From an uncultured Oscillibacter sp. (lineage in GTDB: Bacteria; Bacillota; Clostridia; Oscillospirales; Oscillospiraceae): a stretch of DNA of 46,914 bases. The stretch lies in NCBI GenBank assembly GCA_950097035.1, contig CATNDT010000004.1, positions 1-46,914 of the forward strand, written 5' to 3'. This document shows, piece by piece, positions 1 through 46,914 of the stretch (position 1 is the first letter of the stretch; every line of letters begins with the position of its first letter). The translations under genes were made by a program, and so were the position numbers. The notes beneath the pieces were generated by a model. That model was given only the letters and a program-made list of their open reading frames with translations, was not told where the DNA came from and did not search any database.

Positions 1-272
1 GGCCCTCCGTCCGGCGGGGGGAGGAGAACAACATCTTCCCCTTCCAGGACAGCGCAGATGTGATTTTCAACTCCGCCCTGATCTATGAGACCGCCCTGCT
101 AAAGCCCTATGTGCAGCCCCTGCTTTTCGGCGTCCCCAGGGACAGCGAGGAGTATATCGAGGCCAAGCGGCTGCTGAAATTCCTGAACTACTTCCTGCCC
201 ATTCCCGCAGACAACGTGCCCAAGACCTCACTGATGCGGGAGTTTATCGGCGGCGGCTGCTACCACGTTTAA
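1..272 (+). CDS. Nucleoside (uridine-type) kinase, C-terminal end; 5' truncated by window edge
   Basis: Reading frame 3 is open from the first complete codon at position 3 to the TAA at 270-272. It gives about 89 residues that match the C-terminus of the clostridial uridine-kinase-like nucleoside kinases, P-loop enzymes that phosphorylate nucleosides with NTP. Recognisable motifs are VRRGEENNIFPFQ, then FNSALIYE, then RLLKFLNYFLPI, and a terminal REFIGGGCY. The P-loop and any N-terminal TGS-like domain lie outside the window. The gene converges on the AEC permease gene and is followed by a strong hairpin. Substrate preference cannot be judged from this fragment. Confidence 0.8.
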   Translation, partial: PSVRRGEENNIFPFQDSADVIFNSALIYETALLKPYVQPLLFGVPRDSEEYIEAKRLLKFLNYFLPIPADNVPKTSLMREFIGGGCYHV

Positions 273-295
273 CTCGCCGTCCCCCGGCAGGCAAC

Positions 296-322
296 GACCC
301 CTCCGGCCTGGCCGGAGGGGTC
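296..322 (+). terminator. Hairpin between convergent genes
   Basis: Perfect 12-bp inverted repeat (296-307 with 311-322) with a CTG loop. It lies 24 bases after the kinase stop codon and just beyond the 3' end of the oppositely oriented permease gene. The T-tract is weak on either strand, so it may act as a bidirectional 3'-end hairpin more than a classic U-run terminator. Confidence 0.6.
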
Positions 323-350
323 GCCGCTTTCAACGCGCCGCATCCACACG

Positions 351-1355
351 TCACAAAAATCCACAAAAGCGCAGGAGATACACAATGCAGAATACCGTCG
401 CCATGGAGAGGGCGCTGCTCCAAACGACCAGCTGGCTTGCCAACTGGTCGTCACAGCCCATCTCCTGGGCCATCACCGCACTGGAGACGGCCACCGGCGT
501 GGCGCTGATGGCCACCAGCGTGGGGATCTCCACCGCAGTCAACGCCAGAGGGCCCCGCAGCGCCAGAGCCGTGCCGATGACCACAGCGGGGCAGAGCACC
601 AGGCGCAGAGCGATCCCCACTGTCAGCTGCGGCAGCAGGCCCCGCACCGCGCTGAAATCAAACCGGGCGCCCAGAACAAACAGCATCACCGGGGATGCCA
701 CCTTTGAGAGGCTGGTAAGGGCCCCAAAGAGGGAGGGAAGCTGATTTTGAATGGTGAAAACCGGCGTCCCGTCCACCTCCGGAAGAAACTGCCGCACCAC
801 CACCGCCAAAATCCCCGACAGAGCCCCCAGAATCAGCGGATTGGCGGCCAAACGGCGCAGCAGCGTTTTAAGAGAGAGCCGCCGGCCACCACCGCTGCCG
901 AAAAAGGTCAGCACCACCACCGCCAAGACGTTGTACAGCGGCACACAGAGGGAGGTCGCCATAGCCGCAAAAGCCATGGCCGCCTCACCCCCCAGCGCGT
1001 TTGCCAGGGGCAGTCCCAAGATCGCCTGATTAGAGCGAAAGGACGCCTGCACGATCACCCCCCGCTGCCCCCGATCCAGGATAAACAAACAGGCAGCCAG
1101 CAGGCCCAGCAGCAGGCAGAACAGCACCCCTGACAAAATGTATCCAATGCTCCGCCAATTCATATAAGACAGCCCGTCGATCGAATAGACATTGCAAAAA
1201 AGCTGCACCGGCAAAAAGAAGTGAAAGCAAAGCGCGTTCAGCTGCCGGTAAAATTCGTCGCCCCAACGCCCAAATCTGCGCATCCCGCAGCCGGCGAGAA
1301 TGACAAATAAAATCGGAAGGATCGCGCGTATAGTGTATAAAAACGTGTCTCCCAT
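351..1355 (-). CDS. AEC-family (auxin efflux carrier) permease
   Basis: A 334-residue very hydrophobic protein with about ten membrane segments and the AEC-family layout: an N-terminal helix group starting MGDTFLYTIRAILPILFVIL, a short cytoplasmic middle (GSGGGRRLSLKTLLRRL) and a second helix group. Family members export or import small organic acids such as malate; the substrate here is unknown. The ATG at 1355 is preferred over an upstream in-frame start because a G-rich Shine-Dalgarno sequence (GGGGTGGGG) precedes it and the upstream 19 residues are not hydrophobic. It is the last gene of a TetR / UPF0280 / permease cassette, separated from the second gene by about 110 bases holding a hairpin. 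It is unlikely to be the ethanolamine permease: EutH belongs to another family. Confidence 0.85.
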   Translation of the reverse strand: MGDTFLYTIRAILPILFVILAGCGMRRFGRWGDEFYRQLNALCFHFFLPVQLFCNVYSIDGLSYMNWRSIGYILSGVLFCLLLGLLAACLFILDRGQRGVIVQASFRSNQAILGLPLANALGGEAAMAFAAMATSLCVPLYNVLAVVVLTFFGSGGGRRLSLKTLLRRLAANPLILGALSGILAVVVRQFLPEVDGTPVFTIQNQLPSLFGALTSLSKVASPVMLFVLGARFDFSAVRGLLPQLTVGIALRLVLCPAVVIGTALALRGPLALTAVEIPTLVAISATPVAVSSAVMAQEMGCDDQLASQLVVWSSALSMATVFCIVYLLRFCGFL

Positions 1356-1413
1356 AAAATCACCCCACCCCTTCTCTCTTCCCGCGCCCACAGCGGCGCC
1401 ATCCCACTGCAAA

Positions 1414-1450
1414 ACACGGTGACCGCCTCTTTTTCAGGCAGCCGCCGTGT
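1414..1450 (-). terminator. Stem-loop between the UPF0280 gene and the permease gene
   Basis: Inverted repeat ACACGG/CCGTGT (1414-1419 with 1445-1450) with a nested GCCT/AGGC stem. On the minus strand it is followed by TTTT. It sits just after the UPF0280 stop codon and may attenuate transcription into the permease gene or protect the upstream mRNA. Confidence 0.45.
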
Positions 1451-1466
1451 CTTTTGTCAGGAGCCT

Positions 1467-2303
1467 TTACCGCCCCGCCGCTCCCAATTCAAAATACTGC
1501 CTCTGGATATACCCGCTCAAGCGGATAAAATTTCCCAAATCATGCTGCCGCCCGGCCTCCTGCAGCAGCCGGCTCACCGCCATGTCCCGCTCCTCCGGCT
1601 GCAGGGCGCCGACTGCGGTGACCACGGTCAGCTCCGGAATATCCGTGTTGGGGTCCAGATTCTTTGCCAGGGTCGCGGCCACCCGCTCCGACTCGATAAA
1701 CGACGCGTTGGCCAAATGGGTGGCCAGGGCGTCCGCCCAGCCGGCCCGGGCGGCGAATACGCTCACGCTGTCCGCCACGCCCCGGGTAAAGCTGCGCCCG
1801 CCCAAACCGCTGGTGCAGATTCCGCCGATACCGTCCTCCGCGCGGATCGTAACCGGCCGGCTCATCTCCCCCGTTTGAAGCGAGATCACTGTCCTCAAGC
1901 TGATTTGCTCGCCCGGCGCCAGCCGCAGCGCGATATCCCCGCCGTTGTTGGCCACCGCCACGGTGGCTCCGTGCAGAACCAGCCAGTCCGCCACCGCGTC
2001 TGATATGGTTCCGGCCACCGCCGCCATGGGGGTGAGCGTGGGCTCCCCCGTGCGCCGGACCGCCTGATACATCTTCAGCGGCAGCCCTCCCAGCAGGGCG
2101 GGGTCGATCTCTCCGGGCGGTCTTTTCAGCAGGGGCATGGCCGCCGCCACCTCCTCCAGCACCGCCCGGATCACCGTGGCCGCTTCGCGGCACAGATCCG
2201 TCAGCGGCTCTCTTCCGCACAGGGCGGTCACCTGCATGGCCACCGGGCCGTATTCAATATAGACCTGCCCCTCCTGCCGGAGGTAAATGCGCTCACCGTC
2301 CAT
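1467..2303 (-). CDS. UPF0280-family protein (ApbE-like fold)
   Basis: A 278-residue protein that I recognise as UPF0280, a family distantly related to ApbE, the FAD:protein FMN transferase. No reaction is established for the family. The segment AVANNGGDIALRL near the middle resembles the ApbE Gly-Gly-Asp region, and GGICTSGLGGRSF is another glycine-rich conserved stretch. There is no signal peptide, so it is probably cytoplasmic. The ATG at 2303 is chosen because AGGGGAG stands five bases upstream; an alternative TTG at 2330 overlaps the TetR stop codon. The tight spacing to the TetR gene suggests one transcript. Function unknown. Confidence 0.75.
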   Translation of the reverse strand: MDGERIYLRQEGQVYIEYGPVAMQVTALCGREPLTDLCREAATVIRAVLEEVAAAMPLLKRPPGEIDPALLGGLPLKMYQAVRRTGEPTLTPMAAVAGTISDAVADWLVLHGATVAVANNGGDIALRLAPGEQISLRTVISLQTGEMSRPVTIRAEDGIGGICTSGLGGRSFTRGVADSVSVFAARAGWADALATHLANASFIESERVAATLAKNLDPNTDIPELTVVTAVGALQPEERDMAVSRLLQEAGRQHDLGNFIRLSGYIQRQYFELGAAGR

Positions 2304-2326
2304 AGCCGCTCCCCTGCCCGGCGAGG

Positions 2327-2974
2327 TCAATTCTCCGCCGGCTCCGCTCCGCCGCGGGCGGCGATTCCCTGGCAGAAAATTGAAATCGCGTCCCGATTGC
2401 GTTCCACAATGTTATACTTCCCCATTTTATAGCACCACTCCAGCAGCAGCCCGCGCTGAAACACATGAATCGACCGCAAAATCTCGTCACAGCTGATATC
2501 CCCGCGGACCTCTCCGCCGGACTGCCCGTCCAAAATAGCGCCCCGGACAATATCGTCCGTCTGGTGCTGCTCATAGTAGTTGCAGGCGTCCTCCGGCGGA
2601 TTGCTCATCACGCTGATAAACATCTGGCTCAAAAAGGGGCGGTTGCTGCTGGAGGTAGAGGTCTCCACCATAATTTCAATCAGGTTCTGGATCTTTTCCA
2701 CCGCGTTCTTGGCAATATACTCCGGGTCTTCAATGCGCTCCATAAACTTTTCCTTCGCCGTTTCTCCCAGAACCTCGCTGCGGTATATAATCAGGTCGCC
2801 CTTGCTGCGAAACAGGTTGTAAAACGACCCCTTGGACAAGCCGACATTATTTGCGATATCGTCAACAGTCACCGCCTCATACCCATACTTGCTGAACAGG
2901 TCCAGAGCGCTGTGTAAAAGCAATTTCCGGTTCGTCTCCGATTTGCGCTGTCTGCTTGAAGGTCGAATAGACAT
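2327..2974 (-). CDS. TetR-family transcriptional regulator
   Basis: A 215-residue protein with the N-terminal TetR helix-turn-helix: basic start, then ALDLFSKYGYEAVTVDDIA, then NNVGLSKGSFYNLFRSKGDL. The all-alpha C-terminal domain is variable and would bind an unknown ligand. The ATG at 2974 has GGTAGGGG upstream; the upstream extension in the same frame is promoter DNA. It heads the cassette with the UPF0280 gene and the AEC permease and has its own sigma-A promoter at 3048-3076. Two adjacent 10-bp palindromes at the -35 box are plausible autoregulatory sites. Confidence 0.9.
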   Translation of the reverse strand: MSIRPSSRQRKSETNRKLLLHSALDLFSKYGYEAVTVDDIANNVGLSKGSFYNLFRSKGDLIIYRSEVLGETAKEKFMERIEDPEYIAKNAVEKIQNLIEIMVETSTSSSNRPFLSQMFISVMSNPPEDACNYYEQHQTDDIVRGAILDGQSGGEVRGDISCDEILRSIHVFQRGLLLEWCYKMGKYNIVERNRDAISIFCQGIAARGGAEPAEN

Positions 2975-3047
2975 GAACAAACCCCTACCATACTTTAATT
3001 TCCGCCTGCCCACGGCGCGTTTATCCTGAAAAAATACTACCACGTCG

Positions 3048-3076
3048 ATTATAAATGACTTTCCGTGAAATTTCAA
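3048..3076 (-). promoter_or_regulatory. Sigma-A promoter of the TetR cassette
   Basis: Minus-strand TTGAAA (3071-3076), 17-base spacer, TATAAT (3048-3053). This is a near-consensus promoter about 75 bases upstream of the TetR start codon. Confidence 0.8.
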
Positions 3077-3085
3077 TCATATGAT
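3066..3085. promoter_or_regulatory. Two abutting palindromes, candidate TetR operator
   Basis: TGAAATTTCA (3066-3075) and ATCATATGAT (3076-3085) are each perfect 10-bp palindromes lying side by side. The first overlaps the -35 box. The position fits repressor binding, but AT-rich DNA produces such palindromes easily. Confidence 0.4.
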
Positions 3086-3095
3086 ACGATTTATT

Positions 3096-3164
3096 AAAAA
3101 AAGATATGGCTTTGACACCGCAGCACGGGCCGCAACTCCCACACTGCCAGATCACAGCCATATC
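3096..3164 (-). terminator. Terminator at the end of the eut operon
   Basis: On the minus strand GATATGGCT (3156-3164) pairs with AGCCATATC (3103-3111) around a 44-base loop, followed directly by seven T (3096-3102). It lies about 40 bases after the eutP stop codon and immediately upstream of the TetR promoter, so it insulates the two units. Confidence 0.65.
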
Positions 3165-3205
3165 CCTATAAAATCGGAGCTCCTCTTCCGCATTGTGGGA
3201 GAGCT

Positions 3206-3640
3206 TCAGCCCTCCGTGGAGAGAAAGGCCTTCAGCGCCGGAATCCCCTCCCCGGTAGTGGCGCTGACCGCGAAAACAGGTGCGGCTCCCGCCAGTTTCA
3301 GCAGCTCCTTTGCCCGCCGGACCTCCGGTTCCCCGGCCAGGTCAATTTTTGTGACCACGCCGGCCACCGGCACCGGAAACGCGGCCGCAAGTCCCGGGGA
3401 GTACATATAGCGGCTCTCAGACGCGTCCAGCACGAAGAGCACCTGCTCCGCCTCAACCGATGTCACCACCAGATTCTGCAGACAGGACCGGTGCTCCAGA
3501 TACTCCCCCGGAGTGTCGATCGTCCGGTTGACCACCTCCACTGCCTGGGTCTTTTTATAGATGCGCTCCAGTCCGTTGAGCCGCTGGCACAGCGTGGTCT
3601 TTCCGCAGGCCACATTCCCCACCAAAATCACCTTTTTCAC
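3206..3640 (-). CDS. eutP: EutP/PduV-family microcompartment GTPase-like protein
   Basis: A 144-residue small P-loop NTPase. Walker A is GNVACGKTT near residue 8, the switch region is IDTPGEY, and the base-specificity motif is TKID. In family members this protein is linked to microcompartments and has been assigned GTPase or acetate-kinase-like roles. The GTG start overlaps the eutS stop codon as GTGA, so translation is coupled. It is the last gene of the eut operon. Length is typical. Its precise activity cannot be read from the sequence. Confidence 0.88.
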
Positions 3641-3996
3641 GTGCGGGTGATGGCCGTTGGGGAAAACTGCAGCAGATTTTCCAGCACATCCAGCACGTCC
3701 TTTACCGCCGCCTCCACACTGGCCACGTCGCCGCCGATTACCAAAGAGCCGTTGAACCGGTCCACAAAAACAATCCTCACGTCCGCCGCCTTGGTGGCGA
3801 TGTCGGCGCCGATAATCGCCGCCTCACCGGGTGTGATCGTCATAATGCCCAGCGCGCCCATGTGCGCCTCGACCACGCCCAGCTTTTGATAGATATCCGG
3901 ATTTGGATTGGCGATTAAATGCGCCAGCGTCACCTGCTTGCCGGGAACAAACTCCTGAATGATTCGCTGCTTTTCGCAAGGGCGATTTTCCTGCAT
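3637..3996 (-). CDS. eutS: EutS/PduU-type microcompartment shell protein
   Basis: A 119-residue circularly permuted single-BMC-domain shell protein. The N-terminus [19 protein letters not shown] is the typical EutS start, followed by [19 protein letters not shown] and [17 protein letters not shown]. Such proteins form hexameric, bent facets of the shell. The start ATG at 3996 has GGGAGGAGGGG upstream. It lies between the PduT-like gene and eutP and overlaps eutP by four bases. EutS and PduU are close homologues; the eut context decides the name. Confidence 0.9.
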
Positions 3997-4012
3997 AGTT
4001 CCCCTCCTCCCG

Positions 4013-4558
4013 TCACATCAGGCTTTCCAGCAGCTCCGGATGGGGGCTGGGGATTACCGCGGACGACACCAGCATTCCCCGGGCATTGGGGGTATTGACC
4101 CCCGCCCGGACGGCCTCTGTCACCGCCGCCACCTCGCCGGTCAAAACCACAAAGGACTTGCCGCCGATGCCGGTGCCAAGGCGCACGTCCAGCAGATCCA
4201 CGTCCGCCGCCTTGACAGCGGCGTCCGCGCCATACACCGAGGCTGTTACAGAGAAAAACTCCATCACCCCTACGGCCCCCATCCGCTCCGGCACAGCGCT
4301 CATATAAATGGCCCGGATCACCTGGGGATGGACCCGGGGGATCACGCAGGCGTCCACCACATGGTCTCCGCCCACGCCGCGCCCGGCTTCCAGAGAAGCC
4401 TGCACCGCCGCCACCTCGCCGGTAAACAGCAGGCAGTACTTTCCGGGGCAGCCGGAGCGGGCAAAGACCATGCGGACCGCCGCCGCTTTCAGCACGATAT
4501 CCGCCGCCTCCACACCTCTGGCAATACTGTTCAATTCCATAAAGCCGATCGTCTCCAT
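4013..4558 (-). CDS. PduT-like tandem-BMC shell protein with probable Fe-S pore
   Basis: A 181-residue protein with two BMC domains (about 1-90 and 95-180) that forms trimers. In the first domain the segment RSGCPGKY has Cys37 at the place where PduT holds a [4Fe-4S] cluster at the trimer pore. The partner gene just upstream encodes a PduS-like Fe-S flavoprotein, so the pair could carry electrons across the shell. The ATG at 4558 is preferred to an upstream GTG because GAGGTGGGG lies six bases before it. PduS/PduT pairs are best known from propanediol loci, but here they sit in an ethanolamine operon. Confidence 0.87.
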
Positions 4559-4571
4559 CGTCTGCCCCACC

Positions 4572-5918
4572 TCATTCCCCTATAATCACGATCCGCCGGC
4601 CCACCGACTCCACCCGGCCGCCGATACTGGCGTGAACGGGCGCACCCAGCGCCTCCTCAGGCACCCGGGCAATCAGCTGCCCTGCGGATACACGGTCCCC
4701 CGGCGCCACCACCGGCACAGCCGGCGCGCCGATATGCATCTTCACCGGGATCTCCACCCGTTCCGGCGCGCCCTCCAGCAGCTCCCGGATCTCATAGCCG
4801 CTGTACTTCCAAACCCCCGCCCGGGCGGCGATTCTGTCCGAGGGCGCCTTTCGGTACACCCGGCAGGCGCTGGCCTCCCAGGCGGCGTCCGACGGAATCC
4901 GGCAGCGGATACCCGCGGCGGCCAGCTCCGCCTTGATAGCGCGGTTGATCTGCCTTGGCTGCAGGCCCATGGGGCAGGCGTAGGTCTCACAGACCCCACA
5001 CTCGCAGCACAGCTGCGCCCTCTGGATATCCGCATCGTTCAGCAGCTCCCGGATATCCCCGCTCACGGCGGCCTTCCGCATAATGCGGTGGGGCTCCAGA
5101 GGGTGGCCCAGCATATGCCTGGGGCAGAGCTGTGAGCAGAGGCTGCACTGAATACAGGCGGCCCGGGCACGCCGGAACATTCCCGTCAGGTCCATCCCGC
5201 CGCCCCGGGCGTAAGGCCCCTCCGGCGGCAGCACCAGAATGCCGGAGGTCGTCTTGGTGACCACGGCGTTCTCCGTCTCCTCCATGGACATGGGCCGCCC
5301 CATCATGGGGCCGCCCGTCACCACAGAACAGGACTCCCGCAAAACGCCCCCTGCCAGCTCCAGGCAGTCCCGGTAGCGGGTGCCCACCGGGACGCGGAGA
5401 ATCACGGGGCGCCGCACCTCTCCGGTGACGGTGAGGTACTTGTGCGTAAAGGGGATATCCTCCATGGCCTGGGAGATCGCGTAGATCGTGGCCACATTGT
5501 CCACCACCGCGCCCACGGAGATGGGCAGACCCGCCGGAGGCACCACTCTGCCGGTGACCTCGTACACCACGGTCACCTCGTCGCCGGCGGGATAGAAGCT
5601 CTCCAGCTCGTGGATGGCTATGGCGGCACAGGCCGCCTCAATGGCCTGCCGCAGCGCGGCGATCTCCTCCCGGTAATGGCGCTTCACCGCGATCACACAG
5701 TGGGCCGCCCCCACTTCCGCCCCCAGGGCGGCGATGGTCCTCACCAGGCGGGGCGCCTCGTTCAGCATCAAAAAGCGGTCCGTCCGCAGCAGCGGCTCAC
5801 ATTCGGCCCCATTGACGATAAGATACTCCATGCCGCCCTGCAGCTTTTTGCAGGTCGGAAAGCCCGCGCCGCCGCAGCCGACCACGCCGGCGGCCTCAAT
5901 TTTATCCAGAATGCCCAT
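4572..5918 (-). CDS. PduS-like RnfC-type Fe-S flavoprotein
   Basis: A 448-residue protein with an RnfC/SLBB layout: a glycine-rich N-terminus (GVVGCGGAGFPTCKKL), an FMN-binding-like core, an SLBB segment and two ferredoxin-like clusters, C255/C258/C261/C265 and C304/C307/C310/C315. PduS homologues reduce cob(III)alamin to supply the adenosyltransferase, here EutT, and may pass electrons through the PduT-like shell trimer. There is no membrane segment. The start ATG at 5918 lies 17 bases inside the eutN frame with GGGAGGTGAG before it. The C-terminal region, about residues 375-448, looks like a biotinyl/lipoyl-type beta barrel as in RnfC. Confidence 0.87.
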   Translation of the reverse strand: MGILDKIEAAGVVGCGGAGFPTCKKLQGGMEYLIVNGAECEPLLRTDRFLMLNEAPRLVRTIAALGAEVGAAHCVIAVKRHYREEIAALRQAIEAACAAIAIHELESFYPAGDEVTVVYEVTGRVVPPAGLPISVGAVVDNVATIYAISQAMEDIPFTHKYLTVTGEVRRPVILRVPVGTRYRDCLELAGGVLRESCSVVTGGPMMGRPMSMEETENAVVTKTTSGILVLPPEGPYARGGGMDLTGMFRRARAACIQCSLCSQLCPRHMLGHPLEPHRIMRKAAVSGDIRELLNDADIQRAQLCCECGVCETYACPMGLQPRQINRAIKAELAAAGIRCRIPSDAAWEASACRVYRKAPSDRIAARAGVWKYSGYEIRELLEGAPERVEIPVKMHIGAPAVPVVAPGDRVSAGQLIARVPEEALGAPVHASIGGRVESVGRRIVIIGE

Positions 5919-6213
5919 GCGGTCTCACCTCCCCGCCGCTGTCTGCCTGCCTGTTTTTTTCGGTCTCCAGGTCGTCAATAATGCCCACAATGGCCATATC
6001 CGCCGGCACATCCCCCTGTTTGAACACACCCCTGGCGGTACTGCCGGAGACCACCAGCACCCGCTCGCCGATGCCCGCCCCCACCGCGTCCGCGGCCACA
6101 TAGGTCTTCTTTCCGGGGCCGCACTCCTCCTGAACGACCATCAGCTTCAATCCCTCCAGCCGCTCTTCCTTTTTGGTTGCCCAGACATGTCCGATCACTC
6201 TGCAAATAATCAC
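5902..6213 (-). CDS. eutN: EutN/CcmL pentameric vertex protein
   Basis: A 103-residue BMC-P protein that caps the twelve vertices of the shell. The N-terminus IICRVIGHVWATKKEERLEG, the central LMVVQEECGPGKK and the motif AADAVGAGIGERVLVVSGS are typical of the family. The GTG start at 6213 has GGGGGGATACT upstream. Its 3' end overlaps the PduS-like gene by 17 bases. The last 20 residues (charged, after DDLETEK) extend beyond the usual fold. Confidence 0.93.
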   Translation of the reverse strand: MIICRVIGHVWATKKEERLEGLKLMVVQEECGPGKKTYVAADAVGAGIGERVLVVSGSTARGVFKQGDVPADMAIVGIIDDLETEKNRQADSGGEVRPHGHSG

Positions 6214-6231
6214 AGTATCCCCCCTGCTGCA

Positions 6232-7143
6232 TCAGTGTTCCTGCACCAGCGTTACCCGCGCCTGGGTGAATACGTCCCGGGCGGAGGGGGTGACGATCGT
6301 ACCGGCGGGAAGGGAGACCGTACACCCCTCCCGCACCAGCTGCAGCGCTACCGCCTCCGTCACCAGGCGCTCACCGGCGGAAACCGTGCCCCCCTGGAAA
6401 ACCGCACTCTCCCGGGAGGCCGGCGACTGCTGCGCCGCACACTGGACAAAGCCCCCCGGCCGCAGCGCCCGCTTTTGCAGCCGGCCCACGATTCCGCTGC
6501 CGCTCACCCGGGCGGCGTTTGCCTCGTCAAAATCGATGTGCACCGCCAGCACGTGCTCCTTCCCAACGCGGACGATCACATCCTCCAGCGTTACCGGGCG
6601 CTCCTCCCCCAGGCGGATACCCACGCGCTCACCGTCCTGCACGCCGTAGCATGCGGCGTCCGCGGGAGACATATGCACATGGGCCTTTGCCACAATGGCG
6701 GAGCCCCTGGCCGTGACCACGCCCTTGGGCCCGATGATCACCACGTCGGCGGCGCCGGCCAGATCTCCTGAAAGGCAGATAGGGGCCCTGACGCCCAGCG
6801 TGCGGGCGTCGGTCAAAGACAGCTCCACCTGAATGGCGTCACGCACCGGTCCCAGTATCCCCACATTGGCGATCTCCCCCTGCACCGTCGCCAGCTTTAC
6901 CCGCTCTTCAGACAAAAACTGGCCCGGCTGGCTGAGGTCCCGCTTGCGGGTGAGGCGGTGTCCCCTGCCAAAGAGGATCTCCACCGCCTCCTGCGTCAGG
7001 TGCACATGGCGGGCTGAGATCTCAACGGGGATCTCCATCCCCCCGAAGCACGCCCCGCCCTCCGCCGCCCCGGCGGCGGAGCCGGTCTGCGCCACCACCC
7101 GGGACACGATCTCCCGAATGTCCTCTTCACTGAAACGATCCAT
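6232..7143 (-). CDS. pduL: PduL-type phosphotransacylase with EutT-like C-terminal extension
   Basis: A 303-residue protein. It converts acetyl-CoA and phosphate to acetyl-phosphate, recycling CoA inside the compartment, and stands in for EutD. Residues 1-20 (MDRFSEEDIREIVSRVVAQ) form an amphipathic helix typical of encapsulation peptides. The PduL core has the metal-binding SARHVHLT and AHVHMSPADA histidine motifs. After the core (from about residue 215) there is an extension ending in IVTPSARDVFTQARVTL, which resembles the N-terminus of the neighbouring EutT. The ATG at 7143 is chosen for AGAGAGGA upstream; an ATG at 7164 is possible. It overlaps eutT by 17 bases. Confidence 0.9.
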   Translation of the reverse strand: MDRFSEEDIREIVSRVVAQTGSAAGAAEGGACFGGMEIPVEISARHVHLTQEAVEILFGRGHRLTRKRDLSQPGQFLSEERVKLATVQGEIANVGILGPVRDAIQVELSLTDARTLGVRAPICLSGDLAGAADVVIIGPKGVVTARGSAIVAKAHVHMSPADAACYGVQDGERVGIRLGEERPVTLEDVIVRVGKEHVLAVHIDFDEANAARVSGSGIVGRLQKRALRPGGFVQCAAQQSPASRESAVFQGGTVSAGERLVTEAVALQLVREGCTVSLPAGTIVTPSARDVFTQARVTLVQEH

Positions 7144-7912
7144 AACCGGTGTCCTCTCTTTCATAGTATCCGGATATCTTTCGGCAAAAAATCACATACA
7201 CGCCGCTGGACATGCGGTTCAGCCCCTCAATGATATCCCGGCGCCGAAGCACGCCGCCCGTCCGGAAGGCGCGGACAGCGGCCAGCTCCGCCTCGCGCAC
7301 CTGCGTCCGCAGGAGGTTGAGCTCCACACACATCCGGCCCATTTTGTAATGGGGCACAGGGTGCGGAATTCCCAGGGTCTCCTCTACGTGGTGTGAGGCG
7401 TCGCGGAGCTGCCCGCCGCTCATCCCCAACAGGCGGATCTCCGGCAGTGGCTCCTCCTTGACCTCTGCGCCCAAAATCCTGCGGGCGTATTCCAGCAGCT
7501 CCTGCAGCTCCCCCGCAATCCGGGGCTCTCCGCACTCGGCCGCCGTCAGCTGCGCCTCTATGATCCGAGCCGTCAGGCTGTCCAGCCGTCCCCGGAATTC
7601 GATGCGCGGGTCTGTCTTGGGCACCAGCCGATTGCCCCGGAGGTGGGTCATCTCCTCCGGCTTTTCCGGCAGCTCCTCCCCGGTCGCGTCGTCTATATAG
7701 ACGGGCCGCCCGTCCCGCACCGGAACCGGTGTCCGGCTCATTGCCGCGGGCTGAACACCGGCGCCACAGCGGCAGAGCGTGACGCCGTGCTCCCGCAGAA
7801 AATCCATAGCGGACGGCGTAACCACGGTCTCCGCCTCCACCCAGCAGATCTTTTCACGGCTGCGGGGCCAATTGGCCCGCAGCTCCGCATCCGTCAATAT
7901 CTTTTTCATCAT
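7127..7912 (-). CDS. eutT: EutT-type cobalamin adenosyltransferase
   Basis: A 261-residue protein, the length expected of EutT. It transfers the adenosyl group of ATP to reduced cobalamin, making the cofactor of ethanolamine ammonia-lyase. Residues 1-50 form a small N-terminal module with VVTPSAMDFLREHGVTLCRC. A four-helix-bundle Cob_adeno_trans-like region follows (FRGRLDSLTARIIEAQ, then LLGMSGGQLRDASHHVEE). The metal-site cysteines of enterobacterial EutT are not reproduced; only a CxC at about residue 47 is seen. Two consecutive ATG codons begin the gene, with only a weak GGACGGA upstream. Confidence 0.9.
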   Translation of the reverse strand: MMKKILTDAELRANWPRSREKICWVEAETVVTPSAMDFLREHGVTLCRCGAGVQPAAMSRTPVPVRDGRPVYIDDATGEELPEKPEEMTHLRGNRLVPKTDPRIEFRGRLDSLTARIIEAQLTAAECGEPRIAGELQELLEYARRILGAEVKEEPLPEIRLLGMSGGQLRDASHHVEETLGIPHPVPHYKMGRMCVELNLLRTQVREAELAAVRAFRTGGVLRRRDIIEGLNRMSSGVYVIFCRKISGYYEREDTGYGSFQ

Positions 7913-7946
7913 GTTTTCCGTCCGTTACCCTGGGCGGGCAGCCCCA

Positions 7947-8240
7947 TCAGCGGTCGCTCTTCTCCAGCGCAGGGAGAATATACTCCACCTCTCCGTGGGG
8001 TCTGGGAATCACGTGGACAGACACCAGCTCCCCCACCCGGGACACCGCGGCGGCCCCGGCGTCCGTGGCGGCCTTCACCGCACCCACGTCACCCCGAACC
8101 ATCACCGTCACCAGGCCGCCCCCCACATGGACCTTGCCGATCAGATGCACGTTGGCGGCCTTGACCATGGCGTCCGCCGCCTCCACCGCGCCCACAAGAC
8201 CCCTCGTCTCAATCATACCCAACGCCTGCAGATTTTCCAT
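7947..8240 (-). CDS. eutM: EutM-type BMC-H shell protein, second copy
   Basis: A 97-residue single-BMC-domain hexamer protein forming the shell facets. The motif [20 protein letters not shown] includes the pore residues. It is about 90% identical to the copy at 9873-10166; I count ten differences by eye, at residues 3, 4, 10, 13, 18, 32, 66, 83, 91 and 94. AGGAGG precedes the ATG. It lies between eutE and eutT, and the eutE-eutM gap carries two hairpins. It could be named EutM or a EutK-like paralogue, but it lacks the EutK C-terminal domain. Confidence 0.93.
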
Positions 8241-8274
8241 TTTATACCTCCTGTAATCCGTTGTTCACTTCACA

Positions 8275-8292
8275 CTGCGCCTCTGTGCGCAG
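8275..8292 (-). promoter_or_regulatory. Hexaloop hairpin upstream of the second eutM
   Basis: On the minus strand CTGCGC-ACAGAG-GCGCAG forms a perfect 6-bp stem with a six-base loop having A at position 1 and G at position 4, the pattern reported for ANTAR-protein target hairpins. A second hairpin, TCCCC-GTGC-GGGGA (8300-8313), precedes it. No T-tract follows, so a terminator role is not evident. It may instead be an mRNA-stabilising or processing element. Confidence 0.4.
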
Positions 8293-8315
8293 GGGCTCTT
8301 CCCCGCACGGGGAGA

Positions 8316-9830
8316 TCACTGCGCCAAACGGGCCAGCACCGCCTGAGTAATGGCCTCAATGTCCGCGCGGCTCAACGCGCCGGCCGCCTGCCGCAGATCC
8401 GCCGCGGAGTCCTGTCCGGGTGATACCGGCGCGCCGGCTGTGCTCTCCGGCGCGGAAACGCTGCCCCGAAGCTCCTCCAGCTCCCGCAGGCCAAAGGCCA
8501 CGCGGCGGATGTTGATGAGATTCATGGGCCCCACGTTATCGGATGTGGCGCTGCCGCCCACGGCGCCGCACCCCAGCGTCAGCGCAGGCTGGAGCCCCGT
8601 CACCGCGCCCACGCCGCCCAGGGCCCCCGGCGTGTTGACCAGCAGGCGGGAGACGGGTTTTTTCAGGGCAAACTCCCGAATGACGCTCATATCCTCGCTG
8701 TGGATCGTCATGGTGTGTCCAACACCCTCGTTTTGCAGAATCTCGATGCAGCGGGCGCAGGCGCTCTCCCAGTTCTCCTCCACATAAAATGCCAGGATAG
8801 GGCAGAGCTTTTCCCGGGAATAGGGGTTGTCCCTGCCCACGGTGGTCTGGGGCGAAATCAGCACCCGCGTCCCCGCCGGAACTGAGATGCCCGCCATTTC
8901 GGCGATGACCTTCGCAGACCGCCCCACAATTTTGGGGTTCATGGTGCCGTTGGCCCGCATGATAAAGCGGCCCACCTTCTCGCTCTCCTCCGGGGACATA
9001 AAGTAACCGCCCTGCTTTTCCGCCTCCGCCGTCACCCGGTCCCTGATGCAGTGCTCCGTGACGATGCTCTGCTCTGAGGCGCAGATCGTGCCGTTATCAA
9101 AGGTCTTGCTGTCAAAGATGTGCTTGACGGCAAGCGGGATATCGGCGGATTTTTCAATATAGGACGGGCCGTTGCCCGGCCCCACGCCCAGCGCCGGGTT
9201 GCCGGAGCAATAGGCCGCCCGCACCATGGCCTCTCCTCCGGTGGCGAGGATCATGCCCACATCCCGGTTTTTCAGCAGCGCGGCGGTGCCCTCCTGGGTG
9301 GGCACGGTGACGCACTGCACCAGTCCCGCCGGAGCTCCGGCCGCAGCCGCCGCCTGATGGATGACCCTGAAGGTCTCCGCGGTGCAGTTCTTCGCGCCGG
9401 GGTGGGGGCTGATGATGATGGCGTTGCCCGCCTTCAGGGCGATCAGGGTCTTATACATGGCGGTGGACGTGGGATTAGTGGAGGGGATCAATGCCGCCAC
9501 AACGCCCACAGGAACGGCCACCTCCCAGATTTTCCGCTCCCGGTCCTCCCGCAGGATCCCAACGGTTTTCAGTTCCCTGATGCTCTCATAGGTCATGGCG
9601 CTGCCCAGCAGATTTTTCAAAACCTTATCCTGCCAGACGCCAAATCCCGTCTCCTCCACCGCCAGCTTTGCCAGCCGCTCCGCATTGGCGGCGCAGGCAT
9701 AGGCGATGGCCCTGACAACCCCGTCCACCTGCTGCTGGCTGCAGGCGGCAAACTCCCGCTGGGCCGCCTTTGCCCTTGCCACCAGATTCCGCACCTCCTG
9801 AACGGACTGCAGGTCTCTATCAAATTCCAC
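8316..9830 (-). CDS. eutE: Acetylating acetaldehyde dehydrogenase EutE
   Basis: A 504-residue CoA-acylating aldehyde dehydrogenase that oxidises acetaldehyde to acetyl-CoA with NAD. The nucleophile region is NGTICASEQS with Cys250. Other conserved stretches are ALIPSTNPTSTAMYKTL and the glycine-rich LGVGPGNGPSYIE. After the catalytic domain (to about residue 450) there is a low-complexity Ala/Gly/Pro linker and a terminal amphipathic helix, ADIEAITQAVLARLAQ, the probable encapsulation peptide. The GTG start has GAGGAGG upstream. It is flanked on both sides by the two eutM copies. No alcohol dehydrogenase is encoded nearby to regenerate NAD. Confidence 0.96.
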   Translation of the reverse strand: MEFDRDLQSVQEVRNLVARAKAAQREFAACSQQQVDGVVRAIAYACAANAERLAKLAVEETGFGVWQDKVLKNLLGSAMTYESIRELKTVGILREDRERKIWEVAVPVGVVAALIPSTNPTSTAMYKTLIALKAGNAIIISPHPGAKNCTAETFRVIHQAAAAAGAPAGLVQCVTVPTQEGTAALLKNRDVGMILATGGEAMVRAAYCSGNPALGVGPGNGPSYIEKSADIPLAVKHIFDSKTFDNGTICASEQSIVTEHCIRDRVTAEAEKQGGYFMSPEESEKVGRFIMRANGTMNPKIVGRSAKVIAEMAGISVPAGTRVLISPQTTVGRDNPYSREKLCPILAFYVEENWESACARCIEILQNEGVGHTMTIHSEDMSVIREFALKKPVSRLLVNTPGALGGVGAVTGLQPALTLGCGAVGGSATSDNVGPMNLINIRRVAFGLRELEELRGSVSAPESTAGAPVSPGQDSAADLRQAAGALSRADIEAITQAVLARLAQ

Positions 9831-9872
9831 GGTTTCGCCTCCTCACTCCCGGACTCTTCAGGTACATCCGCC

Positions 9873-10166
9873 TCACCGGTCACTCTCCTCCAGCACAGGC
9901 AGAATATACTCCACCTCGCTGTGGGGTCTGGGAATCACATGAACCGACACCAGCTCCCCCACCCGGGACGCCGCGGCGGCCCCGGCGTCTGTGGCGGCCT
10001 TCACCGCGCCCACGTCGCCCCGGACCATCACCGTCACCAGGCCGCCGCCCACATGGACCTTACCGATCAGCCGGACGTTTGCCGCCTTGACCATGGCGTC
10101 CGCCGCCTCCACCGAGCCCACAAGACCCTTCGTCTCAACCATTCCCAATGCCTGCATAGATTCCAT
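9873..10166 (-). CDS. eutM: EutM-type BMC-H shell protein, first copy
   Basis: A 97-residue major hexameric shell protein, with [20 protein letters not shown] at the N-terminus, the [17 protein letters not shown] pore region and the end [14 protein letters not shown]. Its sequence is closer to the common EutM than the second copy is (RPHSEVE). AGGAGGTATTTACA before the ATG is a very strong ribosome site, fitting the need for abundant shell protein. A hairpin in the eutL-eutM gap may mark a processing site. It is transcribed upstream of eutE. Confidence 0.95.
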
Positions 10167-10202
10167 TGTAAATACCTCCTGTTTTTAATTGGATTATTTT
10201 TA

Positions 10203-10218
10203 CGCTCTGTATAGAGCG
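10203..10218 (-). other. Hairpin in the eutL-eutM gap
   Basis: Perfect 6-bp inverted repeat, CGCTCT (10203-10208) and AGAGCG (10213-10218), with a four-base loop. It is followed on the minus strand by TAAAAATAAT and then the strong eutM ribosome site. It may stabilise or process the mRNA so that shell protein is made in excess. Confidence 0.4.
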
Positions 10219-10237
10219 GTCCGCGCTTCTCCCAGCC

Positions 10238-10891
10238 CTAATAGGCCATGGGCGCGCCGGCGATCCGACACACCGCTTCGGCAAAGGCCCGGCAGGCCGC
10301 CTGACAGGCCGCCTGCTCCCCGGTCATCAACCCGCCGGCAAAGTTCGTCTCAGAGGGCGGCCCATAGAATCTGCTCAGCGTCACCCCCGCCGCCTTGGCG
10401 GCGGCGTCCAGGCCCACCAGGGCCTCCAGGGGCGGCGCGATGAGATAGGCCATGGCCGTCCCCTCCGGAACGCCCGCCTCCCGGGAGAGATAGCTCCCGG
10501 TGCGGGAGATACAGTGGGCAAAGTAGACAATCGAGCCGTCCGCATTGGCGCTGTAAAAGCAGGCGTCCCTTTCCGCATAGCGGATGGCGGCGTCCAGTCC
10601 GCTGCGGACTTCCGCCGGGTCCTCCGCCGCCAGAACCCCGATGAATTCCCCGGCCAGGGCGGTGCTGGCGTTGGCGGAGCCGGCATATAGACTTCGCGCG
10701 TAAGCCACTGATACCCGCGCCCTCTTGGTGGCCTCGTCCAGGGCCGCATAGGATACGTCGTCACAGTCGGTGGTCAGGATTCCCAGGCTTCGGCAGCCCG
10801 CCGGAGCCCGCAGCCTCTCCAGCAACGCCGGGTCAGCGTTGGGGAGAATCCGTGCGCTCAGCACGGTGGTCTTTATGGGGCTTCCCAGCAC
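10238..10891 (-). CDS. eutL: EutL tandem-BMC shell protein
   Basis: A 217-residue trimeric shell protein with two permuted BMC domains and a gated pore. The N-terminus (TTVLSARILPNADPALLERL), the ILTTDCDDVSYAALDEATK segment and SLYAGSANASTALAGEFIG are typical of EutL. The GTG at 10891 is preferred because AGGGGGGAG stands six bases upstream. Another GTG at 10909 overlaps the eutC stop codon as GTGA but has no ribosome site. It follows eutC and precedes the first eutM. Confidence 0.93.
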   Translation of the reverse strand: MLGSPIKTTVLSARILPNADPALLERLRAPAGCRSLGILTTDCDDVSYAALDEATKRARVSVAYARSLYAGSANASTALAGEFIGVLAAEDPAEVRSGLDAAIRYAERDACFYSANADGSIVYFAHCISRTGSYLSREAGVPEGTAMAYLIAPPLEALVGLDAAAKAAGVTLSRFYGPPSETNFAGGLMTGEQAACQAACRAFAEAVCRIAGAPMAY

Positions 10892-10905
10892 CGTTCTCTC
10901 CCCCC

Positions 10906-11760
10906 TCACCTGATCAGGTCCACGCCGCTGGCCTTTTGCTCCAGGACTCTGGCGATGACCTCCGCCACATAGGCGCCAGCCTCCACCGCGGCGGTGCCGT
11001 TTTTGTGGATGTTGGACACCACTGTCCGCTTGGCCTCCGGCATGCCCACATAGGCGTTATAGGCGATGTACGCGCTCATGCTCTCGGCGGTGGCGAGACC
11101 CGGCCGCTCACCGATCAGAACGCAGACCACCCTGGGCCCTAAAATCTCCGCCACATGCTCCTGAGAGCCCACCCGTCCAAAGCGCAGGTAAAAGGGCGTT
11201 CCCACTCTCAGCCCCATATGCCCCAGGGCATCCGTCAGCGCCGGCAGAATCCTGTTCAGATTGGCCTCAATGGCCGTGGAGCTGAGGCCGTCTGCGGCGT
11301 AAATCTGCACATCCGGATTCATAACGCAGCGCTCCCGCAGCGCCTTCACCGCCTCAGGGGCCAGCTGACGCCCCAGATCCGGTCTGGTGATGTAGGTGTT
11401 CTTATCCGGGCACATGGTCTGCACGGTGAAGAGGCCGGCCTCCTCCAACACCTGCGGGGCCACATCTGCAAACACCGCGTCCCGTGCCTGGGCGTGGTCC
11501 GCCCGCAGGGTCAGCATAGTCCGGGTCATAAACCGGGGACCCGCCCGTCCCACGCCGATGCGGGCCGTGGTCCTGGCCATCATCCGCGCCAGGGCCTCCG
11601 GGTCCACCGGGTCCCGCACCAGCGGGACGGCCCTGCACGCCGCGGAGGTGATATCCGCAGATTCCGGCGGGGCGTTTTGGTCCGGCAGCACCACGCTGCC
11701 TGTGCGCCGCAGCTGCCGCAGCACCTCTTCCGCAATCAAGCCAATCAGTTCCCGATCCAT
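10906..11760 (-). CDS. eutC: Ethanolamine ammonia-lyase small subunit EutC
   Basis: A 284-residue small subunit that, with EutB, binds adenosylcobalamin and cleaves ethanolamine to acetaldehyde and ammonia. The N-terminal helix MDRELIGLIAEEVLRQLRR has the pattern of a targeting peptide to the compartment lumen, as known for EutC. The cobalamin-binding core includes RIGVGRAGPRFMT near the start and VCVLIGERPGLATAESMSAY, a hallmark of the family. The ATG at 11760 has GAGGAGGG, which begins directly at the eutB stop codon. Further in-frame sequence upstream is eutB shadow. Confidence 0.96.
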   Translation of the reverse strand: MDRELIGLIAEEVLRQLRRTGSVVLPDQNAPPESADITSAACRAVPLVRDPVDPEALARMMARTTARIGVGRAGPRFMTRTMLTLRADHAQARDAVFADVAPQVLEEAGLFTVQTMCPDKNTYITRPDLGRQLAPEAVKALRERCVMNPDVQIYAADGLSSTAIEANLNRILPALTDALGHMGLRVGTPFYLRFGRVGSQEHVAEILGPRVVCVLIGERPGLATAESMSAYIAYNAYVGMPEAKRTVVSNIHKNGTAAVEAGAYVAEVIARVLEQKASGVDLIR

Positions 11761-11773
11761 CTGCACACCCTCC

Positions 11774-13138
11774 TCATCCCGCAAAAATGGTGGGGTCTCC
11801 GGCCCGGCCGACCAGAAGGCCGTTTTCCATGATTCCCATCTTCTCCAGCCACAGCTCAAATTCACGGATGGGCCGCAGCCCCAGAATCTCACGAATCGCC
11901 GCCGTGTCATGATAGGCGTTGGTCTGGTAGTTCAGCATCACGTCGTCGCTGGTTGGAACGCCCAGAATGTAGTTGACGCCGGCAGTGCTCAGCAGCAGCG
12001 ACAGGTTTTCAATGTCGTTCTGGTCCGCCAGCATGTGGTTGGTATAACAGCAGTCACAACCCATGGGAACGCCGGTGAGCTTGCCCATGAAGTGGTCCTC
12101 CAGACCGGCCCGGATCACCTGCCTGCTGTCGTACAGGTACTCCGGCCCGATGAAGCCCACCACCGTGTTGACCATAAAGGGGTTAAACTCCCTGGCAAAG
12201 CCGTAGCACCGGGCCTCCATGGTGACCTGATCCGCGCCATAATGGGCGTCCGACGACAGCTCACTGCCCTGCCCGGTCTCGAAATACAGCACGTTGGGAC
12301 CCTTTGCGGTGCCCCGCTCCCGCAGCAGCGCCTGGGCCTCCCGCACGGTGTCCGCCGAAAAGCCAAAGGCGCTGTTACCCTTCTGGCTGCCGGCAATGGA
12401 CTGAAAGATCATGTCGGCAGGGGCGCCCTTTTTCACCGCCTCGATCTGGGTGGTGATATGCCCCAGCACGCAGATCTGGGTAGGAATCTCAAAGCGCCGT
12501 TTCACCTCGTCAAACCGCCGGAGCACCTCCCCCAGGCTGGAGGCCGTGTCGTTCACCGGATTGAGGCCCAGCAGCACGTCGCCGCAGCCGTAGCTCAGCC
12601 CCTCAAAAAGGGAGGCCGTGATGCCCTCCACATCGTCGGTGGGGTGATTTGGCTGCAGGCGGGTGGACAGGCAGCCCCGCCGGCCCACCGTTGTGTTGCA
12701 GGTGGCGGTGACGCGGATCTTGTTGGCGGCATAGACCAGATCCAGATTACCCATCAGCTTACACACGCCGGCCACCACCTCGCTGGTCAAACCGGTGCTC
12801 AAGCGCCGCAGCTTCTCCTCCGTGGCCGTATATCCAAGGATATACTCCCGCAGCTCCGCCATCGTCCAGCCGGCGATCTCCTGATAGACCTCCCGGTCGA
12901 TGGAGTCCTGGTTGATACGGGTGACCTCATCGTCCTCATAGGGCACCACGGGATTTTCCCGCAGGTCCCGCACCAGCAGGCAGCTCAGCACCTCTTTGGC
13001 CGCAATACGCTCCAGATCCGTCTCCGCCGCAATGCCCGCCAGTACATCCCCGGATTTCTGCTCGTTGGCCTTGGCCAGCACCTCCTTCACGGATTTGAAG
13101 GAAAAGTGCTTGCCCGCCAGCATGGTTGACAGTTTCAT
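11774..13138 (-). CDS. eutB: Ethanolamine ammonia-lyase large subunit EutB
   Basis: A 454-residue TIM-barrel subunit carrying the active site for ethanolamine deamination. Typical stretches are the N-terminal region VLAKANEQKSGDVLAGIAAE, NPVVPYEDDEVTRINQDSID, and CDCCYTNHMLADQNDIENL near the C-terminus. The length is that of the family. It lies between eutA and eutC, 21 bases after the eutA stop codon, with AGGAGCG before the ATG. It acts in the microcompartment lumen as an EutB-EutC dodecamer. Confidence 0.98.
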   Translation of the reverse strand: MKLSTMLAGKHFSFKSVKEVLAKANEQKSGDVLAGIAAETDLERIAAKEVLSCLLVRDLRENPVVPYEDDEVTRINQDSIDREVYQEIAGWTMAELREYILGYTATEEKLRRLSTGLTSEVVAGVCKLMGNLDLVYAANKIRVTATCNTTVGRRGCLSTRLQPNHPTDDVEGITASLFEGLSYGCGDVLLGLNPVNDTASSLGEVLRRFDEVKRRFEIPTQICVLGHITTQIEAVKKGAPADMIFQSIAGSQKGNSAFGFSADTVREAQALLRERGTAKGPNVLYFETGQGSELSSDAHYGADQVTMEARCYGFAREFNPFMVNTVVGFIGPEYLYDSRQVIRAGLEDHFMGKLTGVPMGCDCCYTNHMLADQNDIENLSLLLSTAGVNYILGVPTSDDVMLNYQTNAYHDTAAIREILGLRPIREFELWLEKMGIMENGLLVGRAGDPTIFAG

Positions 13139-13159
13139 ACGCTCACGCTCCTCTACCCC

Positions 13160-14590
13160 TTATCCAAACAGCAATGTCTTCACCACTACCGGAATTACCA
13201 TTCCGTCCAGCACCGGCTTCCCCAGGTCCACATAGTCCCCCTGTTCCACCTTTACCCCGTCAATACAGATCACCTGCCGCCGCCCTTTCAGGGCAGCTTC
13301 TATCTGCCCCCCCAGAGCCTTCGCAATGTCCTGCTCCAAAACAACCAGCACCGGAGCCCCGGCGGGCAATACCCGATCCAGCGTCCCGGCCAAACAGCGG
13401 GCCAGCGCCGCCACCTCTCCATATGTCGGGTCGCTCTCGCCGGGAAGTGCGAGAACCAGATTATCCGCTCCGCTCTGGTCCAAGAACCAGCGGAGCTTCT
13501 CCGCCAAAAAGGCCCCCTCTCCCGAAATGCACCGCGCCTGTTCTCCGGCGGTCAGCTTCAGGGCAGGCAGGTCCCGCATGGGCAGCAGCTCCCGGGCGTA
13601 AGCAATGGTGCTGCCGGAGATGCCGGTGGTGTAAGTACCGGCGCCCACCACGGTGGCCCGGATGGTCTCCCTCCCCCGTATGGCGGGGATGGCCTGAAGA
13701 AGCCCGCTGCCGGCAATGGAGCGCCCCAGCAGCACGCCAATATCCCCGTAGGGAACCGGGTCACCGTCTGCTCTCCAAATGCAGTCCGCCACGCCGCCGG
13801 AAAAGCAGATGCGGCTGACTCTCCGTCCCTGCAGGTCCAGCCAGGAGCTCTCCGGCGTCCGCACTGTGCCCAGCAGCCCCTCCCGGGGCTTGCAGCACAG
13901 CGCCTGGGCCAGCAGGTCCGCCATCTTATCCGTAACGCATCTCAGCTCCGCCAGCGTGCTCCGCCGGCCCGCCTGCAGCCGTACATTTACAGCCGCCGCA
14001 ACGGCCGCCGCCGCCGGGCTCACATGTTCCACCCGCAGTTCCCGGTCCACCCGGATCAGCCGGCCGCCGATATCCAGGCAGCCCTTGCTCACCGTGTCGC
14101 CCCGGTCAAAGAGGACCATGTTGGTGGTCCCTCCGCCGATATCCAGGTTGACAACGGCGCAATTGTGGTCGACGCTGTATTGAAACGCACCGCTGCCCTT
14201 GCCGGCAATGACAGACTCCAGGTCAGGGCCTGCCGTGGAGACCACAAACTCCCCGGCAAATCCGCTGAGCTGTTCCAGCACCGCGGCGGCGTTCTCCTTC
14301 CGGGCAGACTCTCCCGTGATGATAACCGCGCCGGTATCCACGTCCCGGGGCGCATAGCCCGCCGCCTGAAACTCCGCCGCCACGATTTTGCCGACAGCCT
14401 CGCCGTCAATGCGTGCCGGCGTGATCAGGGGCGTGGTGTAGACCCGGCTTTTGTAGACGACCTCCTTGTCCAGGATGGAGACCCGCGGAACAGAGAAGTA
14501 GCCCGCGGTGTTCTCCATGGTGATCCGGCTGAACACCAGCTGTGTCGTGGAGGTTCCAATATCAATTCCAACGCTTAAAATATCCGCCAC
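13160..14590 (-). CDS. eutA: EutA, ethanolamine ammonia-lyase reactivating factor
   Basis: A 476-residue ASKHA-fold ATPase-like chaperone that exchanges damaged cobalamin out of EutBC. The phosphate-binding motif VGIDIGTSTTQLVF is at residues 7-20 and the second one, NLDIGGGTTNMVLFDRG, is near residue 150. ITGESARKENAAAVLEQL is also typical of the family. The GTG start has AAGGGGG eight bases upstream. It is the first gene after the antiterminator leader (14631-14698), so its expression should depend on EutV. Confidence 0.95.
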   Translation of the reverse strand: MADILSVGIDIGTSTTQLVFSRITMENTAGYFSVPRVSILDKEVVYKSRVYTTPLITPARIDGEAVGKIVAAEFQAAGYAPRDVDTGAVIITGESARKENAAAVLEQLSGFAGEFVVSTAGPDLESVIAGKGSGAFQYSVDHNCAVVNLDIGGGTTNMVLFDRGDTVSKGCLDIGGRLIRVDRELRVEHVSPAAAAVAAAVNVRLQAGRRSTLAELRCVTDKMADLLAQALCCKPREGLLGTVRTPESSWLDLQGRRVSRICFSGGVADCIWRADGDPVPYGDIGVLLGRSIAGSGLLQAIPAIRGRETIRATVVGAGTYTTGISGSTIAYARELLPMRDLPALKLTAGEQARCISGEGAFLAEKLRWFLDQSGADNLVLALPGESDPTYGEVAALARCLAGTLDRVLPAGAPVLVVLEQDIAKALGGQIEAALKGRRQVICIDGVKVEQGDYVDLGKPVLDGMVIPVVVKTLLFG

Positions 14591-14630
14591 GGCAGCAGCC
14601 CCCTTCCCGGCATTTTCCTATAAAAGCGCA

Positions 14631-14667
14631 AAAGGCCAAGGCGATCCTCTCGATCGCCTTGGCCTTT
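14631..14667 (-). terminator. Intrinsic terminator in the eutW-eutA leader
   Basis: Perfect 16-bp stem (14631-14646 with 14652-14667) with a GAGAG loop on the minus strand, followed by TTTTGCGCTTTT. It lies between the eutW stop codon and eutA and would stop transcription before the catalytic and shell genes unless opened. Confidence 0.85.
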
Positions 14668-14698
14668 TTGCCAATCAAACCGCACCCTCTTGTGCGGT
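14659..14698 (-). promoter_or_regulatory. Two-hairpin ANTAR antiterminator leader
   Basis: Minus-strand hairpin P1 is ACCGCAC-AAGAGG-GTGCGGT (14679-14698). Four bases later comes P2, TTGGC-AAAAAG-GCCAA (14659-14674). Both loops have six bases and start with A. P2 uses the 5' arm of the terminator, so P2 and the terminator exclude each other. This is the layout of EutV-controlled leaders. The usual G at loop position 4 is A in both loops. Confidence 0.7.
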
Positions 14699-14699
14699 G

Positions 14700-15788
14700 T
14701 CACTCCCTTTTGAAGTCAAAGGACACTCTTGTCCCGCTCTCATCGGAGTCAATATGCAGTTTTCCCTTTAGCTTATCCTCCACGGTCGCCCGGACGATAT
14801 TCAGCCCCAGGCTGCTCTGCCGCCGGAGGCCCGGGTCAAATCCCACCCCGTCGTCGGCAACGGTGATCGTGTGGAACAAATTGCCCCCACACACCGAAAT
14901 CAGCACCGTTCCGGAGGGGCGGCCCGCAAAGGCATGCTTAAAGGCGTTGGTCACAAGCTCCGTGATGACCAGCGAGACCGACGCCGCCACATCCATGGTC
15001 ATGAAGACCTCCTCCCCCTCCGTCTGCAGGCGCAGACGCTGGCTTTCAGGGGGGATCTCCTGCAGGTTTTGCCGCAACCGCTCCAGCAGCACGCGGCTGC
15101 TGACAGTTCCGGCGCCTCCATGGTCATAATTTAGCATATCATGGATGGCGGAGATTGACAAGACCCTTTTCACATTTTGGGTCAAAATCGCCCGCACGTT
15201 GGGGTCGGCGCTCTTACGCGCCTGTAAATTCAGGATGCTGGCCACCAGCTGCAGATTGTTTTTGATCCGGTGGTGCATCTCCCGGAGCTCCACCGAATCT
15301 CCGCCGCGGGCGTGCTCCGCCTGCCGGTTTGACGGCTCCGTCACCTCATAGGATCTGGCCAGCTCCTCATACTTCCGCTCCCGCAGGAGCTCGCCGCTGA
15401 TATCCTTCTCCCGGATCAAAACCGCAATCACCCGGTTTTCCCGGTTTCTCACCGGCACCACGTTCTGCCGCACCGCCCTGCCCTCCTGGGTAATGGCCTT
15501 GAGGTCGCAAACGGGCATCTCCACCAGAAAGGCGTGGAACACCGCCGGCTCCCGCTCCGCCAGGGCCCGCTGCCCCACCACACTCCTGCGGTACGCGCTG
15601 TCCCCCTGTTCCGGCCGGGCCTGTGCCACAACGATCGCCGCGTCCTCGTCCAGCCGGCAGTCCAAAAAGACATCCGCATTGGTCAGATCGGCAATGATCT
15701 TCAGCCGTCCCTCCAGCGTCTCCAGCTCCTGAATATCCGCCTCGTGCAGCTGCGTATGTCGCCGGCAAAGCTCCCTTAACGCGCTCAC
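14700..15788 (-). CDS. eutW: EutW-type sensor histidine kinase (HisKA_2/PdtaS family)
   Basis: A 362-residue soluble kinase. Residues about 1-135 form a sensor region of the PdtaS GAF/PAS type. The phosphoacceptor motif is EMHHRIKNNLQLVASIL, with His173 the likely site, and the ATPase domain has ITELVTNAFKHAF (N box) and VADDGVGFDPG (G1 box). In known systems EutW senses ethanolamine and phosphorylates EutV. There is no membrane helix, consistent with a cytoplasmic signal. Its GTG start overlaps the eutV stop codon as GTGA. The stop codon is directly followed by the antiterminator leader. Confidence 0.93.
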   Translation of the reverse strand: MSALRELCRRHTQLHEADIQELETLEGRLKIIADLTNADVFLDCRLDEDAAIVVAQARPEQGDSAYRRSVVGQRALAEREPAVFHAFLVEMPVCDLKAITQEGRAVRQNVVPVRNRENRVIAVLIREKDISGELLRERKYEELARSYEVTEPSNRQAEHARGGDSVELREMHHRIKNNLQLVASILNLQARKSADPNVRAILTQNVKRVLSISAIHDMLNYDHGGAGTVSSRVLLERLRQNLQEIPPESQRLRLQTEGEEVFMTMDVAASVSLVITELVTNAFKHAFAGRPSGTVLISVCGGNLFHTITVADDGVGFDPGLRRQSSLGLNIVRATVEDKLKGKLHIDSDESGTRVSFDFKRE

Positions 15789-16510
15789 GATCCCCTCTCC
15801 ATCTCTCTTCTCATCCGGCAGGCGGCCTCCTCCCGGCTGCAGCCCAGCGCACTGGCCCGCTCCGCAATTTTTTTGAAGGCCGCCGCCTCAGATAATCCCT
15901 TTTCCCGCATCAGCCGCTCCTTGACAAACGCCACATCGCTGGAGCGCCGCTCCTGGTCCAGCAGCGTATGGGCCAGCACGGAGATCTCCACCCGCTTGTC
16001 CATGGCCATCTGCCGCAGCAGCTGATACGCCTGGGACTCGGATATTCCCTCCCGCTTCGCCAGAATCCCCTTGGCCTGCTGGACCATCCGGCTCTCGGAG
16101 AGCTGCCGCTTTGCAAGATCCGTCTCCCGCCGGCTCTGGCGCAGGCGTTTACTCTGCGCCAAGGCCACCTCCATCGTGGGAAGCAGCAGCCGCTCCTCTA
16201 TCGGTTTTACCAGATATCCCATGACCCCGATCCGCTTTGCCCGCTCGATCGTCTCCCGGTCGTTAAAGGCCGTTAAAAGGATCACACACCGGGCCAATTC
16301 CTCCTGTATGATCTTCTCGGCGGCGGTCAGCCCGTCGAACACCGGCATTTTCACATCCATCAGCACAACGTCCGGTCTGTGCTGACGGCACATCTGCACC
16401 GCGTCGAACCCGTCGCCGGCCTCTCCCACCACCTGAAGCCCCTTTTCCTCCAGCATTCCGATGATGTCCATCCGGGTGATGGGCTCGTCGTCGGCTACCA
16501 GTATCCGCAT
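15785..16510 (-). CDS. eutV: EutV response regulator with two tandem ANTAR domains
   Basis: A 241-residue antiterminator. Residues 1-115 are a receiver domain with Asp7/Asp8, phosphoacceptor Asp52, Thr80 and Lys102. A coiled-coil linker is followed by an ANTAR domain (131-186, SRMVQQAKGILAKREGISES). Residues 190-238 look like a second, diverged ANTAR (FVKERLMREKGLSEAAAF), about 50 residues more than ordinary EutV. The ATG at 16510 is preferred to a GTG two codons earlier because GAGGTG lies five bases upstream. I see no convincing promoter in 16511-16637, which holds only a small GGGAC/GTCCC hairpin (16557-16570). Transcription may come through from the upstream operon. Confidence 0.93.
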   Translation of the reverse strand: MRILVADDEPITRMDIIGMLEEKGLQVVGEAGDGFDAVQMCRQHRPDVVLMDVKMPVFDGLTAAEKIIQEELARCVILLTAFNDRETIERAKRIGVMGYLVKPIEERLLLPTMEVALAQSKRLRQSRRETDLAKRQLSESRMVQQAKGILAKREGISESQAYQLLRQMAMDKRVEISVLAHTLLDQERRSSDVAFVKERLMREKGLSEAAAFKKIAERASALGCSREEAACRMRREMERGS

Positions 16511-16637
16511 ATCCACACCTCTTTCTCACAGGCGCTCCGCAGGCCGCCTCCCGCCGGGGACCACCGTCCCTCCCGAAGCCTGTCCGCCCTTTTCCGGCAA
16601 AACTGTCGTGTCATCTTTCAAAAAACTTTCCGGATCT

Positions 16638-18206
16638 CTACCGGCCCAGCCGCCGCCTCATCAGTGTCTCGCGGATCACATTTAACCGCTCCACCACAAA
16701 AGGGGGAAATCTGTCCGCCAATGTCCTCTCATTTACAAACGAGACGATCTCCTCCGCCGGTCTCTTTTCCCGAAACATACCGTCCAGCACCTCCACATCC
16801 TCCGGCGCAATTTGCTCATAGGGGAGAAACAGGCTTTTGAATTCACTGGGCGTAAGCTCCAGAACCCCACCGCCGTAATACCGCCCGTTAAACTCACACA
16901 GCGCCAGAGTCAGGGAGTTATAAAAGCAAAACGCCACGCTGGCCGCGTCATATTGATTCTGCAGGCGAATATGATATCCCGCGTCTGTGGTGTGGATTTT
17001 CAGTTGGTTGATGTACAGATGGGGCAATTTATCCGTGCGCTTAAAGAAAAACAGATCTCCATAATTTACAATGGGTACGCCATACCAGGGCGAGCGATTG
17101 CTGCATTTATGCCGCTCTTTCAGCTTGATTCCGCTGCTGCTCTCCTCCCCCACCCGGTTCAGATAAGAGAGTACGCCCTCCGGAATCCGCTCTGCGTGGG
17201 CAAGATTTAAAAGATACACCGGCGCGTCTCTCTCCCTCAGCTTTTGGAAGAGTTCGCTGTTGAAAAGCAGGGTATCCTCCTTTATGAGGGCGTTCTTCTG
17301 CAAAATCGGCAGCACAAAATCCTGGGCCTGATTCTCCTCCACAAAAGACCGGTTGACAATAAAGTAACGGTTTCCCCCTGTGACAATTCCCGGCGCACAG
17401 GGCCCAAGCTGGCCGACCTGCAGACACCCGGCCGTGCACTCCCGCAAAAGCCGGATATCCCCATCATCCAAAACGGCGTTTGACCACTTTTTCAGCGGCT
17501 TGTTCTTCTCAATCCGGCTGCGCCTGACCGGCGCCCTCTCCTCCGGCGAGGCATAGAGATAGTAGTCAATATAAGGCGGCGCAGCCTCACAGTTTGAAAG
17601 GTATACCAAACAGGTATGCTGTTCTATCTCCGGAAAAATATTCGTCTCAAAATTAAATATCTTGATGTTGTTGAACCGCTCCTCCAAATAAAGGCGCAGC
17701 TTTTCCGCAAAGTGTACCTGAAGAAACTCCGCCGGAAGCACAAAAAAAATCGTACCGTCTCTCTTTAAAAGCTTGACGGCTGCCACCAGGAAAGCACTCC
17801 ATAGATTCTGCATGACAGATTTGTGGATCTTCTCCGCCGCAAAGAGCCGCCGCCCCTTCTCCACCGCTTCCGTCTCCATGTTTTTCAGGCTGATATACGG
17901 GGGATTTCCAATAATCAGGTCGTACCGCTCTGCACATATCTCCGCATAATCCAAAAAGTCCGTTGTGAAATAGCGAAGCCCCGGAGCTGCGATCCGGGAA
18001 CGCATATCGCTGACTTTATCCTCAAACAGCTCCACCGCATCGATCTGGCACTGCTGTTGCTGCAGCAACACCGGTAAAAAGCGCCCGTCCCCCGCGGCGG
18101 GCTCCAGCGTCCTTTGAAAGCTTTGCCCCTGCCCGCGTAAAAAGCGGACCATGAACCGCACTACTTTCTCCGGCGTGTAGAAAGAACCCGTTTTTTTATC
18201 ATCCAC
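16638..18206 (-). CDS. N6-adenine DNA methyltransferase, class I type II-like
   Basis: A 522-residue methyltransferase. The SAM-binding motif I is LEPAAGDGRFL (34-44) after the GSFYTP start motif, and the catalytic motif IV is NPPY (101-104), typical of N6-adenine enzymes. The region after about residue 260 resembles a TaqI-like target-recognition domain (VTGGNRYFIV, YINQLKIHTTDAGYHIRLQ, FNGRYYGGGVLELT). It starts with GTG eight bases after the HNH gene. No separate specificity subunit or helicase is encoded, so recognition must lie in this protein. It is last in the four-gene cassette; a short CCGG hairpin and TTTTTT follow its stop codon. Confidence 0.85.
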   Translation of the reverse strand: MDDKKTGSFYTPEKVVRFMVRFLRGQGQSFQRTLEPAAGDGRFLPVLLQQQQCQIDAVELFEDKVSDMRSRIAAPGLRYFTTDFLDYAEICAERYDLIIGNPPYISLKNMETEAVEKGRRLFAAEKIHKSVMQNLWSAFLVAAVKLLKRDGTIFFVLPAEFLQVHFAEKLRLYLEERFNNIKIFNFETNIFPEIEQHTCLVYLSNCEAAPPYIDYYLYASPEERAPVRRSRIEKNKPLKKWSNAVLDDGDIRLLRECTAGCLQVGQLGPCAPGIVTGGNRYFIVNRSFVEENQAQDFVLPILQKNALIKEDTLLFNSELFQKLRERDAPVYLLNLAHAERIPEGVLSYLNRVGEESSSGIKLKERHKCSNRSPWYGVPIVNYGDLFFFKRTDKLPHLYINQLKIHTTDAGYHIRLQNQYDAASVAFCFYNSLTLALCEFNGRYYGGGVLELTPSEFKSLFLPYEQIAPEDVEVLDGMFREKRPAEEIVSFVNERTLADRFPPFVVERLNVIRETLMRRRLGR

Positions 18207-18214
18207 CTATGTAC

Positions 18215-18796
18215 CTACTCTCTTCCGTCCAGCAGCTCGTCCAGTATTCTGTCCAGCATGGTATCCAGATCCATATAGAACTCCAGCTCTTCCCGCTCCA
18301 GCGGCTGTTTCTGTCTTTTTTGTCTCAGTTGTTCCATCTGCCGGCACAGCTGCTCCACCTTCCAAAACAGCTCCGTTCTGCGCAGATGAAAATTCAGCAG
18401 ACGGCACATCTGCTCGCCCAGCGCCGTTCTGCCCTGAATATAGCCCGCTTCATCCCGAAACAGATGCCGGTCAAACTCCTCAGAAGCGGGGTCCACAAAC
18501 CCCACGCCGCCCCGGTGGGAAACCGCCCGGTCCCCGGTGGGCCATTGATTCGATTTCACCAGGTTGCACTTGGGACAGGCCCACACAAAATTAGAGTAAT
18601 CCCTGACCCGCTCCCCATCCACTGACTGCGGAACAAAATGGTCCACATGAAAGTGTTCGCGAAAAAAGCGGCGGTTTTTCCCGCAATATCCGCACAGGTC
18701 GCCAAAGTCCTCCATCAGCATATCCCGGGCGTTTGCCTGGGCGATCTCACTTTCATATACCCGCCGTCTGACCTTAATCCCACCGTGCACCCTCAT
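18215..18796 (-). CDS. HNH endonuclease
   Basis: A 193-residue protein (numbering here from an upstream TTG codon, three residues earlier). The zinc-knuckle cysteines are C38/C41 and C77/C80, and the catalytic core is H53-V-D55-H56 with N72 and N81, so the HNH motif is complete. The second half (about 110-196) is helical and very rich in Gln, Arg and Glu, perhaps a coiled coil for partner contact. The ATG at 18796 is chosen; AGGGG lies 11 bases upstream. Its position between a receiver gene and an adenine methyltransferase suggests that it is the nuclease of a restriction-like system. Confidence 0.85.
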   Translation of the reverse strand: MRVHGGIKVRRRVYESEIAQANARDMLMEDFGDLCGYCGKNRRFFREHFHVDHFVPQSVDGERVRDYSNFVWACPKCNLVKSNQWPTGDRAVSHRGGVGFVDPASEEFDRHLFRDEAGYIQGRTALGEQMCRLLNFHLRRTELFWKVEQLCRQMEQLRQKRQKQPLEREELEFYMDLDTMLDRILDELLDGRE

Positions 18797-18816
18797 GGTC
18801 TGCAATTCCCCTCAAG

Positions 18817-19449
18817 TTATCTCTTTTGTAAAAGCGCCTCTCCCTTTTGCAGCAGATCATCCAGCTTTTGCTCAAAATCCGACCGCAAAAATCTCTCGGG
18901 CAGCCGCTCCACCATCCCGTAGGAGGACAGGCAGCGGTAAAGGCGGCAAAACTCCTCTTCTTCTGTTACAGACAACTGGCCGCCCCGCTTTTTGCGCAGC
19001 AGCGCCTCATACTCCTCGCATTTCAGGTTCCGCCGGCTTTGAAAAACCTCGGCGCAATTCTTCAAATGCTCCACAAACGCCTGAAACCTCTCCATCCGTT
19101 CAGGGTTGTCCGCCTCCGTATCAAACACATCCTTGCTGTAGATCTGTCCGTCCGACACCAGCTTATCCGTAATATGCGTGGTCTCTACAGAGGTGAGGAT
19201 AAAGCAGGTGATGTCCGGTATCACATCACTGATATAGCTGATCAACGCGCTGCCGTTATAGCCCAGCGTCCCCACCATTTTATAATCGATCAGCAACGCC
19301 TCGGCCTGGTGCTGATAGATCTGGTCAACATAGCCCGCCTTCTCACCGCTGACCGCAAAAGCCACCAGCTCAATATCACAGCGGCGGAGCTTCCTCTGGT
19401 AGTTTTCAAATTGGTCCTGCGCGTCGTCGATATATCCAACTTTAATCAT
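18817..19449 (-). CDS. Receiver-domain protein without DNA-binding output
   Basis: A 210-residue protein. Residues 1-110 fit a response-regulator receiver: Asp8/Asp9, phosphoacceptor Asp55 in ALLIDYKM, Thr86/Ser87 in CFILTS and Lys106 in IYSKD. The remainder (about 115-210) is charged and helical with no recognisable helix-turn-helix. The start overlaps the stop codon of the upstream kinase-like gene by eight bases (ATGATTAA), so the two are translationally coupled and probably partners. The helical tail may touch the HNH nuclease or the methyltransferase; that is inference. Confidence 0.75.
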   Translation of the reverse strand: MIKVGYIDDAQDQFENYQRKLRRCDIELVAFAVSGEKAGYVDQIYQHQAEALLIDYKMVGTLGYNGSALISYISDVIPDITCFILTSVETTHITDKLVSDGQIYSKDVFDTEADNPERMERFQAFVEHLKNCAEVFQSRRNLKCEEYEALLRKKRGGQLSVTEEEEFCRLYRCLSSYGMVERLPERFLRSDFEQKLDDLLQKGEALLQKR

Positions 19450-21805
19450 TGGGACCTCCCATTGTTATAATGATATGAAAGCCGCCCGTTCCAGCCCCGT
19501 TGTCCGAAAGGTCCACCGTTCCCTGGTAATCCTGCACGATCTGGTTAATGATCCACATTCCCATTCCCGTCCCGTCCTCATCCAGATCCCCGGCAATCCT
19601 CTTATCTGTCTCAAACGCCTCCAGCACCCTCTCCGGGTGATTTCGGTAGACCTCTGAAAGCCCCCAGCCGGTATCCTGATAGTCGATTTGAAGACTGCCG
19701 CTGCCCCGCTCCGCAATGCGGATCGTGATCCGCTTCTCCTCCAGCGGCATCTCGCTCTCCCGTTCAAAGGAGCTGACGCTGTTGGAAATCAGATTGCTGA
19801 AAATATTCTCCAGATCCAGAATGAAACAGTGCAGCCTCAAGTCCGGGTCGCAGGCAAACTCCAGGTCTGCACCGCTCTTTTTCAGCACAGCCCGCCAGGC
19901 ATCCATAAAGCCGGAGAGGGCCTCGCAGACGTGATAAGTCCGGCGCCTGCGCTTATCCTTTTTAATGGCCCCGATGGTAATGCCAAACCAGGAGGAAAAG
20001 TGCTTTTTGCTGCTCACGGCGCGGAGGATCTGCCGAATCGCGTACTCCTTATCGTCATCCAGCTTCAGCGCCTCGTAGGCGGAGTCCAGCTCCACACCAA
20101 TATTATGCGTCAGGGTTCGGATCTCATGCATAAACATATTCGTGATGATGCCTGTGGTTGCCAAAGTCCGCAGCATGGTAATCTCGTCCTGCAGGTCCTG
20201 AATGGCCTGTTCCTTTTCCGCAAGAATATCCGATACCAGCCTGTGCATCTCGATGGGGTTTGCCGCGGGGGCCGCGGCCGCAGGACGCCGCTCTCCGCCC
20301 GACGGGGGGAGGTCCGCAGACAACGGCTCCTTTTTCTGCTCCTCCTCCCACTTCCGCCGCTGTTCCGCCAGCTTTTTCAGCTCCTCCAGCTCGCGCTCCG
20401 TCTCCTTCTGCTTTTTGTCATACTTGGCCAGGAGCCGGCCCACGCGCTGCCGGTCCCGCTCAAACTCGTCGATCACCGCCAGCAGGATCTCTTTGAGCTG
20501 TATCAGGCCCGGCCCGTCCTGCAATCCGTTGCGGTTGGCGTCATCCTCCAGGTTTCGGTTTTCCCGGGAGATGTTGACAATTCCCATAATCTGCTCGGAG
20601 CCCACTCTCCAGCGGCCGCTCCCATGGGAGAGTCCGGCGGGCTGGCGATTCCTTCTGGCGGAGAGCTCCAGCCAGTCGAAATCATTGTCGCCGTACTCGC
20701 CGTAGGGACGCACCCGAAAATGATCCCGGTATACCTTGATTCCGCCAAATTCCTTTGTAAAATTCTTTCTGCCGGTAAAATCCTTATAAAAAAACTTCTG
20801 CCTGTCCTTTTCCGTGGCGGCCACCTTGTTAAAATAGAGCGTACCGCCAAAGCCGCCGATCAGGTTCCGCTTATCGGGCTGCGAGATGATCTCCCGCAGC
20901 GGCCGCTCCAGCACAATCTCCTCTCCCGCAAAATACGCCTCATCCCTCTCGGAAAAGCCCAACGCCTGAAGATCCAATCTCCCCACCACGTCAAACTCAT
21001 TCCGGACAAGCCGGATCTCCAGGCGGCTTTCACACGCCTCCAGATCGGGCGTGACCTGAAACAGTATCTTATAGTCAAACTGCCCGACGCTGTTGCTCCG
21101 GATCTCCGCAGCGTCCGGGTCCGTCGCTCCGTTAAAAAAGTAGATCTTAAAATTTTCCACCGCGTCCGGCGGGAGAAGATTTGAAAGATGGCGGCAAATC
21201 CGCTCCTGCAGCCGCTCAGTCCAATCGTCATGCAGGGCGGTCAGCCGAAATACGGTGCCCGTCCCATGAAACCCCGGCTCCGTGCCCCTCAGCAGCGCCG
21301 CCATGCCGCGATTTGTCCAACAGGTAATTCCGGCAAAGTCCAGCAAATCCTCATCCGTGTCATACAGCCGGGCCTTTACCTCCGATATCCGCCTGTTGTC
21401 AGAAAAGTCGCTCCAGCAGACATCCCAAATCAGGGTCTCTCGTCCGGTGGATGTCCACATCTCACACCGCTCTGAAATCCTGTCCAGCGCAAAACGTCCG
21501 ATCCCCTTGGCACCGGTTTTGATCCGCCCCTGCCGGCTCACATATTCGCTCTTTTTTGAGGAATTCCCAATGGTCATCCAGTGGCGGCGAATAATCTCCT
21601 CTGTCATCCCCTCGCCGTTATCCATGATCAGAAGAGACCGGTCCCTCTCATCATAATAAAAGCATACCGCCGATGCGTCCGCATCGTAGGCGTTTTTGGC
21701 CAGCTCCAGTATCGCACCCTCGATTTTAGAGACATTTTCCCGCCCGATCAGGCGAGCGGTATAGGCGTCTACATCAAACTCGATTTCCCGCCGGTTTTTC
21801 AGCAT
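19442..21805 (-). CDS. MORC-type GHKL ATPase fused to a histidine-kinase-like module
   Basis: A 787-residue protein with two GHKL sites. N-terminal site: E34/N38/D41 (LELAKNAYDADA), D62xGxG66 (IMDNGEGM) and GAKGIGRFA (98-106), the pattern of MORC/MutL/Hsp90-type ATPases. The middle (about 200-420) resembles their transducer region. A coiled coil with Lys/Glu-rich sequence and a Pro/Ala linker follows (about 445-525). The C-terminal part has an H-box-like MFMHEIRTLTH with His560, an N box (ENIFSNLISN, 666-675), a G1 box DTGWGLSE and a G2 box GTGMGMWI near residue 747. No membrane helix. It is first in the operon and overlaps the receiver gene. Confidence 0.8.
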   Translation of the reverse strand: MLKNRREIEFDVDAYTARLIGRENVSKIEGAILELAKNAYDADASAVCFYYDERDRSLLIMDNGEGMTEEIIRRHWMTIGNSSKKSEYVSRQGRIKTGAKGIGRFALDRISERCEMWTSTGRETLIWDVCWSDFSDNRRISEVKARLYDTDEDLLDFAGITCWTNRGMAALLRGTEPGFHGTGTVFRLTALHDDWTERLQERICRHLSNLLPPDAVENFKIYFFNGATDPDAAEIRSNSVGQFDYKILFQVTPDLEACESRLEIRLVRNEFDVVGRLDLQALGFSERDEAYFAGEEIVLERPLREIISQPDKRNLIGGFGGTLYFNKVAATEKDRQKFFYKDFTGRKNFTKEFGGIKVYRDHFRVRPYGEYGDNDFDWLELSARRNRQPAGLSHGSGRWRVGSEQIMGIVNISRENRNLEDDANRNGLQDGPGLIQLKEILLAVIDEFERDRQRVGRLLAKYDKKQKETERELEELKKLAEQRRKWEEEQKKEPLSADLPPSGGERRPAAAAPAANPIEMHRLVSDILAEKEQAIQDLQDEITMLRTLATTGIITNMFMHEIRTLTHNIGVELDSAYEALKLDDDKEYAIRQILRAVSSKKHFSSWFGITIGAIKKDKRRRRTYHVCEALSGFMDAWRAVLKKSGADLEFACDPDLRLHCFILDLENIFSNLISNSVSSFERESEMPLEEKRITIRIAERGSGSLQIDYQDTGWGLSEVYRNHPERVLEAFETDKRIAGDLDEDGTGMGMWIINQIVQDYQGTVDLSDNGAGTGGFHIIITMGGPND

Positions 21806-21886
21806 ATCTCATACCGCTCCTCTCGCCCTGCCGGCCCGCCTTATCCGGCAGCATTGACACGATCAGGTTATACTCTCACACTTATT

Positions 21887-21915
21887 AGTATAAGGCAAAT
21901 ATGAGATATTTGCAA
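21887..21915 (-). promoter_or_regulatory. Sigma-A promoter of the GHKL/REC/HNH/methyltransferase operon
   Basis: Minus-strand TTGCAA (21910-21915), 17-base spacer, TATACT (21887-21892), about 80 bases upstream of the first start codon. It is the same hexamer pair as the mraZ promoter in this window. Confidence 0.75.
21895..21913. promoter_or_regulatory. Perfect inverted repeat inside the operon promoter
   Basis: GCAAATAT-GAG-ATATTTGC: two perfect 8-bp arms with a three-base centre, filling the spacer and overlapping the -35 box. The location is ideal for a repressor, but no DNA-binding regulator is encoded in the operon. Confidence 0.55.
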
Positions 21916-22009
21916 TCCCCAATAAAGCTGCGGCGTTCTATACGCGAACTTTTGCCCCTGCCGGCAGCGGCCGTTTAGTGAAAGTCTCTGAATTTCACCC
22001 CATATGCAG

Positions 22010-22038
22010 TTGTAAAAAACTGTAAAATCACTTAGAAT
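22010..22038 (+). promoter_or_regulatory. Sigma-A promoter of the giant repeat-protein gene
   Basis: TTGTAA (22010-22015), 17-base spacer, TAGAAT (22033-22038). The -10 box overlaps an ATG at 22037, which argues that the true start codon is further downstream. Confidence 0.55.
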
Positions 22039-22066
22039 GGAGAAAAACAGAAAAGGCGGTGGGACA

Positions 22067-25000
22067 GTGAAGACAACGCTGCGGGATAAGGGCCGGAAGA
22101 GCCGGAAACCGGACAGGGCGCTTTTGGCGCGCCTGTGGGAATTTGCACTGGGGATATGGGATGATCTCTGCGGCCAGGGCCGAAAGCTGTGGACGTGCCT
22201 TTTGGCCCTGGCCCGGAAACGGAAAACCCTTGGAACTTTTGATGTGACGGTACTTTTGACAAACCTGGCCGCCCTCATGGCCGTGCGCTTTGTAAACTCC
22301 GCTTTGGCGGATTACGAACGCCGGCAAGGTCTGCACAGGTTTTCCCTGGCAGCCATAATCTTTTTGACGGCCGCTCTTCTGTGGGAGGGCTTTTGTCTCC
22401 TGGTCCGTCTCCACGACTGGGAGAAGGCCAACGGAACCATTCGGAAGAAGCGATTGGCCCTTATGCGGACAAAGGAACGCCGGTGGGCACTGGTTCTGGC
22501 ACTTTTTCTGGTAATATTCCTGGGATTGGGATTTCACTTCCGCTGGTCAACCCGCTATTACGCCTCTCTCACAGAGATCTACGGCGTTCCCGTCGGGGCC
22601 GGGGAGCCCCTCACCCTGGCGGAGTGCCGGCATCTCACAGGCTATTGGAAGGTGGTAAACCGCCCGGGCCTGGGATACATGACGCTAAGCTACGAGAATG
22701 ACTGGGGGCAGGTGGAGCTTATGCGCCATTATTCCAGCGCCTACGGCATGGATTTTTTCCAGCCCCCGGCCCGCATTGAGGTGGACTATCAAACCACAGA
22801 GGACAAGGAGTTCTACCGCCAGTCCGGCTGGGAGGGCTTTTTCACAGCGAAGAGCCACAACTTTAAGGAGCCAACGCGCATTCGTTACTTTGGAAGCAAC
22901 CGCAATCTCCTTCTGGAAATGACGCGAAGCGGCCAGGGCCTGATGAAGATCACGGCTTATGCGTCTGAGGAGCGGCCTCAGCTCTTCAATTCCACCCTTC
23001 TTCTGTTTCCCGAGGAGGAAGAGGCCGATTCCACCTCCCGGCAGATCGATGTCTTCTACGGCGCCGGCAGCCTTCCGGCGGAGAGCAGCGCGGCCTTCCA
23101 GCAGATCGAAACTCTGTACAACAGCAGAGGCCTCCCCGAGATTCGCAGGCTGAATCCACAGGTCTATAACCGCTACGGTGTAAACGGCGAACGCTATTCC
23201 TACGATACCGACGGGCGGATCAGCGCCCTTTGCTATCTGGATATCCAGGGTGAGCCGATCTGCAACAAGCTGGGCATTATGACCGTCACCTTCCACTACG
23301 ACACAGACGGGCGTCTCTGCGGCCTGCGCTATTACAGCGACCAGGAAAGAAAAGAGAAAACCGAGGGGTTCCACGGCGTCTTTTACGAGGACATCCACTA
23401 CAATGACGACGGGCAGCTTGCATACCGCCGGCAGATGGACCGCTACAATGACGACGGGCAGCTTGCATACCGCCGGCAGATGGACCGCAACGAAAACTGG
23501 TGTCAGGACAAGAACGGCGTCTACAAATACGCCTACAGCTATGACCCGGCAAACGGACGGCTGATCCGGGAGGACTTCTTTGGCGCCGGAGACCTGCCCG
23601 TGCGAAGCCGGCAGTTTTTCAGCACCTGGATCGGCTTCTCTATGGAAAAGTCCCTCTTCCGGGAAACCGCGCTGGAAATCAGTCTGGAATCCACCGTCAC
23701 CGTCGCCGAGGAGGAGGCAGTCGAATCCGGGTATCCGCAACCGGACTCCGAAACCCCATTGGAAGAAGAGCCTCTGATAGGGGGCGGAGGGGGCATACTC
23801 CCGGGCGAGCGGGAAAACCGTACGTCCGCAGCGGAGAACAGCGGCCGGTCCCCGGAGCCAGGCGAGGATGCGCGCAGCGACACGCCCCGGCGGGCCTACA
23901 CCATCATCCGCCACGAGTTTCGGGACGGTATGGTCTGGAAAATCCGCTATCTGGATTCGGAGCGCCGGAGCGCGCCCAACGAACAGGGCTGTGAAGAAAT
24001 CCGCCTGGAACACGAACAGGGGCGTTTGAGGCGGGAATCCTATCACGACGCCGACGGAAATCCCCGCCTCATCCGCGGGGGCTATGCTGCGGTATACCGC
24101 GACTATGAGGACGGAAAACTCCTCCTTCTGGAGTACCGGGGGATAGAGGATAGGCCCGTCACCAATCGGCTGCTGGGCTATGCCTCAGTAACCTACTGCC
24201 GTGACATCCGGAGCGGACAGGAAACGGTTCGGGAGTACTATACCGACCCGGAGAGGAATCCTGCGAAATTGGCAGATCTGGGCTGCACCAGCGTGGAGCG
24301 GAGCTATAACGCAAGCGGACAGCTGATCTCGGAAACCTATTACGACAAGGAAAATCAGCCTGTCTGCCGAAGCGGCTACGGCGTCTTCCAGGTCCTCTAC
24401 GAGTACGCAGACGATGGAAATATGATTCTCGAGTGCTATAAAGACCTTGCAGGCCGCCCCGTCAACCGGCTGGATACCGGGTGCGCCGCCATCCACTGGA
24501 GCTTTGAAAACGGGCGCATGACGCAAAAAAGCTTTGAGGGCTATCGGGACGGCGCTCTCCGTCCAACGGTGGAGAAGGAGAGCGGCGCCGCCTCTATAAA
24601 GTACCAGTATGAAAACGGGCGGCAGGTCCAGGTTCGTTTTTTCGGTGTGAATGGGGAGCCGGTTTTAAGAAACGGGTACGGCTGCGCCTCCTGGCGAAAC
24701 GAGTATGAAAACGGCCGGCTCTCCGCCCGGTACTATTACGGTCCGAACGGGAAACTGTTGGCGCGAAACGACACGGGCTACGCCGTCATCCGCTACACCT
24801 ACGACGGCCAGGGCCGCCGGGAAACCATCCGCTATTACGGAGAGAACCAGGAACCGGTCATCCACAACGAGTACGCGTGCGCCGGATTTAAATACGAGTA
24901 TGACGGCGCAGGCAACGAGTGGAAGATGTTTTTCCTCGGTCCGGACGGCGAAAATATGCTGCGCGGAGACGGCTATGGCTTCGCCTATACGGAAAAAAAC

Positions 25001-28000
25001 TATAACGACGAGGGCGTTTTAACCGGCGAGCGCTTCTTTGGCCTCAACGATGAACCGATGCTCTGGAAGGAGCGGGGCTATGCCTCTTTCAAGTTTGAAC
25101 TCAATGAAGACGGCAGCAAAAAAGAGGCCCACTTCTATGATGAGCACGACAATCCCACCCGGCGAAACGACTATGGTTACGCCACCGTTCTCTATACTTA
25201 CGACGATGAGGGGCGTCTCGAATCAGAACGCTACCGTGACGAGAGGGGCCGGCCGGTCATCAGTCCCTATTATCAGTGCGCCGGCTTTTTCTACGATTAC
25301 AATAAGGAGGGCCAGAAAATCCTTGTGCGCTACCTGGGTCTGGACGAAAACGCCCTGATCCGCCCGGATCTCGGTTTCGCCGAGATCCACATGGCCTACG
25401 ATCCCCGGGGAAACCTTTTCTCAAAGAGCTACTTCGCCGCCGACGGGAAAACACCGGCCCTCTACAAAGGCCGGGGCTATACCGCATTTGAGGATATCTA
25501 TGATGAGAGCGGACACTGCGTGGAAAACCGCTACTACAGCCGCTATCAGGACGGAGAGAAGGTCCTCACCATACGGACGGACCGGGGCTATGCGATTGCA
25601 AAGCACTGGTATAACGACGCGGGCCTTCTGAAAAAGACCCTCTACTACGACGGGGAGGAACGGCCCGTCCTTTCCTGGCAATACCGCTGTGCAGGCTTTT
25701 CCTATGAGTATGACCAACGCAGCCGGCAAAGTCTGGTCCATTTCCTGGGAACCGACGGCAAGCCCATGCTCCGCCCGGACTACTGCGACGCCGCCATCCG
25801 CAAAAGCTACGACGGCGCGGGAAATCTCACCGGCGAGGTCTATCTGGACCTTGCAGGCAGGCCCGCCGTCTGGAGCACGTATGGCTACGCCTCTTACACC
25901 AAAGTCTATCAGGCCGGAAAACACACGGAAACCCGCTATTTTGACGCCCAGGGCAACCCGGTTTTGAACCGGGAGACGGGCTGCGCCGCGATCCTCTTGG
26001 AATACGACGATCTGGGGCGGCTGATTGCTGAGCGCTATTACGGAAAAGATGATGAACCGGTTCTCCACAAAAAAGAGCACTGCGCCGGTTTTCAATATGG
26101 CTATGACGACGCCTGGAACCGGACAGACACCTTCTATCTCCACCCCAATGGGGGCGTTATGATCCGCGAGGACAAGGGCTACGCCCACATCCACTCCGAA
26201 TATAACTCGCTTGGCGAGGCGGAAAAAATCTGGTACTACGCGGACGCCGGGGAGAAAACCCCCGCCGCCGCGAAGGAGGGGGCGTTCCACCACATCCGTC
26301 AGAAATTTGCCCAGGGAACATGCGTAATGCGCAGCTATTTCGATGAGAACGAGGCTCCTATGCTCCGCGCCGACGAGGGCTACGCCGCATATGAAAGCAG
26401 GTATAACCAGTTCGGCCAGCTGGTTCGGGAGCGCTACTACGGCCTGGCGGAGGAGCCCGACAAAGCGGCCCCTCTGGTAATCTGCCGAAGCAGGGGCTGC
26501 GCCGGCTTTGTCTACCGTTACGACGGGCGGGGCAACCGGACGGACATCTGGTGCACCGCCCCGGATTTCGGCTGGATGGTCCAGTTGGACAAGGGCTATG
26601 CCCATGCTTGCTACGACTACGACGAGCTGGACCACCTGAGCGAGGAGCGGTATTATCTGGATGGGGGTGATGCCCGCCCTGCCGTTTGGATCGAGAGCGG
26701 CTATGCCCGGGCCACCTTCCTCCACGACGCGCAGGGAAATCTTCTGGAAGCCGCCTATTTTGGTCCTGACGGCCATCCGGTTCTTCGGAACAACTATGGA
26801 GCCGCCCAGGTAAAAAATAAATACGACCCCTTTGGAAAGCTGCTCCGCACCCTCTATTTTGGACGGGAATACCAGCCCATCTGCACAAGCGAGTGGCACT
26901 GCGCCGGTTTTCAGTACGACTATGATGTCTGGGGAAACCAGACGGATATCTGGTTTCTGGGCCTTGACGAAAAGCCCATGGTCCGGAGCGACAAGGGCTA
27001 CGCCCATGAACACTCGGAATACGACGCGGAGGGAAACGAGATTCAGCGGCAATATTTCAACGAGGAGGAACAGCCCGCCTATCACAGGGAATGGGGCTAC
27101 TCCTCCTTTGAAAGCCGCTATGAGGATGGAAACTGCGTCTACCGGCGGTATTTTGACGCCGGGCACCGGCCCACGCTGCGGCAGGGCGGGTATTCCGCCT
27201 ATGAGGTAAGCTTTCAAAAGGGCTGCCAGGAAACCCGGTATCTGGATGAGGAGAACCGCCCGATCCTGCTGGATGGCAATTATGCCGCCCTTCGCCAGGA
27301 ATACGATGAGCTGGGGCGGGAAATTTCCAGGATCTATCTGGATGGGAATATGCACATGGTCCTCCACAAAACCGAGGGCTGTGCGGGCTACCGCTATGCC
27401 TATGACGATTTTGGAAACCGGAGTGATGTCTGGTATCTGGGGCTTGACGGCAAGCCTATGTCCATGGAGGGCCGGGGAGTCGCTCACGTGCAAACCAAAT
27501 ATATAGCCGGCGGACTGGAAACAGAAGAGCGCTTCTTTGACAGTGAGGAAACTGCCGTCGCCCATGGGGAATACGGCTACGCCGTCAAAAAGAGCTTCTA
27601 TAAAAACGGGAAACTGCATCAGGTCCAGTACCTGAACACAGAGGAAACCCTCTGTCTCCGCGAGGATACCGGCTGCGCCGTGGAGGAGTATGACTATAAC
27701 ATTACCGGACGCCTTGCCTCCGTGTGGTACTACGGTCTGGAGGACGCTCGTGCCGTCCATAAAACGGAGGGCTATGCAGGCGTTGAATATCTCTACGACG
27801 GGCGGGGCAATCTCAAAACTATTTACTATTATGGCGCTGACAGAAAGCAGTCTCCCCGGAGGGGCTACGGCGTATCGTACAATCACATGGTTTATGACGA
27901 GTATAATCACCTGATTCTGGATGAGTACTTTCTTTTGGGCAGGCACTCCGAATATGAATACGAATACGCTGTTCGGAAAGACGTGGGCTACGCCGTCATC

Positions 28001-28279
28001 AAGTATATCTACGACAGAGAGCTTTTAATAAGAACCAGCTATCTGGACGCCAATCAGAAACCCGCAATCTCCGGGGGACGCAGCTATGCCACCGTTAAAA
28101 ACGAGTATGACAGCAACGGCCAGCTGGAAAGAAAATACTACTTTGACGGAAACGATCGGCTCTACGACGGCCCCGAAAACTACTCGGTGGAAGAATACCG
28201 GTACGACGATCCCGGTGGAATTCAACACACCCGCTACCGTGCGGAGGCGTGGAACAGCCAGGTGTCTCCGGCGGAATAA
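22067..28279 (+). CDS. Giant membrane-anchored protein with about 48 YD-like repeats
   Basis: A 2070-residue protein of unknown function (numbering from an ATG at 22037, ten residues earlier). After a basic N-terminus come three predicted membrane helices, about 68-90, 102-123 and 150-168; with the N-terminus inside, the rest would be outside the cell. From about residue 370 to the end run some 48 repeats of about 33 residues with the pattern G-[YC]-A-x5-YD-x2-G-x6-YY-G-x-DG-x-PV. A Pro/Glu/Gly-rich linker (about 570-620) interrupts them. They recall RHS/YD repeats but are longer, and no toxin or cysteine-protease tip is seen. GTG at 22067 follows AGGCGGTGGG; the ATG at 22037 lies within the -10 box. 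Divergent from the GHKL operon. Confidence 0.75.
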   Translation: MKTTLRDKGRKSRKPDRALLARLWEFALGIWDDLCGQGRKLWTCLLALARKRKTLGTFDVTVLLTNLAALMAVRFVNSALADYERRQGLHRFSLAAIIFLTAALLWEGFCLLVRLHDWEKANGTIRKKRLALMRTKERRWALVLALFLVIFLGLGFHFRWSTRYYASLTEIYGVPVGAGEPLTLAECRHLTGYWKVVNRPGLGYMTLSYENDWGQVELMRHYSSAYGMDFFQPPARIEVDYQTTEDKEFYRQSGWEGFFTAKSHNFKEPTRIRYFGSNRNLLLEMTRSGQGLMKITAYASEERPQLFNSTLLLFPEEEEADSTSRQIDVFYGAGSLPAESSAAFQQIETLYNSRGLPEIRRLNPQVYNRYGVNGERYSYDTDGRISALCYLDIQGEPICNKLGIMTVTFHYDTDGRLCGLRYYSDQERKEKTEGFHGVFYEDIHYNDDGQLAYRRQMDRYNDDGQLAYRRQMDRNENWCQDKNGVYKYAYSYDPANGRLIREDFFGAGDLPVRSRQFFSTWIGFSMEKSLFRETALEISLESTVTVAEEEAVESGYPQPDSETPLEEEPLIGGGGGILPGERENRTSAAENSGRSPEPGEDARSDTPRRAYTIIRHEFRDGMVWKIRYLDSERRSAPNEQGCEEIRLEHEQGRLRRESYHDADGNPRLIRGGYAAVYRDYEDGKLLLLEYRGIEDRPVTNRLLGYASVTYCRDIRSGQETVREYYTDPERNPAKLADLGCTSVERSYNASGQLISETYYDKENQPVCRSGYGVFQVLYEYADDGNMILECYKDLAGRPVNRLDTGCAAIHWSFENGRMTQKSFEGYRDGALRPTVEKESGAASIKYQYENGRQVQVRFFGVNGEPVLRNGYGCASWRNEYENGRLSARYYYGPNGKLLARNDTGYAVIRYTYDGQGRRETIRYYGENQEPVIHNEYACAGFKYEYDGAGNEWKMFFLGPDGENMLRGDGYGFAYTEKNYNDEGVLTGERFFGLNDEPMLWKERGYASFKFELNEDGSKKEAHFYDEHDNPTRRNDYGYATVLYTYDDEGRLESERYRDERGRPVISPYYQCAGFFYDYNKEGQKILVRYLGLDENALIRPDLGFAEIHMAYDPRGNLFSKSYFAADGKTPALYKGRGYTAFEDIYDESGHCVENRYYSRYQDGEKVLTIRTDRGYAIAKHWYNDAGLLKKTLYYDGEERPVLSWQYRCAGFSYEYDQRSRQSLVHFLGTDGKPMLRPDYCDAAIRKSYDGAGNLTGEVYLDLAGRPAVWSTYGYASYTKVYQAGKHTETRYFDAQGNPVLNRETGCAAILLEYDDLGRLIAERYYGKDDEPVLHKKEHCAGFQYGYDDAWNRTDTFYLHPNGGVMIREDKGYAHIHSEYNSLGEAEKIWYYADAGEKTPAAAKEGAFHHIRQKFAQGTCVMRSYFDENEAPMLRADEGYAAYESRYNQFGQLVRERYYGLAEEPDKAAPLVICRSRGCAGFVYRYDGRGNRTDIWCTAPDFGWMVQLDKGYAHACYDYDELDHLSEERYYLDGGDARPAVWIESGYARATFLHDAQGNLLEAAYFGPDGHPVLRNNYGAAQVKNKYDPFGKLLRTLYFGREYQPICTSEWHCAGFQYDYDVWGNQTDIWFLGLDEKPMVRSDKGYAHEHSEYDAEGNEIQRQYFNEEEQPAYHREWGYSSFESRYEDGNCVYRRYFDAGHRPTLRQGGYSAYEVSFQKGCQETRYLDEENRPILLDGNYAALRQEYDELGREISRIYLDGNMHMVLHKTEGCAGYRYAYDDFGNRSDVWYLGLDGKPMSMEGRGVAHVQTKYIAGGLETEERFFDSEETAVAHGEYGYAVKKSFYKNGKLHQVQYLNTEETLCLREDTGCAVEEYDYNITGRLASVWYYGLEDARAVHKTEGYAGVEYLYDGRGNLKTIYYYGADRKQSPRRGYGVSYNHMVYDEYNHLILDEYFLLGRHSEYEYEYAVRKDVGYAVIKYIYDRELLIRTSYLDANQKPAISGGRSYATVKNEYDSNGQLERKYYFDGNDRLYDGPENYSVEEYRYDDPGGIQHTRYRAEAWNSQVSPAE
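23398..23487 (+). repeat. Perfect 45-bp tandem duplication
   Basis: Two identical 45-base copies (23398-23442 and 23443-23487) encode the same 15 residues (YNDDGQLAYRRQMDR) twice in frame. The absence of any mismatch indicates a recent duplication within the giant repeat gene. Confidence 0.95.
24872..27800 (+). repeat. About 400-bp higher-order repeat inside the giant gene
   Basis: A variant unit beginning CAGF (or CAGY/YAGV) recurs near 24872, 25268, 25681, 26080, 26495, 26893, 27375 and 27768, with intervals close to 400 bases except one of about 480. Each block holds four 33-residue units (five in the long one). Confidence 0.75.
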
Positions 28280-28283
28280 CCCG

Positions 28284-28308
28284 CAAACGGCAGACAGGCT
28301 GCCGTTTG
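28284..28308 (+). other. Hairpin just after the giant gene
   Basis: CAAACGGCA (28284-28292) pairs with TGCCGTTTG (28300-28308) across a seven-base loop, five bases after the TAA. There is no T-tract; the stronger hairpin downstream is the likelier terminator. Confidence 0.45.
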
Positions 28309-28337
28309 GGCAAGGCCGTATTCTATCCATTTTCGCA

Positions 28338-28370
28338 GAAGAGACCGGCTCACACAGGGCCGGTCTCTTC
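28338..28370 (+). terminator. Bidirectional terminator between the giant gene and spoIVB
   Basis: Perfect 12-bp stem GAAGAGACCGGC/GCCGGTCTCTTC (28338-28349 with 28359-28370), followed by CGTTTT on the plus strand. It lies between two convergent genes and can serve both. Confidence 0.7.
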
Positions 28371-28430
28371 CGTTTTCAGACCATTTTTAATTTGCCGCAC
28401 CATTTTACAGGGCAAAAAGCCTGTCTCCGG

Positions 28431-29462
28431 TCAATCCACGCCGTCTCCAGCCGCTTCCAGCATATGATCGATCAAAATTCCATACCCTTTGGTAGGATCA
28501 TTTAATAAAACGTGGGTCACAGCGCCCACAATGTGCCCGTTCTGCAAAATCGGGCTGCCGCTCATGCCCTGCACGATACCCCCCGTAACCGCCACCAGAT
28601 CGGGATCTGACACGGAGATGACCATGTCCCGTCCGTCGTTTCCGCCGGAGATGACCTTTAAAATTTCAATGTCATACTCCGCCACCTCGTCCCCCCGCAC
28701 ATTGGCGCGGATGACGGCCGGTCCCGCCTGGGGCCGCCCCACGGGCATGGCCCCGTCGTCCTTCAGCCCCTGGGTTTTCAGCGTGCCGAAGATGCCGGCG
28801 GAGGTGTTGGCGTACAGCGGACCCAGATCTTCGGTGAGGTCAAAGTCACCCCGGAGCTCTCCGGCCGCGCCCGTCTCCCCCTTCTTCACGGCCTTCACCG
28901 TAGAGGGCAGCACAGAGCCGTTGGAAAACGGCATCAGCAGCGCCGTGTCCGTGTCGGTAATCCCGTGACCCAGGGCGCCGAATACGCCGGTGGAGGGATC
29001 GTAAAAAGTCATAGTGCCGATGCCGGCCATGCTGTCCCGAATCCATGCGCCGATGCAGTAAACCCCCTGCTCATTCTGCGCGGGCAGAACGGAGAGCGTC
29101 ATGCTGCCGCCGTCCCGGCGAATCTGCAAATCCGTTTCGCCGCCGCCGCTCTCTTGCAGAAGCGACTGAAACTGCTCTGTGGAGGTCACCGCAGAACCGG
29201 CGCACTCCACAATCACATCGCCGGTGCGAAGGCCGCAGGTCCTGGCAGGCGTGCCGCCCTCGGGCAGCTTTACCACCACCACGCCTTTGGAAAACAGCTT
29301 GATCCCCACCGTGTGCCCCACGGGCACCAGCATCCTGGGGGAGACATCCGGCTCTCTCATCTCCGCCGCACGGGCCGGGACGGCTGAGATGAGCAGCAGG
29401 GCAAGCAGGCCTGCCGCACCCCACCGCAGCGCCCGCTTCGCATGTTTAAATGCCTCATACAA
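28431..29462 (-). CDS. spoIVB: SpoIVB sporulation serine peptidase
   Basis: A secreted or membrane-attached S55 peptidase, about 343 residues. A single N-terminal hydrophobic helix (GAAGLLALLLISAVPARA) is followed by a PDZ domain (about 65-125: VVVVKLPEGGTPARTCGLRT) and the peptidase domain with GALGHGITDTD (His/Asp region) and GIVQGMSGSPI (catalytic Ser). In spore formers it cleaves SpoIVFA to release pro-sigma-K processing. The start is uncertain: TTG at 29462 has GGGGTG upstream, TTG at 29480 has GGTGGCGG. It follows ftsZ on the same strand but is separated by a strong terminator. Confidence 0.93.
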   Translation of the reverse strand: MYEAFKHAKRALRWGAAGLLALLLISAVPARAAEMREPDVSPRMLVPVGHTVGIKLFSKGVVVVKLPEGGTPARTCGLRTGDVIVECAGSAVTSTEQFQSLLQESGGGETDLQIRRDGGSMTLSVLPAQNEQGVYCIGAWIRDSMAGIGTMTFYDPSTGVFGALGHGITDTDTALLMPFSNGSVLPSTVKAVKKGETGAAGELRGDFDLTEDLGPLYANTSAGIFGTLKTQGLKDDGAMPVGRPQAGPAVIRANVRGDEVAEYDIEILKVISGGNDGRDMVISVSDPDLVAVTGGIVQGMSGSPILQNGHIVGAVTHVLLNDPTKGYGILIDHMLEAAGDGVD

Positions 29463-29610
29463 TGCAATCACCCCTTTCAAATCACCGCCACCAGCAGCTT
29501 TCTGCCGGCGGCACTCTTATGATTTGCCCCGCGGACAAAAACACACCTTGCAAAAAGCGGCAGCGCGTCCATGGCAAAATCTATCTTGCCCGGCCTGTGA
29601 GGGTGCAAAG

Positions 29611-29640
29611 AAAACCCGCAGGTAAAAGCCTGCGGGTTTT
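29611..29640 (-). terminator. ftsZ terminator
   Basis: AAAACCCGCAGG/CCTGCGGGTTTT: 12-bp perfect stem (29611-29622 with 29629-29640) and six-base loop, 17 bases after the ftsZ stop codon, with a T-rich 3' arm on both strands. Confidence 0.9.
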
Positions 29641-29656
29641 TCCGGAATTTTCTATA

Positions 29657-30754
29657 TTAATTGCGCTGATTGAAAATCTTGAAAATCTCCTCGTAGGGGT
29701 CGTCCTCCTTGGGCACATCCTCCTCGCCCAGGGGAACCGGTTCCGGAGCGGCCTTCGCCCCGTTCTGGGCGGTCTCCACCTTGGGCAGCAGCCCGGCGTC
29801 CTTGTCAAAGCCGGTGGCAATCACAGTGACCCGGATCTCGTCGTCCATGGTCTCGTCAAAGGCGGCGCCAAAAATAGTGAGCGCGTCCGGATTCACAGCC
29901 ACGCGAACCAGGTCGGCGGCCTGCTCCACCTCTTCCAGGCCGATATCCATAGAGCCGGTGATGTTGATCAGCACGCCCTTGGCCCCCTCGATAGAGGTCT
30001 CCAGCAAGGGGCTGGAGATGGCCATTTTGGCGGCCTCCTCGGCTTTTCCCTTTCCGGCGGCCCGGCCCACGCCCATGTGGGCCATGCCGGCATTTTTCAT
30101 AATGGCGGTGACATCGGCAAAGTCCAGATTGATAAAGCCGGTGTCCCGGATCAGATCGGAAATAGACTGCACCGCCTGGCGCAGCACGTCGTCCGCGATC
30201 TCAAAGGCATTTGCAAAGGTCACCTTCTGGTCGGTGGCGTACTTCAGCCGCTCGTTGGGAATGATGACCAGAGAGTCCACCCTTCCCTCCAGCTCGGCAA
30301 TGCCGGACTCGGCCGCCCGCATCCGCCGGGGGCCCTCAAAGCCAAAGGGCTTTGTGACCACGCCCACGGTGAGGATATCCATCTCCTTGGCAATCTCCGC
30401 CACAATGGGCGCGCCGCCGGTACCGGTGCCGCCGCCCATACCGGCGGCAATAAACACCATGTCCGCTCCCTCCAGCGCCTTTGCGATCTGGTTGCGGCTC
30501 TCCTCGGCGGCCTTGCGGCCCACCTCCGGGTCTGCGCCGGCGCCCTTGCCGTGAGTCAGCTTTTCGCCGATCTGGATCTTATCGGTGGCACTGGAAACAT
30601 TCAGCGCCTGCTTATCCGTATTCACCGCCACAAAATCTACGCCCTTGGTGCCTGAACGGACCATGCGGTTGACTACGTTATTGCCGCCGCCGCCAACGCC
30701 GATCACCTTGATATTGACGACCGTGTCGGCCCCTGTCTCCATTCCAAATGCCAT
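29657..30754 (-). CDS. ftsZ: Cell-division GTPase FtsZ
   Basis: A 365-residue tubulin homologue that forms the division ring. N-terminal [18 protein letters not shown], the tubulin signature [17 protein letters not shown] and the T7-loop region [20 protein letters not shown] are intact. A variable linker (about 315-350, Glu/Pro-rich) precedes the C-terminal peptide [11 protein letters not shown], which departs from the usual D-IP-FLR consensus that binds FtsA and SepF. The ATG at 30754 has AGGAGG upstream. It has its own promoter (30841-30869) and terminator, so it can be expressed apart from the division cluster. Confidence 0.97.
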
Positions 30755-30840
30755 AGTGCTGCCTCCTGCTATCATTTGTAGAAAAGTGGGAAAATATCCG
30801 GCGCTCTCCACAATATCCTGTATCTCATATCATTTTATCT

Positions 30841-30869
30841 ATTGTATGACACTTTTCTGTTTCGGTCAA
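30841..30869 (-). promoter_or_regulatory. Sigma-A promoter of ftsZ
   Basis: Minus-strand TTGACC (30864-30869), 17-base spacer, TACAAT (30841-30846), in the ftsQ-ftsZ gap about 87 bases upstream of the ftsZ ATG. Confidence 0.75.
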
Positions 30870-30929
30870 GTACCCCGGCTGCCTTTTCGCCGCTTTTTTG
30901 CAAAAGAAGTGAAAAACACCCGCTTTTTT

Positions 30930-31718
30930 CTAGTTGATCACCTGCTGGAAGTAATCCCGGCTGTCTCCCCGCATGTCAAAAGTACCCACCATATTGTCCT
31001 GAATCACGCCCTCCTCCAGGCTCCACTCCAGCTTTTTGAGCTTACGCTCATAGTCAGCATTGTAACTTAGGCGCACGGTAAAACGGCCATCCAGCTCCAC
31101 GGTGAGCTCAGACGGATCTCCCAGATGAACGGCGTCCACCCGCTCCAGCATCCCGGCGGTCTCCAGCGCGTTCATCAGGTTCAAGAGACTGGTCTGCTGA
31201 AAGGCGTTCTCCGTGGGCAGGGCAGGCCTTGTGCCCACAGAGGGCGCCAGCAGCTGGCAGCCGTCGATCACGCCGTAGCCGGCCGCGATGGCGGAGGCTG
31301 CCGGCATCTGCTCCACAATCTTGCCCCGGCCGGAGTGTGTGGGGCTGATAAGCCAGGCAATACCCTCCTGCACCACTGCCAGGGGCGTCCCGCACTCCTC
31401 CACCTCGATTACCAGGGTGTCCGGCAGTTTTTTGCTGATGCTGCTGATCTCCTTGATATACGGCAGCGCATCCGTCATACCTGCGGCAATCCGCGCCTTG
31501 TTCAGCAGCAGCAAATTGGCCCCAGCCTCAACGCCGGAGGCCGCCCGCAGCTCCTCCTCCGTATAGCGGACGCCCCCGGTAACCACCACGGTATCCACCC
31601 GAAAAAACAGCGTCAGCGCCGCAATCAGGCAGGCGCAGATTGCCAAAACAGACAGCAGCTTATAGAGGAAGCCAGATCTTCCCCTTCTCCGCCGGTTGTT
31701 TTTTCTCCGTCGCGCCAT
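30930..31718 (-). CDS. ftsQ: Division protein FtsQ/DivIB
   Basis: A 262-residue bitopic membrane protein: a very basic cytoplasmic tail (RRRKNNRRRRGRSG), one membrane helix (about 19-40), a POTRA domain beginning VDTVVVTGGVRYTEEEL, and a beta domain ending DMRGDSRDYFQQ. It links early and late divisome proteins together with FtsL and FtsB-like partners. It lies 15 bases after murA. A ftsZ-specific promoter lies in the gap to the next gene. Confidence 0.92.
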   Translation of the reverse strand: MARRRKNNRRRRGRSGFLYKLLSVLAICACLIAALTLFFRVDTVVVTGGVRYTEEELRAASGVEAGANLLLLNKARIAAGMTDALPYIKEISSISKKLPDTLVIEVEECGTPLAVVQEGIAWLISPTHSGRGKIVEQMPAASAIAAGYGVIDGCQLLAPSVGTRPALPTENAFQQTSLLNLMNALETAGMLERVDAVHLGDPSELTVELDGRFTVRLSYNADYERKLKKLEWSLEEGVIQDNMVGTFDMRGDSRDYFQQVIN

Positions 31719-31733
31719 ACCTGTCTATATCTC

Positions 31734-32996
31734 CTATATCCCCATCTCTGTCCGGACGATGTCCGCCCCCAGAGTCCGCAGATCCCGCTCAATGCTCTCA
31801 TAGCCGCGGTCAATGTGGGCGATCTCACCCACAGCGGTCTCCCCCTCCGCCGCCAGGGCCGCCACACACAGCGCCGCGCCGCCCCGCAGGTCCGTGCACC
31901 GCACGGGTGCGCCGTGCAGCTTTTCGGTTCCGGTAACCACCGCTACCCGGCCGGCCACCTGAATATCCGCCCCCATGCGGATCAGTTCGTCCACATGGCG
32001 GTAGCGGTTTTCAAAAATCGTCTCCTCAAACACCGTGGCTCCCCGGCTGCGCAGCAGCGCGGCCATCAAAACCGCCTGGGCGTCTGTGGGAAAGCCCGGA
32101 TAGGGGGCCGTGCGCACGGAGCGGATGCTCCGCAGCCGCTCCCGGCAGGTGCAGGCGATGCCCGCCCGATCTGCCCGGATGTCACACCCCGCCTCCCGCA
32201 GCGCCGCGGTAACGGTGGCAAGGTGGTTCTCTCTTGCATTTCGTAAGTAAATCTCCCCGCCGGCAGAGGCTGCCGCACAGAGATAAGTAGCCGTCACAAC
32301 GCGGTCCGGCGCCACCTGATAGGCGCAGCCGTGCAGCGGCCGCCTCCCCTCCACCGTGACGGCGGAGGTCCCCGCGCCGGACACCGCGCCGCCGCAGGCA
32401 TTTAAAAAGTTCTGCAGATCCACAATCTCCGGCTCCCGGGCTGCGTTTGCAATGGTGGTGACGCCCTCCGCCCCGCAGGCGGCCAGCATCAGGTTTTCCG
32501 TGGCTCCCACGGAGGGCAGGCTCAAAATCAGATCCCGGCCCCGCAGGCAGGCGGCTTTGCAGTGGAGTACGCCGCCGCTCTCCGTGATCTCCGCCCCCAG
32601 GGTCCGCAGACCCGCCAGGTGCAGATCGATGGGCCGGGGCCCCAGCTCACAGCCGCCGGGATAGCTCATCTCCGCCTCCCCGCACCGGGCCAGCACCGCT
32701 CCCAGAAAGATGGCGGAAGAGCGCATCTCCCGCATCAGTATATCAGAGATCGTGCAGCCATTCAAGCCGGCAGTATCTGCCAACAGGCTGTCCCCCTCCC
32801 AGCGGGCGCTGCAGCCCAGGGCCTCCAGAATCCGAATGGATGCGTTCACATCCCGCAGCCGGGGACAGCCCCGCAGCTCCACCTGATCTCCCGTCAGCAG
32901 CGTGGCCGCCAGAATGGGCAGTATGCCGTTCTTTGCGCCCTGGATGCTCACCTCTCCCGCGAGGCTGTGGCCGCCCCGCACCAAAAGCTGGCTCAT
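31734..32996 (-). CDS. murA: UDP-N-acetylglucosamine 1-carboxyvinyltransferase MurA
   Basis: A 420-residue EPSP-synthase-fold enzyme that adds enolpyruvate from PEP to UDP-GlcNAc, the first committed step of peptidoglycan synthesis. K22-N23 in IQGAKNGILPI and Cys116 in PGGCELGPRPIDLHLAGL are present; the cysteine is the fosfomycin target. Length is standard. It lies between murG and ftsQ in the cell-wall cluster. Many Firmicutes have two MurA paralogues; whether another exists lies outside this window. Confidence 0.95.
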   Translation of the reverse strand: MSQLLVRGGHSLAGEVSIQGAKNGILPILAATLLTGDQVELRGCPRLRDVNASIRILEALGCSARWEGDSLLADTAGLNGCTISDILMREMRSSAIFLGAVLARCGEAEMSYPGGCELGPRPIDLHLAGLRTLGAEITESGGVLHCKAACLRGRDLILSLPSVGATENLMLAACGAEGVTTIANAAREPEIVDLQNFLNACGGAVSGAGTSAVTVEGRRPLHGCAYQVAPDRVVTATYLCAAASAGGEIYLRNARENHLATVTAALREAGCDIRADRAGIACTCRERLRSIRSVRTAPYPGFPTDAQAVLMAALLRSRGATVFEETIFENRYRHVDELIRMGADIQVAGRVAVVTGTEKLHGAPVRCTDLRGGAALCVAALAAEGETAVGEIAHIDRGYESIERDLRTLGADIVRTEMGI

Positions 32997-33057
32997 ATAG
33001 GTTCCCCTCCGTATCCAAAATTGGTCTCTCTATCCTATGGATACGGAGAAAAACTGG

Positions 33058-34194
33058 TTACTGGCAGAGGTCTAAAACCGTTTGATAAATGCGCTCTGTG
33101 GCGTCCCGAATGCCAAGCGCTGCCATGGCCCGTGCCATACCGGCGCGCCGCTTTTCGTCGTGGAGGATGCCGCAGGCCGCCTGAAACAGCGCCTGGCCGG
33201 AGCTGTCCTTTTCCAGCAGCACCACTGCGCCGCCGGCCTTCTCCAGTGCCCGGGCATTTTTCTCCTGGTGGTTGTTGGTGACGTAGGGGGAGGGCACAAT
33301 CAGCGCCGGCACCCCCAGGGCCGTCAGCTCGCTGATGGTGGAGGCCCCCGCCCGGCAGATCACCAGATCCGCCGCCCGCATAACCGCCGCCATGTCATAG
33401 ATATACTCCCGGACCTCCAGCGCCGGGTGAGCCGCCAGGTCCACCCCCCGCTCCCGCAGCAGCCGGCAGAGCACGGGATATCCCGCCTCCCCCGCGCCGT
33501 GGATATGGCAAAAGGGTTCCTTCGCCGCCTCCAGGGCCAAAAAGTCCGCCATCTGCTCATTCATGCCGGAGGCCCCCAAGGACCCCCAAAAGGAGACCAG
33601 CAACAGCCGGCCGCTGTCTATACCCAGCTTTTTCTTCGCCTCTTCCCGGGTCAGCTCAAAAAAATCACCCCGCACCGGCGTGCCGGTGACAATGACCTTT
33701 TCCGGGTGGCGGTAGTGCTGCCTGCAGGACTCAAAGCCCACCATCACCCGGTCGGCAAAGGGTTCCAGCATTTCGGTGGTCAGTCCCGGCACCATATTGG
33801 ACTCATGCACCGCCGTGGGGATGCCGGCCCTGGCCGCGGCCTTTACCATGGGATAGCTGGCATAGCCGCCGGTGCCCACCACCACATCGGGCGGAAACTC
33901 CCGCAAGATCTTCCGGGCCTCATGGGGCGCTCGCACCAGATTCCCCACAGAGACCAGATTGTGTTCGATCTCTTTCGGTTTCAAGGAGCGGTGAAAACTG
34001 GAGATATGTACCGTGCGAAACCGGTATCCCGCCTTGGGGATCAGGTCCTTTTCCAGTCCCCGCTCCGCGCCTACAAATAAAAACTCCGTTCCGGGATTCT
34101 TCCGGTGCATCAGCTGCGCCAGGGCGATGGCCGGATTCACATGCCCCGCCGTTCCCCCGCAGGTAAAGATTACCCTATTGAGCTTTTTCGCCAT
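33058..34194 (-). CDS. murG: MurG glycosyltransferase
   Basis: A 378-residue GT-B enzyme that transfers GlcNAc to lipid I to make lipid II at the inner face of the membrane. FTCGGTAGHVNPAIALA is the N-terminal glycine loop, GTGGYASYPMVKAA and HESNMVPG follow, and VICRAGASTISELTALGVPALIVPSP is the donor-binding region (written here only as landmarks). It lies after ftsW in the cluster with a gap of 49 bases. Length is typical. Confidence 0.96.
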   Translation of the reverse strand: MAKKLNRVIFTCGGTAGHVNPAIALAQLMHRKNPGTEFLFVGAERGLEKDLIPKAGYRFRTVHISSFHRSLKPKEIEHNLVSVGNLVRAPHEARKILREFPPDVVVGTGGYASYPMVKAAARAGIPTAVHESNMVPGLTTEMLEPFADRVMVGFESCRQHYRHPEKVIVTGTPVRGDFFELTREEAKKKLGIDSGRLLLVSFWGSLGASGMNEQMADFLALEAAKEPFCHIHGAGEAGYPVLCRLLRERGVDLAAHPALEVREYIYDMAAVMRAADLVICRAGASTISELTALGVPALIVPSPYVTNNHQEKNARALEKAGGAVVLLEKDSSGQALFQAACGILHDEKRRAGMARAMAALGIRDATERIYQTVLDLCQ

Positions 34195-34243
34195 TCGCTC
34201 ACCACTTTCACCGGAAATTTTCGCCTCTCCCGGCGCTTTTGCC

Positions 34244-35470
34244 TCAGCCCGCCTTCGTGGGCTTCATCTGCCGGGATACGCTCAATACCACGCCCATCTC
34301 CGCCAGCTGAATCATCAGCGCCGTGCCGCCGTAGCTGAAAAACGGCAGCGAGATACCCGTAGTGGGCAGCAATCCCGTGACCACGCCGATATTCAAAAAG
34401 GTCTGCATGGCCAGCAGCGTGGTAACGCCCACCACCATAAGGCTGCCAAACCGGTCTCTTGCGTGGAGGGCAATCCAGAACCCCCGCAGAATCAGCGCCG
34501 CAAAGAGCAGCATGATGATGGACGCGCCGATAAGGCCCAGCTCCTCGCAGACAATGGCAAAGATAAAGTCGTTGTGCTCCTCCGGCAGGTACAAAAATTT
34601 CTGCCGGCTCTTGCCCAGTCCCACGCCCCACAGGCCGCCGGAGCCGATGGCGTACAGGCTCTGCACCAGCTGATAGCCGTCGCCCCGGGCATCCAGCCAG
34701 GGGTTCTGCCACATGGCCAGACGGGACTGGCCGTATTTGATGACGCCGGAGAACATGAGATACGCAATGGAGCCGGCCCCCGCCACCGCGCCCACCACCC
34801 AGGTGAGGTTGATGCCGCCAACCAGCATCAACACCGCGCCGGCGCCCAAAATCAGCACCGTGCCGGACAGGTGGGGCTCCAGCATCATCAAAATGGAGAT
34901 CACACCCAAAATCAGCACATAGGGCGTAATGCCGTAACGGGTGGTGTTCATCTTATCCTTCTTCTTGGAGATGGTGTCGGAAAAATACAGCACCACCGCC
35001 ATCTTTGCCACCTCGGAGGGCTGAAAACGAAAGGCGGTGCCCCGAATGCCCAGCCAGCGGGTGGCGTTGTTGGCGGAGAGGGCGATGGGGTTGCCCGGCA
35101 CGATGACCAGCACCAGCAATACGATGGACAAATACAGCAGCGCCTTCGCCGCCCCCCGGAAGCGCTGGTAGTTGATCTTGCCGATAAAGAACATGGACGC
35201 CACCCCGGCAATGGCAAAAACGCCCTGCTGCCGGAAGTACTTGATGGGGTCGTTATCGTCGTAATAGGCGGATGGGAAGCTGGCGGAGAGCAGCATTACA
35301 AGGCCGATACCCATCAGCAGCAGCACCAGCAGGCAGAAGGGCAGATCAATCGGCCCCCTGGCCATCTCCCGGTTCAGCTGCTCCCGCTCCTGCTGCTTTT
35401 GCCGCTTTGCCTGCCGGGCCAGAGCCTCCTCCCGGGTTATGGACCTGCGCCGCCGCCTTGTATCTACCAT
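34244..35470 (-). CDS. ftsW: FtsW/SpoVE-type lipid II glycosyltransferase
   Basis: A 408-residue SEDS polymerase with about ten membrane helices after a 40-residue basic, Gln/Arg-rich cytoplasmic tail. Conserved SEDS stretches are FRFQPSEVAKMAVVLYFS, EPHLSGTVLIL, EELGLIGASIIML and TGISLPFFSYGGTA. It polymerises glycan strands with a class B PBP, here probably the SpoVD-like protein. Placement with spoVD and murG makes it either the vegetative FtsW or the sporulation SpoVE; the sequence alone does not decide. ATG 35470 is chosen for GGAAGGAGGGAG upstream. Confidence 0.93.
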   Translation of the reverse strand: MVDTRRRRRSITREEALARQAKRQKQQEREQLNREMARGPIDLPFCLLVLLLMGIGLVMLLSASFPSAYYDDNDPIKYFRQQGVFAIAGVASMFFIGKINYQRFRGAAKALLYLSIVLLVLVIVPGNPIALSANNATRWLGIRGTAFRFQPSEVAKMAVVLYFSDTISKKKDKMNTTRYGITPYVLILGVISILMMLEPHLSGTVLILGAGAVLMLVGGINLTWVVGAVAGAGSIAYLMFSGVIKYGQSRLAMWQNPWLDARGDGYQLVQSLYAIGSGGLWGVGLGKSRQKFLYLPEEHNDFIFAIVCEELGLIGASIIMLLFAALILRGFWIALHARDRFGSLMVVGVTTLLAMQTFLNIGVVTGLLPTTGISLPFFSYGGTALMIQLAEMGVVLSVSRQMKPTKAG

Positions 35471-35506
35471 AGGCTCCCTCCTTCCTCTCAACTGTCCGTT
35501 GCAAAC

Positions 35507-36493
35507 TCAATGCCGCCCCTGTATGGCGAGATACGCCAGAACACAGAACACCAGCGTCACACCGCTGAACACGGCCACAATCTTCTCCTCACTCCAGCCA
35601 CACCGCTCAAAGTGGTGGTGGATGGGCGCCATTTTAAAAAAACGCCTGCCGTGCGTCGCCTTGAAATACGCCACCTGGATGATATCGGACAGCGTCTCTA
35701 CAATATAGACAATGCCCACCGGGATCAAAATCAGCGGCATATCCATGGCAAAGGCCAGCGCCGCCACCGCGCCGCCTAAAAAGAGGCTGCCGGTGTCGCC
35801 CATAAAGGTTTTGGCCGGATGGTGGTTGTAGACGAAGAAGGCCGCCAGCCCCCCCGCCAAAGCCGCCGGAAACAGCGCCAGGGACGTGAGGCGCCACATG
35901 GCCGCCGCGGCGGTGAAAAACGCCATCACCACAAAGGTCACGCTGCAGGCCAGCCCGTCGATACCGTCGGTGAGGTTCACGGCGTTCACGGCCCCCACGA
36001 TGACAAAGGCGGCAAATGCCAGATACACCACCCAGTTCACGGTGATATTCAGCTGCAGGCCGGGAACATACAGCCGGTTGGTCAGCAGCCCCTCATAGCG
36101 CATCAGGCTTAAAAACAGGATGGCCGCCGCCAGCTGGAGCAGGAACTTCTGCCTGGCGGTGAGCCCCTCGTTCTGGTGCTGGCGCACCTTGCGGTAGTCG
36201 TCCACAAAGCCGATGAGCCCAAAGCACAGTGCAAACAGATAGACGTACAGGTGGGCAAAGTCCCCCGCCAGCATCCGCCGCCAGCCCAGGACGAAGACCG
36301 CCACTCCCGCGCCAACAATAAACATGATGCCGCCCATGGTGGGCGTGCCCGCCTTTGCCCTGTGCCAGGTTGGGCCGTCGGCCCGGATCTCCTGCCCGGC
36401 CTTCAGCTTCCGCAGCTCCGGGATCAAAAACCAGCCGATTGCCAGCGTCAGCAAAAAGCCCGCCGCGGCCGCGCTCCAAATTGTCATATCCAT
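35507..36493 (-). CDS. mraY: Phospho-N-acetylmuramoyl-pentapeptide transferase MraY
   Basis: A 328-residue polytopic enzyme that attaches the UDP-MurNAc-pentapeptide to undecaprenyl phosphate, giving lipid I. Signature segments: TPTMGGIMFIVGAGVA, FVDDYRKVRQHQNEGL, NAVNLTDGIDGLA, and APIHHHFERCGWSEEKIV with the histidine cluster. It sits between murE and ftsW. murF and murD, often near it in other Firmicutes, are absent here. Confidence 0.96.
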   Translation of the reverse strand: MDMTIWSAAAAGFLLTLAIGWFLIPELRKLKAGQEIRADGPTWHRAKAGTPTMGGIMFIVGAGVAVFVLGWRRMLAGDFAHLYVYLFALCFGLIGFVDDYRKVRQHQNEGLTARQKFLLQLAAAILFLSLMRYEGLLTNRLYVPGLQLNITVNWVVYLAFAAFVIVGAVNAVNLTDGIDGLACSVTFVVMAFFTAAAAMWRLTSLALFPAALAGGLAAFFVYNHHPAKTFMGDTGSLFLGGAVAALAFAMDMPLILIPVGIVYIVETLSDIIQVAYFKATHGRRFFKMAPIHHHFERCGWSEEKIVAVFSGVTLVFCVLAYLAIQGRH

Positions 36494-36562
36494 ACGTCTT
36501 TTTTCCCTCTCCTGCCGCCAACGTCCGGCGGCTTACTTTCCGGCAGCCCGCCCTCCGGCGGT

Positions 36563-38011
36563 CTATCTTCCGCCGGCCAGATGCTCCGCCACGATCTCCC
36601 GCTCATCCATGTGCCGCTTTACATGGTTTACTTCCTGATACGTCTCATGGCCCTTGCCGCAGAGGACGATCACATCCCCCGGCTCTGCGTGGTCCATCGC
36701 CCAATGGATGGCCTCCACCCGGTCCACCACCACCACATAGGGCGTGCTGGTCCCCTCCAGGCCGGGCAGAATACCGTCGATAATGGTCTGTGGGTCCTCA
36801 GTGCGGGGATTATCGGTGGTGACCACCAGAAAATCCGCGTTCTCCGCGGCGATTTTGCCCATTTGGGGCCGCTTGGTTTTGTCCCGGTCGCCACCGCAGC
36901 CAAACAGGGCCACGGTGCGCCCTCTGGCAAACCCCTTTACGGAGGAGAGCACGTTTTCCAGCCCGTCGGGGCTGTGGGCGTAGTCAATCAAAACGGTGTA
37001 GTCCTTTCCGGGGGTGGGGACCACCTCCACCCGCCCCTTCACCGGGGGCGCTCCGGCGAGGACCCCGGCGCTCTTCTCCAGAGGAATTTTCAGGGCCATG
37101 GCCGCTCCCAGCACATCCAGGGCGTTGTACACCATAAACCGGCCCGGGATATTGACCCGCACAGGAACGCGCTCCGCCGCCGTCACCGCCGTGAAGGCCA
37201 CATGGTCCGCCCCCAGGTCAATGTCCTCCGCCCGCAGATCCGCCGCCGCCTTCTCGGCGTAGGCGATCACGCCGCAGGCGGCATGGCGCAGCAGGCGGGG
37301 CGTCCAGGGATCGTCGGCGTTGCAGACGCCGGTATCGCAGTTTTGAAACAGGATGGCCTTTGCGTCGCAATAGGCCTCCATGGTGCTGTGAAAATCCAGG
37401 TGGTCCTGGGTGAGATTGGTAAAGATCCCCACGGCGTAGCGCACACCGTACACCCGGTCCAGCGCCAGGGCGTGGGAGGAGACCTCCATCACCACATGGG
37501 TGCAGCCCGCATCCCGCATCCGGGCCAGGAGCCGCTGCAGCTCAAAGGACTCCGGCGTGGTGCGCTCCGTGGGAATGCTCTCGTGCCCGATCATGTTCTG
37601 ATTGGTGCCGATCAGGCCCACCCTGGCCCCGGCGGCCTGCTCTAAAATGGCCTTGAGCAGATAGGTGGTGGTAGTCTTGCCGTTAGTGCCGGTGACGCCC
37701 ACCATGGTCATGCTGTCCGCCGGGTGGTCAAAGAAGTTCCCGCCCACCGCCGCCAGCGCCCTGCGGGAATCCGCCACCTGCACATAGGGCAGCGCCTCCG
37801 CCGGAATCTTTTCGCACAGCACCGCCGCCGCCCCCGCCGCCGCGGCCCTGCCGATATAGGCGTGGCCGTCCGCGGCATAGCCGGTCATGGCCACAAACAG
37901 TTCGCCGGACCGCACCGTCCGGGAGTCGTAGCTCACATCCGCGATATCCATATCCATGTCCGCCGTGGCTGAGAGAACGGGGATCCCCTGTAAAAGCTCC
38001 TTCAATTTCAT
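36563..38011 (-). CDS. murE: MurE ligase, meso-diaminopimelate type
   Basis: A 482-residue Mur ligase that adds the third stem-peptide residue to UDP-MurNAc-L-Ala-D-Glu using ATP. The P-loop is VTGTNGKTTTTYLLKAI. The TTDNPRTEDPQ segment contains the DNPR motif that marks meso-diaminopimelate specificity, as opposed to lysine. ATG 38011 is chosen: the domain starts MKLKELLQGI and GAAGAGGTG lies upstream. The 47 residues of in-frame sequence before it are intergenic and spoVD shadow. It follows spoVD by 115 bases. Confidence 0.96.
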   Translation of the reverse strand: MKLKELLQGIPVLSATADMDMDIADVSYDSRTVRSGELFVAMTGYAADGHAYIGRAAAAGAAAVLCEKIPAEALPYVQVADSRRALAAVGGNFFDHPADSMTMVGVTGTNGKTTTTYLLKAILEQAAGARVGLIGTNQNMIGHESIPTERTTPESFELQRLLARMRDAGCTHVVMEVSSHALALDRVYGVRYAVGIFTNLTQDHLDFHSTMEAYCDAKAILFQNCDTGVCNADDPWTPRLLRHAACGVIAYAEKAAADLRAEDIDLGADHVAFTAVTAAERVPVRVNIPGRFMVYNALDVLGAAMALKIPLEKSAGVLAGAPPVKGRVEVVPTPGKDYTVLIDYAHSPDGLENVLSSVKGFARGRTVALFGCGGDRDKTKRPQMGKIAAENADFLVVTTDNPRTEDPQTIIDGILPGLEGTSTPYVVVVDRVEAIHWAMDHAEPGDVIVLCGKGHETYQEVNHVKRHMDEREIVAEHLAGGR

Positions 38012-38126
38012 AAAACCGCACCTCTTCCCTTGTAATCGTCTCCCATTATAGACGGCAGAAACCGCAAAGTATACGGGAGAAGGTGCCAAAAACAGCGCAA
38101 AAACTGTCATTGCCTCGGCGTCCGGC

Positions 38127-40628
38127 TCAGTCCAGCACAGAGTTGTCGCCAAACCAAACCGTCACCACACTGCCGGCGGGCAGCTCCGTCCCCTCCAGCA
38201 CGCTCTGGGAGATGGCGTGGACGTTGCCGGAACTCGTGGCCGTCGTGCCAGCCACCTTCATAATCAGCCCCGCATTGGTCAGCAGGCGGTTGGCCTCCGC
38301 CGCGGTCTTGCCCGTAACATTCGGCACCGTGCTGGGGCCGCCGGGCTTCTCCTCGCCCAGATACAGCACCACCACCGCGTCGTTGGGCACAATGGCGCCG
38401 CCCACCGGGGTCTGGTCGGTAACAGTCTCCCCGCTGCCCACCGTGCGGCTGGCAAAGCCCGCGCTTTCCAGCTTCGTCTTAGCGTCCGCGGCGGACAGCC
38501 CCACCACATTCGGCACCGGCGCGTCGGCTACCAGCAGCTCATCTGAGGTATAGTCCGGCTCAATGCCCAGGTCCGGCAATATCTCGCTCATAATCCGGCT
38601 GGCCACGGGGGCCACCATCTGGCCGCCGGAGACATAGGTGCCGGTGTTTCGGCTGGGCGTATCCATAGTGATGAGCATGATATACTGGGGATCCTCCACC
38701 GGAGCAAAGCACATGAAGGAGACCACCACGTCGCCCCGGGGGTTGCTGTCTGTCTGGGTGCCGGTTTTGTCGGCGGTGCCGGTCTTGCCGCCGATGTGGT
38801 AGCCCTTTACCTGGCCGTTTTTGCCGCTGCCCTCTGCCACCACATACTCCAGGCACTCCCGCACGTGGGCGGAGGTCTCCTCGCTGATAACCTGGCGGAC
38901 GGGGACGGCGGCCCCGTGCTGCTGGATGATATTGCCGTCGCTGTCCAGGATCTGGTCCACCACATAGGGCGTGTAGAGATAGCCGCCGTTGATGCAGGCC
39001 GCCTGGGCCCGGATGAGCTCCAGAGGCGTGACGTTGAAGGTCTGGCCGAAGGCGTAGGAGGCCAGAGAGACCACATTGCTGTTAAAGGTTTTCTCATCGG
39101 CAAAAATGCCGTGGCCCTCTCCCACCGCCATATCAAAGCCGGTGGGCTCCATAAGGCCAAAGGACTGGAGATATTTGTAATACGTCTTGGTGCCGATTTT
39201 CAACCCAATGGTGATAAACGCCGGGTTGCAGGAGTTGCCTGTCGCCACCTTCAAAACCTGGGTGCCGTGTCCGGACCTTTTTGAGCAGTTGAAGGCCTTA
39301 TCCCAACCCTGCACCATGATGGAGCCGGAACAGCTGAAGGTGGAGTTCATATTCACAATACCCTCCTCCAGCGCTACCGCCAGGGTGATGGGCTTGAAGG
39401 TGGAACCAGGCTCATAGGTATCGCTGACACAGCGGTTGCGCCACTGCAGGCCCTGTGCCTTTTGCCACACCGCGTTGACAGCCTCGCTGTAGGCCTTCTC
39501 GCTCTCATAGGTGTCCCGCTTTGCCTCCAGCGCCGCCAGCTCCTCATTCACCGTAGCCAACAGCTTCTCGTCGTGCACGGTGCTGTAGTCGCCGGGGTCA
39601 AAGTTGGGATAGGACGCCATGGCGATGATGGCGCCGCTGTTCACGTCCATCACAATGCCGGTGCCGCCGTTTTTGGCGCCGAATTTCTCCAGCATGCCCT
39701 CAATGCCCTTTTCCAGCGCCGCCTGGACCCGCGTATCCAGTGTGAGCACCATGTCATAGCCGTTTTCGGCGTCGATATACTGCTCATACTGAAACAGCAG
39801 ATCGGTGTTCCGGGCGTTTTTGGCGGTGACGGTATAGCCGCTGGTCCCCTCCAGCACGTCGTTGAACTTGGACTCCAGACCGTAGGCCCCCTGATTTTCA
39901 CCGTTTACAAAGCCCACCACGCTGGAGGCAAGCGTCCCATAGGGATAGTAGCGCTTGGAGTCCGCCACCAGAAAGATCCCCTGAAGAGAGGAGGGGGCCC
40001 TTTTGGGATCGGACAGCAGACGGGTCCGCCCCTGATTGTCGATAAAGGTCAGCTCGTTTCCCGCGTCGTCGATCTCTCCGTTGATAAAGCGGCGGACCTC
40101 GTCGGCAGTCTCCTGCTCCACCCGCTTTTTCACCTCTTTGTACTTGCTGCGGGTGTCGGCGCACATCTTCAAAATGCGCTCCTCGTCCACGCCGAGAATC
40201 CGGCTCAGGCCCCGGGCCACATACCCCTCGTCCCGCACCGCCGCCGGCACATAGGTCTCGCCCTTCTCCGCCGCCAGCTCCCGGGCGGTGCGGTTGGCCT
40301 CCTCCTGCTTTTCCACATATGCCGCCAGCTCCAGGGGGGAGATGCACACGGTCTCCGCTGTGGCAGAGGTGGCCAGGGAGTGGTAATTCCGGTCATAAAT
40401 GGTGCCCCGGGAGGCGCCCACCGAGGTCTCCCGGGTCTGCTGCACGGCGGCCCTGGTCTGCAGGTCGTCGTGCCGGCGGATCTGCAGGTCATACAGCTTC
40501 CAGAACAGCAGCACAAAGGTGACAATGCCCAGCAGCAGCATCACCAGCACGGTCCGGCTGCGGATCACCTGATTTGCCCTGCGGGCCGCGTCGCTCTTTC
40601 TTTTGGGGTCTGGGGAACGGTTTGCCAT
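38127..40628 (-). CDS. spoVD: SpoVD/FtsI-type class B penicillin-binding protein with two PASTA domains
   Basis: An 833-residue transpeptidase that cross-links peptidoglycan. A short cytoplasmic tail and one membrane helix (about 25-45) precede a dimerisation domain (RGTIYDRNYHSLATS) and the transpeptidase domain with SxxK in PGSTFKPIT, a TGNSCNP motif and KTGTAD. Two PASTA domains end the protein (from VPNVVGLSAADAKTKLESAG and VPNVTGKTAAEANRLLTNAG). SpoVD makes the spore cortex; FtsI/PBP2B acts in division. As the only class B PBP in this cluster it might do both. ATG 40628 has AAAAGGAGAG upstream. A GGCCGG/CCGGCC hairpin lies in the leader. Confidence 0.93.
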   Translation of the reverse strand: MANRSPDPKRKSDAARRANQVIRSRTVLVMLLLGIVTFVLLFWKLYDLQIRRHDDLQTRAAVQQTRETSVGASRGTIYDRNYHSLATSATAETVCISPLELAAYVEKQEEANRTARELAAEKGETYVPAAVRDEGYVARGLSRILGVDEERILKMCADTRSKYKEVKKRVEQETADEVRRFINGEIDDAGNELTFIDNQGRTRLLSDPKRAPSSLQGIFLVADSKRYYPYGTLASSVVGFVNGENQGAYGLESKFNDVLEGTSGYTVTAKNARNTDLLFQYEQYIDAENGYDMVLTLDTRVQAALEKGIEGMLEKFGAKNGGTGIVMDVNSGAIIAMASYPNFDPGDYSTVHDEKLLATVNEELAALEAKRDTYESEKAYSEAVNAVWQKAQGLQWRNRCVSDTYEPGSTFKPITLAVALEEGIVNMNSTFSCSGSIMVQGWDKAFNCSKRSGHGTQVLKVATGNSCNPAFITIGLKIGTKTYYKYLQSFGLMEPTGFDMAVGEGHGIFADEKTFNSNVVSLASYAFGQTFNVTPLELIRAQAACINGGYLYTPYVVDQILDSDGNIIQQHGAAVPVRQVISEETSAHVRECLEYVVAEGSGKNGQVKGYHIGGKTGTADKTGTQTDSNPRGDVVVSFMCFAPVEDPQYIMLITMDTPSRNTGTYVSGGQMVAPVASRIMSEILPDLGIEPDYTSDELLVADAPVPNVVGLSAADAKTKLESAGFASRTVGSGETVTDQTPVGGAIVPNDAVVVLYLGEEKPGGPSTVPNVTGKTAAEANRLLTNAGLIMKVAGTTATSSGNVHAISQSVLEGTELPAGSVVTVWFGDNSVLD

Positions 40629-40761
40629 ACTACTCTCCTTTTGGCCGGTGCGTCCTCCGGCCCGCCAAGTTCCGCTCTTTATCACATGGAATTCAGGGAG
40701 CAAGAAGAACCCGCCTTCTCACTCCCCTCCAAGTAATCTTCAAACAACTATAGTGCGCGGA

Positions 40762-41328
40762 TCAATCAAAATATTCCACCACCGCGTAGATTCCGTGGTG
40801 GAGCGAATCCAGCAGCCCGTCCAAAAGGCCCTTCTCCTGCTGCCGGTGGACCACGGCGGTATCACCGCCGGAGATATCCACATAATAGACCTGGCTGCTG
40901 CTGGGCTTTGCCATACCGGCCGCCTCCGCCGCCGCCTTCACGGTGGCAAGGTCATACATCTGCTCATACTGGGTGGTGAGAATCACATTCTCCTTCTCCA
41001 GCGCCTTCAGCTCCTCCCGCAGCTCCACCACGCCGCTGGAGAGAACGGTGAGCTGAATGTAGTTCAGCAGCACCAGCACCGCCAGTGCCGCCACCACGGC
41101 GGCACTCAGCACCGCCAGCACCGACACCCGCTGGGCCTGACGCAGCTGCACCTTGGGGAGACTGCGTACCTTCGGCCTCTCCTGCGCCGCCTCCCGGCGG
41201 CGGGGGGTCTCGCCGGCATGGCGCAGCTCCCGCTCCCGGACCTCCCAGTCAAGGCTGCGGGCCAGATTGCCGTCTACCGGCGGCGTGCGGCCGCTACGGG
41301 AGCGCAGATCCCGTGCTGCGGAAGCCAT
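40762..41328 (-). CDS. ftsL: FtsL-like septum protein
   Basis: A 188-residue bitopic protein: a long basic cytoplasmic tail (about 1-68), one membrane helix (about 69-90, VSVLAVLSAAVVAALAVLVL), then a heptad-type coiled coil (SSGVVELREELKALEKENVIL) and a tail ending in YAVVEYFD. Position between rsmH and the class B PBP gene is the standard ftsL place. It is longer than ordinary FtsL, mostly through the cytoplasmic tail. The sequence family is poorly conserved, so the call rests on topology and context. AAAGGGGG precedes the ATG. Confidence 0.82.
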   Translation of the reverse strand: MASAARDLRSRSGRTPPVDGNLARSLDWEVRERELRHAGETPRRREAAQERPKVRSLPKVQLRQAQRVSVLAVLSAAVVAALAVLVLLNYIQLTVLSSGVVELREELKALEKENVILTTQYEQMYDLATVKAAAEAAGMAKPSSSQVYYVDISGGDTAVVHRQQEKGLLDGLLDSLHHGIYAVVEYFD

Positions 41329-41387
41329 GGCCGATTCCCCCTTTCATTCGTGAATGCGGGATGGTTTATCCCGCTGCAAGTTGCCGG

Positions 41388-42335
41388 TCAAAGATCAAAT
41401 GGTTCGCACTTTTCCGCCCCCCGGAGCTTGGCGCTCCGGGCCCGTGGATTTTCCTGCAGCTCTGCCGCGCCGGGCGTTACGGGCTTTCTGGTCAGCAGCT
41501 TCAGCTTTGGCTTTTTCCTGCACACACACACCGGAAACTCCGGCGGGCAGGTGCAGCCTCTGGCCATATCCTGCATGGCCCGCTTCACGATGCGGTCCTC
41601 CAGCGAGTGGAAGGTGATTACCGCCAGCCTGCCGCCCGGGTTCAGCGCCTCTGCCGCCGCCCGCAGCATGGGCGGCAGCACGTCCAGCTCGCCGTTTACG
41701 GCAATGCGGATGGCCTGAAAGGTCCGCTTGGCCGGGTGCTGCTTTTCCCGCAGCGCCGCCGGGGGCATGGCCCTGCGGACAATATCCACCAGAGCAAAAG
41801 TGGTCTCCACCGGGGCAGTCTCCCGCGCCCGGACAATGGCCCTTGCGATGGCGGGGGCATACCGCTCCTCGCCGTAGTCATACAAAACACGCCTCAGCTC
41901 CTCATAACTCCAGGTGTTTATAATCTCCCGGGCCGTCAACGGAGCGGCGTCGTCCATCCGCATGTCCAGCGGAGCGTCCTGCATGTAAGAAAAACCCCGG
42001 GACGCGTCGTCCAGCTGTGGGGAGGACACGCCCAGGTCGAACAGCATCCCGTCCGCACCGGAGATGCCCGCCTCCTGCAGAATATCTCCCAACTGTGAAA
42101 AATTACCGTGAACCAGCGTTACACGCTCCCGCCAGGGCGCCAGCCGTTCCTCCGCCGCCCGGATGGCGGCCATATCCTGATCGATGCAGAGCAGCCGCCC
42201 CGTGGCAAGCCGCCGGGCAATCTCCCGGGAGTGCCCGGCCCGGCCCAGAGTTCCGTCCACATACACCCCGTCGGGGCGGATGTTTAAAAGCTCCATGCAC
42301 TCGGCAAGCATAACGGGCTTGTGGGTGTATTCCAT
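41388..42335 (-). CDS. rsmH: 16S rRNA (cytosine-1402-N4) methyltransferase RsmH
   Basis: A 315-residue SAM-dependent enzyme that modifies C1402 in the ribosomal decoding centre. The N-terminus EYTHKPVMLAECMELL, the SAM loop VDGTLGRAGHS, FDLGVSSPQLDDASRGFSY, and AVITFHSLEDRIVKR are family hallmarks. The C-terminal CTCPPEFPVC segment holds four cysteines typical of the end of the family. It begins seven bases after mraZ, the usual pair at the head of division clusters. Confidence 0.97.
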   Translation of the reverse strand: MEYTHKPVMLAECMELLNIRPDGVYVDGTLGRAGHSREIARRLATGRLLCIDQDMAAIRAAEERLAPWRERVTLVHGNFSQLGDILQEAGISGADGMLFDLGVSSPQLDDASRGFSYMQDAPLDMRMDDAAPLTAREIINTWSYEELRRVLYDYGEERYAPAIARAIVRARETAPVETTFALVDIVRRAMPPAALREKQHPAKRTFQAIRIAVNGELDVLPPMLRAAAEALNPGGRLAVITFHSLEDRIVKRAMQDMARGCTCPPEFPVCVCRKKPKLKLLTRKPVTPGAAELQENPRARSAKLRGAEKCEPFDL

Positions 42336-42341
42336 AGGCGC

Positions 42342-42785
42342 TCACCCGCGGCTGCGGCGGGCGCGGGCCAGGGCGTCCATGGCGGCGGCCATGTCGTCGC
42401 TCTCCAGCATCCGCCGCTCCCGCTCCGTCCAGGTCTGCTCGTCCCAGATCTCGGCAAAGGAATTCAGGCCCACGATGGTGGCGGTCTTTTTCAGTCCCGC
42501 GTGGCTGCGCAGGTTGGCGGGAATCAGCACCCGCCCCTGCCCGTCCGGCTCACATTGCACGGCGTTGGCATACAGCAGCGTCAGGGCCCGCATCTCGGTG
42601 TAGCTCAAATCGTCCATCTCCTCAGACATCTGCTCCCACTTGGCCTGGGGATAGATCGTGAGGCAGTGCTCCGCGCCAATGGTGATGTAAAAGGTGTCTC
42701 CCAGCGCCTCGCGCATAGCGGAGGGAATGACCAGGCGGCCCTTGGAGTCGATGCTGTTGTTGGATTTTCCCAGCAGCCGCGCCAT
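42342..42785 (-). CDS. mraZ: MraZ transcriptional regulator
   Basis: A 147-residue protein of two AbrB-like repeats ([20 protein letters not shown] and [20 protein letters not shown]). MraZ forms rings and represses its own division cluster by binding GTGGG direct repeats. It heads the cluster, with a promoter at 42881-42909 and matching repeats at 42846-42870. ATG 42785 is taken because the family starts close before the first repeat and GGGGGG lies about eight bases upstream; the 18 in-frame residues before it are leader. Confidence 0.95.
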
Positions 42786-42845
42786 GGATGCCGCCCCCCT
42801 TCGCCCCTCTTTTTGGGATTTCATGGGTTCTAATGACACTAAATT

Positions 42846-42870
42846 GCACTAATTACCCACTTTTCCCCAC
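42846..42870 (-). promoter_or_regulatory. MraZ operator (GTGGG direct repeats)
   Basis: Minus strand: GTGGG (42866-42870), five bases, GTGGG (42856-42860), five bases, AGTGC (42846-42850, degenerate). The 10-base period is that of MraZ boxes and the site begins about ten bases downstream of the -10 box, over the likely transcription start. Confidence 0.75.
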
Positions 42871-42880
42871 CAGTGTTTTT

Positions 42881-42909
42881 AGTATACGCAGAAGTGACCT
42901 AAATTGCAA
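42881..42909 (-). promoter_or_regulatory. Sigma-A promoter of the division cluster
   Basis: Minus-strand TTGCAA (42904-42909), 17-base spacer, TATACT (42881-42886). It drives mraZ and probably the genes to ftsQ. The 42786-43169 stretch has no gene; it holds this promoter, the MraZ operator and the hairpin at 43025-43064. Confidence 0.8.
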
Positions 42910-43024
42910 GAATTTTTTTTCGAGTGAAAAGCGCTAAAAATTGCAAAAAACGCCCACTTTTCCGCAAAACCGCACTTTTCAAACAGGTGTTCTATTGATT
43001 TTTCGCTGGTTGACGTAAAAACAG

Positions 43025-43064
43025 AGCCACCTGCAGGCACAAAATCTTGTGTTTGCAGGTGGCT
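43025..43064 (-). terminator. Long hairpin after the coiled-coil gene
   Basis: AGCCACCTGCA pairs perfectly with TGCAGGTGGCT (43025-43035 with 43054-43064) and the stem continues through CACAA/TTGTG with two G-T pairs. TTTTC follows on plus and CTCTGTTTTT on minus, so it ends the rsmD-coaD unit and shields mraZ. Confidence 0.75.
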
Positions 43065-43169
43065 TTTCAACCTTGAAAACCCAGATATAGATTTTTCCCA
43101 AAAGTTCCCGAAAATTTTCCGTCGTTTTTAACAAATTTTTTCCATTATGGTCTACCGGTTTAACAAGGG

Positions 43170-43697
43170 CTATTCCTTACCGGCGGGGCTGTCCGGATCG
43201 TTTTTGCCGTCCAGCCTGTCCCGCATTTCCTGAGTAGCGGCGGCAGAGGCCGTGCGGAAGCGAATGCGGGACTGTTTTACCTCGTCCAGCGCGGCCTGTA
43301 CCGCCTCCTCAGTGCGGGCCAGGGCGTCCTCGGCGTATTCATTGGCCACCCGGTACAGCTGGCGGGACCGCTCCTCCGCACGCCCGACGATCTGACGGGC
43401 CTTCTCTTTGGCGGCGGAGGTCACCTCACTTTCAGAGACCTTCGTCTTGGCATCCAGCTCGGCCTGGCGCATAATGCGCTCCACGTCCCGCTTGGTCTCC
43501 TCCACAAACTTGTCTCTGGCGGCCAGCAGCTCCTGGGCCCGCTTGATCTCTGCGGGCAGCTGCGCACGCAGTTCCTCCAGCAGGTCCAGTATCTCGTCCC
43601 GGTCCACCAGGCTCATATTGGGCTTCAGCGCCGGAGACTTGGCGTCCTCGATACGCTCAAAGATCATGTCGATCAAACGGTTGATATCACTGGCCAT
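43170..43697 (-). CDS. Coiled-coil protein, ATP-synthase-b/DivIVA-like, unknown function
   Basis: A 175-residue soluble, highly charged protein that is nearly all helix. Residues 40-150 read as one long coiled coil rich in Ala, Glu, Arg and Lys (ELLAARDKFVEETKRDVERI), like V/F-type ATPase stalk or DivIVA-type segments. The start MASDINRLIDMIFERIEDAK and PNMSLVDRDEILDLLEELR are recurrent in proteins encoded beside coaD in clostridia. It begins six bases after coaD. I cannot assign a function; a structural role in division or envelope positioning is possible only as inference. Confidence 0.75.
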   Translation of the reverse strand: MASDINRLIDMIFERIEDAKSPALKPNMSLVDRDEILDLLEELRAQLPAEIKRAQELLAARDKFVEETKRDVERIMRQAELDAKTKVSESEVTSAAKEKARQIVGRAEERSRQLYRVANEYAEDALARTEEAVQAALDEVKQSRIRFRTASAAATQEMRDRLDGKNDPDSPAGKE

Positions 43698-43703
43698 ATG
43701 TCC

Positions 43704-44195
43704 CTATCCTTTCTCATTGTCCATGATCTCCCGCACCATGGGCACAACGGACATGGGCAGGTATTTTTCCATTGGCTGGCGGTAGCGGATCATCTCCCGC
43801 ACCATGGAAGAGCTGAAATGCTGATATTCCTGCCCCGCAGGCAGCAGCAGTGTCTCCAGCCAGGGGTAAATCCCCCGGTTGATCAGCGCCATCTGATATT
43901 CCACATCAAAGTCCGTGGCGTTCCGCACGCCCCGCACAATCACCGTAGCCCCGTGGTCCCTGGCAAAATCCGCCAGTAAACCGGGCCAGAGCTCCACCTC
44001 CACGTTAGGCAGCTCCGCCACAGCGGCGCGTACCAGCCGCAGTTTTTGCTCCGGCGTAAACATCTGGTTTTGCTTTTCCGCATTGGGACTGACGCAGACC
44101 ACCACGCGGTCAAAGCAGGCGGCAGCCCGCCGGATCACATCCAGATGCCCCAGGGTAATGGGGTCGAAGCTGCCTGAACAAATAGCTGTTCTCAT
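43704..44195 (-). CDS. coaD: Phosphopantetheine adenylyltransferase CoaD
   Basis: A 163-residue nucleotidyltransferase making dephospho-CoA from 4'-phosphopantetheine and ATP, a late step of CoA synthesis. The start has the T/HxGH-type loop GSFDPITLGHLDVI; RGVRNATDFDVEYQMA and the ATP-binding SSSMVRE are conserved. It overlaps the rsmD stop codon by four bases (ATGA), a common rsmD-coaD arrangement. Length is standard. Confidence 0.97.
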   Translation of the reverse strand: MRTAICSGSFDPITLGHLDVIRRAAACFDRVVVCVSPNAEKQNQMFTPEQKLRLVRAAVAELPNVEVELWPGLLADFARDHGATVIVRGVRNATDFDVEYQMALINRGIYPWLETLLLPAGQEYQHFSSSMVREMIRYRQPMEKYLPMSVVPMVREIMDNEKG

Positions 44196-44764
44196 GGGCG
44201 TTGTTCCTCGCTGTCCTCATTTCCGCCCCGGCGAAAGACGGTCAGGCCGATCTTTCCATAGCGGTAGGTCCGGTGCAGGCGGTAGGGCGCCTGCACCGGC
44301 TCCGGCAGCCTGTTTGCCGGGTGTTCCGCTACAATTATACCATGCGGATTCAAAATGTCAAACTCTGTCAGCGCCGCCAGCGCCTTCTCCAGCAGCCCCG
44401 TCTCATACGGCGGGTCCAGAAAGACCAGGTCAAAGGTCTCCTGCAGTCTTCGCAGGTACTCCATAGAGTCTCCCGTCACCACCTGCGCTCTGTTTTGCAG
44501 GTCTGTACAGGCCAGATTCTCCCGAATCAGCTTTACCGCGTCGCCCCGCCGGTCCACAAACACGGCGGAGGCCGCGCCCCGGCTGAGACACTCGATGCCC
44601 AGCTGTCCCGTCCCGGCAAAAAGGTCCAGTACCCGCCGCCCCTCAATGTCAAACTGGAGGATATTGAAAAGCCCCTCCTTCACCCGGTCGGTGGTGGGGC
44701 GGGTCTCCATCCCCTCCAGCTCCTTCAGCCGGCGGCCTCTGGCGGAGCCGGTGATCACGCGCAT
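44192..44764 (-). CDS. rsmD: 16S rRNA (guanine-966-N2) methyltransferase RsmD
   Basis: A 190-residue SAM-dependent methyltransferase acting on G966 of 16S rRNA. N-terminal MRVITGSARGRRLKELEG, the TTDRVKEGLFNIL segment, the SAM motif VLDLFAGTGQLGIECLSRGA and the catalytic FLDPPYETG are present. ATG 44764 has AAAGGAGG upstream; a longer in-frame start is not supported. It is first in the rsmD-coaD-coiled-coil unit behind the promoter at 44854-44882. Confidence 0.96.
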   Translation of the reverse strand: MRVITGSARGRRLKELEGMETRPTTDRVKEGLFNILQFDIEGRRVLDLFAGTGQLGIECLSRGAASAVFVDRRGDAVKLIRENLACTDLQNRAQVVTGDSMEYLRRLQETFDLVFLDPPYETGLLEKALAALTEFDILNPHGIIVAEHPANRLPEPVQAPYRLHRTYRYGKIGLTVFRRGGNEDSEEQRP

Positions 44765-44780
44765 GGCGGCCTCCTTTCTT

Positions 44781-44834
44781 GCCCGGGCGGCAATCCGCAC
44801 GGGCCCAGATCCACTGCCGCCCTCTTCGGGCGGC
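44781..44834 (-). other. Two hairpins in the rsmD leader
   Basis: GCCGCCC/GGGCGGC with a five-base loop (44816-44834) and GCCCG/CGGGC enclosing GCGG/CCGC (44781-44804) lie between the rsmD promoter and its ribosome site, in a leader of about 80 bases. They may tune rsmD translation. Confidence 0.4.
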
Positions 44835-44853
44835 TATACTTGCTTAATGTGTT

Positions 44854-44882
44854 ATTTTACGGCAAATGCCGCCGGTTTTCAA
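44854..44882 (-). promoter_or_regulatory. Sigma-A promoter of rsmD-coaD
   Basis: Minus-strand TTGAAA (44877-44882), 17-base spacer, TAAAAT (44854-44859). It is divergent from the asp23 promoter 37 bases away. Confidence 0.75.
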
Positions 44883-44918
44883 TAGGTTTTTCCGCATTTA
44901 CCCACAGTTTTTTGGGAC

Positions 44919-44947
44919 TTGTACTTTCTGGAAGAATCGTATATAAT
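44919..44947 (+). promoter_or_regulatory. Sigma-A promoter of asp23-fakA
   Basis: TTGTAC (44919-44924), 17-base spacer, TATAAT (44942-44947), about 70 bases upstream of the Asp23-family start codon. Confidence 0.8.
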
Positions 44948-45017
44948 AGAATTCCATAAATATGGACGCACTGGGGGCAACGCCCTCTGTCAACACCAGG
45001 AAAGAAAGGACGTTCTC

Positions 45018-45368
45018 ATGATTCAATTTAAATCTGATCAAGGTGAGATCTCCATCAGCAGCGCCGTGTTTTCCAACATCACAGGCATGGCTGCCACCAA
45101 CTGCTTTGGCGTTAAGGGCATGGCCTTCCGCTCTATGACCGACGGCCTGGTGCACCTGCTGCGGCGGGAGGCCATGAGCAAGGGCGTCAGCATCACCTAT
45201 AACGACGACAACTCCATCTCCATCGAACTCCACATCATTGTGGAAAACGGCGTAAATCTGCCCGCAGTCTGCCGCTCCATCATGAATGAGGTGCGCTATG
45301 TGGTCACCAGAAACACCGGCGTCCCCGTGAAGGCTGTGGACGTGTGCGTAGATTCCATGACCTTGTGA
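45018..45368 (+). CDS. Asp23/Gls24-family envelope-stress-type protein
   Basis: A 116-residue protein of the Asp23/DUF322 family. Segments such as GEISISSAVFSNITG, the GVSITYNDDNSISIELHIIV strand and VVTRNTGVPVKAVDVCVDSM are typical. Small relatives (YloU type) are encoded directly before the DAK-domain protein in many Firmicutes. ATG 45018 has AAAGGA seven bases upstream; residues encoded before it overlap the promoter. It lies 16 bases before fakA. No membrane anchor is present. Confidence 0.9.
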   Translation: MIQFKSDQGEISISSAVFSNITGMAATNCFGVKGMAFRSMTDGLVHLLRREAMSKGVSITYNDDNSISIELHIIVENGVNLPAVCRSIMNEVRYVVTRNTGVPVKAVDVCVDSMTL

Positions 45369-45384
45369 GAGAGGGGCGAGACGA

Positions 45385-46914
45385 ATGAAGGAACAAATCA
45401 CCGGCGCGCTGTTTAAGCAGATGGTGCTCCACGGCGCCGCCTCCATCTCCGCGCAAAAGCAGTCCATCAACGATCTGAACGTCTTTCCGGTACCCGACGG
45501 GGATACCGGCACCAACATGAGCATGACCATCGGCACCGCCGTGACGGAGCTGAAAAAGGCAGACCCCGCCACGGTGGATCAGGCCGCCTCCATCACGGCC
45601 TCTGCGCTGCTGCGGGGGGCTCGGGGCAACTCCGGCGTTATCCTCTCCCTGCTGTTCCGAGGCCTCTCCAAAAGCCTGAAGGGACAGGAGACCGCAGACG
45701 CCGCCGCCTTTGCCGCCGCCATGCAGCAAGGCGTCTCCTCCGCCTATAAGGCCGTGATGAAGCCCGCCGAGGGCACTGTGCTCACCGTTTCCCGCCTTGC
45801 CGCCAAGCGGGCCGTGGAGGCCGCCGCCCAGGAGCCGGACATCGAAAAGGTTTTAGAGGAGGCTATTCAGGAGGGGTACAACACCCTGGCCCAGACCACT
45901 GAGATGAACCCCGTTTTGAAAAAGGCCGGCGTGGTGGACGCCGGCGGCAAGGGCTATCTTCTGATTCTGGAAGGCATGCTGGCGGAGATGCGGGGCGAGC
46001 CCATGCCGGAACTGACAGAGGATGTCCCCCAGGAAAAGGCGGACTTCGCCGCCCTATCGGACGAGGAGATCACCTTCACCTTTGACACGGTGTTTATCGT
46101 CCGCAAGACAGTGACCAAACCGCTGGAGCCCCTGCGGGCCTACCTCGCCGGCATCGGCGACAGTCTGGTCATCGGCGAGGATGACGACGCTTTCAAGGTT
46201 CACGTCCATACCGACATTCCCGGCGCAGCCCTCACCGAGGCTCAGAAATACGGCACGCTGGAGCTGGCAAAGATCGAGAACATGCGCACCCAGTATGAGG
46301 ACATGGCCGCCGGCCGCAAGACCCACAGCGTGGACGACCTGGAGGCCGGAGAGGCGGCGCCGGAGGCCGCCGCACCCGCTTCCGAGGCAAGCAGCCACAA
46401 AGTGGCCCCGCCGGAAAAGCAGTACGGCTTTCTGGCCGTGTGCGCCGGCGCAGGGCTGGAGGCCGTGTTCAAAGACCTGGGGGCCGACGGCGTGGTGTCA
46501 GGCGGGCAGACCATGAACCCCTCCACCGAGGCCATTCTGGAGGGGGTGGACGCCATCCCCGCGGAGACGGTGTTTATCCTGCCCAACAACGGCAACATCA
46601 TCATGGCCGCCCAGCAGTGCGCCGCGCTGACCGAGAAAAAGGTGGTGGTCATCCCCAGCAAAACGGTGCCCCAGGGCATCACCGCCATGATGAACGTGGA
46701 CTTTGAGGCCCCGGCGGCGGAGGATATCGCCGCCGCCATGACCGAAAGCCTCTCCACCGTCACCACCGCCCAGGTGACTTACGCCGCCCGGGATTCCGAC
46801 TTTGACGGGTTCGACATCAAAGAGGGGGACTATCTGGCCCTGGAGGAGGGCAAGCTCTTCGGCACCGACGGCTCCCTTTTCACCCTGCTGGAGCGGCTGG
46901 CCGCCTCCGCCGTG
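45385..46914 (+). CDS. fakA: FakA-type DAK-domain fatty-acid kinase, 3' end outside window
   Basis: The first 510 residues of a YloV/FakA protein; the frame is open to the end of the window. FakA phosphorylates fatty acids bound to a FakB partner for membrane lipid synthesis. The N-terminal DAK2 domain has NVFPVPDGDTGTNMSMT (ATP/Mg binding) and GARGNSGVILS; the middle FVHV-type segment (KVHVHTDIPG) and the C-terminal DegV-like part (GGQTMNPSTEAIL, ILPNNGNIIMAAQQ) follow an Ala/Glu-rich linker at about 310-345. ATG 45385 lies after GAGGGGCGAG, 16 bases from the Asp23-family stop codon, so the two form an operon. Confidence 0.93.
   Translation, partial: MKEQITGALFKQMVLHGAASISAQKQSINDLNVFPVPDGDTGTNMSMTIGTAVTELKKADPATVDQAASITASALLRGARGNSGVILSLLFRGLSKSLKGQETADAAAFAAAMQQGVSSAYKAVMKPAEGTVLTVSRLAAKRAVEAAAQEPDIEKVLEEAIQEGYNTLAQTTEMNPVLKKAGVVDAGGKGYLLILEGMLAEMRGEPMPELTEDVPQEKADFAALSDEEITFTFDTVFIVRKTVTKPLEPLRAYLAGIGDSLVIGEDDDAFKVHVHTDIPGAALTEAQKYGTLELAKIENMRTQYEDMAAGRKTHSVDDLEAGEAAPEAAAPASEASSHKVAPPEKQYGFLAVCAGAGLEAVFKDLGADGVVSGGQTMNPSTEAILEGVDAIPAETVFILPNNGNIIMAAQQCAALTEKKVVVIPSKTVPQGITAMMNVDFEAPAAEDIAAAMTESLSTVTTAQVTYAARDSDFDGFDIKEGDYLALEEGKLFGTDGSLFTLLERLAASAV

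Follow-up and report, generated by a model that had tools for sequence, protein, structure and literature searches.

The four genes between positions 16,638 and 21,805 on the minus strand of the window (the whole 46,914-nucleotide stretch from an uncultured Oscillibacter sp. analyzed here) form a real unit of a dual-GHKL kinase, a receiver protein, an HNH nuclease, and an N6-adenine DNA methyltransferase. Such a cassette had been proposed at this position in an earlier note on the DNA, and both the open reading frames and their domains bear it out. What we show directly is the set of genes, the preservation of their key residues, their conserved linkage, and, among three relatives, purifying selection. 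On balance, we favor its interpretation as a restriction-modification cassette whose nuclease would be controlled by a cytoplasmic two-component pathway via His-Asp phosphotransfer. The features referred to below are as follows.

16638..18206, minus strand: Eco57I-type N6-adenine DNA methyltransferase, 522 amino acids, GTG start at 18206
18215..18805, minus strand: HNH nuclease, PtuB-like, 193 to 196 amino acids
18817..19449, minus strand: receiver protein, 210 amino acids
19285..19287, minus strand: codon of Asp55, presumed phosphorylation site
19442..21805, minus strand: dual-GHKL kinase, 787 amino acids
19469..20224, minus strand: predicted histidine-kinase core, residues 528 to 779, with His560, N671/N675, D711-x-G713-x-G715, and G745-x-G747-x-G749
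20126..20128, minus strand: codon of His560, presumed phosphoacceptor by its conservation, in MFMHEIRT
21425..21724, minus strand: N-terminal GHKL module, residues 28 to 127, with E34, N38, D62-x-G64-x-G66, and G98-x-K100-G101-x-G103
21887..21915, minus strand: promoter-like TTGCAA-17-TATACT site ahead of the kinase gene

Composition of the cassette

The kinase gene, which overlaps the receiver gene by 8 nucleotides, encodes a protein matched by Pfam HATPase_c_3 in its N-terminal part (E 1.5e-14, residues 28 to 127) and by HATPase_c in its C-terminal part (E 6.8e-15, residues 664 to 776). Compared with the PDB, the 20-row family profile of the kinase matched sensor kinases over residues 528 to 779 (3a0r, E 1.1e-21) and MORC3 over residues 30 to 197 (6o1e, E 4.3e-6), with MORC2 also matched by the N-terminal module. 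The protein is thus predicted to join a MORC-like N-terminal GHKL module to a C-terminal histidine-kinase core (DHp and catalytic domain), and it carries the H, N, and G boxes typical of two-component kinases. In the N-terminal module, N38, D62, G64, G66, G98, K100, G101, and G103 are invariant and E34 is nearly so in the 11-row alignment used for the kinase searches (A1); residues of this module were also counted over 92 rows. Histidine occupies position 560 in 28 of 28 kinases of the HNH branch and 62 of 64 other relatives (90 of 92 overall), counts slightly inflated by near-identical viral copies (e.g., L038 to L040) that were each included. These counts and the kinase tree cover 92 of the 101 kinase ORFs; L005, L045, L047, L072, and ORFs shorter than 620 amino acids, including both pieces of the broken copy in L014, were omitted.

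The receiver protein, whose match to Pfam Response_reg (E 0.0045) lies under the cut-off, is confirmed as a receiver by its family residues, by the match of its 20-row profile to PDB receivers (E 5.5e-6), and by an AlphaFold2 model (pLDDT 87) with a (βα)5 fold and a C-terminal extension that is helical in the model. All canonical residues are present (D8, D9, D55, T86, and K106), and across 28 aligned receivers, D55, T86, and an acidic pair of D or E were found in 28 of 28 and K106 in 25. Of the 28 HNH-branch members, 20 are in the alignments (A2, A4, and A5) from which the receiver model and the PDB profiles were made.

The HNH gene ends at 18215; its start codon is TTG at 18805 or ATG at 18796, three codons downstream. 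Its product was matched by Pfam HNH (PF01844, E 9.7e-9) and, as a 20-row profile, resembles PtuB of retron I-A (E 3.5e-7), with further matches under the cut-off to NCBIfam PtuB and TIGR02646. PADLOC also listed two PtuA models for this protein (profile positions 43 to 226 of 726 to 733). The catalytic and zinc residues (H56, N72, N81, C38, C41, C77, and C80) are intact in 28 of 28 members. A weak Pfam match to an Hpt domain in the HNH protein (E 0.017) was set aside. The methyltransferase was assigned with Pfam Eco57I (E 2.3e-15), M_Eco57I_C (E 8.9e-18), and N6_Mtase, as well as PADLOC MTase_II (PDLC03267, E 2e-114); its N-terminal third matches M.BseCI (E 1e-11) and M.TaqI (E 8e-10), and it carries the motifs EPAAGDG (residue 35) and NPPY (residue 101).

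The single promoter and the low GC content claimed earlier held up only in part. A promoter-like site does exist, but our consensus scan found 4 such sites against 3.2 in shuffled sequences, which is not above chance. The GC content of the cassette (0.546) is lower than that of three eut-type genes on one side (0.61 to 0.64), but the gene on the other side has 0.573. Of 60 windows of the same size taken from ten 20-kb genome stretches, 10 had an equally low GC content (mean, 0.572; standard deviation, 0.046), so that a foreign origin, as the note had proposed from GC content, finds no support genome-wide. A search of 60 other genomes of the genus for the neighboring response regulator gave no close relative at E 1e-60 and thus no comparable empty site.

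Conserved neighborhood and wider kinase family

The same four-gene order was found in 12 loci, including that of the window, and the set recurs in distant bacteria and on viral contigs. In a scan of viral contigs with the HNH protein only, all 12 high-scoring relatives adjoin a kinase and a receiver, while 53 low-scoring matches have neither, which led us to reject a chance neighborhood. Each of the 12 comes from a contig where the kinase had been detected before. The kinase scan had yielded 17 viral loci of the HNH type; the HNH scan recovered 12 of these and is therefore incomplete. One low scorer, L197 (34.6 bits), covers most of the HNH profile and lacks the kinase. Among 394 genomes of the order, three of three HNH relatives stand beside the kinase and receiver. 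The scans of viral and genome contigs were limited to stretches matching short peptide patterns; a viral scan starting from the receiver failed on its poorly conserved alignment.

The methyltransferase adjoins the nuclease in 26 of the 28 HNH-branch loci, with L003 and L035 cut by the end of the record. More generally, of 66 kinase loci with ample flanking sequence, 65 have a DNA methyltransferase no more than 4 kb from the kinase, and methyltransferase density per 10 kb (calculated without the cassettes of the window and L014) drops from 2.475 within 2 kb to 0.253 at 2 to 4 kb, 0.037 at 4 to 6 kb, and 0 at 6 to 8.2 kb; the profiles behind both figures were trained on neighbors of these same kinases. 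Among the five nearest genome loci, three show DNA similarity within the cassette only, except that L006 and L002 also share an adjacent repeat, which has no match in the window. For the nearest relatives, dN/dS was ∼0.07 to 0.14 where dS was measurable. Across 15 loci, Pearson correlations with kinase distances were 0.97 for the receiver, 0.93 for the HNH nuclease, and 0.79 for the methyltransferase, whereas rank correlations (0.62, 0.76, and 0.59, respectively) separate the partners poorly, so that a small number of close pairs may underlie the contrast in the Pearson values. L003, L014, L039, L040, and L109 were omitted from these correlations, and the methyltransferase values cover the 15 loci whose cluster-2 enzyme is longer than 400 amino acids.

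The cassette is a member of a larger modular family, in which the kinase is constant, the receiver is either separate or fused to an effector, and the chemistry of the methyltransferase varies, other branches carrying C5 methyltransferases. In sister branches, the downstream effector opens with a region resembling a receiver (67 to 97% probability for clusters 4, 7, 8, 11, and 15), on a scale where an undisputed receiver elsewhere in the window scores 83% and four non-receiver neighbor clusters score 0.1 to 1.2%. Cluster 10, by contrast, reached only 36% directly. The PDB profile of cluster 4, made from 14 of its 17 members, matched only receivers and receiver-bearing signaling proteins. No receiver was detected in the sister loci of cluster 20, L052, L053, L101, L102, and L103, and four loci (L085, L106, L114, and L115) lack a same-strand gene immediately downstream. 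Scans of the effector parts of receiver-fused representatives gave no match from Pfam or PADLOC.

Proposed control of the nuclease

The general notion is that restriction enzymes are always on and restrained only by methylation of their sites. In the mechanism that we favor, the methyltransferase would mark host DNA, while the MORC-like ATPase module would serve as kinase input, probably sensing the state of DNA or of a protein assembly during invasion. The kinase would then autophosphorylate His560 in its C-terminal core and pass the phosphoryl group to Asp55 of the receiver, whose helical extension would bind the HNH nuclease and turn it on against unprotected DNA. In this scheme we infer phosphotransfer, receiver-nuclease contact, the direction of switching, protection by methylation, and a role in phage defense. 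Counting against the scheme are the sub-threshold Pfam score of the receiver, the sister loci in which no receiver was detected or no same-strand gene follows, and the poorly separated rank correlations; nor was a sequence-recognition domain that could match cutting to methylation identified in the kinase, receiver, or HNH protein. The note had left a choice between gating by phosphorylation and gating by clamp closure; the complete H box, N and G boxes, and receiver residues support the first as the putative mode of gating.

The best surviving alternative, which we nevertheless consider unlikely, is that ATP-dependent closure of the MORC-like module as a clamp, the mechanism suggested for paraMORCs, drives restriction-modification, with the kinase core and receiver acting as structural adaptors without phosphotransfer. 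This would agree with the MORC3 and MORC2 matches of the N-terminal module, with its match to the BbrUII/HgiDII restriction enzyme family (E 2.1e-13), and with the MORC and paraMORC GHKL proteins described in restriction-modification operons, where paraMORC1 occurs with HNH nucleases (Iyer 2008, PMC2292703). However, the phosphoacceptor histidine and the receiver aspartate are kept even though, of 19 receivers placed in an alignment with that of the cassette, 15 are only 17 to 23% identical to it. A relay that no longer works would be expected to lose such residues, and the conserved phospho-sites thus count against this alternative.

A somewhat less probable possibility is an abortive, toxin-like switch, where infection would trigger the relay, the HNH nuclease would degrade DNA broadly, and the cell would die, with the methyltransferase acting as guard or sensor and not as a protector matched to the cut site. 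The HNH protein is indeed closest to the PtuB effectors of retron/Septu systems, and no sequence-recognition domain was identified in the kinase, the receiver, or beside the HNH domain of the nuclease. Moreover, the methyltransferases of L004 and L002 are 56% identical while their HNH nucleases share 85%; yet methyltransferases with ∼50% identity can have a common target, and the tight methyltransferase linkage described above is what is expected of a protection partner. Least probable of the three, and quite doubtful, is that the pair acts not on the nuclease protein but on the expression or amount of restriction-modification (or other) genes. Transcription factors are common among response regulators, but Pfam recognized no domain for DNA binding in the receiver protein, the model shows its extension as helical (a fold still compatible with DNA binding), and sister branches fuse their receivers to large effectors.

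Returning to control by phosphotransfer, we tentatively extend it to the whole family, at somewhat less than even confidence. In this extended reading, the kinase would be the fixed core of a large immune family whose response-regulator output is an attack enzyme instead of transcription, namely, a separate HNH nuclease in the cassette, a metallo-beta-lactamase-fold protein in another branch, and receiver-fused effectors elsewhere. Effector type (changes counted with clusters 8 and 10 pooled, omitting 13 of the 92 rows, which had no type assigned) would track kinase lineage, while methyltransferases of four families (changes counted omitting 28 of the 92 rows, which lack a methyltransferase on the same strand) would be swapped, making the marking of self and nonself a plug-in. 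Transfer from His560 to Asp55 would license the HNH nuclease on unmarked DNA, such that the sensor must switch the restriction enzyme on. If a His-Asp relay does gate the nuclease, restriction here would have its own explicit sensor and switch, and bacterial MORC-type ATPases would gain a measurable output. Given the clear phospho-sites, the small separate components, and the natural swaps in the family, the gating question is directly testable.

Comparison with known systems

In Detocs, a histidine kinase and a receiver serve phage defense and not gene regulation, with an effector and partners that differ from those of the cassette, for which Pfam listed no phosphorylase. For the methyltransferase, PADLOC returned a generic type II enzyme, for the HNH protein PtuB-like matches, for the kinase a weak match of its N-terminus to a restriction enzyme, and for the receiver no match, and it did not place the four proteins in one system; Pfam, NCBIfam, and PHROGs gave no named system either. 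The claim that no named system has exactly this set therefore stands for these libraries, with the neighborhood conserved as described above, but a similar kinase-receiver pair was published in 2021 (PMC8011034).

With retron/Septu PtuB, the cassette nuclease shares the HNH domain and the region downstream of it, whereas neither a PtuA ATPase nor a retron was recognized among the cassette proteins. The likeness to BbrUII/HgiDII GHKL restriction enzymes is confined to 103 N-terminal residues of the kinase (50 bits against a cut-off of 550), and the nuclease of the cassette is a separate HNH protein. MORC and paraMORC operons (Iyer 2008, PMC2292703) likewise combine a MORC-type N-terminal GHKL module with a methyltransferase and a nuclease. 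They commonly, though not universally, carry a superfamily II helicase, which Pfam did not find among the four cassette proteins, while the cassette kinase has a fused histidine-kinase core and is joined by a receiver, a word absent from the main text of that paper. The legend of Fig. 6F in the DefensePredictor paper (PMC13092281), on predicted defense systems, expands the abbreviations HATPase and REC, which indicates that at least one system shown there, as a prediction not validated in that work, has such domains.

The principle has a precedent: the closest counterparts are the two-component-like pairs linked to restriction-modification that were described in 2021 (Bellieny-Rabelo 2021, PMC8011034). 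In that computational work, HEF_HK, a soluble kinase with HATPase_c_3, DHp, and HATPase_c domains, stands beside the divergent Response_reg_2 receiver with intact residues in type II restriction-modification neighborhoods, and a relation to paraMORC is proposed. Its authors also speculate on direct or indirect control of restriction-modification, which speaks for the regulation of expression considered above. The Pfam models of these pairs (PF19191/PF19192) did not match the cassette proteins or scanned relatives at E values up to 1; PF19192 matched 0 of 18 records and 0 of 299 genomes, with no match from any positive control either. The branch with an HNH nuclease and an N6-methyltransferase thus has no match to the models of the 2021 pairs and corresponds to no single PADLOC system, and a fixed kinase-receiver-HNH-methyltransferase unit was not found in the portions of PMC8011034 consulted. 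The prevalent, though not universal, partner of the 2021 pairs is a C5 methylase and their best-represented nuclease is HNH_2 (PMC8011034), whereas the cassette pairs its relay with an N6-adenine methyltransferase and a PF01844, PtuB-like HNH nuclease.

The four proteins of the cassette

The four minus-strand ORFs that the earlier note had placed in the window are present there, and its assignments of all four products agree with our searches:

21805-19442, minus strand: kinase, 787 aa
19449-18817, minus strand: receiver protein, 210 aa
18805 or 18796-18215, minus strand: HNH nuclease (Pfam PF01844)
18206-16638, minus strand: Eco57I-type adenine methyltransferase

The kinase, described as a dual-GHKL protein, carries Pfam domains HATPase_c_3 (N-terminal) and HATPase_c (C-terminal), and the sequence MFMHEIRT between these modules resembles a histidine-kinase H-box. 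For searches of PDB sequences, we built kinase, receiver, and HNH profiles from 20 of the 28 members of the HNH type, i.e., loci with a separate receiver and an HNH nuclease downstream of the kinase. Kinase residues 528-779 matched sensor histidine kinases (E 1.1e-21) and residues 30-197 matched MORC3 (E 4.3e-6). In an alignment of 92 kinase relatives, made up of 28 HNH-type sequences and 64 from other loci, position 560 is a histidine in 28/28 and 62/64, N671 is kept in 28/28 and 62/64, D711 in 27/28 and 59/64, and N675 in all 92, while G745, G747, and G749 are each kept in 28/28 and in 63, 62, and 62 of the 64, respectively.

The receiver protein matches Pfam Response_reg at only E 0.0045, and its profile matched response regulators at E 5.5e-6. 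Its predicted structure (mean pLDDT 87; about 60-64 at residues 181-200) is a (beta-alpha)5 receiver followed by helices 116-156, 161-176, and 192-209. Among 28 aligned receivers, D55 and T86 are invariant, K106 is a lysine in 25, and the acidic pair, said to be intact, is either D or E throughout. The HNH profile matched PtuB (E 3.5e-7); in line with a complete nuclease, H56, N72, N81, and cysteines 38, 41, 77, and 80 are invariant in 28 proteins. The methyltransferase has EPAAGDG and NPPY motifs, matches M.BseCI and M.TaqI in its N-terminal third (single-sequence query), and has as its best PADLOC match a type II methyltransferase over the full protein length (E 2e-114).

The genes directly downstream of the cassette (13160-16516) resemble, on our reading, a two-component pair and a reactivase of ethanolamine utilisation; a search of 60 other genomes of the genus at E 1e-60 turned up no relative of the pair's response regulator. 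A gene in divergent orientation to the cassette (22037-28279, plus strand) encodes a 2080-aa protein with many repeats, presumably YD-type, including a short near-exact internal duplication.

Conservation of the four-gene unit

The cassette is a real, conserved four-gene unit. Pooling genome, plasmid, viral-contig, and order searches gave 28 HNH-type loci, window included, of which 12 share the window order and 14 carry the methyltransferase gene upstream instead; in the remaining 2, the sequence stops short of that gene. The kinase genome scan contributed five loci at 51-54% identity (four titled Lachnospiraceae or Hungatella, one "Bacterium 1XD8-76"). The gene content and order of the window cassette recur in full in the three long loci; L003 keeps this order until its contig ends after the HNH gene, and L005 lacks the kinase start and matches the receiver over its first 82 residues, close to the contig end. 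The window order also occurs on Bacteroides, Ensifer, and Salipiger plasmids, and a Deinococcus plasmid places the methyltransferase first.

The order-wide search found matches in 12 of 394 genomes, and the HNH profile gave three matches in 394 genomes of the order, all in kinase-receiver cassettes. A reverse scan of viral contigs with the HNH family alone yielded 65 loci. Twelve of these (181-238 bits) have kinase and receiver immediately upstream; all are on contigs known from the kinase scan and represent 12 of its 17 viral HNH-type loci. The other 53 (≤51 bits) have neither. Since the HNH profile was made from cassette members, distant stand-alone relatives could escape it.

Pairwise DNA similarity among L002, L004, and L006, three of the five genome loci, begins ~60 nt ahead of the kinase start and stops less than 200 nt short of the end of the methyltransferase gene (L002/L004 and L004/L006) or, a repeat aside, ~200 nt past it (L002/L006). 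Wherever dS was measurable, dN/dS was about 0.07-0.14 for all genes, both comparisons of the L004 methyltransferase being saturated. A search of 99 related genomes, 60 from the same genus, did not find the receiver in any of the 98 others, so the cassette is sporadic.

In L006, a 179-nt direct repeat (1795-1973, 7691-7869, and 13227-13405; later copies 87% and 65% identical to the first) brackets the four-gene cassette and a further unit upstream that contains a large ORF, with a helicase-like ORF ahead of the first copy (labels by eye). L002 has one copy (13231-13387) after the cassette. The repeat may mark insertion or exchange points.

Exchangeable parts in the wider kinase family

We clustered the neighbors of 101 kinase ORFs and scanned representatives with Pfam, which shows that the wider kinase family follows one plan with exchangeable parts. 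Downstream of the kinase, a separate receiver is accompanied by an HNH nuclease or by a metallo-beta-lactamase-fold protein; otherwise a protein of 340-480 aa (667-684 aa in cluster 20 of the neighboring proteins) is found there. In the metallo-beta-lactamase branch (L010, L073, L088, and L093), the protein of that fold replaces the HNH nuclease beside a receiver and an N6 methyltransferase.

Profile comparison detected an N-terminal receiver in the downstream proteins of clusters 4, 7, 8, 11, and 15 (75.7, 96.9, 97.0, 67.0, and 79.6%); as controls, an undisputed neighboring receiver in the window scored 83.0% and four unrelated neighbor clusters 0.1-1.2%. Cluster 10 scored 35.7% directly and matched cluster 8 at 97.5%. 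Single downstream proteins gave mixed scores (L109, 96.6%; L108, 62.4%; L110, 55.9%; L099, 31.7%; L107, 18.4%), the last two also matching Response_reg (E 2.3e-5 and 4.7e-4). By this comparison no receiver was found in cluster 20, L052, L053, L101, L102, or L103, and in L085, L106, L114, and L115 the kinase is not directly followed by any gene on its strand.

Campylobacter plasmids, which make up 41 of the 92 matched plasmid records, carry a kinase relative. On one of them, typed conjugative (L011, 7010-11463), the genes after the kinase relative encode a response-regulator protein of 340 aa and, in convergent orientation, a C5 methyltransferase. By eye, a CD (or GD...CD) motif is common to the post-receiver region of clusters 4 (including L068 and L063) and 8 and to the cluster 20 protein. 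Representatives of this region had no Pfam match and, where scanned, no PADLOC match; it is possibly an unrecognised effector fold.

The family methyltransferases are Eco57I-type, of two further N6/N4-type groups, or C5. Among 66 loci flanked by ≥3 kb on each side, all but L068 have one ≤4 kb from the kinase (65 loci; four of these matches, in L013, L085, L101, and L106, are weak or >2.5 kb distant). Methyltransferase density per 10 kb is 2.475 under 2 kb and then 0.253, 0.037, and 0 farther out.

In a quickly built tree of the kinases, the HNH-type loci form one branch (SH-aLRT 95). With clusters 8 and 10 pooled, effector type requires seven changes on this tree, the minimum for eight states (79 of 92 rows), and methyltransferase chemistry requires eight versus a minimum of four for five states (64 of 92 rows, "unassigned" being one state). 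Across 15 loci, Pearson correlations with kinase distances of 0.97 (receiver), 0.93 (HNH), and 0.79 (methyltransferase) lend weak support to closer tracking of receiver and HNH than of methyltransferase, because the rank correlations are only 0.62, 0.76, and 0.59. The L004 methyltransferase (11604-13175) shares 56% identity with its L002 counterpart (24-71% in blocks over the whole length) versus 87, 88, and 85% for kinase, receiver, and HNH, which points to an apparent replacement of the whole gene.

A proposed relay and its relation to known systems

The simplest reading is a relay controlling the HNH nuclease in a restriction-modification cassette. Input would enter via the MORC-like ATPase module, the kinase would autophosphorylate His560 and pass the phosphoryl group to receiver Asp55, and the helical extension of the receiver would then activate the nuclease, with methylation shielding host DNA; phosphotransfer, switch direction, input signal, and phage defence are parts of this scheme that we infer. 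Two features favor direct effector control over transcription control: the receiver protein lacks a recognisable DNA-binding domain, and sister-branch receivers are fused to effectors. We identified no domain for site recognition in any of the kinase, receiver, and HNH proteins, so the HNH protein may instead be a non-specific or abortive nuclease. For the relay itself, the receiver-fused effectors, the tie of effector to kinase lineage, and the methyltransferase exchange sharpen the idea that it controls the attack enzyme and make this idea testable.

None of PADLOC, NCBIfam, PHROGs, and Pfam unites the four proteins in one system, in line with the earlier note, which knew of no named system with exactly this set. 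Among literature mostly judged by title and abstract start, with few subscription papers or bioRxiv preprints covered, we recognised no experimental study of it. The available text of Iyer 2008 (PMC2292703) places MORC/paraMORC proteins in restriction-modification operons with receivers unmentioned, and DefensePredictor (PMC13092281) spells out the abbreviations HATPase and REC in a figure of systems that are predicted but not validated. The closest described architecture, as far as the available text goes, is that of Bellieny-Rabelo and colleagues (PMC8011034), in which HATPase_c_3-HEF_HK-HATPase_c kinases adjoin Response_reg_2 proteins (91.6% linkage, 644 regions). These pairs are enriched near type II restriction-modification genes, above all C5 methylases, with HNH_2 and Vsr in the vicinity, and the authors proposed a two-component system controlling restriction-modification. 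Neither of the corresponding Pfam models (PF19191 and PF19192) matched the window cassette, and PF19192 matched no positive control. The cassette shares this kinase-receiver architecture but differs from the systems described there in its adenine methyltransferase and in its fixed combination with a PF01844 nuclease. It represents a separate branch, with HNH nuclease and N6 methyltransferase, of a family of two-component-linked restriction-modification systems that has been described in part.
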